Source: Pseudomonadota bacterium
GTDB lineage: Bacteria > Myxococcota_A > UBA796 > GCA-2862545
Length of the DNA: 41,724 nt
Assembly: GCA_005797785.1 (NCBI GenBank)
Contig: SYKL01000055.1
Location: 1 to 41,724 of the forward strand
Reading direction: 5' to 3'
Part shown: positions 1 through 41,724 of the stretch, piece by piece
Numbering within the stretch: the first letter of the stretch is position 1
Layout of the letters: each line of letters opens with the position of its first letter
Notes under the pieces: model-generated
What the model saw: the letters and a program-made list of their open reading frames with translations, nothing else
Database searches by the model: none
What the model was told of the DNA's origin: nothing
Translations under genes and position numbers: made by a program

Positions 1-40
1 GCATGCTCTCGCTCCGTCGTCTTGACCTCGCCTCCGCCGC

Positions 41-529
41 GTGACGCCCTGGACGCCCTGGACGCCCTGGATGAAGGCGGCGGAGATCACCGACGCCGTT
101 GTCGAAGCCATCCACTCCGGCAAATACGACCACATCCGATTGAACCTTCCCAACGGCGATATGGTCGGCCATACCGGTGATCTGGAGGCCACCCGGATTG
201 CGGTGGAGGCCGTCGATCTCCAGGTGGGACGCATGGAAAAGGCCGTTCGCGAATCGGGGGGCATCCTCCTCATCACCGCGGATCATGGAAACGCCGACGA
301 AATGTGGGCGTGGGAGAAGGGAAAGCTCACCCGCGAGCCAGATGGCCGTCCCCGCCCACGGACCGCGCACACCGTGCATCCCGTTCCGTTAATCATGGTC
401 GATCCCAAGGGATCACTCGGGTTCCGCAGCGATATCCAGAAGCCCGGCCTCTCGGCGATCGGAACCACCCTGCTTCAGCTGCTGGAAGTGCCGATTCCAT
501 ACAATTATACGGCCGGTTTGCTCAAGTGA
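41..529 (+). CDS. gpmI: 2,3-bisphosphoglycerate-independent phosphoglycerate mutase, C-terminal fragment
   Basis: The fragment is the C-terminal third of the Mn-dependent phosphoglycerate mutase that interconverts 3- and 2-phosphoglycerate in glycolysis. It contains the family signatures [10 protein letters not shown] and [13 protein letters not shown], whose Asp and His residues bind metal. The family is normally about 510 residues and only about 150 are here. Homology begins at the ATG at 71. Upstream the frame holds a three-copy 9-bp repeat (gacgccctg) that reads TPWTPWTPW, and then a stop codon (tga 23-25). None of the three frames over 1-70 gives the expected YDLQPEM-type sequence. The gene is therefore broken, rearranged, or misassembled at the window edge. 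It overlaps the ltaE start by 4 bases, as expected for an ancestral operon. The family call is firm; whether this is a working gene is doubtful. Confidence 0.8.
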
Positions 530-1530
530 TCGACCTCCGCTCCGACACCGTCACCCGACCAACCGGCGCCATGCGAAAAGCCATGGCCGAAGCGGAGGTT
601 GGCGACGACGTCTTCGGTGATGACCCGACCGTCAACCGGTTGGAGGCGCTCTGCGCGGAGATCTCCGGCAAAGAAGCCGCATTGTTCGTTCCGTCCGGGA
701 CGATGGCCAATCAGATCGCCATCCGGCTGCACACCCGTCCCGGTGATGAAGTACTCATGGAAAGCGGCGCTCATCCCTTCAATCACGAAGCGGGCGGAGC
801 GGCCGTCATCAGCGGGGTTCAAATCCGGACGATCTTCGGCGCCCGCGGAATTCTCGATCCCGCGGAGGTACAGGCGGCGATCCGTCCTCCCAACGTTCAC
901 TTTGCGCCGCCGACCCTCCTGTGCGTCGAGGACACCAGCAACCGCGGGGGTGGCAGCGTTCATCCGGCCGATCGCCTGCAAGACCTCGCGGAACTCGCGC
1001 ATAAAAACGGTCTTTCTGCCCACCTCGATGGCGCCCGGGCATTCAACGCGGGGGTGGCGTCGGGCATCCCGCTTCACGAACGATACCGTTGTTACGATAC
1101 TATCAGCTTTTGCTTCAGCAAAGGATTGGGCGCCCCGGTTGGATCGGCCCTCTGCGGACCGCGCGATCTCATCGAAACTGGGCGTCGGGTGAGGAAGATG
1201 CTGGGTGGCGGTATGCGCCAAGCGGGGATATTGGCCGCCGGCGCCTTGCACGCGCTCACCCACCACATCGACCGTCTCGACGAAGATCACCAACTCGCCA
1301 AGAGTATCGCCGAAGGTCTGCTTTCGCTTGGATACTGTGTCGAGACGCCAGAGACCAACATGGTCTACGTTCCGATCCTCAACGCTCCTCAAGCTGCGAT
1401 CGAGCTCGCCAACTCAGGCGTCGCATGCATCGCCGTTGCGCCGGATCGCCTGCGGTTGGTCACCCACCTCGACGTCCGGCGCTCGGATCTTCCCACAATT
1501 CTCACGGCTTTTTCCCGGCTTCCTCGTTAG
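526..1530 (+). CDS. ltaE: Low-specificity L-threonine aldolase
   Basis: This is a PLP-dependent fold-type I enzyme that cleaves L-threonine or L-allo-threonine to glycine and acetaldehyde in the cytoplasm. The N-terminus [12 protein letters not shown] and the following [12 protein letters not shown] are hallmark threonine aldolase segments. [12 protein letters not shown] and the Asp in [10 protein letters not shown] contribute to the PLP site. The Lys in [13 protein letters not shown] is the Schiff-base lysine. The length, 334 residues, is normal. The ORF track extends upstream to 304, but homology starts at the GTG at 526, which overlaps the gpmI stop as GTGA and implies coupled translation. 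The 3' end shares four bases with the stop of the convergent AgmX-type gene. Confidence 0.93.
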
Positions 1531-2873
1531 CCGGCGGTGAACATGAAAGGGTAGGATACAAACACAGAGCCATTACCTTTCGGCTTTGGGAACTCCATTT
1601 TCATGAATGTCCGCAAAATGCAGTCTTCCACGGCCAGGTTGTTCATCGAGGTTGCCTTGACGTTGGCCGAGGACACCGACCCATCGCCCGCGATAGTAAA
1701 CTTCATTACTATTTTCCCGGCCAGGCTCGGATCCTTTGTAAGCTCCCGCTGGTAACAATATCGGATTCGGCTCATGTGTCGCTTGATCACCTCGTCGATC
1801 ACCGAGCGGTCCATGTTGCCGATCAGGATCGGTTCACCTGACGGTTTCGCAAGTCCGCCGCTCTCTTTCTTCCCCCACTCGCCACCGCTGCTCGCGGCGC
1901 ACGCTTGGCCCGGCGCGCAGCCCACCCCGGTTACATCGCCGCCAAACTTCTCAGCTGCACCCGGTCCACCAAAACCAGGCCCACGATTGCCTTTTCCGAG
2001 CCCACCTTCGCCGGGCTTTCCGCTACGGTTTCCGATCAAGCCTGGGATTCCGCCGGCCAATTCGCCCGGCAGGCCCGAATCCCCCAAGTGCGCGAACGCC
2101 TCATCCTGAAATGCTGCGTTCAAACCTGCATCATCTACGGTGGCTCGGTCTTGTTCCCGCTTGCTCAGCGTGTTTCCACGCGCTGCCCGCTCCGTTTTCT
2201 TGGGTCCGGCGGCGCCTTCCGGGCCTTTCGCCTTCGCTTTCGGCGCTGGCTTCGCCGCCTCCGGTTCCGGCCGATGCATCATCAATTCCACGTAGTGGTC
2301 ATCGTCCGGAGAGGCCTCTGTGCGCGCTTCGTAAGGCAAGGCGTACCCAGCGCCGGCGATCACCCCGCCAAGCATCAGGAAGCCCGACAGGAGGGCCGCA
2401 AAGGGGTAGTCCACGACCAACTTCGGTGTCGCTTTTTTTCCGGCCGCGGCCCACCGAACCACAAACGCCATCCCGTGAAGTTCGATCGCCACTTGAAGCT
2501 GCTCTACCATCGGAATTTCCAGTCCCGAGACCGATTTTCGGGCCATGCCTGAGGCCACCATGTCCTCGAATTCCAGCCGCTGGCTTCCCAATTCGGCAAA
2601 ACCCGCGCAGCCCGCAGGTACCAACAAGGTCGGAACCCCTGCATGTGGGGCGATCAACGTGTGTACTCCGCCGTTCGAGCCCACCTGAAAATCGCATCCC
2701 GAGGCGCCCACCGTCACCCTTTGTTCGGGTTTGAACGCCTTGGTGCTCAAAACGGCATCCCCCCAAATTTGGCAGATGTCCACGACTTTTGCAGCACCTG
2801 GGGCGGCCACAGGTTGCGACCGCCACAGCGATTCAGTGTTTGAAAGGGTGGAAAGCAGCTCGGCGTGGGACAT
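1527..2873 (-). CDS. AgmX/PglI C-terminal domain protein (TonB-like envelope protein)
   Basis: This is a 448-residue protein of a type typical of myxobacteria. The C-terminal 95 residues or so (about 350-446) carry the AgmX/PglI domain, recognisable from [20 protein letters not shown], then GKIVMKFTI and [16 protein letters not shown]. This domain resembles a TonB C-terminal domain and contains the conserved Cys pair (RYCYQ, VEDCILR). One hydrophobic helix lies near residues 157-177, after a roughly 150-residue N-terminal domain of beta character that may be FHA-like. An Ala/Lys- and then Gly/Pro-rich linker (about 200-340) could span the periplasm. In Myxococcus, AgmX and PglI are linked to gliding motility; that role here is inference. 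The ATG has a GGAGG 6 bases upstream. No ExbB/ExbD partner is visible. Confidence 0.78.
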
Positions 2874-2995
2874 GGTGGCCTCCGGTGTTGCGCGAACGTC
2901 GCCGCGCCTTTCTCCAGAGTCGCCTCTCCACAGTCGGTTCCAAGATTCCGGTCAAACGCCTGTCAAGACAAATTGTGACGAAAAACAGACACGGC

Positions 2996-3025
2996 GAAAA
3001 AAAGCCGCCGGCAAAGGCCGGCGGG
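2996..3025 (-). terminator. Intrinsic terminator after the VWA lipoprotein gene
   Basis: Read on the minus strand, an 8-bp GC stem (CCGCCGGC / GCCGGCGG) with a 4-base loop is followed by CTTTTTTT. It lies about 40 bases past the stop of the VWA lipoprotein gene and ahead of the AgmX-type gene, so it should separate their transcripts. Confidence 0.85.
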
Positions 3026-3065
3026 AAAGGAGACGCTGAATTTCGTTGGAGCTTGAACGCCGATC

Positions 3066-4604
3066 TCAGTCGCAGGGAACCACAACCCCGTAGTTCACCA
3101 CGACCGAGCTGCCCGATAACTCCAAGTCGAACTGAATTTCGTTGGTGCCGGCGTCGTAGTGCCAACCGGTCAACCATTGGGTGCCGTCCACACGGACCTC
3201 GATCGAGGCGGGGTCGGGAGTTTCCGAAAGTGGGAAATCGTACAACCCTTCCAAGGAAGCGGTCGCCAATTCCTCGGCGCTGTCTGACCAGTCGTCGACA
3301 AGCGACAACAGCGAGCCACCGGTCGCTTCCACGGCATCCCAGTACCGATACGGCGATTGGTCGGGATAGGGAGGGCCGAGCAGGGTCACTGCGGAGAGCT
3401 TCACCAGCGCAGGATCCGACTTGTAAGACTGCAATTGGCTGACCCAGTAGGAAACCGTACTGGACGATTGCTCGGCTTCATCCGATACGAAAACAATGTG
3501 CAGAAGCGCCTCTTCACGCAGGAAGCCCGCATTGCAGCCGTTGTTTCCGGTCTTCGAAAGCGCCGTATTGGTGAGGGTAAACAGCTTCTCCGTGTTGAGC
3601 TGCGCGTCATCCCCCAATGCGACCGCCGCCTGGAATTTCGACGCATAGTTCACGGTAGTGTACTTCAAAACTCCGCTGTTGAAACAGCCCGTATCCAGCG
3701 TTGCAACCCCGATTCTCCAGTCCGTGGTGTAGGCGTTGATCGCGGAAATGAAGGTCGCAAAGTTATTCCCGAGGCTCACCGCATCATCGTCCATCGAACA
3801 CGATTGATCGACCGCAAAGATCAGGTCGACGGGAGGATTGACGGGCACTTCGAAAACGTCTTCGACTTCATCGACATAGCGGCCTTCCGCCGTTTGAACC
3901 GCGACCGTTTCGCCGTCGGGATCATTGCTGACCACTTGAATTTCGCCCTCAAAGTCGCCTTCGGCGGAAGGGAGGAACTCTACCACGACCTGAGATTCGT
4001 CACCTGGAGCCAACACAAGTGGTAAAGTCAGTTGACTATCCAAAGAAAGGGCACCGTTCGCCACATAATCGATGCTGTCGATCACCAAATCTTCTTGGCC
4101 GACATTGGTCAGCGTAAACTCTTGGGTGTCGGGGCAATCGATGAACTTCACACCAAAATCATAGACCGCGGGCGTAATTTCCAGATCGGGGGCAGCGCCG
4201 TACCCGACCAAATCCACCGGCACCGAACCCTCGTCCGGATCATTGCTCAACACCCACGCTTCACCCAAGTGTTCGTCCCCGCCCTGAGGCTCAAACGCGA
4301 CGTCCACAGTCACCAATTCACCAGCAGGAAGCACTTGATCTTCCAAGTCTGTCAAAAGGGTGAAGGCGCCACCTTCGAGATTGAGCGACTCCAGAATCAA
4401 ATCGGTGGTGCCGACATTGGTCACCGTGAAGGACTGAACAGCCGCTTCATCCTCGCTGGACAGGGTTCCGAAGTTCAGCGTTGAGGGGTTGACCTCGATG
4501 TCCGCATCGACATCACCCGTCAAAAGGTTCTTGTGAAGCTCATTCTCCGTGCAGCCAGCGCTCCACATCAGCGCCGAAACCATCGCAAGACCATAGGCTC
4601 GCAT
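3066..4604 (-). CDS. Lipoprotein with two ASH/choice-of-anchor D-type domains and a von Willebrand A domain
   Basis: This is an exported lipoprotein of 512 residues. A signal peptide ends in the lipobox SAGC (Cys at about residue 18). Two tandem immunoglobulin-like domains follow (about 36-130 and 140-235). They repeat the patterns 'LNFGTL...FTVTNVGTTDL' and 'YDFGVK...FTLTNVGQEDL', typical of ASPM-SPD2-Hydin/choice-of-anchor D modules. From about residue 255 there is a VWA domain with an intact MIDAS start, DQSCSM (DxSxS), suggesting metal-dependent ligand binding at the cell surface. The protein ends in a short beta-rich tail with a final Cys-Asp. It stands alone, with a sigma-54-type promoter upstream and an intrinsic terminator downstream. 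Its ligand is unknown. Similar VWA lipoproteins are common in Myxococcota. Confidence 0.82.
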   Translation of the reverse strand: MRAYGLAMVSALMWSAGCTENELHKNLLTGDVDADIEVNPSTLNFGTLSSEDEAAVQSFTVTNVGTTDLILESLNLEGGAFTLLTDLEDQVLPAGELVTVDVAFEPQGGDEHLGEAWVLSNDPDEGSVPVDLVGYGAAPDLEITPAVYDFGVKFIDCPDTQEFTLTNVGQEDLVIDSIDYVANGALSLDSQLTLPLVLAPGDESQVVVEFLPSAEGDFEGEIQVVSNDPDGETVAVQTAEGRYVDEVEDVFEVPVNPPVDLIFAVDQSCSMDDDAVSLGNNFATFISAINAYTTDWRIGVATLDTGCFNSGVLKYTTVNYASKFQAAVALGDDAQLNTEKLFTLTNTALSKTGNNGCNAGFLREEALLHIVFVSDEAEQSSSTVSYWVSQLQSYKSDPALVKLSAVTLLGPPYPDQSPYRYWDAVEATGGSLLSLVDDWSDSAEELATASLEGLYDFPLSETPDPASIEVRVDGTQWLTGWHYDAGTNEIQFDLELSGSSVVVNYGVVVPCD

Positions 4605-4630
4605 CCAACACCCCCAGACACCTGGGAGGT

Positions 4631-4647
4631 TTGCAACCGATGTGCCA
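4631..4647 (-). promoter_or_regulatory. Sigma-54 (-24/-12) promoter of the VWA lipoprotein gene
   Basis: On the minus strand the sequence TGGCACATCGGTTGCAA matches the sigma-54 consensus TGGCAC-N5-TTGCA, with GG and GC separated by exactly 10 bases. The predicted transcription start is near 4621, leaving a leader of about 17 bases before the ATG at 4604. The element lies in intergenic DNA. A sigma-54 promoter requires an enhancer-binding activator; none is encoded in the window. Confidence 0.75.
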
Positions 4648-4693
4648 GCGATGGCTACGATAGCTCGCGGATAATTTCCGGTTTTCGAGCCCG

Positions 4694-4746
4694 GGTGCGG
4701 CGTCCATGCCGCACCTCTCTGCCCATCTGGGGTGGATCCACCCCAG
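4694..4746. repeat. Two adjacent inverted repeats upstream of the sigma-54 promoter
   Basis: An 8-bp inverted repeat with a 6-base loop (GGTGCGGC / GCCGCACC, 4694-4715) lies next to a perfect 20-bp palindrome, CTGGGGTGGATCCACCCCAG (4727-4746). Their centres are about 83 and 115 bases upstream of the predicted sigma-54 start. That is a usual position for enhancer-binding protein sites. They could instead be stem-loops downstream of mdh, although neither has a T tract. Gap 4605-4860 otherwise holds nothing recognisable. Confidence 0.6.
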
Positions 4747-4860
4747 ATTCGGAACCGCGCTCATTATTATCAAGTGTCAATCAACGCCAGAATGTAAACC
4801 AACGTTGACGCTTTGATGGCGCCGCCTCCCCAAACCCGGGGTTGCAACGTTTCCCGCCGC

Positions 4861-5844
4861 TCAGGCGCCGAGAAGATCCGCCACCGCCGCCTGTTCGGCT
4901 TCCAACTCTTCAACGTTTTCCTTGATTTTCGCGCGGCCGAAGTCATCCACCTTCCAGTCGGTGATCACCTCGTGCTTTCCACCCGCGGTGGTGGTCACCG
5001 GGAAACTGTAGATCAAACCCTTGGGAACGCCGTACCAACCTTCGGAAGGGATCGCCATCGACACGACGCGGCCGTCGGAGCCCAGGAACCAATCGCGCAT
5101 GTGATCGACGGAGGCACCCGCGGCCGATGCGGCCGAAGAAGCGCCGCGCGCCTTGATGATCGCTTTGCCGCGCGTGGCGACCGTGTTCAAGAAGCCGCCG
5201 CGCAGCCAATCCGCCTCAAATTTCGAGGAAACGGGAGCGCCATCGATCGTCGCCCGGGTGACATCGGCGTACATCTTATCGGAATGGTTGCCCCAAACGG
5301 CCACATCGCGAACCTTCTCCACCGGAACTCCCGCGCGTGCCGCCAACTGGCCCAACGCGCGGTTGTGATCGAGACGGGTCATCGCCGAGAATTGCTGTGC
5401 GGGAATGTCGCGAGCACTCTTCTGGGCAATGAGACAGTTGGTATTGCAAGGATTGCCCACCACAATCACGCGAACATCGCGGGCAGCGACATCATTGAGC
5501 GCCTTGCCCTGGCCAACGAAAATCGGACCGTTGGCCCGGATCAAATCGCTACGGTCCATCTCTGCGGTACGAGGACGCGAGCCCACCAAGAAAGCCGCAT
5601 TCACGCCATCGAAGGCACGGCGAGGATCGTCGGAAGCGACGATTCCATGCAACAAACGGGGTGCCGAGTCTTCGAGTTCCATGACCACACCGGAGAGCTT
5701 CTCCATCGCGGGGGTGATCTCCAACAAGTGGAGGATGATCGGCTGATTGGGGCCAAAACAGTCGCCATTCACCAGCATCCACAACAGCGAGTAAGAGATG
5801 TTGCCGGCAGCACCGGTCACAGCGACGCGAAGGGGAGCGTTCAT
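4861..5844 (-). CDS. mdh: NAD-dependent malate dehydrogenase
   Basis: This TCA-cycle enzyme oxidises malate to oxaloacetate in the cytoplasm. The 327 residues match the 'cytosolic-type' MDH branch used by many bacteria. A Rossmann start VAVTGAAGNISYSLL is followed by an acidic stretch ending strand 2 (LHLLEI). GSRPR carries a substrate-binding Arg. Also present are GNPCNTNCLIA, TRLDHNRAL and WGNHSDKM, the last with the catalytic His. The ORF track runs upstream to 6024, but the conserved N-terminus begins at the ATG at 5844, which is preceded by GGAGG (ttggaggatccc). The gene is monocistronic by position, divergent from comF. Confidence is high for function. Confidence 0.94.
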   Translation of the reverse strand: MNAPLRVAVTGAAGNISYSLLWMLVNGDCFGPNQPIILHLLEITPAMEKLSGVVMELEDSAPRLLHGIVASDDPRRAFDGVNAAFLVGSRPRTAEMDRSDLIRANGPIFVGQGKALNDVAARDVRVIVVGNPCNTNCLIAQKSARDIPAQQFSAMTRLDHNRALGQLAARAGVPVEKVRDVAVWGNHSDKMYADVTRATIDGAPVSSKFEADWLRGGFLNTVATRGKAIIKARGASSAASAAGASVDHMRDWFLGSDGRVVSMAIPSEGWYGVPKGLIYSFPVTTTAGGKHEVITDWKVDDFGRAKIKENVEELEAEQAAVADLLGA

Positions 5845-5965
5845 TGGGATCCTCCAAGATTGGCCCAAGGCGTAACCGGGGGTACTTCGGATCGCGATCG
5901 ACCATGGGCCCCAAATTTCACTCCCCACGGTTCCGCCGACGGAGCAAGTGCACAGGGGAGGAAGC

Positions 5966-6598
5966 ATGTGGGATCTCATCTGGCCTGGCGAATGTAGAGT
6001 GTGCGAGGCGCCGGTAGCCGGCATTCTTTGCCACGAGTGCGGTCCACTCGGGATTTACCGCATAAACCGTCGCATCACCGGAATTGAAACTGCGATCACC
6101 TCCGCCCCCTATTCGGCACCGGTCGGAAACGCAGTGAAACTCGCCAAGTACAGCCGCAATCGGCCGCTCGCTGCGGTTCTCGCGAAGCGTTTTGCCGACC
6201 AGGTGAGTCCCATCCTTCAAAACGCACCCTTCAACGCCATTGTGCCGGTGCCATCCCACTGGCGCAAACGCTGGCACCGGGGATTTGAGATTTCGGCGTT
6301 ACTCGCGATCGAACTCGCTTCGGTCGCCCGCCGCCCCGTCGTGCACGGACTGAAATCCACAGGTGCCTCAAACCAAGCCGGAATCGCCGGCCATCAGCGA
6401 CATACGACAGCTATGTCGCGGTTTCGTTCGCGCTGCATTTGGCGAGGCGGCGCCGTGTTGTTGGTCGATGACGTGTTGACCACCGGCTCCACAGCGGAGG
6501 CGTGTGCACAAGAACTGCTCGGTTCTGGCGTATCTCGGGTGTTTCTAGCCACGTTGTGCGCCGCGAGACCATCCGAGACATCCGTCCAAATTCTGTGA
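5966..6598 (+). CDS. comF: ComF-family phosphoribosyltransferase-like protein
   Basis: This 210-residue protein has the architecture of ComF/GntX. An N-terminal zinc-ribbon-like pair (CRVCEAP ... CHECG) is followed by a PRTase fold. The segment VPVPSHWRKRWHRGFE is the family hallmark, and VLLVDDVLTTGSTAEAC is the PRPP-binding loop. ComF proteins assist DNA uptake in naturally competent bacteria; many non-competent species also carry one with an uncertain role. The ATG at 5966 was chosen over the ORF-track start at 5948 because GGGGAGGA lies 5 to 10 bases upstream. No other competence gene is visible nearby. Confidence 0.87.
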   Translation: MWDLIWPGECRVCEAPVAGILCHECGPLGIYRINRRITGIETAITSAPYSAPVGNAVKLAKYSRNRPLAAVLAKRFADQVSPILQNAPFNAIVPVPSHWRKRWHRGFEISALLAIELASVARRPVVHGLKSTGASNQAGIAGHQRHTTAMSRFRSRCIWRGGAVLLVDDVLTTGSTAEACAQELLGSGVSRVFLATLCAARPSETSVQIL

Positions 6599-6671
6599 CA
6601 ATGTCCGACAAATGAATCGGCGTTTGGTGCGTATGTTGAACGCATGAACGGAACAACCGTTGCACTGCGCT

Positions 6672-6687
6672 TGGCACGGCAGTTGCT
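6672..6687 (+). promoter_or_regulatory. Sigma-54 (-24/-12) promoter of the 60-residue protein gene
   Basis: TGGCACGGCAGTTGCT matches the consensus TGGCACG-N4-TTGCW at every conserved position, with GG and GC 10 bases apart. The predicted start is near 6698, and a GGAGG at about 6706-6710 precedes the ATG at 6715. Short inverted repeats upstream (for example AACGG-aacaa-CCGTT, about 6647-6661) are too weak and too close to call activator sites. Confidence 0.8.
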
Positions 6688-6714
6688 TCTCAACAGGCAA
6701 ACTTTGGAGGCCCC

Positions 6715-6897
6715 ATGAACGCTCGCACCAACACCACTCTCGGCGATCTGATCACCGCACTGTACGACGAATTCATGGCGATCTACCAGGACGAACAACT
6801 GGCGTCAGTGGCCGTCGCTGCCACCATCAACGACCTTTTGCTCGAGTCGAGCGAGGCCAGCCGGGGCGACCCCGCTGAAGCGGGCGCAGCCGCCTAA
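6715..6897 (+). CDS. Small acidic helical protein of unknown function under sigma-54 control
   Basis: This is a 60-residue ORF with a strong ribosome binding site (ttggaggcccc-ATG). It has no signal peptide or membrane helix. Residues 8-47 look like two amphipathic helices (LGDLITALYDEFMAIYQDEQ, then LASVAVAATINDLLLE), ending in an Ala/Gly/Glu-rich tail. The strongest evidence that it is real is its own transcription unit: a consensus sigma-54 promoter upstream and a long hairpin terminator downstream. I do not recognise the family. The helical, acidic character would suit a small adaptor or regulator, but that is inference. Confidence 0.72.
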   Translation: MNARTNTTLGDLITALYDEFMAIYQDEQLASVAVAATINDLLLESSEASRGDPAEAGAAA

Positions 6898-6940
6898 GGC
6901 CGCGCGTCCAAGATCTCCAAATAAACCTCAGCATGATTTT

Positions 6941-7001
6941 CAGCCCCCAACTTAGGTTCTGCAGCGCTCGTCGTAGAATCTAAGAAGGGGGCTGTTTTTA
7001 T
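6941..7001 (+). terminator. Long hairpin terminator after the small protein gene
   Basis: An outer stem CAGCCCCC / GGGGGCTG is extended inward by CTTAG / CTAAG and TTCT / AGAA, with a two-base AA internal loop. It forms a hairpin of about 54 bases followed immediately by TTTTTATT. It ends the sigma-54 unit just before the next gene. The unusual length leaves open a second role as a structured RNA. Confidence 0.85.
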
Positions 7002-7046
7002 TGGCGGATCGGGTTAAGATCGACTCCCCTCCTCTCCCTTCCGCAC

Positions 7047-8546
7047 ATGCCCACCGAACACTCCTCCGAAGGTCAAGAACCAATCTCGGATATCGCCACC
7101 GCAGGGTGGGCGGGTATTACCGTGCGGATCGCCTGGGCTTTGCTGGCCGAGGGCGTGCGATTGCGGCCCGACGTGCTGCGCGACACCCGAGACCACGTCT
7201 TCTACAACCTGCACACCGGACTCTCGCTGGTGGCCGCGGAAGATCGGGCGGGAGAGCTCACCTCCAGGCTGGTTGCTCGCGCTCGCCGGAAGACTCACGT
7301 CGATCCGTGGCCACAAGACTCGGCCATGCCGATTTCTCCGCGTTGGAAGAGAGCAATCGACCGTTCGCTTACGCCAATCACCAGCCAGGTGTTCCGACAG
7401 CACTACGGCGACGGACGCGGGTTAGAGTCCCTCGAAAAGGCCCTTCAAGTCGATCGAATTGCCCTCGAGGCCGCTCGCGGCGGACTTCGCGAAGTGCTTC
7501 GGCGAGCGGGCATGCATGATGGGCTACCGTTCGATAATTGGCCCACTGCGCGCTTGGATCGCCTGCTAAAGCGCCTTGCCGCGTTCGCTCCGGGGCCATG
7601 CCCGCCAGCGATCGAGGTAGCGGAGGGCCATCATCGGGCCCACATCGGCCAATGCATCCGGTGCGAGCGCACCTATCGTTTGGTGCAGGGCAACAAGATC
7701 GCCATCGCCGATCTTCTCCCACCTGTCGGCGGAAATCGCCCTACGAACCTAGTAAAAGTCCTTGCAGTCCACGTTCATCCCGATGTCCGTCAACACCGCG
7801 ATGTTTTGGTCCGAGAGTTGGTCGATTTAGAGCCGACCATCCAGTGTTTTCCGGTCGGCGAGGACGTACTGCTGCTCGACGCCCAAAACTACGAACCGGT
7901 CAAGAACCTACTCCAGCTCGCAGCGGAAGTCGGCAAACCCAGCCGAGATCACATTCGCGCGGTGCTTTTGGAAGGACCGGGGCGGTGGTCTTCGCTCGGC
8001 CTCCTGGGCCCCGTGGTGGAGAGCGCGGAAGTGGCTGTTCGTTCGCGCTCCTGGGGCTCGATCGACGGCATGGGCGAACTCCCTGCCCCGCTGCCGCCGC
8101 CACCCTCTGCAAAGAAGTGGTGGATAGGAGTCGGTCTTTCTGCCATGGTCGGGATCGCCGCCACCATCTACGCCGTGTTGCCCGGCGCACCCGATATCGT
8201 ATTTCCGCTCGACCTCGAGTTTACGGCCGGACGAGGCGGTGTTTGGGGCGCGTTCGATGTCGAGGAGGGCGCACACATCACGATCGTTCGGGAGGCCTCT
8301 CACGAAGTTCAGGTGGTTCTCCAGTCCGACTCTGTGGGCGACAAAGCTACTTTAGCCACCGGCGATGGCGCATACCGATTTCACGCACAGGGGGAAGGGG
8401 CGCTGATCATCTCCTCGCCTGCCCCCATTCCAGAGCTTGAAGCACAGCTTGCAGCGGTGGGCTCGGAAGAGTCTCCCCTCGATGCGTTGGCGGAGCGGAT
8501 CCGCGCAACCCAGCCTGTTGCCGACGTGCAGCTGTGGCGGCCGTAA
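7047..8546 (+). CDS. Unknown single-pass membrane protein with sigma-region-4-like HTH and CxxC segment
   Basis: I do not recognise this 499-residue protein. Residues about 96-155 (starting SPRWKRAIDRSLTPITSQVFR) resemble a sigma-factor region 4 helix-turn-helix by eye. A CxxC motif (GQCIRCERTY) sits near residue 202. A Pro-rich linker precedes one transmembrane helix (KKWWIGVGLSAMVGIAATIY, about 355-378). The C-terminal 120 residues are beta-rich and probably periplasmic, ending in a short helical segment. The layout (cytoplasmic HTH, TM, external domain) would suit a transmembrane regulator; this is inference. It heads an operon: the next gene's GTG overlaps its 3' end by 13 bases. The ATG at 7047 was chosen from the ORF track, without a strong RBS. 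Confidence 0.65.
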   Translation: MPTEHSSEGQEPISDIATAGWAGITVRIAWALLAEGVRLRPDVLRDTRDHVFYNLHTGLSLVAAEDRAGELTSRLVARARRKTHVDPWPQDSAMPISPRWKRAIDRSLTPITSQVFRQHYGDGRGLESLEKALQVDRIALEAARGGLREVLRRAGMHDGLPFDNWPTARLDRLLKRLAAFAPGPCPPAIEVAEGHHRAHIGQCIRCERTYRLVQGNKIAIADLLPPVGGNRPTNLVKVLAVHVHPDVRQHRDVLVRELVDLEPTIQCFPVGEDVLLLDAQNYEPVKNLLQLAAEVGKPSRDHIRAVLLEGPGRWSSLGLLGPVVESAEVAVRSRSWGSIDGMGELPAPLPPPPSAKKWWIGVGLSAMVGIAATIYAVLPGAPDIVFPLDLEFTAGRGGVWGAFDVEEGAHITIVREASHEVQVVLQSDSVGDKATLATGDGAYRFHAQGEGALIISSPAPIPELEAQLAAVGSEESPLDALAERIRATQPVADVQLWRP

Positions 8547-8830
8547 CACCGCCCGGTTCCTTTTCTTTCGACGTTCGAATTGTGCCCAACGCTCCAAGGA
8601 ACGCCGTTGAGCGAAACGCCGATGGAAGCTGGAAAGTGCGTGTTCACGCGCCTGCCGTCGATGGAAAGGCCAATGAAGCGCTGCTCCGATATCTTGCAAA
8701 AGAGGTCTTCGGCGTTCCAGTTTCCGCAGTGGCCCTTGTGAAAGGGGAGAAGAACCGCAACAAGACCGTCCGCGTGGAGCTTCCGTCGAAAGAGGCACTC
8801 GCTCGGTTGTCGGTCGCCGCAGAGCGATGA
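8534..8830 (+). CDS. DUF167/YggU family protein
   Basis: This is a 98-residue member of the small DUF167 (YggU) family, found across bacteria, archaea and eukaryotes and without an established biochemical role. The typical pattern is present: VRIVPNAPRNAVE, then VRVHAPAVDGKANEALLRYLA, and VALVKGEKNRNKTVRVE. The GTG at 8534 lies inside the preceding gene and gives translational coupling. In other bacteria members often sit beside yggT or proC; here it sits between a membrane protein and a PHP phosphoesterase. Confidence 0.88.
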   Translation: MAAVTPPGSFSFDVRIVPNAPRNAVERNADGSWKVRVHAPAVDGKANEALLRYLAKEVFGVPVSAVALVKGEKNRNKTVRVELPSKEALARLSVAAER

Positions 8831-8897
8831 TTGGACGGGCGTTGTCACCTCGTTGACCAAGTCCAAATTGTCGGTTATCCTGTCCGATGGAGCGCAC

Positions 8898-9713
8898 ATG
8901 CTGCGGGATCCTTCGACGCGACGCTTCGATCTGCACATGCACTCCTTGCGGTCGGACGGGCGTTTTTCTCCCGAAGAGGTGCTCGAACGCTGCGCCCGAG
9001 GCGGTTTGGATGCGATCGCCCTGACCGATCACGATCTGACGGCGCCGTTTGCGCCCGGTCGCCACGATGTCGCCGGTCGCCCCCTTTGGCTGATTGCAGG
9101 CGCAGAAGTCAGCGCCACCCACGAAGGGCAGGAGCTTCACCTGTTGGTGTACTTTCCTGGCGCGGTTCCCCAGACTTTCCTTGATTTTAGCGCAAGCCAG
9201 ATCGCCGAAAGAGCGCAGCGCTACGATCAAGCGATCGATCAATTGGGGATGGAGCTTCCTCGTTCGGCGGAACATGGCCAATACGGCGCACTTTCACTGA
9301 CGCGGCACCACCTTGCACGTGCGTTGGTGGCCGGCGGACACGCCAAAGATCTCCGCGATGCCTTCACTCGATATGCCGGTGGAAACCACATTGTGCCAGA
9401 GATGTCGGTTCAATTTGTGGACGCGATCCGCTTTGCGCGGGAGGCAGGAGGGATCACCTCGTGGGCGCACCCGTCTCCGGCAGACGTTCAACGACTGCTT
9501 CCTACCTTTGCAAATGCGGGAATTCATGCCATTGAGGGACTGCGCCCGTCGCTCTCCAGCGCTGAAAAGCGGTTGATGCGCCGCGCCGCCGAGAAACATG
9601 GCTTATTCCTCACCGCTGGCTCAGACTGGCACGGTTGGTGCGGGCAAGAGCCCGGCTGGTTTTCTGCAGATCAGGCGGATCTCGCGGGCTTTCTGAACGC
9701 CATGAACGCATGA
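8898..9713 (+). CDS. PHP-domain metal-dependent phosphoesterase
   Basis: This cytoplasmic hydrolase belongs to the polymerase/histidinol-phosphatase (PHP) superfamily. All expected metal-binding motifs are visible: DLHMHSLRSDG, ALTDHD, GAEVSATHEG, ITSWAHPS and TAGSDWHG. The 271 residues resemble the TrpH/RNase AM branch, which hydrolyses small phosphorylated nucleotides or trims RNA 5' ends; the exact substrate cannot be read from sequence. The ATG at 8898 is preferred because it is preceded by ATGGAG and lies just before the first motif. A TTG at 8853 is the alternative. The gene overlaps the following one as ATGA. Confidence 0.88.
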   Translation: MLRDPSTRRFDLHMHSLRSDGRFSPEEVLERCARGGLDAIALTDHDLTAPFAPGRHDVAGRPLWLIAGAEVSATHEGQELHLLVYFPGAVPQTFLDFSASQIAERAQRYDQAIDQLGMELPRSAEHGQYGALSLTRHHLARALVAGGHAKDLRDAFTRYAGGNHIVPEMSVQFVDAIRFAREAGGITSWAHPSPADVQRLLPTFANAGIHAIEGLRPSLSSAEKRLMRRAAEKHGLFLTAGSDWHGWCGQEPGWFSADQADLAGFLNAMNA

Positions 9714-10414
9714 TTGCGGTGATCGGCGAGGGCGGGCTAGCGGAGGGCGTTGCCATGGCCTGTCCCGCGGCAACGCTCGTTGGTTCGCATGCCTTTGATG
9801 GGCCTTTTTTGTGGCGCAAGGCCGATCTGGACACCGGAGAAGGGGTGCTCGCGGCGCTCGGCGAAACGCAACGCGTAATTGTTGTGCTCGATCGCCCTCG
9901 CCAAGCTCACGGCACTTTTGCTGTGCTCACGCGGCGGCCGACCTCCGTTGCCGTCGTTTTTCCGCTGGGAAACCCTCCTTCGGCGTTGGAGCGCTTGCCA
10001 GAATGGTCCCAGGTCGCCGTTCCTCCGTGTTGGGGCGGAAGATCGCCCTTGGTTCGGCGTTGGTCGTCGATCATTAAAGGTGGGGGACACCTGTGGATCC
10101 CGAATCTCGGCGTCCGACAAGTGTGCGCCGCCGTGGACGCCGTTCCGGCGGTGCTTGCCGCGTCCGAAACACCAGGAGTGCGCTGGTCGATCGGCAGCGA
10201 GTCGGCCACCCTGCACGAGCTTGCCCAAGCGATCAGCGCCCATCATCGGTACCCTTTGCGCGCAACCCGGGCCCCTCGTGCGATCGCACGAGTGTTGGGA
10301 CGCACCCCCGAAGACTTCTTTGATCTTTGGTTCAAGGCCAACGGACCAACCCCCTCCTCCGGCGGACCGTCGATCGAACGCGCCGGCAAGAAGGGGTGGC
10401 TGGCCGGGTTGTGA
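9710..10414 (+). CDS. Rossmann-fold, epimerase-like protein of unknown function
   Basis: This 234-residue protein begins IAVIGEGGLAEG, a nucleotide-binding-type Gly motif at the end of a first beta strand. Its later part (GGHLWIPNLGVRQVCAAVDAV, then a Ser/Thr-Leu-His-Glu-Leu segment) resembles the second half of extended SDR/NAD-epimerase proteins. The usual YxxxK catalytic pair is not evident, so it may be non-catalytic or highly divergent. It starts with an ATG overlapping the PHP gene stop and is followed 53 bases later by the SCP2 gene. The ORF-track extension upstream to 9635 is not supported. Confidence 0.6.
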   Translation: MIAVIGEGGLAEGVAMACPAATLVGSHAFDGPFLWRKADLDTGEGVLAALGETQRVIVVLDRPRQAHGTFAVLTRRPTSVAVVFPLGNPPSALERLPEWSQVAVPPCWGGRSPLVRRWSSIIKGGGHLWIPNLGVRQVCAAVDAVPAVLAASETPGVRWSIGSESATLHELAQAISAHHRYPLRATRAPRAIARVLGRTPEDFFDLWFKANGPTPSSGGPSIERAGKKGWLAGL

Positions 10415-10467
10415 CCCCTCCTTGCCCGCCGGCCAATGGAGGAATACGAGCAACAACCGGAGGCACG

Positions 10468-10782
10468 ATGGCGAACACGAGCGAGTTCTTTTCTACCTAT
10501 CTTCCCCAGAAGATCGCGAGCAATCCTTCCCTGGCGAAGGACATCAATGCTGTTTACCAATTCGACGTCGATGGCGCTGGTACCTGGACCGTCGATCTCA
10601 CGGGTGACGGCAGCGTTGCCGCCGGTCCCGCAGCCGCACCCGGTTGCAAGGTGACCGCCGCTCAGGCCGACTTCGAAACCATGCTGGACAACCCCGCTTC
10701 CGCGATGATGCTGTTCATGCAAGGCAAGCTGAAGGTGACCGACGTGAACTTGGGCCTCAAGCTCCAGAAGATCCTCGCCTGA
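10468..10782 (+). CDS. SCP2 sterol-carrier-type domain protein
   Basis: This is a stand-alone SCP2 domain of 104 residues that likely binds a hydrophobic ligand such as a fatty acid or acyl-CoA. The characteristic pattern is present: YQFDVDGAGTWTVDL, then PGCKVTAAQADFETMLD, and FMQGKLKVTDVNLGLKLQKIL. There is no signal peptide, so it should be cytoplasmic. The ATG at 10468 follows an ideal RBS (ccggaggcacg), which argues against the upstream start in the ORF track. It is the last gene of the five-gene unit that begins at 7047 and is followed by an intrinsic terminator. Confidence 0.9.
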   Translation: MANTSEFFSTYLPQKIASNPSLAKDINAVYQFDVDGAGTWTVDLTGDGSVAAGPAAAPGCKVTAAQADFETMLDNPASAMMLFMQGKLKVTDVNLGLKLQKILA

Positions 10783-10807
10783 TCTCGCTCACCGAGAGCA
10801 CACAAAG

Positions 10808-10833
10808 CGGCGCTACATGCGCCGTTTTTCTTT
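10808..10833 (+). terminator. Intrinsic terminator after the SCP2 gene
   Basis: CGGCGC-tacat-GCGCCG followed by TTTTTCTTTT forms a classic intrinsic terminator for the plus-strand operon. On the minus strand the same hairpin is followed by CTTTG, so it may also slow transcripts leaving the GldG-like gene. Confidence 0.85.
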
Positions 10834-10845
10834 TGTGAGTGGGCT

Positions 10846-12504
10846 CTACAGCAGGCGACGACGAAGCAGCACCACCAAAGCCATGAGCGCTGCTGCACCA
10901 GGGACCAGCAACAAGCTCACCAACAGGAGGACACCAAACTCCAGGCCGGTGAGCGTGATCCGTTGATCTGCCGCATTGTCGGCGCGTTCCCCAAGTTGCG
11001 CCTCCTCGTCCACCAGCCACGCCAAAGTGTTCAATACGAGATCTTGGTTGTTACCTAGGATTAAACGGCGGTTGGACGCGAAGTCAGCGTCCCCAAACAC
11101 GACCACCCTCCCCCCCGGTTTCGGCGAAAAGTCTTTTGGGACGCCAAAACCCGCAGGAGGCGGCTGGTCCACCGCAAAGACGTCGGTGGGAGCGGGAACT
11201 TCCTCGTGCGCCACCACTCGAAGTACTGCTGGGTCCACCACTTCGACCGCAACACCCACAGAAACAGGGCCACGAACCTCATCCCCATCGGGTATGGGAT
11301 CCTGGTTGACCACGGTTTCCGCCCAGGACTCAGGAGTACTCGACGCCAAAACCGTCGCTTCGATGCCGGCCGCATCCGCGATCGGGGTCACGGAGCGCGT
11401 GGTCGGCATGCTCACCACCGCGCGAAGTCCTTGGGTGATCGGATGATGTGTGAAACTTGACTCCCGCAAGATCAGATCAAAGGGGCGATCTCCGCTCATC
11501 ACAAAGCTGGGATTCGGCTCCAAAACCACGTCGTTTCCAACGTGGATCCCGTACCGCTCGAGATCCTGCGTGAATGCCGGCGCATAGGGGACTTCGGACA
11601 CCAAATCCGGCTCGACCAACGCTAATAATCGACCGCCTCCTGCAACATAGGCGGCAATGGCTTCCAATTCGTGTGGGAAAAAGTCCTGCACCGGCCAAGC
11701 GATCACCAAGGCCTCGCAGTTGGGGTCTACACCCTCGGTCGCGATCAATGACTTGGTGACTTGATAATTCTGGTCTTCGAGCTTCAGAATGAGCTGACCC
11801 ATGCCATCGCGGGTTTCGTCATCATCGGTCCCGCTTTCGCCGTGCCCAGCTGACCAACAAATGCGGTGGTCTTTCTCGCTTTGGAGGCGGATGATTGCGT
11901 TCACAAACGCCTTTTCACTGAAGTCGTCTTCGAGCCGCTCCTCGCGGGCGCCTTGGACGATCACCACCGAACCCCATTCGGTAGAAACCTTGAATTCCTG
12001 CGCTTTCAGTGGATCCCGAAGCGGATCGACCTCTTCAACGGAAAGATCGGGCGCCACCTGTTTGAACGACTTCATCAGGTTTTGAAATTGTCGCGATCCT
12101 GGGGAGTACCGAGCAAAGAAACCATAAATCTTGATCTTCGGCGCACTCGTGGAAACTACTTTTACGCTCTGCTCTGAAAGCGTGAACGCCTGATCGCGCG
12201 TCAGATCCCAGGTATGATCGTACCGAACCGCCAAAATGTAGAGCCCCACGCAGAGGACGCCGGCGAGCGCGATCAACGTCAACGCACCGCCCGCCTTCTG
12301 CGTCGATCTTGCCGAAACCCCCTCCGAAAGCCGGTCGCGGTCCGCCGCCGCGTAGATTCCCAACAGTGCGCCACCGGCGCCAATCAAAATCCAGGCTTGC
12401 TGATGGTTTTCTGGCATCAGGAAATAGGAAGTACCGCCAAACCCCAAAACCAGGATCCCTGCAATTCCGAAGATCCAAGCCCATTGTGCGAGACGCTCCA
12501 TCAT
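10846..12504 (-). CDS. GldG-like ABC transporter auxiliary membrane protein
   Basis: This 552-residue protein resembles the GldG/DUF4350-type substrate-binding component that accompanies GldA/GldF-like exporters. Two or three N-terminal membrane helices (including the segment after RLAQWAWIFG and one at ALTLIALAGVLCVGLYILAV) are followed by RYDHTWDLTRDQAFTLSEQS, the usual junction. A large periplasmic domain comes next (KIKIYGFFARYSPG; ICWSAGHGES; VVVFGDADFASN). A last helix and the Arg-rich end LLRRRLL close the protein. Two starts are possible: GTG at 12510 and ATG at 12504. The ATG overlaps the permease stop as ATGA and is preferred. It is the last gene of the kinase-ABC unit. In Bacteroidota Gld proteins support gliding; in Myxococcota the cargo is unknown. 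Confidence 0.82.
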   Translation of the reverse strand: MMERLAQWAWIFGIAGILVLGFGGTSYFLMPENHQQAWILIGAGGALLGIYAAADRDRLSEGVSARSTQKAGGALTLIALAGVLCVGLYILAVRYDHTWDLTRDQAFTLSEQSVKVVSTSAPKIKIYGFFARYSPGSRQFQNLMKSFKQVAPDLSVEEVDPLRDPLKAQEFKVSTEWGSVVIVQGAREERLEDDFSEKAFVNAIIRLQSEKDHRICWSAGHGESGTDDDETRDGMGQLILKLEDQNYQVTKSLIATEGVDPNCEALVIAWPVQDFFPHELEAIAAYVAGGGRLLALVEPDLVSEVPYAPAFTQDLERYGIHVGNDVVLEPNPSFVMSGDRPFDLILRESSFTHHPITQGLRAVVSMPTTRSVTPIADAAGIEATVLASSTPESWAETVVNQDPIPDGDEVRGPVSVGVAVEVVDPAVLRVVAHEEVPAPTDVFAVDQPPPAGFGVPKDFSPKPGGRVVVFGDADFASNRRLILGNNQDLVLNTLAWLVDEEAQLGERADNAADQRITLTGLEFGVLLLVSLLLVPGAAALMALVVLLRRRLL

Positions 12505-13250
12505 CGCCACCGCATGGATTCGACCCGTTGCCAGGTAGCAAACAGGAAGAATCCAATAAAGAGAAGGTAGTAGCTGATGTCCGACAGCTGAATCGCACCC
12601 CGCACCAAGTCATCCAGGTGGGTAGTCATCGAAAGATGCGTTGGAATGCTGTCCATTCGGTCGTCTACGAGCCCCACCAACCACAACAACAGTGCGCTTG
12701 CAAATGTAAGGACAAACGCCACAATCACGTTGCTGGTCAGCGAGGAGTACAACATACCCATGGCGATCACCAACCCGGTGATCAACATCAACGCCAAATA
12801 ACCCCCGAAAATCGCCGCATAGTCAGGCTTCGCCCAATGCCAAAGGCTCAACGGAACATAGAATGTTCCGAGCAACACCACGCCCACAAATCCCATGGTC
12901 CCCAGATATTTTCCAAGAACGATGTCCATGGTCGACACCGGCGAGGTGAGCAGCAGTTCCATCGTGCGATTTCGTAGATCTTCGGCGATCATCCGCATCG
13001 ACAACGCCGGCGCCATCAATGCCAAAATCAGTCCCAAGTTGCCAAAAAACGGCCCTAATAGGTGATCCGTGATGGTCATCAACGATTCGGAGTAGGGGTT
13101 GGCGAGCAGATCCGTGCTTTGCTCCATGTACACGGCAAGCGCCATCGGCCCCCAAAAGAACCCCGTCAAAAGCAAGAAGCCGGTGAGCACCAACCATCCG
13201 ATGGTGGTGTGAAAATACGCTCGCCACTCCCGAACCGCGATCGTCCACAT
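12501..13250 (-). CDS. ABC-2 type permease (GldF-like)
   Basis: This is a 249-residue integral membrane protein with about six hydrophobic helices. It starts WTIAVREWRAYFHTTIGWL, typical of ABC-2 permeases of the GldF/NosY kind. The cytoplasmic segment MRMIAEDLRNRTMELLLTSPVS is the usual coupling region to the ATPase and is well conserved. It lies 5 bases downstream of the ATPase gene and overlaps the GldG-like gene, so the three products should form one complex in the inner membrane. Confidence 0.88.
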   Translation of the reverse strand: MWTIAVREWRAYFHTTIGWLVLTGFLLLTGFFWGPMALAVYMEQSTDLLANPYSESLMTITDHLLGPFFGNLGLILALMAPALSMRMIAEDLRNRTMELLLTSPVSTMDIVLGKYLGTMGFVGVVLLGTFYVPLSLWHWAKPDYAAIFGGYLALMLITGLVIAMGMLYSSLTSNVIVAFVLTFASALLLWLVGLVDDRMDSIPTHLSMTTHLDDLVRGAIQLSDISYYLLFIGFFLFATWQRVESMRWR

Positions 13251-13255
13251 CGGCT

Positions 13256-14152
13256 TCAGTCTCCCCGCGTCAGGCGCAAGAACACGTCTTGCAAGCCCTG
13301 CTCTGCCCGCATCGCCAGCAAGCCAAAATCCACCGCCACTCGCGCTACTTCCTCGCGCACTTCCCGATCGGCGCGCACCACCACTTCGTCTTCGCGCTCA
13401 AATGCCCCGACAACCCCCGGTATCTGAGCGAGCCGGTCAAACAGCTCAGGCTCCATCCGCGCCACCTGCATCACGATTCCCCGCCCCGCGTCCGCCAGTT
13501 TCTCGAGCGAATCCTGGGCAAGAATCTTGCCTTTTTCGATGATCACCACCCGGTCGCAAACCGTCTCCACCTCGGCAAGCACGTGCGTCGACAACACCAC
13601 GGTGACGCCGCGTTGGGCGAGCCCCTTGATGAAATCAAGGATCTCTTGCCGTTGTTGGGGATCGAGACCCGACATGGGCTCGTCCAAAATCAGCACTTTG
13701 GGCTCGTGAACGAGGGCCTGCGCCAATCCCACCCTTTGTCGGTAGCCTTTGGACAGATGGTCGATCACACGGTGCGCTACCGTGCCCAGAGAGGTTTCCT
13801 GAATGACCCTTTCCACCGAAGTAGAGACATTGGAGGCGCGTTTCAGATTGGCGCAGAAGGTCAGATACTGCCGAACCGTCATGTCCACATACAGGGGTGG
13901 AAACTCAGGAAGATAGCCCACGATCCGCTTTACCGCCTGGGGATCTTTGGACACATCGACATCGCCGATCAAGGCCCTTCCTTCCGTCGCCCCGAGCGAT
14001 CCAGTCAAAATGCGCATGGTCGTGGTCTTCCCAGCGCCATTTCGGCCAAGAAAACCAACAATTTCGCCCTTTTGAACGGAGAAACTGATGTCATCCACAG
14101 CGAGGGTACCACCGTACCACTTCGACAGGTGCTCGACCTCGATGGTCGCCAT
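13256..14152 (-). CDS. ABC transporter ATPase (GldA-like)
   Basis: This 298-residue ATPase powers the adjacent permease. Walker A is GRNGAGKTT, the Q-loop region includes VGYLPEFPPLY, the signature is LSKGYRQRVGLAQAL, Walker B with the catalytic Glu is VLILDEPMSGLDP, and the switch His is in STHVL. The C-terminal 80 residues are the extension common to the CcmA/NatA/GldA-type exporters. Its ATG follows GGGGAGCGCGGCTTC, 63 bases after the kinase stop. A small GC hairpin in that gap has no T tract, so co-transcription with the kinase is likely. Confidence 0.92.
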   Translation of the reverse strand: MATIEVEHLSKWYGGTLAVDDISFSVQKGEIVGFLGRNGAGKTTTMRILTGSLGATEGRALIGDVDVSKDPQAVKRIVGYLPEFPPLYVDMTVRQYLTFCANLKRASNVSTSVERVIQETSLGTVAHRVIDHLSKGYRQRVGLAQALVHEPKVLILDEPMSGLDPQQRQEILDFIKGLAQRGVTVVLSTHVLAEVETVCDRVVIIEKGKILAQDSLEKLADAGRGIVMQVARMEPELFDRLAQIPGVVGAFEREDEVVVRADREVREEVARVAVDFGLLAMRAEQGLQDVFLRLTRGD

Positions 14153-14215
14153 GAAGCCGCGCTCCCCGGGCTCTTTTGCCCGCAGCGATGCAGCTTATTC
14201 ACCGATTCCGGAACG

Positions 14216-15679
14216 TCAACCCGGAGGTGGAGAAGGGTGCTCCGCAGGGGCCATCGGCTCACAGGCCGCGGCTGGCGCGTCGTCCACGCTTATCTTCGTA
14301 TCGCCCACATAACGAACAGCCGTACCCGGGTTTGCGGTGACCGGACAGCGAACTTGCGTACCATCGCCGAAAACTACCTCAAAGGTAGATTTACCTGGCA
14401 GCAGCCGACCTAAGCCGGATCCCCTACGTTTTGCGCCATCGATGGTAATTTCAGCGTCGTCTGGAAAGAGTAGGAATTTCACCTCGATCTTCCCGTCTGC
14501 CGCTGCGGGTGCTTCGATCTTGGTTGGATCCCCGGAGGCCTCAGCCTCCGAAATGCCGTTTTTCAGCTCGCGAATGAGGACCGCGACAAACAGCGCCAGC
14601 ACCACCGCGGCCGCGCCCCCCAAAAACACATACGGTCGCCAACTCATCGCCAAACCGGGCTTGGAATTGCTGGTCCCCGTGAGCTGACCCGTAACCTCCC
14701 GAAGGAATTCGTCATCGGAAGCCGAATATGCCGCAGCGTCATCGGGAGTGATCTTCGGACGCGACTCATAAATCGGAAGAACCGTACTTTTGGCGAAGTC
14801 CTCCAACGTCAGGCGTTGCACCGGATCGATCGCGTATACGACTGCTTCGAGCGCATGCGCCGCATCAAATGCGGACGGGCGTTGCTCCCGATCATAAGAG
14901 CACATTCTGCGAATCACACTCCGCAGTTGCTCCAAGGCCTCCGCCGGCATTCCTGGGACCTGCAGATAGGCCAATTGCCGGTTCATCGCCTGATCATGGG
15001 TGACCGGATTGATCGACAGGCTCATGGTTCGGCCGGTCAGCAATTCAAAAAGCGACATACCCGAGGAATAAACATCCACCGAGGGGCTATCCGAAATTCC
15101 ATCGAGTCTTTCCGGTGCCATGTACGGCCGGCTGCCCATCACCACCGACTGGGTCTCCGCCTCGCGGCCCTCAAAATCGCCCTTGGCAATACCAAAATCT
15201 ACAACCTTGGCTTCGCCATGGATCGAGAGCAGGATGTTGCTTGGCTTGATGTCGCGATGAATAACCCTCAATGCACGCCCATCATCGCCGGTGGCTTCAT
15301 TGAACGCCACGTGCAGCGCCAAGCAGGTGTGCCGCATCACCTCAATGGCGATCGATGCCGGAAGACCATCTTTGAACCGGAGCAAGAGCTGGTCGAGAGA
15401 CACGCCCTGAACGTGCTCCATCACGATGACCGGGCGACCGCCCACATCCATCAGCCGCTCGACCCTCACCACATTGGGGTGATTGATGCGCGAAAGGAGG
15501 CGAGCTTCATCGCGGGTGCGGTTCAGAATCTTCTGGTTGCGCGTGTAGGGGGATTTTAGGATCTTGAGCGCAACCTTCCGGCGCAGCGGATCGCCGGTGA
15601 CCCGCGCCACGCAGACGGTCCCAAATGACCCTTCACCGAGGATCTCTAGAATCTCGAAGGGTCCGCCGGCCAGCTTCAC
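14216..15679 (-). CDS. Membrane-anchored Ser/Thr protein kinase
   Basis: This is a eukaryotic-like Hanks kinase of 487 residues. The Gly-rich loop is LGEGSFGTV, the ATP-binding Lys is in VALKIL, the catalytic loop is HRDIKPSN, and DFGIAKG and YMAPERL complete the active site, so it should be active. A single TM helix (VFLGGAAAVVLALFVAVLI, about 347-366) follows the kinase domain. The periplasmic tail of about 100 residues looks PEGA-like in part (EITIDGAKRRGSGLGRLLPG) and has a short Pro-rich end. The start is GTG at 15679 with GGAGG 6 to 7 bases upstream. It precedes the ABC exporter genes on the same strand, suggesting it senses envelope state and regulates that transporter; this is inference. 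Confidence 0.92.
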   Translation of the reverse strand: MKLAGGPFEILEILGEGSFGTVCVARVTGDPLRRKVALKILKSPYTRNQKILNRTRDEARLLSRINHPNVVRVERLMDVGGRPVIVMEHVQGVSLDQLLLRFKDGLPASIAIEVMRHTCLALHVAFNEATGDDGRALRVIHRDIKPSNILLSIHGEAKVVDFGIAKGDFEGREAETQSVVMGSRPYMAPERLDGISDSPSVDVYSSGMSLFELLTGRTMSLSINPVTHDQAMNRQLAYLQVPGMPAEALEQLRSVIRRMCSYDREQRPSAFDAAHALEAVVYAIDPVQRLTLEDFAKSTVLPIYESRPKITPDDAAAYSASDDEFLREVTGQLTGTSNSKPGLAMSWRPYVFLGGAAAVVLALFVAVLIRELKNGISEAEASGDPTKIEAPAAADGKIEVKFLLFPDDAEITIDGAKRRGSGLGRLLPGKSTFEVVFGDGTQVRCPVTANPGTAVRYVGDTKISVDDAPAAACEPMAPAEHPSPPPG

Positions 15680-15789
15680 GCGCGACCTCCGAACCGACGA
15701 TCGCCGGACTCAATCGAAGTATACCCGCATTGGATCGGCTTTGCGTGGGTCATTCGATCCGAGACTACCGCAGACCAAAACGCTCGGGC

Positions 15790-15837
15790 ATAGATTTTCG
15801 ATCTATCGGCCATCACCGCCGTACAAGAACGTACGGC
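15790..15837. promoter_or_regulatory. Two short inverted repeats between the divergent kinase and membrane-protein genes
   Basis: ATAGAT-tttcg-ATCTAT (15790-15806) and GCCGTAC-aagaac-GTACGGC (15818-15837) sit in the 190-base divergent intergenic region. They could be operators or, for the second, a small leader hairpin. No promoter element is clear. Confidence 0.35.
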
Positions 15838-15870
15838 TGTTCAGAGGCGAGCGGCGCGTTAGTGGATGGC

Positions 15871-16662
15871 ATGTCACTGATTTCCTCCACTTGGGCGGTT
15901 TTGCGCGGTGCCTTAGCAGATACCGCCGACTCGCTGGCAAAGAGCGTCTGGGGTCTGACGGCCCTGGTACTGATTTTACCGATCGAGGTCGCCGCCGCGC
16001 TGTTGGTATCGCCGCTCGGCTTCGCCGGGGGGATACTTTTAAGCCTTCTCAACTCCCTTCTGGTCGGATGGTACCTCGCGCTGGTGGGGATCGCCGTGCT
16101 TCAGCGGCGCCGAGTCACTTTCGCCGATCTAAAGGACCAAATGGGCACCCACATCTGGGATGTCATGTCGGTCCTGTTCATCTTTTGGATCATTGAACTC
16201 GCGCTTTCGCAAGCTCCTGGCACCGTTCACGTCATCTATGTGTTGGTTGGCACGCTCGTATTCAACCCCGCACCTGAGCTGATTTATCAAGGACGCACCA
16301 ACTCTGTCGGCCTTTTGCAGGACGCCGCTTCCTTCATGCAGAACAATTGGCCGGAATGGTTGGTGGCGCATGTGGTCGGATACGCCGTCATTGTGCCCTT
16401 TTATTGGTTTCTTTCCGGAGGCATCGACCTTCAAGGCGCCGCCAGCATTCTGAAAATGTTTGGCCCATGGTTCGGGTTCACCTCCGCAGGCACCTGGCTG
16501 GTGATCGGCCTGTCTTCCACCCTTAATCTCGGCATTTTGGCCATGGTGGGGGGTACGGGACTGACGCTCTTTTGCCACGCCTTTCTGCTGTTCCGCGGGC
16601 ACCTGTTTCAGCGATTATCCTCTTCGTCGCGCCGTTCTCGGAGCTGGTCAGCGCGCCACTGA
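15871..16662 (+). CDS. Multi-pass membrane protein of unknown function
   Basis: I do not recognise this 263-residue protein. About six hydrophobic helices are visible, at VWGLTALVLILPIEVAAALLV, FAGGILLSLLNSLLVGWYLAL, VMSVLFIFWIIELAL, VIYVLVGTLVF, VVGYAVIVPFYWFL and a final pair ending LTLFCHAFLLFRGHLFQRL. A short Ser/Arg-rich tail follows. Polar segments between helices carry NPAPELIYQGRTNS, which may be a conserved loop. The ATG at 15871 has only a weak RBS; a GTG at 15862 is an alternative. The much longer upstream reading in the ORF track crosses the intergenic region. Its 3' end overlaps the convergent GH18 gene by 15 bases. Confidence 0.7.
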   Translation: MSLISSTWAVLRGALADTADSLAKSVWGLTALVLILPIEVAAALLVSPLGFAGGILLSLLNSLLVGWYLALVGIAVLQRRRVTFADLKDQMGTHIWDVMSVLFIFWIIELALSQAPGTVHVIYVLVGTLVFNPAPELIYQGRTNSVGLLQDAASFMQNNWPEWLVAHVVGYAVIVPFYWFLSGGIDLQGAASILKMFGPWFGFTSAGTWLVIGLSSTLNLGILAMVGGTGLTLFCHAFLLFRGHLFQRLSSSSRRSRSWSARH

Positions 16663-18240
16663 CCGCCGGCGGCGGTAAGCCAACAAACCGGCGATGCCGG
16701 CCCAGGCCCCGCCCCATGGCGTCGAATTGCACCCGCAACCCTGAACCCCAAGCGCCGGGTCGATCACGATCACGTAGCTCGTCGCGGGGGGCGACCACAC
16801 CACGCCGTCACCCACCTCCAGCTCAAACGCAAGGGTTCCCGTCTCTTTTAGCGGGAACTCGGGCTGCGCACCGGACGGATCCGACAGCTCCACCGCCGGG
16901 CCCGCCACTTGCGTCCATCGAAACTCCAGATCCTGCCCATCCGGGGCGGTGCTGTCCAGCCCCGACAAACGGACGGTATCCCCCACATATGCCAAGAAAG
17001 GAAGGCCGACATTCGCAATGTACTGTGCATAAACTTGGTCGGTGTCGCCGGTTTCCTCAGTGTCGCCCGTATCGCCCGTGTCCCCAGTATCCACCGTAAA
17101 GTTCGTCTCTTCGTCCATCATTGCCCAAAGTTCTGGGTCTTGTTCATCGTAATTTAGCGCCCAAAATCCAACGCCAGCGATCCCCGATTCACGAGTGTAT
17201 ATCACCCTTTCGCGAACACTGTCGGTGTTCTGATACCATCCCTGACGTCCCCCGCCGTAGTAGTACGGAGTCCGGCTCTGTTCATCGAACGAAGCGCCAT
17301 ATTGAGCCGCTTTGTCCTGGGCAGCCACCCAAAATACCGCCGAACCCGTCCCCGTGGCGTCGGCGGGCACATCGTTCGACGCCACCGGCCAAGAATACCC
17401 ATACAAAGGGAGTCCCAGAATCACTCGATCCGGATCGGCGTCGTAGGTCAGGTAGTCTTCGACGGTCCATTCCAACGAATGATCCCCCCAAACCCCGCCT
17501 CCATATAGGGGATCCACTGGACCGGCGGTGCCGCTGCCGGAATAGTGGTAGCCGTACCCCATGATGAAAACATCGGCAAAACGGGTGATTTCAGAATAAT
17601 CCCAAGCGCCATTCCAGTCGACGGCGGGAGTGGCGAACACCACTTCGTCACCAAACTCGTCGTTTAGCTCCTCTGCAAAGTCCACGAGATCCTGTTTGTT
17701 CGCGGACAGCAGTCCCTCAAAATCGATATTGACCCCGTCCGCTCCCGTGGCGTCCACCCATTCGCGCAGCTGATCGATCGCGTGCGAACGAGCGGTTGGG
17801 CTGTCCAAAAAAGCGCCTATGGAACCCGAACTAAAGTTGGTAACGCACAAGTGGGTCTTTACGCCGTAAGGTTCTGCACGCGCCACGACGTCATCGGCGT
17901 TATCCCACGTACTTGTGCCCGTTAAATTCCCGTCTTCATCGATCCCCGCTTGAAAAACCGCGATGTGGCTCAGGTTGTCCCACGGCACGGTGTCCAAATC
18001 ATCGGCCCAATACGCCAAATATCCGTAGACGGTCATGTCGGGACCCGGCGTGGCAGAGGGTTGACCACCCGCTTGCCCACCCGAGGCTTTCTTGCGCGCC
18101 ACCACCTTGGGGTGCAGCTGCATTTGACGCGCGTGCTCGCCGACGAATTCTACGTCTGGCAAGCCCAATTCGCCGGCGGAGGGGGGTGTCTCAGCCCACG
18201 CTGAAGTGGCCACGGCCAACACACCGATCAGCGAACCCAT
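16648..18240 (-). CDS. Secreted GH18 (chitinase-like) protein with MYXO-CTERM-like tail
   Basis: This exported protein of 530 residues has a signal peptide ending near ATSAWA-ETPP. A glycoside hydrolase family 18 TIM barrel spans about residues 70-410: DMTVYGYLAYWADD starts it, DGVNIDFEG (about 168-176) carries the catalytic Glu and preceding Asp, and GVGFWALNYDEQDPE ends it. Family 18 includes chitinases and spore-cortex-type hydrolases; the substrate is not determined. An acidic repeat linker DTGDTGDTGDTEETGDT leads to an Ig/PKD-like domain (LEFRWTQVAGP). The tail QGCGCNST, a hydrophobic stretch and RRRR match the MYXO-CTERM sorting pattern. The ATG at 18240 has GGAGG 5 bases upstream and gives a proper signal peptide, unlike the ORF-track start. 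Confidence 0.85.
   Translation of the reverse strand: MGSLIGVLAVATSAWAETPPSAGELGLPDVEFVGEHARQMQLHPKVVARKKASGGQAGGQPSATPGPDMTVYGYLAYWADDLDTVPWDNLSHIAVFQAGIDEDGNLTGTSTWDNADDVVARAEPYGVKTHLCVTNFSSGSIGAFLDSPTARSHAIDQLREWVDATGADGVNIDFEGLLSANKQDLVDFAEELNDEFGDEVVFATPAVDWNGAWDYSEITRFADVFIMGYGYHYSGSGTAGPVDPLYGGGVWGDHSLEWTVEDYLTYDADPDRVILGLPLYGYSWPVASNDVPADATGTGSAVFWVAAQDKAAQYGASFDEQSRTPYYYGGGRQGWYQNTDSVRERVIYTRESGIAGVGFWALNYDEQDPELWAMMDEETNFTVDTGDTGDTGDTEETGDTDQVYAQYIANVGLPFLAYVGDTVRLSGLDSTAPDGQDLEFRWTQVAGPAVELSDPSGAQPEFPLKETGTLAFELEVGDGVVWSPPATSYVIVIDPALGVQGCGCNSTPWGGAWAGIAGLLAYRRRRSVAR
17035..17095 (-). repeat. GDT-rich linker repeat in the GH18 protein
   Basis: Short imperfect 9-base repeats encode a run of Gly-Asp-Thr units between the catalytic and Ig-like domains. 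Such acidic Thr linkers recur in surface proteins with MYXO-CTERM tails. Confidence 0.7.
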
Positions 18241-18290
18241 TAAGCCTCCGCAAGGAACCCGGCTGAATAGCATCATCGGTGGAGGCGCGT

Positions 18291-18653
18291 GTGACAATCC
18301 TCTGGGTGTTCTTAGGCGGAGGCACCGGCGCAGCACTTCGTTGGCTTTTGTCCCTATGGATCCCCGGCTACCCGGGAACGATACTCATCAATTTGATCGG
18401 AAGTTTTGCACTCGCTTTGCTTTCGCATCCGGCGACGGGCGCTTCCCCGGCTCTGCGCCTCACCTTAGGAGTTGGCATTCTCGGTGGATTTACAACCTAT
18501 TCCACCTTCAACCTGCAGCTGTTGAACGCCCTGCAGCAGCGCGATGCAGTGGGAGCGGGAATCCAGCTGTTCGGAACGGTGGGAGGCTGCCTTTTGTTTG
18601 GTTTGCTCGGTTGGCAGTTTGCCGAATGGTGTTTTGGATCCGCGGGTGGATGA
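18291..18653 (+). CDS. crcB: Fluoride ion channel CrcB/Fluc
   Basis: This small four-helix membrane protein of 120 residues forms a dual-topology dimeric fluoride-selective channel that expels fluoride. FLGGGTGAALRW near the N-terminus, NLIGSFALALL (the pore Asn) and GILGGFTTYSTFNLQ (the phenylalanine/Thr track and central Na site) are diagnostic. The GTG at 18291 has GGAGG 5 bases upstream and matches the usual N-terminus; the GTG at 18279 in the ORF track is less likely. It is divergent from the GH18 gene with only 50 bases between. No fluoride riboswitch is seen in that space. Confidence 0.93.
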   Translation: MTILWVFLGGGTGAALRWLLSLWIPGYPGTILINLIGSFALALLSHPATGASPALRLTLGVGILGGFTTYSTFNLQLLNALQQRDAVGAGIQLFGTVGGCLLFGLLGWQFAEWCFGSAGG

Positions 18654-18756
18654 TTCCTGGCAATAAAATAAGGGGCGGAATGTAGGACATCCCTTGTTGC
18701 GGTTGCCGGGCGTCACCTTGGGAGGTACGCTCCAGCCATCGCGGGAGCAGAGGAAA

Positions 18757-19473
18757 ATGGGCTTTTTCGATCGGATCGCCAATATCTGGAAGGGTTTTTT
18801 GAGCCTTTGGGTTTCCGATATGGAAAACCGAAACCCAGAAGCGGTGTATGAAGCGGCGATCAATGAAAGGGTGAAAAAACACCTCGAATTGAAGAAGGCC
18901 GTTTCGGGCATCGTGTACCTCCGAAACAAGATCTCCAGCGAGCTCGAAGAAAAGGAAAAAGAGCTCCGAGACGTCATGAATCAGCTGCCCATCGCCGTGG
19001 AAGACGGTGAAGACGAAGTGGCGCTCATTCTGATTCAGAAAAAAGACGAGCTCAGCAAAGCCATTGAGTCGCTTTCCGGCGAGCTTACGAAGATCTCCGC
19101 CCAAGCAGAAGAAGCGAAGTCGGGCCTTGTCCAATTCCAGGGCGAAATCGAAAAGCTCAAGCGAGAAAAAGACGAGATGCTGGCCAAGAAGAGCAATGCT
19201 CAAGCCCGCATTCAAATCCAAGACACGCTCAATGGGTTGTCGACCGACGCCGACATCAAAGCCCTCGACAACGTTCGCGAGCACATCGACAAATTGCAGG
19301 CGGAAGCCGACATCGGCGCAGAAATCAAGGGCAATTCCTTGGACGACAAGCTTGCAAAGATCCGCGAAAAAGCCGCAAACAGCACCGCACGCAATCAGCT
19401 GGAAGAGATGAAGCGCCAAGCTGCCTCTAAGAAAGCCGCTTCTGAAGGTGCTTCCGTCAAGAAGACCATCTGA
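18757..19473 (+). CDS. pspA: PspA/IM30 (ESCRT-III-like) family protein
   Basis: This 238-residue coiled-coil protein maintains or remodels the inner membrane under stress in its family. It begins with an amphipathic helix, MGFFDRIANIWKGFLSLWVS, then the PspA-type DMENRNPEAVYEAAI. Long heptad-rich coiled coils (about 45-160) and a helical C-terminus follow (TARNQLEEMKRQAA). It ends in a Lys/Ala-rich tail. The ATG at 18757 has AGAGG 4 to 5 bases upstream and fits the conserved N-terminus; the upstream ORF-track residues are leader sequence. PspA genes are often sigma-54-dependent, but I find no -24/-12 element here. The next gene starts one base after the stop. Confidence 0.85.
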   Translation: MGFFDRIANIWKGFLSLWVSDMENRNPEAVYEAAINERVKKHLELKKAVSGIVYLRNKISSELEEKEKELRDVMNQLPIAVEDGEDEVALILIQKKDELSKAIESLSGELTKISAQAEEAKSGLVQFQGEIEKLKREKDEMLAKKSNAQARIQIQDTLNGLSTDADIKALDNVREHIDKLQAEADIGAEIKGNSLDDKLAKIREKAANSTARNQLEEMKRQAASKKAASEGASVKKTI

Positions 19474-19474
19474 G

Positions 19475-19813
19475 ATGGAGCTCCCTTCGCGGGATCCATC
19501 GGCAGAAGATGCCTTCGTGGCAGGGCTGACCGATGCAAGCGAAGAAGTCGTCCAAGAAGCCGTGGAGTTGGCGCTTGAGGCCCAGCGTCCAAAGCTGGCC
19601 GCGCGACTGGTGTTGCTCCTCGATCGCCCAGAGTTGACAGGCGCCGCTGAGAAGGCGATGCGCGCCGCGCGATGGCTACTGCTTGAAAACGCCGTTCCAG
19701 ATGACGCTCCCGCTCCTTTGGTGTATTGGCGCAGGTGGCAGCGCCGCCCGCTGAGTCGTTACCGTCGCACAGTCATGGCGTCTGACCAGGGTTTTTCACC
19801 GCGCCGGCGATAG
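19475..19813 (+). CDS. Small helical protein of unknown function
   Basis: This is a 112-residue ORF starting with an ATG one base past the PspA-family stop, in the same operon. Residues 1-75 look alpha-helical and may form HEAT-like pairs (EEVVQEAVELALEAQRPKLAARLVLLL). The C-terminal third is strongly basic (YWRRWQRRPLSRYRR). There is no signal peptide and no membrane helix. No family is recognised. Immediate coupling to pspA suggests a partner of that protein; this is inference. Confidence 0.6.
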   Translation: MELPSRDPSAEDAFVAGLTDASEEVVQEAVELALEAQRPKLAARLVLLLDRPELTGAAEKAMRAARWLLLENAVPDDAPAPLVYWRRWQRRPLSRYRRTVMASDQGFSPRRR

Positions 19814-19892
19814 CCCTAGAAACGGTGGATCCACCTGGGCGCTCTGCAGAGGACGCAATAAGAAAGCGGCCTTGGGGCAGGGAGCACAGAAA

Positions 19893-22800
19893 ATGATCGG
19901 CCATTGGTGGGCATGGGCCAATGCGTCGGCACGGCGAAAGCGTCATCTTCAGTGGCTGGTGCTGCTGATGGTGGTCTCTGTCGCGGTGCAGGCCGTACTT
20001 TGGACGTGGTATATTGAGGACGCCGCGATCAGTTTCGCTTACGCCCGCAATCTCGCCACCGGCGAGGGGTTGGTGCCGTACCCCGCGGGCGAAAGGGTCG
20101 AAGGATATAGCAATCCCACCTGGGTATTTCTGCTCGCCGTCGGTGAATTGCTCGGGATCGACAGTTTCTCGGGCGCGAAGATTCTCGGGGCACTCTTCGG
20201 GGCGTTAACCCTCCCGTTTGCCTACCTCCTGGCCAGCGAGCTTCGCCCCGACGAAGACGACGATGTCCCGGTCTACGCCGCGGTTTTCCTTGCCGGATGC
20301 TCGCAATTCACGATTTGGAACACCTCCGGCCTCGAAAACAGCCTGTTCAATTTCCTGCTGGCGGTCGGACTTTGGCGCACCATCGCCGAGCTAAAACCTG
20401 GACGTTGGCCAATCGGACCCTTTGCCTACTTCCTGTTAGCGATCACGCGTCCCGAAGGGATCATGTACGGGGCCGCCGCCGGATTTTGGGCGATGGCCTT
20501 CAGCCTTGGACTCGGGCAGGGCCTGTGGCCAACCCTCCGGTGGTTGGGTACCTTCTTCGCTCCGTGGACCATTTATCAAGTTTGGCACTACAATTATTTC
20601 GCTTGGCCCTTGCCCAACACCTATTACGCCAAGACCGAAGACTCGGACTTCGCTCCGTACGGTTGGGACAAGGCAGGATGGAAGTACATTCGGAACTGGG
20701 CCAAGGACGTTGGTCAAGGTCCTTTACTACCTCTGTGGATGGTGGGGATCACCGGTTTTTCGAACGCCCGCCAACGGTACTTGGCTTTATTTGCCTCCGC
20801 GGTCGTTCTCGCCATCGCCGCCCCGGGTTCGGATGCCTTCGCCGCAGTGGTCCAATTCGTCAGCTTTGACAGCCTGACGGCGGCCATGGTTCTGCCCTAT
20901 TTTCTTGGCGCCATGGTCGCGCTCGGACTCGTGAGTCTGTTCGGATTCCTGACCCATCAGCGTGGCGACGTACCTTTTGCGGCAGCTGGCGTTGGCGGTG
21001 TGCTCGCATTGGTTTTGGTGGCTGCGATGTACGGCTTCGGCTGGTCGTTCTACCTCTCGTTGATCGCCGATTCCAGCACCGCCCAAACGTTGCTGGATCT
21101 CGCCGAGCTCCGCAATAAAATTGCGATATTCGCGGCCGCTGCGCTCGTGGTGACTGGCGGCATCGTGTTCGGTAAAGAGCGAGACACGCTACGTTTCGCC
21201 TTGGGGGGCGCCGTCGCCACCGTCGCGATCGTAGGTGCCGTGTATTACCTCCAGTGGTCCAGCATCGGCTTTGATCCGTTTGATTTGCAGTCCGTTGCTC
21301 CAGCAAAATTCCGTGTGGCAGCGATCGCACTCTTCGTTCTCGCTCTCCCGCGTTTGGTCCCGGCCCGGCCAGGTTGGCGTGTGATCGTCCTTTGTTGCGA
21401 CACCATCGCGCTCGCGCTGTTCTTTGCGCTGTGGTCCGGCGGAGATTGGATGAAGGGATTCCGCTGGATGGCGGCCCTTACTGTTCCGGCCTCGGTGCTG
21501 TTTGCTTCAACAGTTGGAGAACTGGGCTCCCTCTACCAGTCCATTCTCGGCAGAAACTCGGCACTGAGCAGGATCGCTTGGTACGTTGGCCTGCCCGCAG
21601 CAGCCGCTGTTGCGAGCGCGGTGTTTTATTACGGCTCGGTAAACATCATTCAACCCGCCCTTCCCACCGAAAGCGCCGGCGCCCTTATCTCTGCCCTGTG
21701 GGTGGTCGTCGGGCTGGCATCGACGGGCGCGATGGTGTTTGCGTTGTGGCGGGCGCCAAGCCTATTACGGGGCCAACGACCCGATCGTTGGGGTTGGCCT
21801 GCCACTTTTGCCGGTGCCGTTTGCGCGATCCTGTTCCTCGCCCCCCACATCAACCACCTCAACGTCATCGCCAACAAGCCAGAAACCAGCCCAAAATCCG
21901 TCAAACGGCGCGTCGACTACATCAATGCCGCTGCAGCACGTCTTCACGTCGACACCCCGATCGTCAACATCGATGTCGACCAAGGAGCTCACCTTTGGTG
22001 GTCCGGGCATCAAATGCTCGACATCGCCGGACTGGTCGACATGTCGATGGCACACCAGAAGTACAAACCGGAATTCATCCGCGAGTACATCTTCGCCGAG
22101 CGCAAGCCGCAATTTGCCCACGTTCACGGTGGGTGGGCGAACAAATCGAAGATCAACAAGCAGCCCGAGTGGAAGCGCGACTATTTTGAAATTCCCGGCT
22201 ACCCCACAGGCAAATCCCTTCACGTTGGAAACCACGTTCGACGTGACCTTTTCATAAAAACCGAATGGCCGGACGTTCCCGAACGTCACATTCAGTTTGA
22301 GGGCGGCACCGAGCTCGTCGGGTACTACACCGCAGCATCCGAAGTCGGAACTTCGGACTCGCTTTACCTCGAGGTCGCCCTTCGGATCCCGGAAGCCACC
22401 AAGAAGGGCGAAGGATTTCGGATGATGGCGTTCCTCGCCAACGATGCAGGCGACATCCAAATCTGGGATTTGCCCCCCGGCTATGACTGGTACACCACCG
22501 ATCTGTGGAAGAAGGACGAGATCGTCTGGGGCCGGTTCTCGCTGCCCGTCAACCTCAAAGAAGGAAGCTACGACTTAGGATTTGTCGTTTTCGACCTCGA
22601 CGGAAAAGTCCTGTCCGCCTTGTCCTCCGGCGGGCCCGGTCCCACCTTATCCCCAGCGGCCCCACGCTTTTTACCCGGCGAGGTGTTGTTCCCGGGCGCG
22701 ATGCGCGTGCTCTCCGCCAAAGACGCCGAAACCGCCGCCGACGCCGCACACGCCAGTGCCATCACAAAGGCCAAAGCTGGCGATTGCGCTGGCGCAGAGT

Positions 22801-23315
22801 CCAGCTGGGATGAGGCCCGACGTCGGATGACCAAGCAAGACAAATGGCTCCAAGCGCACAAAGGGACCGCCATGAACGCGCTCGCCGCTTGTCTCGCTGC
22901 CGAGGCCTCCAAATCAAGCGATCAAGCGGAACAGGTCGCACTGATTTCAAAAGCGCGCCGGTTTAGCCACTTGGAACCCACCCTCCTCGCGGTTGCCGCA
23001 CCCCTCGCGGAAGGAGCGTACCTCCGCGGCAAGGAAGCGTACGATCAGCAGCGCTGGGAAGATGCATACCGAGAATTGGCCGCTGCCGTTGCTTTTGAGC
23101 CCTGGCGCGCCTGGGCAAAGCGCTACATGGAGGAGGCGCGCGCGCATCGGCTTGGGATCGATCCCGACTCTTTGGCGAAGAAAAAAGCAGACGCCGACGC
23201 CAAAAAGAAGCGCCCACCCGTTCAGCGAACCTTGCCGCGCGCGAAGGCGCCGGGCGAAGAGGAGGCTCCTGAGCCGGAAGAAGCCGTTCCCGGACCTGAG
23301 GCGGACGAGGAATGA
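19893..23315 (+). CDS. GT-C fold membrane glycosyltransferase candidate (AftB-like) with large extracytoplasmic C-terminus, copy 1
   Basis: This 1140-residue protein has about a dozen or more membrane helices in residues 15-650 and a long soluble region. The first external loop WYIEDAAISFAYARNLATGEG...VEGYSNPTW, then NTSGLENSL and ITRPEG, follow the pattern of mycobacterial AftB-like GT-C enzymes, whose acidic pair after helix 1 is catalytic. Such enzymes transfer sugars from polyprenyl phosphate donors on the outer face of the membrane. The soluble part holds an 'AHLWWSGHQMLDIAGLVD' module, a beta domain (about 800-920), TPR-like helices (about 940-1085) and a Lys/Pro/Glu-rich tail. The ATG at 19893 is preferred over the TTG at 19872. 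The 3' end overlaps copy 2 as ATGA. The donor and acceptor are unknown. Confidence 0.72.
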   Translation: MIGHWWAWANASARRKRHLQWLVLLMVVSVAVQAVLWTWYIEDAAISFAYARNLATGEGLVPYPAGERVEGYSNPTWVFLLAVGELLGIDSFSGAKILGALFGALTLPFAYLLASELRPDEDDDVPVYAAVFLAGCSQFTIWNTSGLENSLFNFLLAVGLWRTIAELKPGRWPIGPFAYFLLAITRPEGIMYGAAAGFWAMAFSLGLGQGLWPTLRWLGTFFAPWTIYQVWHYNYFAWPLPNTYYAKTEDSDFAPYGWDKAGWKYIRNWAKDVGQGPLLPLWMVGITGFSNARQRYLALFASAVVLAIAAPGSDAFAAVVQFVSFDSLTAAMVLPYFLGAMVALGLVSLFGFLTHQRGDVPFAAAGVGGVLALVLVAAMYGFGWSFYLSLIADSSTAQTLLDLAELRNKIAIFAAAALVVTGGIVFGKERDTLRFALGGAVATVAIVGAVYYLQWSSIGFDPFDLQSVAPAKFRVAAIALFVLALPRLVPARPGWRVIVLCCDTIALALFFALWSGGDWMKGFRWMAALTVPASVLFASTVGELGSLYQSILGRNSALSRIAWYVGLPAAAAVASAVFYYGSVNIIQPALPTESAGALISALWVVVGLASTGAMVFALWRAPSLLRGQRPDRWGWPATFAGAVCAILFLAPHINHLNVIANKPETSPKSVKRRVDYINAAAARLHVDTPIVNIDVDQGAHLWWSGHQMLDIAGLVDMSMAHQKYKPEFIREYIFAERKPQFAHVHGGWANKSKINKQPEWKRDYFEIPGYPTGKSLHVGNHVRRDLFIKTEWPDVPERHIQFEGGTELVGYYTAASEVGTSDSLYLEVALRIPEATKKGEGFRMMAFLANDAGDIQIWDLPPGYDWYTTDLWKKDEIVWGRFSLPVNLKEGSYDLGFVVFDLDGKVLSALSSGGPGPTLSPAAPRFLPGEVLFPGAMRVLSAKDAETAADAAHASAITKAKAGDCAGAESSWDEARRRMTKQDKWLQAHKGTAMNALAACLAAEASKSSDQAEQVALISKARRFSHLEPTLLAVAAPLAEGAYLRGKEAYDQQRWEDAYRELAAAVAFEPWRAWAKRYMEEARAHRLGIDPDSLAKKKADADAKKKRPPVQRTLPRAKAPGEEEAPEPEEAVPGPEADEE

Positions 23316-25867
23316 CCTCCGCTTGGAAGGCGCGCGCACAGCGCGCCTTTGACGGACTCGACGATCGCGGACGGGCTAACGTCACCGGACTCGCGCTCGG
23401 AAGTGCACTTTACTTAGTGCATTTTGCCATATTCTCGTGGTGGTACATCGAAGACGCTGCGATCAGTTTTGCGTACGCGCGAAACATCGCCGATGGCGAA
23501 GGTTTTGTGGCGATGCCTGGCGCCGAATGGGTCGAAGGCTTCTCCAATCCCACCTGGACGCTCGCACTCGCTGGACTCGACTTCTTCGGTATTACGCCCT
23601 GGATCGCCGCAAAAATGCTCGGGGCCCTGTGCGGCTTAGCGACACTTCCGCTGGCCGTACGCTGGTTTCACGACATTCGTCCAGACGCGACTCCCAAAGA
23701 AACGGCCCTCGTTCCGTTGATCTTGGCGACCTCGCTGCAGTTCGTTCTTTGGAACGGTTCCGGCCTTGAAAATAGCTTCTTTGTTCTTTCGTTAACCGCC
23801 AGCGTGGTGGGACTGTGGGATCCTCGCCGGGTTTGGGTCTCCGGCCTCGCTGCGTCAGTCTTGGCGATCACCCGCCCGGAAGCGCCTTTGTACGTCGCCA
23901 TCATCGGGTTCACCGGGATGTGGTACCACCGACGAACGCTGATTCGCTGGGCGCTGCCATGGTTCATTGCACTCCTGGTGCCCTTTCTCGCCTGGCATGC
24001 CTGGCGATATCATGCTTTTGCTTGGCCTTTTCCAAACACCTACTATGCAAAACTTGCCGACGCTGAGAAGTTTGCACCGTTGGACTGGCAGAAAAAAGGT
24101 TGGAAGTACATTCGAAACTACGCTTTCTATTCCGGACATGGATTTCTGCTTCCGCTGTATGTCGCGGGGGCGGTTGGATTTCGGCGACCGACCCTTATTT
24201 ATGGAGCTATCGCCCTCGGCGGTTTGGCGACCGCGGCGCTTCTAGGCGTGGCACTGCCCGCAAATGGGCAAGCCAGCGCGATTTTGGCGACGCTTGCGCT
24301 CCTCGGAATCACTCTCGCGGCGCTCTACGAAAACCAGGGACCGCGATCACTGGCTTGGCTCCTCATGTTGACCGCAGGTTTCTTTGCCCTGTACTCCGGC
24401 GGAGACTGGATGAAGGGATACCGCTGGTTCTCGTTTGCTGCGGTTCCAGGCGCCGTGCTTCTGGCCGTGGGCATTGCCGAAATCACCCCCGTGTTTCAAC
24501 GCTGGCCGCGCATTCCACCGTTGATCGCGGGTGCACCCGTGGTTTTGGGTGTGATGAGCACCATCGGGTTCGTGAGCGCCCCCGAAACGATGCCGTACGA
24601 CGTGTACCGACGTGTGTTGTACATGGAGGGAGTAAAAGAACGTTTACACCTCGACCATGCCGCACTTCTCGACGTTGACATGGGCGCACACCTGTGGTGG
24701 TCGGACTTCGAAATTGTCGATCTGGCCGGCCTTGTCGACGTACCCATCGGTCACCACAAATGGCAGCACACTTTTATGCGTGAATATGCCTACCAAGAGC
24801 GAAATACCGAGTTCGCCCACGTTCACGGAAGCGCCCCGCGCAATTCGCTCAACAAATTGCCAGAATGGAAGCGGTACATCGAGATTTCGGCGTATCCGAT
24901 TTCACCAACGACTCTGCACGTCGGAAACCACATTCGAAAGGACCTGATCGTCCATCCCTGGACGGGTCCCACCGACAAGACGGCCCGCTTCCAAGGGAAT
25001 GTCGACCTGTTGGGATTGAACGTTCCAGCTGGCACGGCACCTGGCGAAGAATTGTATTTGGAGCTTGCGCTGCAGCGTCCCAACAAAGGGAAGGATTTTA
25101 GGGTTTGGGTGTTCCTCTCGAACGGAAAGGGCATGTCCGTTCACGAGCTCCCCCCGGCATACGATTGGGTTCTCCCGTCCAAATGGAAGGCGGACGAAAC
25201 CTGGGTTGGGAAGTACAGCCTTCCGATCCCTGCCGATTTTATCCCTGGTTCCTACGACCTTGGCATCGTCGTCGTCGGAACCGGCGCCCGAAGTGAGGTT
25301 TGGGCGGCCGTGGAGAGCTCTGGGACATCGGAGTATCCAGCGTTGATCCCAGGCGAAGTACGGTGGCCCGGCGCCGTCGAAGTTCAATCCCCTTCGGCGG
25401 CCGAACAAACAGCCGATCGCGAATTGGACGCCGCGCTTCAGAGTGCGTCCTCCGGCGACTGCCCGAGTGCCGAAGCTCGATGGGCAATTTCCCGCCGATG
25501 GCTGGGGCGCCACCACGCTTGGCAAACCTCGGCCCGCCAGCGCATCGACGACGCCCTTGCCGCTTGCTGGGCGTTGGATGCGGAGAACTCCGAAGATGTG
25601 GAGTCCATACGCAAGGCTCGCCGATACAACCACCAAAATCCCGAAACGTTGCGTGTCAGCGAACTGCTCGCGAACCGATGGGAAGCCGCAGGAAACGCCG
25701 CAACCACCGAAGATGCCCGATACACCGCATGGTCAAAAGCGTTGATCGCTGACCCTTCCCGCGCCTGGGTCCGCAAGCAGGCAGAACAAAGCCGCGATAT
25801 TCGGCTGGGGCTCTCGGCACAGAATCCAACCGAGGCCATCCCCGCTGGGGGAGGAGGTCCGGATTGA
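23312..25867 (+). CDS. GT-C fold membrane glycosyltransferase candidate (AftB-like), copy 2
   Basis: This is an 851-residue paralogue of the preceding gene. It shares WYIEDAAISFAYARN, VEGFSNPTW, NGSGLENSFF, AITRPE, the segment FAWPFPNTYYAK, GWKYIRN, YSGGDWMKGYRW, the 'GAHLWWSDFEIVDLAGLVD' module and the beta domain (VHELPPAYDWVLPSKWK). It lacks several middle helices and the charged C-terminal tail of copy 1. The ATG overlaps the stop of copy 1 and its stop overlaps the TTG of the cytochrome gene, so all three should be translated together. Tandem duplication followed by divergence is the simplest history. A heteromeric or sequential action of the two copies on one glycan is inference. Confidence 0.72.
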   Translation: MTSAWKARAQRAFDGLDDRGRANVTGLALGSALYLVHFAIFSWWYIEDAAISFAYARNIADGEGFVAMPGAEWVEGFSNPTWTLALAGLDFFGITPWIAAKMLGALCGLATLPLAVRWFHDIRPDATPKETALVPLILATSLQFVLWNGSGLENSFFVLSLTASVVGLWDPRRVWVSGLAASVLAITRPEAPLYVAIIGFTGMWYHRRTLIRWALPWFIALLVPFLAWHAWRYHAFAWPFPNTYYAKLADAEKFAPLDWQKKGWKYIRNYAFYSGHGFLLPLYVAGAVGFRRPTLIYGAIALGGLATAALLGVALPANGQASAILATLALLGITLAALYENQGPRSLAWLLMLTAGFFALYSGGDWMKGYRWFSFAAVPGAVLLAVGIAEITPVFQRWPRIPPLIAGAPVVLGVMSTIGFVSAPETMPYDVYRRVLYMEGVKERLHLDHAALLDVDMGAHLWWSDFEIVDLAGLVDVPIGHHKWQHTFMREYAYQERNTEFAHVHGSAPRNSLNKLPEWKRYIEISAYPISPTTLHVGNHIRKDLIVHPWTGPTDKTARFQGNVDLLGLNVPAGTAPGEELYLELALQRPNKGKDFRVWVFLSNGKGMSVHELPPAYDWVLPSKWKADETWVGKYSLPIPADFIPGSYDLGIVVVGTGARSEVWAAVESSGTSEYPALIPGEVRWPGAVEVQSPSAAEQTADRELDAALQSASSGDCPSAEARWAISRRWLGRHHAWQTSARQRIDDALAACWALDAENSEDVESIRKARRYNHQNPETLRVSELLANRWEAAGNAATTEDARYTAWSKALIADPSRAWVRKQAEQSRDIRLGLSAQNPTEAIPAGGGGPD

Positions 25868-27252
25868 AACGCGCCCGTTCGCTCGCAATCGTTGCGGCTT
25901 TTTTCGCCGTTTCCGCTCTGGCCACTCCGTCCGATCCCCGAGGTTGGTCGCCGGGAACGCCAGCGGCGAACAGCGCACGCGTGTTGGAGCCGCTCGCTCA
26001 GGAAGTAACACTTGAGTTTCCAAGCCGCTTTCAGAAGTTGATCACCGGGCCCACGGTGATCGTCTACTTCTCGCCGACCTGCCCGCATTGCCAAGCGGTG
26101 GCGCCCGAAATCAACGCATTGTCCAAACGTCTGGGCGAGAGCGCCACCGTCATCGGCGTGTCCACCGGCGGACAGTCGGCGGTCGCCATGAAAGAGTTCG
26201 TCTCGGAATACCGAGTTCCTTACAAGGTGATCCACGACACCGATGGAGAGATCGCTGCGACTCTCGGCGTCGACTCCACTCCTTCGGTCATGCTGGTGGT
26301 TCCCGACGGCGAAAAAGTCAAGGTAGCTGACTATTGGTACCCCTATCGCCACGGTTTTGACACGCTTGTAGAAATGCGCGCCCTGGAAAACCCCTGGGAG
26401 GCCTTTCGCCCGGGCGAGTTTCACGGGGATGGAGCCTGCGCCACCTGTCATCTTAGCGAAGCTTCTTCCGCACTTCTCACCCACCACTCCATCGCTTGGG
26501 CCACCCTGGTCGAGAAAGAAGAAGATCAAAACCCCGCTTGCACCAATTGCCATGTCACCGGCGCGGGTCAGCCGACCGGTTGGGATGGATCGGAGGGGTC
26601 GCACCTGGTGAATGTCGGCTGCGAAGCTTGCCATGGACCCGGCGGCCCGCACGATGGCGCCCGCCTCGACCCCCGCACGACCTGCAGCGGGTGTCACGAT
26701 GAAAAGCACAGTATCGCGTTCTCAGTGGAAAAGGGGCTCCCCAAAATCGACCACTACCGCGCGGATGCCATGGACGACAACGCCTTTTTTGAGGAGCGCC
26801 GCAAGCTCGCCAACGGAGAAGTGCCAAGGGATTTGCTCGCCTTTTCCGAGGGAACCAATGTCGGATCCGCCGCCTGCGTAGGTTGCCATTCCGAAGAGCA
26901 CGGCGCCTGGGAAGCTTCTCCCCACGCCAAAGCCATGGCGCGGCTCGACGCCACCCAAAGCCAAGATCCCACCTGCGTTCGTTGCCACGCCACCGCGGAG
27001 CGATCAGGTCCACCCCCCGCCACGGTTGCCGAATTTCATACCTCGGAAAGCGTAGGTTGCGAGTCCTGCCACGGACCCGGCGAAGCGCACGTGAAGGCCG
27101 GCGGCGGCAAAGGCAACATCGAAGGACTCGGCGAAGATTGCCCCGTTTGCGTACTAGAAGCGGTGTGCACCTCCTGCCACACGCCGCAGTGGGACCCGAA
27201 TTGGGAGCTTGAACCCATGCTTGAAAAGATCAAGCACGGAAAGAAACCCTAG
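25864..27252 (+). CDS. Thioredoxin-like domain fused to an octaheme cytochrome c
   Basis: This exported protein of 462 residues has an N-terminal signal peptide (SLAIVAAFFAVSALA). A thioredoxin-fold domain (about 40-160) carries an active-site motif CPHC (residues about 73-76, in YFSPTCPHCQA) and the cis-Pro loop STPSVML. From about residue 190 eight CxxCH heme motifs appear: CATCH, CTNCH, CEACH, CSGCH, CVGCH, CVRCH, CESCH and CTSCH. The spacing and CEACHGPG/CESCHGPG pairs resemble cytochrome c554-type multiheme proteins. A ninth site is degenerate, CPVCV. The start is TTG at 25864, preceded by GGAGGTCC and overlapping the GT-C copy 2 stop. A periplasmic thiol-heme redox role is likely; its link to glycan transfer is unexplained. 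Confidence 0.85.
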   Translation: MKRARSLAIVAAFFAVSALATPSDPRGWSPGTPAANSARVLEPLAQEVTLEFPSRFQKLITGPTVIVYFSPTCPHCQAVAPEINALSKRLGESATVIGVSTGGQSAVAMKEFVSEYRVPYKVIHDTDGEIAATLGVDSTPSVMLVVPDGEKVKVADYWYPYRHGFDTLVEMRALENPWEAFRPGEFHGDGACATCHLSEASSALLTHHSIAWATLVEKEEDQNPACTNCHVTGAGQPTGWDGSEGSHLVNVGCEACHGPGGPHDGARLDPRTTCSGCHDEKHSIAFSVEKGLPKIDHYRADAMDDNAFFEERRKLANGEVPRDLLAFSEGTNVGSAACVGCHSEEHGAWEASPHAKAMARLDATQSQDPTCVRCHATAERSGPPPATVAEFHTSESVGCESCHGPGEAHVKAGGGKGNIEGLGEDCPVCVLEAVCTSCHTPQWDPNWELEPMLEKIKHGKKP

Positions 27253-28298
27253 GGCAGGGCATCCGCCGATGGTAAATCGCTTGTCGATTTTTCTGGCAAC
27301 TGCCTCTTCAAAAACTCCGCCACCAACGGGAAGACTTCGCTGGAAGCGGTGCGGCCGACCACCGGATCGATGTGTCCATAGTCGTACGAAAAGCCATTCG
27401 CTCTGCTCAATTTCACGTATTCACAGTTCGTAAATACCGAGCACGCATAGGCGACGTTCGGCTCCGCAGCGACGCGATCCTTCTCTGCGCCGATCACCAA
27501 GATGGGAACATCGGAGGGAGCAATCCATGCGTCGCCGTTTTCCTCAACAACTTCACCGGCTTTCAGCCACTGCACCACCTGTTGCGCCGTGGGTTTGGTT
27601 AGGTCAATCAGGGAGGTGCGGGCCATGCCCTTCACCATCGGTCCGTCCATGTTTTCCAGATTCGCCAACTGCGTAAACACAGGGTTTGTCTTTCCTAATG
27701 GCGCCACCATCTTCGCCATGGCCTGAGCGTGGAATCGGCCGCGCCCTCCCACGGCCCAACCCGAGCCCCGAATCATCTTGTGCAAACCGCCTAAATGCTG
27801 AAGGGTCGCTGGCGAGCAGATCGCGACTCCGGCCGTGATCTTTTCGGGATAGTCGCGCATGGCTGTATAAAGGAGCATTCCTCCCATGGAATGCCCCACC
27901 CAATATAGCTGCTTCTCGCCGGTCGCCGCTAAGACGGTGTCGACGATCGCCGGCATGTCGTCCTTGGCATGATCATCGAAGTTAAACCCTCCCAAAGCGC
28001 CTTTGGACGGAGGATAGCTGCCCGGATCCCCCCTCAACTCCGGCACCCATACATCCCAGCCCCGCTCCTGAAGATACCAGGCCAACGAGACTTCTTCGCG
28101 GTAGTCGAAATTGTAGTGGTTGGCACCCATGCCATGCACCAACAGAACCGGCGGCCCATCACCTGGATAATGACGGATCTCCGCCGCCCATTCGTCTTGG
28201 GTCTCGTAACGAACGATCTCTGCGGGCACCATTGTTGGCGGCAATGCGTGCGCACACGCATTCAACGCCAGGAATCCCACCAGCCATCCTTTGTTCAT
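27249..28298 (-). CDS. Alpha/beta-hydrolase lipoprotein
   Basis: This 349-residue lipoprotein has a signal peptide ending in LNAC. It is followed by an alpha/beta-hydrolase fold: LLVHGMGANHYNFD supplies the oxyanion-hole region, GHSMGGM the nucleophile Ser, GAEKDRVA the probable Asp and YDYGHIDPV the His. The likely reaction is hydrolysis of an ester or lactone, but the substrate is unknown. The ATG at 28298 was chosen because GTAGGAGG precedes it and it starts the signal peptide; the ORF track runs further upstream. It lies 8 bases after the MIO-less lyase stop in the same operon. Its stop is interlocked with that of the convergent cytochrome gene (CTAG). Confidence 0.85.
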   Translation of the reverse strand: MNKGWLVGFLALNACAHALPPTMVPAEIVRYETQDEWAAEIRHYPGDGPPVLLVHGMGANHYNFDYREEVSLAWYLQERGWDVWVPELRGDPGSYPPSKGALGGFNFDDHAKDDMPAIVDTVLAATGEKQLYWVGHSMGGMLLYTAMRDYPEKITAGVAICSPATLQHLGGLHKMIRGSGWAVGGRGRFHAQAMAKMVAPLGKTNPVFTQLANLENMDGPMVKGMARTSLIDLTKPTAQQVVQWLKAGEVVEENGDAWIAPSDVPILVIGAEKDRVAAEPNVAYACSVFTNCEYVKLSRANGFSYDYGHIDPVVGRTASSEVFPLVAEFLKRQLPEKSTSDLPSADALP

Positions 28299-28306
28299 CC
28301 GACCTC

Positions 28307-29731
28307 CTACGAAAATACTCCGCCGCGCACCGCCGTTCCCAACGCTTTCAAATCCGGATGAAGCACGCGATCCTCGGTCCAACGGCGGACCAACGACCGA
28401 ACCCTGGCGTGCGTCAGCATCGAATCTCTCGACGCTTGCTTACCTTCGTCCATATGAAATTCGAGACCTTGAGACGCGCACATCAGCTCGATCGCGAGCA
28501 CATCGGCGAGGGTCTCAGTGCAATCCCAGGCTGTGCGTCCCGCGATTGGCCCCATCGAAGCGTGGTCTTCGCGGTGCTGTACCGACGGAATCGAATCCAC
28601 CGACGCCGGGTGGGACAGACCCTTCATCTCGCTCACCAGGGATGCCGTGGTGTACTGTGCCAGCATCAACCCGCTGTTTAGGCCGGTACTCGGTACCAGA
28701 AAGGAAGGAAGCCCTGAAAGCTGACCATACGTCAAACGAAAGGTTCGTCGCTCGGAAATCGACGCCACCTGCGTCAACGCGATCTTCAGCTGATCCATCG
28801 CCATCGCAGCAGCAGCGCTATGGAAATTTCCCGCTTCGACCGTCCGATCGCCGAACATCAATGGGTTATCGACCGCCGCGTTAAGCTCACGTTCCACCAC
28901 GGTTTCCACGAATTCGAGCACTTCCCAAGCAGCGCCCAACACCGCCGGCGCACAACGGATGGAAAATGGATCGGGCGTTCGTCCCTCATAGCAAAGTTCA
29001 GACCCAGACAATCTAAGACGCAATCGCTCCGCGACAGCGATCGGACCTGGATGGCGGCGTTCCTGCATCGCTTCCGCATCCAGGCAGCGTAGATCGGCGC
29101 GCACCACCTCAAACGTGAGCGCACAAGCGGCTTCTGCCGCCTCCAACAGTCTTCGAGAACGAGCAACGACCAATCCGGCCCATGCTGCGGTGAGCGAGTC
29201 ACCATTCACAAGGGCTAAGGCTTCTTTTTCCGTGACTTCGACCGCCCGCACTTCGGAGGCAACCGGTCCGCTGTCGCCCCAAACCCTGCCGCCCAAGCCA
29301 CAAAGGACCTGTGCCACGTGGGCGAGCGTCGGCGATCCCGCCGTGCCAACCGACCCTTGCGACGGGATCCAGGGGAGAGGCCCATCCAACAGCTGAAGGA
29401 GAGCATCCGCAATCTCCGGGCGAACTCCACTAAAGCCGCACGCCAACACGTTGACCCGAGCGGCAATCAGCGCACGCACCATCGGCTGCGCCAAAGGGGG
29501 CCCTACCCCGGCGCAATGCCCAAGGATGAATCGACGCACACGCTCCGCGGGCTCGGCAGGAGGCTCACCTCCAACCAACCAACTCCACTTTTGCGCTAAC
29601 CAATCCCCTGTTCGAACGCCGGCGGCCATTCGAGCGCGCGCCGTGGCATCCAACACCGGGCGTGCACCTTCGGCGATCGCCGTCAATTGTCGAGGCGTCA
29701 ACGACCTCCCATCCAGGCGGATGTCAGACAT
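28307..29731 (-). CDS. HAL/PAL-family lyase paralogue lacking the MIO serine (probable pseudoenzyme)
   Basis: This 474-residue protein clearly belongs to the histidine/phenylalanine ammonia-lyase family: GHCAGVGPPL, FSIRCAPAVLGA, ELNAAVDNPLM, GNFHSAAAAMAMDQL and SVDSIPSVQHREDHASM are all present. Yet the tripeptide that cyclises to the MIO prosthetic group, normally Ala-Ser-Gly, is Thr-Ala-Gly here (GSVGTAGSPTLAH). The essential N-terminal YGxNTGxG tyrosine loop is also missing. It therefore cannot make MIO by the known route. The ATG lies 8 bases inside the 3' end of the intact lyase gene, so both are co-translated. Because the family is tetrameric with active sites built from three chains, it might assemble with the intact lyase. 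It shows no frameshift. Confidence 0.82.
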   Translation of the reverse strand: MSDIRLDGRSLTPRQLTAIAEGARPVLDATARARMAAGVRTGDWLAQKWSWLVGGEPPAEPAERVRRFILGHCAGVGPPLAQPMVRALIAARVNVLACGFSGVRPEIADALLQLLDGPLPWIPSQGSVGTAGSPTLAHVAQVLCGLGGRVWGDSGPVASEVRAVEVTEKEALALVNGDSLTAAWAGLVVARSRRLLEAAEAACALTFEVVRADLRCLDAEAMQERRHPGPIAVAERLRLRLSGSELCYEGRTPDPFSIRCAPAVLGAAWEVLEFVETVVERELNAAVDNPLMFGDRTVEAGNFHSAAAAMAMDQLKIALTQVASISERRTFRLTYGQLSGLPSFLVPSTGLNSGLMLAQYTTASLVSEMKGLSHPASVDSIPSVQHREDHASMGPIAGRTAWDCTETLADVLAIELMCASQGLEFHMDEGKQASRDSMLTHARVRSLVRRWTEDRVLHPDLKALGTAVRGGVFS

Positions 29732-31334
29732 CCATCACCCCCGCCAATGCGCCAACCGCGGATTGCACCGCTTCTATCAGTAGTCCATCGCGGATGGCCT
29801 CCGCCAAACCTTCCATGTCCTCCGACGGAGTGAGCGCGCCACGCCCCCCTAGAATGCGTTCGACGGCTTCCAGGGCCGCGGCCGTGCCCTCGCCGAGCCG
29901 CACATCGACGTCCTGTCGTTGGCGCCACCAGAGGCCCCCAGCGGCACAGAACAGCTCAATCGCTACCACGCGGGTCGCATTGGCCACGACTTCGCGCGCG
30001 CGTCGGGCCGCGGTGGTCGCCATCGCCACGTGGTCCTCTTGGTCTTCGCACGTCGGAATGGAGTCAACCGATGCCGGCCAAGCAAGGGCTTTATTTTCGC
30101 TTACCAACGCCGCGGCTGTCGCCTGCGGAATCATCGCCCCCATGCCCGCCGCGTCTTTCTCCACCAACAACGCAGGTAATCGCGCAGAAAGGTTGCCAGT
30201 GGTCAAGCGAAACAATCGACGCTCGGACAGATTTGCCAACTCCGCCACCGCCAATTTGAGATGGTCGGAGGCCATACCCACGGGCTCACCATGGAACAAT
30301 CCGCCAGAAAACGCCTTATTGGCGTCCTCGACGTCCAACAGAATCAGCGGATTGTCCGTCGCCGCATTGATCTCGATGCGCGCCTGATTTCCGGCAAACC
30401 GGATCCCATCCCGAACTGCACCTAAAATCTGTGGTGTACAACGCAGGGAATAGGCGTCCTGCACCTTTCCCGGCAAAGAATCCACCAAGTTTGAGCCCTG
30501 AATCAACCGCCGCAGATTGGCCGCGCATGCGATCGCTCCTGGATACGGTCGAAGCTCCTGAATCGCAGGATGCAACGCACGGCTCACCCCCCGCAGCGCC
30601 TCCCAAGTCATGCCGGCAGCAATTTCTGCCGCAAGAACCAACCGTTCCGCGTCGTACACCGCCAGTGCCAGCATCGCCGTCGACGCCTGGGCGCCATTCG
30701 TGATCGCCAAGCCCTCCTTCGGGCCCGGGATCAACCTCGGAATTCCGGCACGCGCCATCGCCTCGGCGCCGGTCAGGCGCTCGCCCCCAAACCACGCATG
30801 CCCCGAAAACTCCGGTTCTTCGCCCTCCGGACCCCGAAACATCACTAAGCCGAGGTGGGACAATGGAGCCAAATCGCCCGAAGAACCACACGAACCCTGA
30901 GAAGGAACTTCGGGGGTGACGCCTTTTTCCAGCATCCGGCACAGGGTGTCCACCAGAGCCGGCCGGCAACCCGAAGCCCCCTTTGCAAGTGCATTCGCAC
31001 GGAGCAGCATCATGGCCCGCACCACTTCCGCTGGAAACGCCGGCCCCACCCCGGCCGCGTGGCTGCGAATCAAATTCAGCGACAAACGCGAGATGTCCTT
31101 GGCATCGATCTTGACCCGCGCCAACGAGCCATAGCCGGTGTTCACCCCATAGACGGGCAGCGATTCCCCTTGTTCGTCCCGCAGCATGCCTTCAGCAGCG
31201 GAACGAACCCATGCCTCGCTCGCGTTCATCCGCTCGCGAGCGCGATCATCCAAACGCACAACGGCCGATGCCCGAGCGACGCTCGCCACCTGCGAAAGAT
31301 CCAAGGACTGGCCATCGAGCCGAAGTTCGGTCAT
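29724..31334 (-). CDS. hutH: Histidine/aromatic amino acid ammonia-lyase
   Basis: This 536-residue MIO-dependent lyase eliminates ammonia from histidine, or possibly an aromatic amino acid. The catalytic Tyr loop is intact (PVYGVNTGYGSL), the MIO site is Ser-Ser-Gly in GSCGSSGDLAPLSH, and QDAYSLRCTPQILGA, EINAATDNPLI and SVDSIPTCEDQEDHVAM match the HutH pattern. The His in RSHAAGVG is seen in histidine and tyrosine lyases rather than phenylalanine lyases. No hutU, hutI or hutG lies in the window, so a histidine-degradation role is not proven by context. The ATG at 31334 has GGAG close upstream. It heads a three-gene operon with the MIO-less paralogue and the hydrolase. Confidence 0.85.
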   Translation of the reverse strand: MTELRLDGQSLDLSQVASVARASAVVRLDDRARERMNASEAWVRSAAEGMLRDEQGESLPVYGVNTGYGSLARVKIDAKDISRLSLNLIRSHAAGVGPAFPAEVVRAMMLLRANALAKGASGCRPALVDTLCRMLEKGVTPEVPSQGSCGSSGDLAPLSHLGLVMFRGPEGEEPEFSGHAWFGGERLTGAEAMARAGIPRLIPGPKEGLAITNGAQASTAMLALAVYDAERLVLAAEIAAGMTWEALRGVSRALHPAIQELRPYPGAIACAANLRRLIQGSNLVDSLPGKVQDAYSLRCTPQILGAVRDGIRFAGNQARIEINAATDNPLILLDVEDANKAFSGGLFHGEPVGMASDHLKLAVAELANLSERRLFRLTTGNLSARLPALLVEKDAAGMGAMIPQATAAALVSENKALAWPASVDSIPTCEDQEDHVAMATTAARRAREVVANATRVVAIELFCAAGGLWWRQRQDVDVRLGEGTAAALEAVERILGGRGALTPSEDMEGLAEAIRDGLLIEAVQSAVGALAGVMDV

Positions 31335-31384
31335 TCTCCAGGCGTAACTCCCCGGCGCCGGAGCGTCCTGGCGATCCCGGAATC

Positions 31385-31398
31385 CACCGTGTACGGTG
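31385..31398. promoter_or_regulatory. Inverted repeat between divergent hutH and NHL-protein genes
   Basis: CACCGT-GT-ACGGTG lies in the 80-base divergent space and could be an operator for either gene. No clear -35/-10 or -24/-12 element is visible around it. Confidence 0.35.
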
Positions 31399-31414
31399 TC
31401 CGCGTGGAGACAAC

Positions 31415-32407
31415 GTGTGGTCCCTCCTGTGGTTCTTTTTGGCGTGCACGCCCAAATGCAAGGAGGGAATGGTCTGTCCCATGATCGGCACCGGAATCGC
31501 CGGCTTCAACGGTGACCGTCTCGACGCACTGGAGTCCGATCTCTACCTTCCTACTTCCATTTATAAGTCAGACGATGGACGTTTTGCGGTTGTCGACTAC
31601 AACAACTACCGGATTCGTCGGTTGGAGGAAGACCATTCGTTGACCACCCTCGCCGGAAACGGTCAGCACGCCTATGCCACCCCTGGGGTTCCCCCTCTCG
31701 AAACTGCATTTGAAAACCCCATTGCGGCAGTGGTGGGCCCGGACGGATTCACCTACATCGCCGCCGAACACGAAGGTCGAGTGCTTCGTTTCAAAGAAGG
31801 TGAACCACTTGAGGTCGCCGCCGGAACCGGTACTCTTGGTCTTTCCGGTGATGGAGGGGCGGCCCTTTCCGCCGAGCTCACCGATCCGACCGGACTCGCA
31901 TTTATCGGCGATGACCTCTATGTTTCGGACCGTTCCACGGCGACGGTGCGCCGAATCTCGAACGGCGAGATCTTCGCGGCGGCCGGCGGCGGAGAGACTC
32001 CAGAAGGAACACCAGGACGCCTGGATCAGCCCCGTCAGATCGCCGCGATCGATGGCGAGATCTGGATCGCCGACACCGGCCAACACCGAATCGCCGTGCT
32101 GAATCCCGAAACCAGCGAGCTTCGCACCGAAATCGCCGAAGGCCTCGATCAACCGTTCGCGATCGCGGAAGGCCCCCAAGGGGAAATCTTCATCGCCGAC
32201 GCCGGGGGCCACACCATCTACCGGTGGAAAGACGGCGAACTTCGCGCCATCCTGGGCAACGGCTCTCCAGGCTTGCCCCTGGAAAAGCCACAAAAGAGCG
32301 ATGCAACCCCGCTCACCTACCCCGCCGGCTTGCTTTGGGACGACGACACCGGTCTGTGGATCGCCAATATGCTAGGCAATCAGATACTTCTGTGGAAGCC
32401 CGAGTAG
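31415..32407 (+). CDS. NHL-repeat lipoprotein
   Basis: This is a 330-residue exported lipoprotein with a short signal peptide ending in FLAC. The rest is a beta-propeller of NHL-type repeats, seen in the recurring patterns IGTGIAGFNGD...ALESDLYLPTSI, VVDYNNYRIRRL, FAIAEGPQGEIFIADAGGHTIYRW and WIADTGQHRIAVL. Such propellers bind proteins or other ligands outside the cell. The GTG at 31415 has GGAG 7 bases upstream and gives the lipobox; the ORF-track start at 31211 lies inside hutH. The methyltransferase gene follows 8 bases later, so the two form an operon. Function beyond binding is unknown. Confidence 0.85.
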   Translation: MWSLLWFFLACTPKCKEGMVCPMIGTGIAGFNGDRLDALESDLYLPTSIYKSDDGRFAVVDYNNYRIRRLEEDHSLTTLAGNGQHAYATPGVPPLETAFENPIAAVVGPDGFTYIAAEHEGRVLRFKEGEPLEVAAGTGTLGLSGDGGAALSAELTDPTGLAFIGDDLYVSDRSTATVRRISNGEIFAAAGGGETPEGTPGRLDQPRQIAAIDGEIWIADTGQHRIAVLNPETSELRTEIAEGLDQPFAIAEGPQGEIFIADAGGHTIYRWKDGELRAILGNGSPGLPLEKPQKSDATPLTYPAGLLWDDDTGLWIANMLGNQILLWKPE

Positions 32408-32415
32408 GAGCCGCT

Positions 32416-33171
32416 TTGAACCAAGACGATCCATACCGCGACCCCGTCCTGTACGATCTGGAGTACCAACAGCAGCTGGAAGACATTCCGCATTATGTCC
32501 AGTTGGCGCGCAGACTCCGCGGCCCCGTGCTGGAATTGGGCTGTGGAACTGGACGAATCACCATTCCAATTGCGCAGTCCGGCGTGGAAATTCACGGGCT
32601 GGATGCTTCCTCGGACATGCTCAACGGCCTCGAACAAAAGCTCCGTTTGGAGCCCGATGCGGTCCGTCTTCGCGTCCGCTATTCTTTAGGAAATTTCTGC
32701 CAACTGGACGGCGAACGCCAGTATCCGTTGGTTATCCTCCCGTTCAACGCCATCCATCACTGCGAGGGGGCTGCCGGCCGTCGCGAGTTGCTTCGAAGCG
32801 TCCGAAAGGTACTTCGACCCGGCGGTATTTTTGGCCTCGACTGCTACCTTCCAGATCTTCTGCTTTATTCGAGGGAAAAAGGAAAACGCTACGAACAGCG
32901 CACGTTCACTCACCCGGTGACCAAAGAACCCCTCGAAACCTGGGAGGAGGGCTACTGGGAACCCGAACGCCGGATCCACAATGTGATCTACGTGTACGAA
33001 GATCCTCGCGGACACCAAGAAAAGGTCCACCTACGGCTCAACATGTTCGACCAAACGGAATTCCGTACCCTCCTACACCAGGAGGGATTCCAATTCAGCT
33101 GGGAGGCCAGCGATTTCCGGGGAACACCCATGCGGCCCGACAGCCTGAAATGGGTGATGGAACTGACCTAG
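32416..33171 (+). CDS. Class I SAM-dependent methyltransferase
   Basis: This is a 251-residue cytoplasmic methyltransferase. Motif I is VLELGCGTGRITIPIA, the ribose-binding acidic residue lies in IHGLDASSDML, motif II is PLVILPFNAIHHC, and the post-motif LRPGGIFGLDCY completes the Rossmann core. The C-terminal half is acidic and beta-rich. The acceptor is not evident; small-molecule methyltransferases of this type are common. The start is TTG at 32416 with TAGGAG 5 bases upstream; a GTG 24 bases earlier inside the NHL gene is the alternative. One base separates its stop from that of the convergent lipoprotein. Confidence 0.87.
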   Translation: MNQDDPYRDPVLYDLEYQQQLEDIPHYVQLARRLRGPVLELGCGTGRITIPIAQSGVEIHGLDASSDMLNGLEQKLRLEPDAVRLRVRYSLGNFCQLDGERQYPLVILPFNAIHHCEGAAGRRELLRSVRKVLRPGGIFGLDCYLPDLLLYSREKGKRYEQRTFTHPVTKEPLETWEEGYWEPERRIHNVIYVYEDPRGHQEKVHLRLNMFDQTEFRTLLHQEGFQFSWEASDFRGTPMRPDSLKWVMELT

Positions 33172-33172
33172 C

Positions 33173-34354
33173 TCACTCGCAGAGGGCGGTCTCGTTCTCT
33201 TCCAGCTTGGTCGTCTCCAGATCATCGACCGTCCAATGGTCCTTCTTGATCTTCTTGATTTCGAAGGTACCCCGCACGACGACCCGCGATTGGGAATCCG
33301 TACCGTCGAACACCAAGTGAAACTCACCGGAAGCGGGGTTGCCAAGCACCAATTCCGACGCCGGCTCGTTAAAGCCAACCCAGTTGTAGTTGAGCTCACC
33401 CCACTTGTCCAAACCCGGCGCGGCATCGTCCGCCGGACGCCACAAATTCGTGTGCACCTTGGGTTCAACGTCGACGCCCACCGCCGCAAATTCTGAAACG
33501 ATCGTCGACTGAACATCGTTCACGTCTGCGATCAGGTCGTCATAGTCTTCTGGATCGCTGATGTAGAAAAGATCGCTTCTGCTGACTTCAATGTCGTTTT
33601 CTTCAAAGGAGGCATACGCCGACGGATTTCCGTAGCGAACCGAACGCGACGCAAAGGAATCATCGGCGAACTTCGCCGATGCAAAGCCCGCAAGCCATTC
33701 GGTAGGGAAGAACCACTGCACGTCGGTGCTGGCAGGGTTGAACTGGTACGCGCCTGCATTCAAATAATACAGGGTTTCAAACGTTGAAGGCGGCGCATCG
33801 GGATTGACGGGGTTTTCTGCATCCGCAGCTTCCTCCGCCGACCATTCCTGAACCCAATCACCATCAATGGGCTCCAAAGCGGCGTTGCCGTCGTCACCGA
33901 GCTGGCAGCTGCTCGGTTGAAAGTCGGGATCAACCACAAAAGCAAACCGAAAATCTTCGCCACCAGGGAGACGCTGGTGGAAGGTCACCTGAAGGTCGCC
34001 TTCGGACGTCATGATCGCTTCGCCGCGCCAGGGGTCCAGCGGAGAGGTGACCACCTCATAGCCGTCTGTTTTCAACCATTGTTCGTGTTCCGGGTCGAAA
34101 TCGCCGCAGATGTCGATCGGGTTCGCCAGCATGTCGTCGGCGTCGAGGCCCTCGCGGCAGTCCACCTGCCAATGCTCGCCTTCGTCCCACTTCCCTTCAC
34201 CATAATCCGCCACGTCCAATGACTGCTTACGAAGCGTCGCAGACGTATTGGTAGAAAGCAAAGCCGTGTACGAACCCTCGGTAACCTTGGCATTCTGGGG
34301 GTTGCACGCAACCAATCCCACCAGCAAAGACAGCGACGTAACCAATGGCTTCAT
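33173..34354 (-). CDS. Lipoprotein of unknown function
   Basis: This is a 393-residue exported lipoprotein with a signal peptide ending LLVGLVAC. It is acidic and rich in Trp, Tyr and Asp, with beta-strand character throughout and a helical stretch near EDYDDLIADVNDVQSTIVSEF. Scattered Cys residues (VDCREGLDADD, IDICGDFD, SSCQLGDD, ALCE) may form disulfides. No catalytic motif or known domain is recognised. The ATG at 34354 is preceded by CAGGAG and starts the signal peptide; the ORF track begins 54 bases earlier. The region 34355-34439 upstream shows no clear promoter. Confidence 0.75.
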   Translation of the reverse strand: MKPLVTSLSLLVGLVACNPQNAKVTEGSYTALLSTNTSATLRKQSLDVADYGEGKWDEGEHWQVDCREGLDADDMLANPIDICGDFDPEHEQWLKTDGYEVVTSPLDPWRGEAIMTSEGDLQVTFHQRLPGGEDFRFAFVVDPDFQPSSCQLGDDGNAALEPIDGDWVQEWSAEEAADAENPVNPDAPPSTFETLYYLNAGAYQFNPASTDVQWFFPTEWLAGFASAKFADDSFASRSVRYGNPSAYASFEENDIEVSRSDLFYISDPEDYDDLIADVNDVQSTIVSEFAAVGVDVEPKVHTNLWRPADDAAPGLDKWGELNYNWVGFNEPASELVLGNPASGEFHLVFDGTDSQSRVVVRGTFEIKKIKKDHWTVDDLETTKLEENETALCE

Positions 34355-34439
34355 AAACGGCTCCTGGGCGCACGGCCCCCACGGCGTCTCCATTACCCAT
34401 GCAGGCACCCTCGGTCAAGTGCTCGCCGTTCCACCGTTG

Positions 34440-36533
34440 TTAACCGCCTTCCGCCACAACTCCACGCAGCCCGTTCGCGCCGTCAGCCAACCAAAGCTCC
34501 GGAGCGGCGCCAGTTACCACCTGCACTGCCCCAGCCGCGCTTTCGCGAAAATGAAACCAATCTGGCGCCGACAACGAACCCTGGATCGCACGAAGAACAC
34601 CAACATTGGATCCAGCACGAACGATCAGATCGAGCTCGCCATTGCCATCCACATCGCCCACCGAAAGCTCGCCCGCCGGACCGACATCGCGTTCCTCCCC
34701 ATCGATCGTCACACGAGTACGGCCATTTTCTGCCACAGCCCAGCCCGAAGCCCAGGAAACGACATCGCAATCCGCGCCGTCGCAGGCCAACACAGTGCCC
34801 AGATCATCGCCGATGATCGCCACATCTCCGGCGCCCGCCGCTGCCTCTGAATCCGTCAATTGCGCTGCCGCATCATACCGACGTGCGGTGTCGCCATCCA
34901 ATACCACCCCTTGATCCTCGGCACAGTCCACTCGGGTGCCCGTCCCCACCGCCGGTCCGGCGATGGATCCACCGTCCAAATCGACCACAAACAGAGAGGT
35001 GTCCGTCAGGACCCAAGCCCGCTCGCCGCAAATGGCCATGTCTACCGCAGTCATGGGCGCCAACAAGTCCACATCCCATGCCACGGTCGGAGCGCTTCCG
35101 ACGGATTCCCATCCGCGCAAATGCAAATTGGTATCCTGAACAAACCCCACCAATTGTGCACCGTGTGCCGCAATCGGGCCGGTGACGGTCAACTCCGGTT
35201 GAATCCACGGGGTCGCCACCGCTACCCAATCCGGTCCACCAGCACCGGTCCAATTCATCCAATAATCGCCGGCAATCATCATATCGGCGAAATCATCGCC
35301 CGTCTGGTCCCACAGGCCCAACAAGCCCGCCTGCGGGAAATTTCCAGAAGCACCTTGGTGATACCCGTCGTCGCCGTAGTCCACCACCCCCAAATCGCCT
35401 TCCTGGTCCAGCGACCAAAACTCCCAAGCCCCATCGGAATTCACATCTGCAACCGTCACTCCCGCGTAGTCGATGTCGAAATCCACCAAGCCTGCGGAAC
35501 TCCAATCCAGATCAAAGATGGAGACTTCGGGAAACTCCTCCTCATCGGACACTTCTGTGACAAAGACAAGCTCATTTGCCCCATCTCCGTTCATGTCCCC
35601 CGGACTGGATACTGTGCTCACCGGAAGAACAAAATCCAGCGTCGGACCTACCTCCATAAAACCACTGTCGGACCAAACATACCGTGTCCACTGGTGCGTT
35701 TCGTTGATCACAGTGATCTGGGGCAAACCCATGCCCAACGAATCTCCGATGGCCATGGATTGAGGTTTAAACTCCATCTGGCGGGATTCCCAGAGCTCAA
35801 ATGCCCCCGAACCCAACCCACGCCAAACCTCCAACCGAGGATCTTCGTCGTCGGACCAGGCGATCGCCAGATCGATGATCCCATCGCCGTCCAAATCGTC
35901 GGCCCCAGCGCCGGAAACCGTCTTCCCTGCGAAACTCCAACTCGAAAGTCCAAAAGCACCGCCGTCCGCGGTGCCGCGAAACGCCACCACCGCGTCCTCA
36001 GTCCACACCAGGGCATCTCGCAGGCCGTCCCGCTCTAAAAACCCGGTCCAGACACCATGAATCTCGTCTCCCACCGGGGGCTCGTACACCGGAACGGGAG
36101 ACAAACCAGCTTTCCAGCCCCACAACCGATCGGATGCCCCCACGAGCCAAAAATCGGTCATCGGCTGTAGAAACTGATTTTCACCTTTGCTTTCCTCGGA
36201 GCGCTGAAGCGGTATGTCCCACGCTGGCAACACCACCACTTCGGCATCACCGACCTGGTGTACACCGAGATCTTCGAGTTCGATGCTTGACCATCCGGTA
36301 GAGTCGAAGTTCACCACCACCGGCTCGCCATCCACCTCAACGGTCAATTCCGCAGGTCCGCTTGCCACTCCCCACGAATTTACCGCCTGCAAGCGCACCG
36401 AGAGCGGCGCAGATCCGCGCTCCGGCACGGCGACCACGCGGGTACCCGCTTCAGGAAAGCTCTGGACAGACTGGGGGATTTCCGCGATCGGATCGGTACA
36501 ACCCAGCGCCGCGAACCACCAAAATGCGGGCAA
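34440..36533 (-). CDS. FG-GAP/VCBS-type beta-propeller lipoprotein
   Basis: This is a 697-residue lipoprotein. A short signal peptide ends in AALGC. FG-GAP/VCBS-like repeats with Ca-binding DxDxDG loops recur: GADDLDGDGIIDLAIAW, PGDMNGDGANELVFV, VADVNSDGAWEFWSL and VGDVDGNGELDLIVRA. They indicate an integrin-alpha-like propeller for calcium-dependent binding at the cell surface. An Ig-like strand set occupies about residues 30-105. The start is TTG at 36533, with GAGGAGGG just upstream and only 9 bases after the protease stop. It is thus the last gene of the membrane protein-protease-propeller unit and may be a substrate, anchor or partner of the protease; that is inference. Confidence 0.8.
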   Translation of the reverse strand: MPAFWWFAALGCTDPIAEIPQSVQSFPEAGTRVVAVPERGSAPLSVRLQAVNSWGVASGPAELTVEVDGEPVVVNFDSTGWSSIELEDLGVHQVGDAEVVVLPAWDIPLQRSEESKGENQFLQPMTDFWLVGASDRLWGWKAGLSPVPVYEPPVGDEIHGVWTGFLERDGLRDALVWTEDAVVAFRGTADGGAFGLSSWSFAGKTVSGAGADDLDGDGIIDLAIAWSDDEDPRLEVWRGLGSGAFELWESRQMEFKPQSMAIGDSLGMGLPQITVINETHQWTRYVWSDSGFMEVGPTLDFVLPVSTVSSPGDMNGDGANELVFVTEVSDEEEFPEVSIFDLDWSSAGLVDFDIDYAGVTVADVNSDGAWEFWSLDQEGDLGVVDYGDDGYHQGASGNFPQAGLLGLWDQTGDDFADMMIAGDYWMNWTGAGGPDWVAVATPWIQPELTVTGPIAAHGAQLVGFVQDTNLHLRGWESVGSAPTVAWDVDLLAPMTAVDMAICGERAWVLTDTSLFVVDLDGGSIAGPAVGTGTRVDCAEDQGVVLDGDTARRYDAAAQLTDSEAAAGAGDVAIIGDDLGTVLACDGADCDVVSWASGWAVAENGRTRVTIDGEERDVGPAGELSVGDVDGNGELDLIVRAGSNVGVLRAIQGSLSAPDWFHFRESAAGAVQVVTGAAPELWLADGANGLRGVVAEGG

Positions 36534-36542
36534 TCGCCCTCC

Positions 36543-38027
36543 TCATGTCGGAGTATACCTGCGTCGAAACCAACCCAGTGGAAGCAAGAAAATAGGCAAC
36601 AACAACGGGCGTTCTCCGCATCCTCCCGGCCGGTCTTCGCGTGCGGCGAGGCGCGCCCGACCCGAACCCAGCGCTGGCGAAGGTTGCGAAAACACGGGAT
36701 TTCCGCCCACCGACCACGCCTGAAGCCTGGTAGCCGCCTGATACGGCCGTAGTGACGGGTTGTCCGACAAGATCAACGCCAAGGCCCCCACTACGGCGGG
36801 CGTCGCCGCGGAGGTGCCATAAAACGAAACCGCGCCATAAGCCTCTGTGGTCAGCCCATCCGGCCCGACGATATCGGGCTTGCTTCGACCGTCCGACGTC
36901 GGGCCCTGAGACGAAAATGACTCCGAATCATTCAAAAAATAGCCGTCCGCGCGCACAGCCCCTACCGAGAAAACCGCCGGATGTGAGCTAGGATCCGTCA
37001 AAGAGCCCTCCGGAATACTGTTTTCCAGATCGCCGGAAGTCGCCAGCAGATTCAGGTGCACCTGCGCCAAAGGCCCCCTTTCATGGGTCACTTCCACGCG
37101 GTACCAGCCGTCCTCGGGGACGGTACCGGTCAGCCGCTCCAGGGGCTCGCAATGGTCCCCACCGGTCGCCTGAATATCCCTACTTCTACCAATGATTTGA
37201 CCGGACGAATCCACCAGCCGCACATCCAAATCGGTGGTTCCGCAGGTCAGAAACTGATTCCAAGTGAGGTAAATCCCGCGAACCGATCCGGCGGAAAGTT
37301 CAACCCAAAGACCGTTATGTCCATCGAGGTCGAGCCGACCATCTCCATCCGCGTCGACCGCCGCTCCCGCCCAATGGCCACGGGCGTAGTTTCCGACCGA
37401 CGCGACCATCAACACATCTGCAGCTTCGAGGCGATCCATCAGCGCATTCAGCGATCCGGAGCCATCGTAAAACGAAGTATTAAAAAAAGACAGGGACATG
37501 CTGATCACGTCCACATCCTCCCGAATGGCCCAATCCACCGCATTTTCGAGTGCCGTCTCCCCATTGACACGCACCAGGTGGAGCTCGGCGTCGGGTGCAA
37601 TGTCGTGAACCACCTGCGCGCACCCATAGCCATGGACGCCCATTTCAAACGAGAACTCTGGCCGAAACGTGTCGATGGGCAGAGCGCACAAGGGATCAGA
37701 ATAACAATCGTGCGTCTGAACGTCGCCAAGGACCTCGGGATCCAGCTCCGCGCCAAACCACTCCAAATCGAACACGGCGACTTTCACGCCCGCGCCAAGG
37801 ACGCCGTCCTGATGCCACTCGTCGGCATTGAGTACTTCGATCGCTTCTTCCGCCGGCCAATGGTCGGGATGAGGTACCGACTCATAGCGCCACGGCCTCC
37901 CTTCGGGCGGGGCCAACAACACCGAACCCGTCGCAGATCGCGCTTGAGCGCCGGGAATGTTCGGATCGTCCACCCGAATGAGCTCAAATGGATGTACCGC
38001 CAACATTCCCGCAAACAACGGAATCAA
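36543..38027 (-). CDS. Subtilisin-like serine protease (S8) with C-terminal Cys/TM/Arg tail
   Basis: This is a 494-residue exported S8 peptidase. The Asp is in VKVAVFDLEWFG (about residue 85), the His in MGVHGYGCAQVV (about 129, replacing the usual HGTHVAG), the oxyanion Asn in ASVGNYARG and the Ser in YGTSAATPA (about 404). A jelly-roll-like insert (LTCGTTDLDVRLVD ... GWYRVEV) lies between the Asn and Ser. The start is a TTG giving a weak hydrophobic N-terminus (IPLFAGMLAV), a marginal signal peptide. The end GGCGERP, a hydrophobic helix and FRRRYTPT resembles a short MYXO-CTERM tail. It overlaps the upstream membrane-protein gene as TTGA. No inhibitor propeptide is recognised. Confidence 0.87.
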   Translation of the reverse strand: MIPLFAGMLAVHPFELIRVDDPNIPGAQARSATGSVLLAPPEGRPWRYESVPHPDHWPAEEAIEVLNADEWHQDGVLGAGVKVAVFDLEWFGAELDPEVLGDVQTHDCYSDPLCALPIDTFRPEFSFEMGVHGYGCAQVVHDIAPDAELHLVRVNGETALENAVDWAIREDVDVISMSLSFFNTSFYDGSGSLNALMDRLEAADVLMVASVGNYARGHWAGAAVDADGDGRLDLDGHNGLWVELSAGSVRGIYLTWNQFLTCGTTDLDVRLVDSSGQIIGRSRDIQATGGDHCEPLERLTGTVPEDGWYRVEVTHERGPLAQVHLNLLATSGDLENSIPEGSLTDPSSHPAVFSVGAVRADGYFLNDSESFSSQGPTSDGRSKPDIVGPDGLTTEAYGAVSFYGTSAATPAVVGALALILSDNPSLRPYQAATRLQAWSVGGNPVFSQPSPALGSGRARLAAREDRPGGCGERPLLLPIFLLPLGWFRRRYTPT

Positions 38028-38590
38028 GACTCCACTCTCGCCCAGTCTGGTCCGTCGAGTGCGGCAAACCGTCCGGGACGAGCCTCCGTTTTAGGGACGC
38101 GAACGCTGGCTTTCCAAGAACGACCGCTTTCGTGCGCGTCCACTTCCACGACAAAATCCCCTTCACTCACCTTTCGTTCGTGATCCAAGGCCACAACCGT
38201 CCAGGGGCCTACCCGAGCACCGCGGTGGGACACGATGGGCAGCGCGATGGGATCGGCATTATGCGGTTGAAACCAGATCTTTTCTTCCACGCTTGAAACT
38301 GTGCGCCCCTCGCCCAAACACACCCGGAATCGATAAGCCGGGGCCCCGTCCAACTGCCCAACAATGCACGCAGAACCTACTTCCAACGGCAGTTCCCGCC
38401 AGCGAATACGCTCGCGCACCAACCAGCCCGTCACCAACGTAGCCACCACGGCCACCGCAAAAACCGCGATCCCCGCCCATCCTCCGATCCACACCCCAGC
38501 TACCCACGGTGCACCGATCGCGAGCGATGACCCCACCACAAACCAGCTGGTAGGAAGCTGCTTTATCCGCCGCAGCGCCAGCAGATCCAC
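38024..38590 (-). CDS. Two-helix membrane protein of unknown function
   Basis: This 188-residue protein has two closely spaced membrane helices (WFVVGSSLAIGAPWVAGVWIG and AGIAVFAVAVVATLVTGWLV) followed by a cytoplasmic or periplasmic beta-rich domain of about 120 residues. The pattern EERIRWRELPLEVG-type basic/acidic stretches and CIVGQLDG are visible, without a family I recognise. The GTG at 38590 was chosen because GGGGAGAACC precedes it. The longer ORF-track start would overlap the divergent SPFH gene completely up to its start. It is the first gene of the protease unit. Confidence 0.65.
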   Translation of the reverse strand: MDLLALRRIKQLPTSWFVVGSSLAIGAPWVAGVWIGGWAGIAVFAVAVVATLVTGWLVRERIRWRELPLEVGSACIVGQLDGAPAYRFRVCLGEGRTVSSVEEKIWFQPHNADPIALPIVSHRGARVGPWTVVALDHERKVSEGDFVVEVDAHESGRSWKASVRVPKTEARPGRFAALDGPDWARVES

Positions 38591-38679
38591 TTCCGGTTCT
38601 CCCCATGAATTATTGTACGTCCACCAATCGTATACGGTTGCGCATCCGTAGGCCTGCGGATGAGGAAGTTGGAGCGACA

Positions 38680-40005
38680 ATGGGTCTGTGGGACACGCTG
38701 AAAACGCACGCTGGTGCGCAGTTTTTGGACGACATTCAGTGGTTGGACGACACCAACAACACCATTGTTTACCGATTCCCGGTGTTCAATCAAGCGATCA
38801 CTGACAAGAGCAAGTTGATCGTGCGCGAAGGCCAGGCGGTGGTATTCATCTCCGAAGGCCAACTTTCGGACGTGTTTGGTCCTGGCACCTACACGCTGGA
38901 CACGCAAAATGCGCCAATTTCGGCATTCTTCAAAAGCATCGCCTACGGACTAAACTACCCCTACAAAGGCGACATCTACTTCATCTCCACCCGCCAATTC
39001 ACCGACAACAAGTGGGGCACCAGCAACCCGATCATGATGCGGGACGCGGAATTCGGACCCGTGCGCATTCGCGCGTTTGGTACTTTCACCTACCGCATCA
39101 CCGATCCCGCAAGTTTCATTCGGCAGATCGTTGGCACGGACGGTCTGTTCACCACGGATGAAATCAACGGCCAGCTGAAACGCAAGCTCGTTAGCACTCT
39201 TGCGGACTCCATCGGTCAAGCCAAGATCCCCGTTCTCGATCTCGCCTCCAACTACATGAGCCTTGGAGATCAGCTCAGAGACCGATTGAACCCTCTCTTT
39301 AAGGAGTCCTACGGCGTCACCCTCACCGACTTCACCATCGAGAACATCAGCCTTCCCGAAGAGGTCGAGAAAGCGCCCGACCAACGCACCAAGATGGGCG
39401 TGCTCGGAAATCTCGACGCTTACGCAAAACTCAATGCCGCCGAAGCGATTCAAACCGCCGCCGCAAACCCTGGTTTGGGAGGCACAGGGGTAGGAATGGG
39501 CGTCGGGATGGGACTCGGCCAGATGGTCGGGCAGACGCTCGCCGGTGGTCAGGGTGGAGGCCAATTTAATCCTCACGCGGGCATGCAGGGACCGCCCTCA
39601 CCAGCGCCACCGCCGCTTCCCGGGGCCGCCAAGTACCACTATTCGGGCCCCTCCGGACAAGCCGAGCTTTCCCCGGCAGAAATCGCGCAACGCATCGGTC
39701 AGGCGCGCGACGCTGACCACTTGGTCTGGCAGGCGGGCTGGGCCGCATGGAAACCGTGGAAGGAAGTACCCGAATTGTCGGCGCTTCTCCCGCCGCCCCC
39801 AGCACCAGTTGCGACGAAATTCCACTACGCCGGACCGGGCGGCGACGGCGAAAAAACGGCAACGGAAATTGCTTCGTTCGCAAAGAGCTTGCCGGGCGAC
39901 CATTTCGTTTGGAAGGCCGGTTGGGATGCGTGGAAGCCTGCGAAGGAGGTGCCGGAAATCGTCGCGCTGATCGGGCCGGTGCCGCCCCCGCTTCCACCAC
40001 GTTAG
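38680..40005 (+). CDS. SPFH-domain protein with two C-terminal GYF-like modules
   Basis: This 441-residue protein belongs to the SPFH/Band-7 branch of B. subtilis YdjI ('virion core protein-like'). The domain begins IVYRFPVFNQAITDKSKLIV and includes VREGQAVVFISEGQLSDVFGPGTYTLDT. It ends in the helical stretch RTKMGVLGNLDAYAKLNAAEAIQTAA. A Gly/Met-rich hinge and Pro linker lead to two similar GYF_2-type repeats (KYHYSGPSG...WQAGWAAWKPWKEVPEL and KFHYAGPGG...WKAGWDAWKPAKEVPEI), which bind Pro-rich partners in related proteins. In Bacillus YdjI works with a PspA homologue; the PspA here is 19 kb away. The ATG at 38680 has GTTGGAG upstream. A membrane-associated scaffold is likely. Confidence 0.85.
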   Translation: MGLWDTLKTHAGAQFLDDIQWLDDTNNTIVYRFPVFNQAITDKSKLIVREGQAVVFISEGQLSDVFGPGTYTLDTQNAPISAFFKSIAYGLNYPYKGDIYFISTRQFTDNKWGTSNPIMMRDAEFGPVRIRAFGTFTYRITDPASFIRQIVGTDGLFTTDEINGQLKRKLVSTLADSIGQAKIPVLDLASNYMSLGDQLRDRLNPLFKESYGVTLTDFTIENISLPEEVEKAPDQRTKMGVLGNLDAYAKLNAAEAIQTAAANPGLGGTGVGMGVGMGLGQMVGQTLAGGQGGGQFNPHAGMQGPPSPAPPPLPGAAKYHYSGPSGQAELSPAEIAQRIGQARDADHLVWQAGWAAWKPWKEVPELSALLPPPPAPVATKFHYAGPGGDGEKTATEIASFAKSLPGDHFVWKAGWDAWKPAKEVPEIVALIGPVPPPLPPR

Positions 40006-40074
40006 CCGGCATATCTTTGTGAAACTTAGGGGATCGGCGTTCGGTTGCCAGCGTTCGAACGACGGGTCAAGGAT

Positions 40075-40090
40075 CCAGAGGCGCCTCTGG
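40075..40090. repeat. Perfect 16-bp palindrome between the SPFH gene and ribB
   Basis: CCAGAGGCGCCTCTGG is a perfect palindrome in the 189-base gap 40006-40194. The rest of the gap holds a GC-rich hairpin-like stretch (tcccgcccgcggga) and no recognised riboswitch. It may be a protein-binding site or part of a Rho-independent-like structure without a T tract. Confidence 0.5.
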
Positions 40091-40194
40091 AAGCCTCCCG
40101 CCCGCGGGAAGGGTTGAACCCACCAATCCAAATTCCACATTCTACCTTCTTTCAGCCTGAGGTGCGGGCATCGGGCGCTATGAAAGGGGGTCCC

Positions 40195-40965
40195 ATGTCC
40201 GAATTTCAGCTTCCCGCTCGCCCGAGTGCCGAGCATCTAAGGAAGCAAGCCAAAGATCGTGTGCATGCCGCACGGAGCCAAGGGGCGGCTCTGCCGTTGC
40301 ATGAAGCCCAATGGGCGCTAGCGCGAGAGTATGGGTTCGCCAGTTGGAACCGGCTGATGTCTCACGTGCAGGGGGATGCTCCGTCCAACAACCTGAAACG
40401 GGCGGTTGAGGCGATTCAGCGTGGCGAAATTGTGATCTTGTTCGACGACGAAGGTCGAGAGAACGAGGGCGATTTCGTACTCGCCGCACAGTATGCCACT
40501 CCCGAAGCTATTAATTTCATGGTTCGCTACGGCCGAGGCACGCTCTGCCTGGCAATGGATGCAGAAACCATCGCACGGTTGGGACTCCAGTTGATGAAAG
40601 AGCGAACGGACTTGAATGAACCCTCGTTTTGCCTGTCGATCGACGCGGCAACGGGGATCACCACGGGCGTCTCGGCAACCGACCGAGCTCGCACCATACA
40701 GGCGGCCATCGCCGATCGCTCGGGGCCGCACTCCATTCGGACCCCGGGCCACATCTTCCCGCTGCGCGCTGAACCCGGCGGTCCAGCGGTCAGAGCGGGA
40801 CACACCGAGGGATCGGTGGAGCTAATGAAGCGGGCGGGGCTCAAACCCGGCGCGGTGATCATCGAAATCCTCAATGAGGATGGTTCAATGGCACGTTTAG
40901 CTGACCTGTCAACCGTCGCGAAAGCACACGGCTTGCCGCTGGTGCGAATGTCCGACCTCATGTAG
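40195..40965 (+). CDS. ribB: 3,4-dihydroxy-2-butanone-4-phosphate synthase with N-terminal helical extension
   Basis: This 256-residue enzyme makes the four-carbon unit of riboflavin from ribulose 5-phosphate. The metal-binding acidic loop FDDEGRENEGDF, GRGTLCLAM, ITTGVSATDRA, RTPGHIFPL and GHTEGSVELMKRAG cover the active site. RibB alone is about 200 residues. The first 60 or so residues (AEHLRKQAKDRVHAA ... REYGFASWNRL) resemble the small helical module often found ahead of ankyrin-repeat proteins, which is unusual here. No RibA domain follows. The ATG at 40195 has AAAGGGGG upstream. No FMN riboswitch is recognised in the leader. Confidence 0.88.
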   Translation: MSEFQLPARPSAEHLRKQAKDRVHAARSQGAALPLHEAQWALAREYGFASWNRLMSHVQGDAPSNNLKRAVEAIQRGEIVILFDDEGRENEGDFVLAAQYATPEAINFMVRYGRGTLCLAMDAETIARLGLQLMKERTDLNEPSFCLSIDAATGITTGVSATDRARTIQAAIADRSGPHSIRTPGHIFPLRAEPGGPAVRAGHTEGSVELMKRAGLKPGAVIIEILNEDGSMARLADLSTVAKAHGLPLVRMSDLM

Positions 40966-40977
40966 TCGTGGCCTGCG

Positions 40978-41011
40978 GCGTTAATTCGTAAAGTACTTTA
41001 CGAATTAACGC
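40978..41011. repeat. Perfect 34-bp AT-rich palindrome between convergent genes
   Basis: The left half GCGTTAATTCGTAAAGT is followed directly by its exact reverse complement, with no spacer. It sits 12 bases past the ribB stop and covers the last codons of the molybdenum-subunit gene, whose stop TAA is inside it. Its AT content contrasts with the surrounding DNA. A bidirectional terminator or protein-binding site are the two readings. Confidence 0.85.
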
Positions 41012-41724
41012 TCCGCGCCGCTTCCACTGCAAACAACAGCGCTTCCGGCGTACAGGGGATCGCTAGCTTAGGCACGGTCTTTTCCGTCCCAAACCCGGCG
41101 ACCGCATCCCTGAGCGCCATCACCACGCCGATCGCGAGGACCAACGGGGGTTCTCCGACGGCCTTGCTTCCGTGGATCGACCCCTCCTGAGCCGCGTCGG
41201 TCAACAGCGCCACGCGGAAATCTTTGGGTACGTCGCCGATCGCAGGGATCTTGTAGGTGGATGGCCCACGAGTGATCAAGCGGCCCTTCTCATCAAAACG
41301 GACGTCCTCATTGGTTAACCAGCCCATCCCTTGCACAAAGGCACCCTCGACCTGTCCGCGATCGATCGCCGGATTCAAGGAATCTCCGACATCATGGAGG
41401 ATGTCCACCCGGCGCACGCGGTGCTCGCCGGTCAGGCCGCAGACTTCCACCTCCACAACGGCCGCACCATACGCATAGTAAAAGAACGGGGTTCCCTCGC
41501 CTTTATCGCGGTCATAGGCGATCCCTGGCGTTCGGTAAAAACCCGTGGCCGACAGGGACACCCGTTGAATCCAGGCGGTTCGAGCGACATCTCCGAATGA
41601 AACACTGCCCGACGACGAACGGGCTTCTCCTCCGATAAAAGACACCTCCGGAGGTCGGCAGCCGAGCATTCCCGCGGCAACCTCTTTCAGGCGTTCCACC
41701 AATACATTGCACGCCTCGCGCACC
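40998..41724 (-). CDS. Xanthine dehydrogenase-type molybdenum-binding subunit, C-terminal part
   Basis: About 240 C-terminal residues of a large molybdopterin-binding hydroxylase subunit lie in the window; the gene continues past the right edge. Visible family features are GAAVVEVEVCGLTGEHRVRRVDILHDVGDSLNPAIDRGQVEGAFVQG, the approach to the molybdenum site, and HGSKAVGEPPLVLA, in which the Glu of GEPP is the catalytic base. The family hydroxylates purines and related N-heterocycles or aldehydes; the pattern is closest to XdhB/XDH. The last codons fall inside the 34-bp palindrome. The ORF-track start at the very edge is not a real start. The partner FAD and FeS subunits would be expected outside the window. 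Confidence 0.87.
   Translation of the reverse strand, partial: VREACNVLVERLKEVAAGMLGCRPPEVSFIGGEARSSSGSVSFGDVARTAWIQRVSLSATGFYRTPGIAYDRDKGEGTPFFYYAYGAAVVEVEVCGLTGEHRVRRVDILHDVGDSLNPAIDRGQVEGAFVQGMGWLTNEDVRFDEKGRLITRGPSTYKIPAIGDVPKDFRVALLTDAAQEGSIHGSKAVGEPPLVLAIGVVMALRDAVAGFGTEKTVPKLAIPCTPEALLFAVEAARSVNS

Follow-up and report, generated by a model that had tools for sequence, protein, structure and literature searches.

A probable five-gene envelope operon combines pspA and predicted GT-C-type glycosyltransferases with a thioredoxin-octaheme protein

The most interesting parts of the locus described here are a family of exported proteins in which a thioredoxin domain is fused to eight heme-binding sites, and an operon in which pspA is combined with genes for predicted GT-C-type membrane glycosyltransferases. 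Our preferred reading of the whole, which we hold with moderate confidence, is that of a five-gene envelope operon, in which PspA-linked glycosyltransferases are co-expressed with a periplasmic thiol:cytochrome oxidoreductase that is not their obligatory partner.

The window, i.e. the whole stretch of DNA that was analyzed (41,724 nucleotides), is a complete contig (C455) from the 4.87-Mb draft genome, 81% complete, of an uncultured Myxococcota bacterium. The genes for the two membrane proteins (gene 1 for GT1 and gene 2 for GT2) and for the thioredoxin-octaheme protein (gene 3) are listed in Table 1 together with their features. Each of the three overlaps the next by 4 bp (ATGA between genes 1 and 2, TTGA between genes 2 and 3), just as described in the first-pass annotation. 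Gene 3 starts with TTG, just 5' of which GGAGGAGG is found, and an in-frame TTG at position 19872 is a possible alternative start of gene 1. The first-pass annotation had confined the operon to these three genes. While the trio itself stands, its beginning was probably placed too late, because pspA and a gene for a 112-aa protein are located directly upstream on the same strand. The pspA gene has an ATG start with AGAGGA upstream, the reading frame of the 112-aa protein begins one base past the pspA stop and gene 1 follows a further 79 bases on. The operon thus probably comprises five genes in the order pspA, small helical protein, GT1, GT2 and gene 3. The 112-aa protein found no family match in a Pfam scan; its relatives adjoin pspA/GT genes in five genomes (G002, G003, G004, G013 and G019). 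Both the Pfam match and synteny identify the product of the first gene as a PspA/IM30 family protein, the type that characterizes the phage-shock-protein system.

Table 1. Positions of genes, domains and motif residues of the locus within the window
Feature	Position	Strand	Basis
PspA/IM30, ESCRT-III-type envelope-stress protein, likely first operon gene	18757..19473	+	Pfam PspA_IM30, 1.5e-19
Small protein (112 aa), probably helical	19475..19813	+	Reading frame and start
GT1 (gene 1, 1140 aa), GT-C-type membrane glycosyltransferase	19893..23315	+	Identity to GT2, motif residues kept
E42-D43 of GT1, putative catalytic acidic pair, first external loop	20016..20021	+	Aligns to E47-D48 of GT2
GT2 (gene 2, 851 aa), GT-C-type membrane glycosyltransferase	23312..25867	+	AlphaFold2 model and Foldseek
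E47-D48 of GT2, tip of first external helix (after TM1)	23450..23455	+	Conservation and modelled secondary structure
External beta-sandwich of GT2, about residues 539-691	24926..25384	+	Strands in model
TPR-like helical domain of GT2	25391..25804	+	Modelled helices and TPR profile matches
C717 and C752 of GT2, neighbouring helices of the TPR-like domain	25460..25462; 25565..25567		Model
Thioredoxin-octaheme protein (gene 3, 462 aa), exported, signal peptide about residues 1-20	25864..27252	+	Pfam AhpC-TSA and Cytochrome_C554
CPHC active site, residues 73-76	26080..26091	+	43-homologue alignment and fold matches
Eight CxxCH heme sites, residues 192-439, two tandem c554-like tetraheme modules	26437..27180	+	Half-versus-half alignment
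Second, non-heme CxxC (CPVC), residues 426-429, beside heme 8	27139..27150	+	43-homologue alignment

GT1 and GT2 are indeed paralogous membrane proteins, as had been noticed at first sight, with 43% identical residues in the N-terminal membrane part and 35% in the remainder; GT1 has an extra membrane insert as well as an external sandwich, a TPR domain and a charged tail. Neither protein is matched by a Pfam or NCBIfam model. Pfam matches to MerE and MalQ_N are below cut-off and were dismissed as chance, and PMT_2 matches elsewhere in the source genome rather than GT1 or GT2. For GT2, an AlphaFold2 model was built from an alignment of 21 relatives (pLDDT 87.3, pTM 0.85). The top Foldseek match of this model is AftB 9dlh (E=4.0e-6, prob 1.00), followed by AglB (oligosaccharyltransferase), ALG9 and ArnT, and the best matches among solved structures are all GT-C enzymes. 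On the basis of this confident model, a GT-C fold is predicted for GT1 and GT2. One profile matched AftB 9dlf weakly (E=0.0016) and a narrower profile gave no match. Of the original designation as AftB-like GT-C proteins, the GT-C part is therefore retained on the predicted structure of GT2, whereas membership in the AftB subfamily (GT89) by sequence is marginal, with a single profile match that was not repeated; as the sequence evidence for that subfamily is thin, we prefer the label GT-C-type. The conserved aspartate expected on the first external loop of a GT-C enzyme is present as D48 at the helix tip after TM1. The pair E47-D48 is kept in all homologues covering the site, with DD in one distant short homologue, and R188 in a TRPE motif as well as D365 and R371 in a GGDWMxxxR motif are constant wherever covered in about 50 GT homologues. 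The external beta-sandwich of GT2 weakly resembles the carbohydrate-binding C-terminal domain of Wzt (Foldseek E 0.03-0.06, prob 1.00).

The description of gene 3 as encoding an exported thioredoxin-fold protein fused to eight CxxCH sites has been borne out: a signal peptide is recognizable by eye, the thioredoxin domain matches Pfam AhpC-TSA (1.1e-12), there are exactly eight CxxCH motifs and the profile search suggested for cytochrome c554 returned Cytochrome_C554 above the Pfam cut-off (76.6 bits vs 20.8, E 3e-21). Conservation was counted in alignments of 17 and of 43 homologues. C73 and C76 of the thioredoxin motif occur in 42 of the 43 and H75 in 41 of them, while T139-P140 (cis-Pro) is invariant in the smaller alignment, all in agreement with a thioredoxin fold of the TlpA/ResA-like type. 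In the predicted structure this fold matches ResA, the CPHC variant of ResA (3c71) and Mtb DsbE/DsbF-like proteins. Across the family, the motif reads CPHC or CGHC, which is the DsbA/PDI type. The two halves of the octaheme part share 31% identity (E=2e-16) and the heme sites are essentially invariant (43 homologues); the model, built without hemes, has a moderate pLDDT of about 60-89 in this part. The second, non-heme CxxC precedes heme 8 in a C-x2-C-x5-C-x2-C-H pattern, with C429 conserved in 43/43 and C426 in 40/43 homologues. It is present in all octaheme relatives L048-L058, the pattern is also found in relatives from Thermodesulfobacteriota, other deltaproteobacteria and Planctomycetota, and it is absent from the last of the heme sites in the tetraheme cousins of UshA type. 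The two dithiol motifs are not strictly coupled, as L058 has the CxxC at heme 8 but no CxxC in the thioredoxin domain, whereas L046, G022 and G058 contain CPHC together with an incomplete CxxC at heme 8.

The tetraheme module is common to UshA-like tetraheme proteins of many phyla, but full-length gene 3 is distinct. It defines a protein family that occurs in several phyla and is apparently undescribed; in a search of mainly open-access literature, no multiheme or octaheme cytochrome with a fused thioredoxin domain was found. The named relatives encountered are metagenome-assembled genomes of Myxococcota or deltaproteobacteria, and a comparison of gene 3 with plasmids gave no match. Two further candidate assignments were discarded. 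A role of the family as thiol peroxidase was considered, with the distant relatives L051-L057 carrying an additional N-terminal redoxin/PrxQ-like domain, but in those sequences that were read the active-site cysteine is absent from this domain. A selenoprotein was likewise rejected: the sole in-frame TGA in the full-length homologue from G019 is located right where the match ends and probably represents a genuine stop.

With regard to distribution, f1 denotes the family of the source genome, f2 a further family, f3-f6 four other families of its order and f8 and f9 families of the same class. GT relatives are present in all 58 genomes of the order that were searched. Outside f1, the GT gene is single at the loci read; the tandem pair represents two clades that arose within f1, with GT1 belonging to a paralogue clade exclusive to that family. 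Of 27 scoreable loci in f1, f2 and f3, 21 have pspA immediately upstream of the GT gene (it is missing there in the other six), and PspA is the older and better-conserved neighbour of the GT. Gene 3 is carried by 17 f1 genomes, in two of which (G010 and G012) a contig breaks off at the decisive position, leaving 15 testable genomes. In ten of these, it resides directly beside the GT gene(s) on the same strand, either with small gaps or, in several cases, with 4-bp overlaps. Genome-neighbourhood analysis thus found the trio conserved together in relatives and, as the order recurs in ten genomes of many genera, it is not due to chance. The remaining five testable f1 genomes contain both parts unlinked. 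Among 15 genomes from f3-f6, in which some contigs are short, none has gene 3 and GT on the same contig. Family f2 contains GT and lacks gene 3, and f8 and f9 contain gene 3 with no GT match at 1e-20. Since each part also occurs without the other, GT and gene 3 do not form an obligate system.

It is conceivable that the two parts share nothing other than transcription, i.e. that gene 3, functioning in unrelated periplasmic electron transfer or thiol repair, was captured 3' of the pspA-GT operon in the f1 ancestor and has no tie to glycans. The confinement of the linkage to f1, the five f1 genomes with unlinked genes and the results for f3-f6 would all fit. On the other hand, gene order has been kept across many genera at about 33-57% protein identity, with several 4-bp overlaps, and we regard this explanation as possible but doubtful.

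In the model of GT2, two cysteines, C717 and C752, are positioned on neighbouring helices and probably form a disulfide. Both are present in every GT homologue covering them, cytochrome-free genomes included. Gene 3 might accordingly be viewed as dedicated to the GTs, as their disulfide maker, isomerase or redox switch, with CPHC forming or breaking C717-C752 and redox state controlling glycosylation, which of all readings is nearest to the redox-controlled envelope glycan system put forward in the first-pass annotation. Translational overlap of GT2 and gene 3, adjacency kept in ten f1 genomes and the invariant cysteine pair on the external domain speak in its favor. However, the pair is equally invariant in f2, the family without gene 3, and VKOR, which is encoded in 58/58 genomes (DsbB in 4), can supply disulfides everywhere; furthermore, gene 3 exists without GT in f8 and f9. 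A dedicated switch thus appears unlikely, and a direct link of sugar transfer to redox chemistry finds no support. The ubiquity of VKOR also rules out gene 3 as sole oxidative-folding enzyme, and gene 3 does not qualify as a DsbA-type primary thiol oxidase providing the only or main route.

The heme ligands point in yet another direction. Sulfur enzymes such as TsdA are known to contain hemes with His/Cys ligation. Four conserved extra histidines are present in module 1 and three in module 2, i.e. seven for eight hemes, and at the place of the histidine that only module 1 has, module 2 carries the invariant C429. It may therefore be that one heme has a Cys ligand or an open site next to a thiol. 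Such a heme in module 2 would be compatible with an oxidoreductase for sulfur or disulfide compounds in which the thioredoxin domain either presents the sulfur substrate or accepts it. Yet this ligand assignment derives from sequence alone and none of the neighbours of gene 3 that we saw is a sulfur-metabolism gene, so that we judge this function improbable. That gene 3 belongs to an extracellular electron-transfer chain and is glycosylated by GT1/GT2, a further first-pass proposal that exploits the position of an exported multiheme protein beside outer-face transferases, is very hard to reconcile with a signal peptide lacking a lipobox in the f1 sequences, with the absence of porin families from the Pfam-scanned subset of window genes and with the occurrence of gene 3 without GT.

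In the five-gene envelope operon that we favor, the GTs would most likely work on the outer face of the inner membrane, with a polyprenyl-phosphate carrier as the source of the sugar. Glu-Asp on the first external loop would act on this sugar, the conserved arginines in TRPE and DWMxxxR would hold the phosphate, and an envelope acceptor would be held by the external beta-sandwich together with the TPR domain. PspA probably ties GT expression or the site of the GTs in the membrane to envelope stress. Gene 3 most likely encodes a soluble periplasmic thiol:cytochrome oxidoreductase, the CPHC domain of which would exchange disulfides with protein or small thiols, while the CxxC beside heme 8 would be the route by which electrons enter or leave the octaheme wire and the cytochrome pool of the periplasm. 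Electron flow from thiols to hemes is suggested by the CPHC/CGHC motif, which is of the DsbA/PDI type; the opposite direction is also possible. We envisage pspA and the GTs as an old envelope module that was joined in f1 by a broadly distributed periplasmic thiol-cytochrome enzyme, which would be co-expressed there within one envelope programme.

In the envelope of bacteria, disulfide chemistry has known connections either to quinones (DsbB, VKOR) or to cytoplasmic thioredoxin (DsbD). The gene 3 family sets a DsbA-type dithiol beside an octaheme wire, so that direct thiol-to-cytochrome exchange can be tested with one purified protein, and the pspA-GT-C operon provides a new kind of partner for the envelope-stress system. 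A far-reaching and quite improbable extension would make gene 3 a new class of dithiol-heme enzymes, in which CPHC, a heme 8 assisted by CxxC/Cys and a wire of eight hemes couple periplasmic disulfide chemistry to the cytochrome pool and, in f1, serve envelope GTs under PspA control. If true, gene 3 would do with hemes what DsbB and VKOR do with quinone.

Among known systems, the GTs most resemble AftB, the mycobacterial terminal arabinofuranosyltransferase (GT-C/GT-CA, PDB 9dlf/9dlh), in membrane fold, an acidic pair on the first external loop, conserved arginines and an external cap domain. The corresponding acidic residue of AftB, D62, belongs to a DD motif, and the phosphate is held there by two arginines (PMC12041299). 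The arginines of GT2 may be one-to-one counterparts of these two. GT1 and GT2 differ in having ED instead of DD, the external part of GT2 is larger with its Wzt-like sandwich and TPR domain, sequence similarity is marginal and arabinose is not indicated as donor. Gene 3 shares the thioredoxin fold with ResA, TlpA and Mtb DsbE-DsbF, including the CPHC variant of ResA, but has natural CPHC/CGHC in a TlpA-type fold with eight attached hemes as likely redox partner. Each octaheme half equals the tetraheme module of cytochrome c554 and of the UshA-like (seleno)protein (NF041198). In gene 3, in contrast, this module is duplicated, a thioredoxin replaces the metallophosphoesterase and an extra CxxC is present at heme 8; its score against NF041198 is below the curated cut-off (138.5 vs 275 bits), only the heme module matching. 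Finally, PspA heads the operon as in phage-shock-protein operons. PspA-thioredoxin dyads have been described in Actinobacteria and Cyanobacteria in a survey of PspA partners, the main text of which does not contain the word glycosyltransferase (PMC11237479); the operon described here differs in that the partners are of the GT-C type and the thioredoxin is exported and fused to hemes.

The probable operon formed by pspA, the gene for a small, probably helical protein, GT1, GT2 and the cytochrome gene is flanked by a divergently transcribed gene for a GH18-type glycosidase, relatives of which retain this position across many of the order's genomes. A CrcB/Fluc-type fluoride channel gene is also found near pspA in genomes G003, G004 and G019. 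A gene for an SPFH/Band 7 protein with a GYF domain, a class of known PspA partners elsewhere (PMC11237479), lies 11 kb away from the operon. Downstream, the cytochrome gene is followed in opposite orientation by the lyase pair, an arrangement also present in genomes G013, G014, G017 and G019. In G014, a copper type II monooxygenase-like gene separates cytochrome and lyases, and its place is occupied by an alpha/beta hydrolase gene in the window.

Genes near the probable pspA operon and loci in relatives
Feature	Position	Strand	Remark
GH18-type glycosidase	16648-18336	-	MYXO-CTERM match weak
CrcB/Fluc-type fluoride channel	18279-18653	+	immediately upstream of pspA
Two adjoining aromatic amino acid lyases (HAL/PAL-type)	28307-31334	-	
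SPFH/Band 7 protein with GYF domain	38605-40002	+	
Copper type II monooxygenase-like	L035:6690-7973		G014
GT-C homologue and tetraheme ORF	L118:3270-4895 and 5868-6437		candidate division CSSED10-310 contig
Octaheme relative	L058:5956-7536		Planctomycetota

On contig L118, a GT-C homologue (E=7.6e-48) is encoded divergently from a tetraheme ORF featuring the CxxCx5CxxCH pattern, and it is possible that this pair represents a second, independent association. The planctomycetal octaheme relative retains the second, non-heme CxxC, and its N-terminal domain is devoid of the thioredoxin CxxC. Distant thioredoxin-octaheme ORFs at four loci (L051, L054, L055 and L056) carry lipobox-like signal sequences in their N-terminal parts and an additional N-terminal redoxin domain lacking the active-site cysteine. 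Unlike these distant relatives, the cytochrome encoded in the window is most likely a soluble form.

Follow-up and report, generated by a model that had tools for sequence, protein, structure and literature searches.

A conserved pair of overlapping histidine ammonia-lyase paralogues as a candidate two-chain enzyme in uncultured myxobacteria-like bacteria

Textbooks describe HAL, PAL and TAL as homotetramers whose four active sites are equal and each assembled from three chains. Why, then, would a bacterium carry two adjacent genes of this family, of which one encodes a chain that lacks the MIO serine? The question arises from a window of 41,724 nucleotides, the whole stretch of DNA analysed; this window is a single contig from a metagenome-assembled genome (MAG) that is 81% complete. 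The original prediction described two adjacent HAL/PAL-family genes overlapping by 8 bases, and both open reading frames were recovered at those positions and assigned to PF00221, far above its gathering cut-off of 27.3 bits. They are the only PF00221 proteins in the source genome at its 81% completeness. We refer to the upstream chain as Q1 and to the downstream chain as Q2, and list their features, with one neighbouring gene, in window coordinates.

29724-31334, minus strand: Q1, HAL/PAL-family chain of 536 amino acids (PF00221, 545.8 bits)
31128-31151, minus strand: Tyr loop YGVNTGYG of Q1, amino acids 62-69 (HAL Tyr53 = Tyr62); Tyr in 42 of 42 Q1 proteins
30876-30884, minus strand: MIO-forming triad of Q1, Ser151-Ser152-Gly153; Ser-Ser-Gly in 42 of 42
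29724-29731, minus strand: 8-base overlap ATGTCTGA, read from the sequence, holding the Q1 stop and the Q2 start (translational coupling)
28307-29731, minus strand: Q2, MIO-less HAL paralogue of 474 amino acids, proposed non-catalytic partner (PF00221, 384.4 bits)
29336-29344, minus strand: Thr130-Ala131-Gly132 at the MIO site of Q2; Ala replaces the MIO Ser in all 44 orthologues
28952-28966, minus strand: FSIRC of Q2, with Tyr280 replaced by Phe (44 of 44), Arg283 retained (44 of 44) and Gln277 gone (44 of 44)
28655-28681, minus strand: LNSGLMLAQ loop of Q2 (HAL ~377-385; Met382 = Met356), canonical here and degenerate in Q1; Met in 44 of 44
28562-28585, minus strand: SVQHREDH of Q2 (HAL Glu414 = Glu388); Glu in 44 of 44
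27249-28298, minus strand: lipoprotein alpha/beta-hydrolase (PF00561), co-oriented, 8 bases downstream of Q2

Residues kept and lost in the two chains

We mapped residues onto Pseudomonas putida HAL numbering in 42 Q1, 44 Q2 and 59 other HAL-family proteins. The Tyr loop and MIO triad predicted for Q1 were both found, within a catalytic set that is complete in the window copy (Tyr62, His92, Ser151-Ser152-Gly153, Asn213, Gln292, Tyr295, Arg298, Phe347 and Glu433). All 42 Q1 proteins carry Tyr53, Ser82, His83, Ser143, Asn195, Gln277, Tyr280, Arg283, Phe329 and Glu414 in HAL numbering. With an X-Ser-Gly triad and the inner-loop Tyr, Q1 has the sequence features of an MIO-dependent ammonia-lyase and is predicted to form MIO. 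It scored 539.6 against the histidine ammonia-lyase subfamily model NF006871 (cut-off 524) and 518.7 against the HAL equivalog model TIGR01225 (cut-off 539.15), while Q2 scored 401 against each of these NCBIfam models.

Q1 differs from canonical HALs at Asn328 (Leu/Met), Phe370, Gly376, Ser379, Met382, Ser418 and Gln447. The residue at position 382 varies among the 42 Q1 proteins (Met in 19, Leu in 19, Val in 3, Ile in 1). These same seven positions (328, 370, 376, 379, 382, 418 and 447) are canonical in at least 39 of the 44 Q2 proteins. Of the residues typical of HALs, the Ser82-His83 pair is present in 42/42 Q1, with Met382 in 19/42, and Q2 has His83 and Met382 in 44/44 with Ser82 in 4/44. 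Two further sites distinguish the chains, positions 411-412 being Glu-Asp in every Q1 and Gln-His in every Q2, and Cys140 and Cys410 occurring together in 42/42 Q1, where Q2 almost always has Val at both.

The other half of the prediction, a Q2 with Thr-Ala-Gly, no Tyr loop and an open frame containing FSIRC, NPLM and SVDSIPSVQHREDH, was likewise borne out in every part. All 44 Q2 proteins lack Tyr53, have Ala for Ser143, have lost Gln277 and have Phe for Tyr280, and all 44 retain His83, Asn195, Arg283, Met382 and Glu414. The losses at Gln277 and Tyr280, like the departures of Q1 listed above, go beyond what the original prediction had noted. The region of the Tyr loop is occupied by a conserved, Q2-specific segment with Lys at HAL position 58 in 42/44. 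With the MIO Ser and the Tyr absent from all 44, Q2 is not classed as an MIO enzyme. Replacing the MIO Ser with Ala in RxPAL, the PAL of R. xylanophilus, abolished both MIO and activity (PMC3903478), and Tyr-loop mutants are reported as inactive (PMC9002059); it is thus highly improbable that Q2 by itself works as an ordinary ammonia-lyase.

Retention of the pair and the histidine pathway

The original prediction would have fallen had no pairing been found elsewhere, and it called for a search of related genomes. Of the 63 genomes of the order covered here, 48 have both genes; the Q2 orthologues are 48-60% identical and always accompanied by Q1. The pair lies on one contig in 43 genomes, nearly always adjacent and in most cases with an overlap of 4 or 8 bases (8 in most loci of one family, f1, and 4 in most others); one genome has the genes 2.9 kb apart (G015). 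In one genus, five genomes (G026, G030, G043, G056 and G059) have Q1 and Q2 on different contigs and retain both, which speaks against inertia as the sole cause of the linkage. Besides these, Q1 is present in G061, where it lies at the end of a contig. Relaxed selection, a second outcome that would have counted against the prediction, was not seen: dN/dS (Nei-Gojobori, 22 close pairs) ranged from 0.07 to 0.44 for Q1 and from 0.13 to 0.47 for Q2. A sequencing error at the MIO site of Q2 is excluded, since the same Ala is found in 44/44 orthologues.

In a tree of the family, Q1 and Q2 each formed one clade with support of 100, and the union of the two had support of 60/10. Outside the order, the closest proteins among the matches listed (about 35-46% identity) were canonical Ala-Ser-Gly lyases. 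We scanned public contigs with an alignment as query, a single-protein query having matched nothing. Relatives in public records were MAGs labelled Deltaproteobacteria or Myxococcota, such as UBA796, UBA2385 and UBA2957, a type that we take to belong to Myxococcota. Four MAG records of this lineage (L085, L089, L091 and L097) carry 'Klebsiella pneumoniae' or 'Bifidobacterium breve' as their title and are evidently mislabelled.

The 48 pair genomes contained no other full-length PF00221 protein, only contig-edge fragments in two of them (G025 and G029). By comparison, 9 of the 14 genomes of the order without Q1 or Q2 had a full-length PF00221 protein (Fisher p = 1e-7, on the assumption that genomes are independent). 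Urocanase (HutU) was present in 44 of the 48 pair genomes and imidazolonepropionase (HutI) exceeded its curated cut-off in 43, so that HutU and HutI are found in the same genomes as the pair. As these genomes hold no other full-length lyase of the family and mostly encode the next enzymes, the gene content suggests that the pair replaces HutH and is probably the histidine ammonia-lyase of the order. An order of uncultured myxobacteria-like bacteria thus appears to degrade histidine with a two-gene form of a textbook enzyme.

The Hut genes do not adjoin the pair; in one genome without it, G002, a canonical HAL shares a contig with HutU and HutI and lies close to them. HutU and HutI were not found in the source MAG (G000, 81% complete), which does have the pair. 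G001, a genome of the same genus, has HutU and HutI and no PF00221 protein. Incomplete assemblies can explain the missing HutU and HutI of the source genome, or the missing lyase of G001, and need not.

Asymmetric losses and a candidate heteromer

We counted losses in the N- and C-terminal halves over 129 positions, each of them conserved in 85% or more of the other HALs. All 21 positions lost in Q2 only lay in the N-terminal half, against 5 N-terminal and 10 C-terminal positions lost in Q1 only (Fisher p = 1.2e-5; the test assumes independent positions and genomes and, because positions are not independent, this and the following loss p-values are guides). The asymmetry remained at stricter conservation cut-offs (p = 1.1e-4 and 1.4e-3) and persisted after realignment. 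Taken alone, the N-terminal skew of Q2 (33% vs 4%, p = 1.3e-4) was not equalled by any other clade tested, in a comparison set that included one Q1 protein (L113). The C-terminal skew of Q1 taken alone was weak and not significant (p = 0.088); it was exceeded in L157 and L161, two divergent relatives with a single chain (losses at 8% of N-terminal vs 40% of C-terminal positions). Since these single-chain proteins lose C-terminal positions likewise, the drift of Q1 may reflect a changed substrate. No excess of complementary losses was found, 7 positions being lost in both chains where 4.9 were expected, with the same Q1 protein L113 in the comparison set. Of these loss patterns, the N/C asymmetry alone stands.

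Both chains are predicted to fold as lyases. The AlphaFold model of Q2 is a confident, complete lyase fold (pLDDT 90.8; TM 0.87-0.90 against solved HALs), and that of Q1 (pLDDT 89.2) has the HAL structure 1b8f as its best match (TM 0.86/0.91). The lowest-confidence stretch of both is the loop matching HAL ~365-380. In PAL and HAL structures, Tyr280 and Glu414 are supplied by neighbouring chains. Three interlocking chains contribute to each MIO active site (PMC9002059). For Anabaena PAL (AvPAL), Table 1 of PMC13174424 gives T110-L421, taken from a contact map, among the predicted interchain disulfide pairs, and also N103-V414. Our alignment places these pairs at HAL ~85/384 and ~78/377, respectively; the loop preserved in Q2 would therefore lie in trans over the specificity helix, with Ser82-His83, preserved in Q1. 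The invariant, opposite residues at 411-412 are compatible with a specific contact between the chains.

These observations lead us to favour, as somewhat more likely than not, an obligate heteromer of Q1 and Q2 in place of a homotetramer; its simplest form would be Q1(2)Q2(2), and it would serve these Myxococcota-like bacteria as the HAL of their order. More tentatively, and with somewhat less than even confidence, we propose that a composite MIO site has been split between the paralogues by reciprocal loss, such that neither alone would be a full HAL and half of the sites would be catalytic. The Tyr loop, the Gln277/Tyr280/Arg283 set and the electrophile, an MIO formed from Ser-Ser-Gly, would come from Q1; Q2, unable to form MIO, would keep the fold and donate the 370-384 loop, Met382 and the Glu414 region in trans. 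In a D2-type Q1(2)Q2(2) tetramer, each Q1 site would draw on three chains: its own for MIO, Tyr loop, His83 and Asn195, the second Q1 for Gln277/Tyr280/Arg283, and a Q2 for the 370-384 loop with Met382 and Glu414. Two of the four sites would then be catalytic. Such an arrangement would free Q2 to lose Tyr53, Ser143, Gln277 and Tyr280 together and Q1 to relax Met382. We infer histidine as substrate, the heteromer, donation in trans and half-of-sites activity from these patterns together. The earlier suggestion that Q2 serves as a structural or regulatory subunit fits its conservation, selection, intact predicted fold and retention when unlinked; the losses suggest that it may go further and complete the active site in trans.

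Evidence against a heteromer lies in the cysteines of Q1. The contact 150C(A)-420C(C) of RxPAL was modelled as interchain (PMC3903478), and its cysteines probably correspond in position to Cys140 and Cys410; contact between two Q1 chains at this interface would agree with that. Together with the complete catalytic set of Q1, and with Val at both positions in Q2, this would fit a self-sufficient homotetrameric Q1, with Q2 forming its own assembly as a ligand sensor (for histidine or urocanate) or another non-catalytic protein. A sensor could bind its ligand through the retained His83, Asn195 and Arg283, but Q2 has no extra output domain, it retains exactly those C-terminal active-site parts that are gone from Q1, and both genes are kept even if unlinked; we judge such a division of labour unlikely. 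It is slightly less probable still that Q2 joins Q1 in a heteromer only as a chaperone, stabiliser or allosteric subunit that donates no active-site residue. Pairing and translational coupling would suit that role, as would the conserved segment with Lys at HAL 58 that replaces the Tyr loop, and tryptophan synthase offers a precedent in which a non-catalytic paralogue allosterically activates its partner (PMC12727527), but nothing in it demands the invariant Met382 and Glu414 of Q2.

The changes of Q1 at 328, 370-382, 418 and 447 would also be accounted for if the substrate of the pair were not histidine itself but an aromatic amino acid or a modified histidine. Met382, conserved in HALs, is variable in Q1, similar C-terminal changes occur in the divergent relatives, and the source genome is without HutU and HutI. 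We nevertheless regard a different substrate as improbable: Ser82-His83 of HAL is invariant in Q1, Q1 exceeds the NF006871 cut-off, and the 48 pair genomes have no other full-length HAL, with HutU in 44 and HutI in 43. Decay of Q2 into a pseudogene, or an assembly artefact, would account for its absent catalytic residues, but identical losses in 44/44 orthologues, open frames and dN/dS well below 1 (0.13-0.47) refute decay and leave this reading with a negligible probability.

Relation to known systems and neighbouring genes

The pair shares its fold, core motifs and Ser82-His83 with HutH of Pseudomonas putida (1B8F) and Trypanosoma cruzi (6V6H), and Q1 has all the catalytic residues mapped. 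Known HALs form homotetramers that have four sites and carry an Ala-Ser-Gly triad, whereas the pair comprises two paralogous chains, with Ser-Ser-Gly in Q1 and no MIO triad in Q2. Laboratory mutants, MIO-abolishing ones among them, offer a second comparison: HAL S143A (cited in PMC3903478), R. xylanophilus PAL S153A and HAL Y280F (1GKJ). S143A and Y280F have natural counterparts in Q2, a conserved protein in which the Tyr loop is also gone. The open-access literature, with subscription papers outside its scope, yielded no conserved MIO-less HAL paralogue and no two-paralogue HAL. The nearest concept found is a partner-activating pseudoenzyme, the TSB-like protein that acts with tryptophan synthase alpha (PMC12727527), likewise a non-catalytic paralogue retained for the function of its partner; its fold and chemistry are different, and the partner there is no paralogue. 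Having lost MIO, the Tyr loop and Tyr280 and been kept across an order, Q2 provides a natural test of which chain supplies what, and the pair a test of how the chains of a duplicated enzyme can become an obligate heteromer, locked together by the active site that they share. Genes of the Q2 type annotated as 'histidine ammonia-lyase' should not catalyse alone.

Within the same order, single-chain HALs of the same family (in G002, G006, G022, G031 and G032) likewise occur in genomes with HutU and HutI; they differ in having one chain, with an Ala-Ser-Gly or Ala-Cys-Gly triad, and never co-occur with the pair. The Ala-Cys-Gly triad belongs to L159, L160 and L162, from the non-pair genomes G022, G031 and G032. 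Four other HAL-family proteins (L163, L164, L165 and L174, from G028, G042, G048 and G064) have an insertion of very roughly 100-150 amino acids just before QDDYS(T/F)RC, and the gene in G048 appears as two overlapping open reading frames.

The proposal that the coupled lipoprotein hydrolase acts on the lyase product drew no support. A homologue lies near the pair in 4 of 40 loci, on the opposite strand in two of these, and we rejected the hydrolase as a member of the system. Upstream of the pair, a lipoprotein-like gene (33173-34408, minus strand) and an FG-GAP-like gene (34440-36533, minus strand) have counterparts upstream of Q1 in 14/40 and 10/40 loci, respectively (clusters 3 and 4; the window copies were matched by eye). 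No functional link of these genes to the pair was found in the 40 loci, and their recurrence looks like a conserved chromosomal neighbourhood, or synteny. Elsewhere in the window, the gene at 25864-27252 (plus strand) encodes a redoxin/thioredoxin-like domain fused to a multihaem cytochrome c554-type domain.
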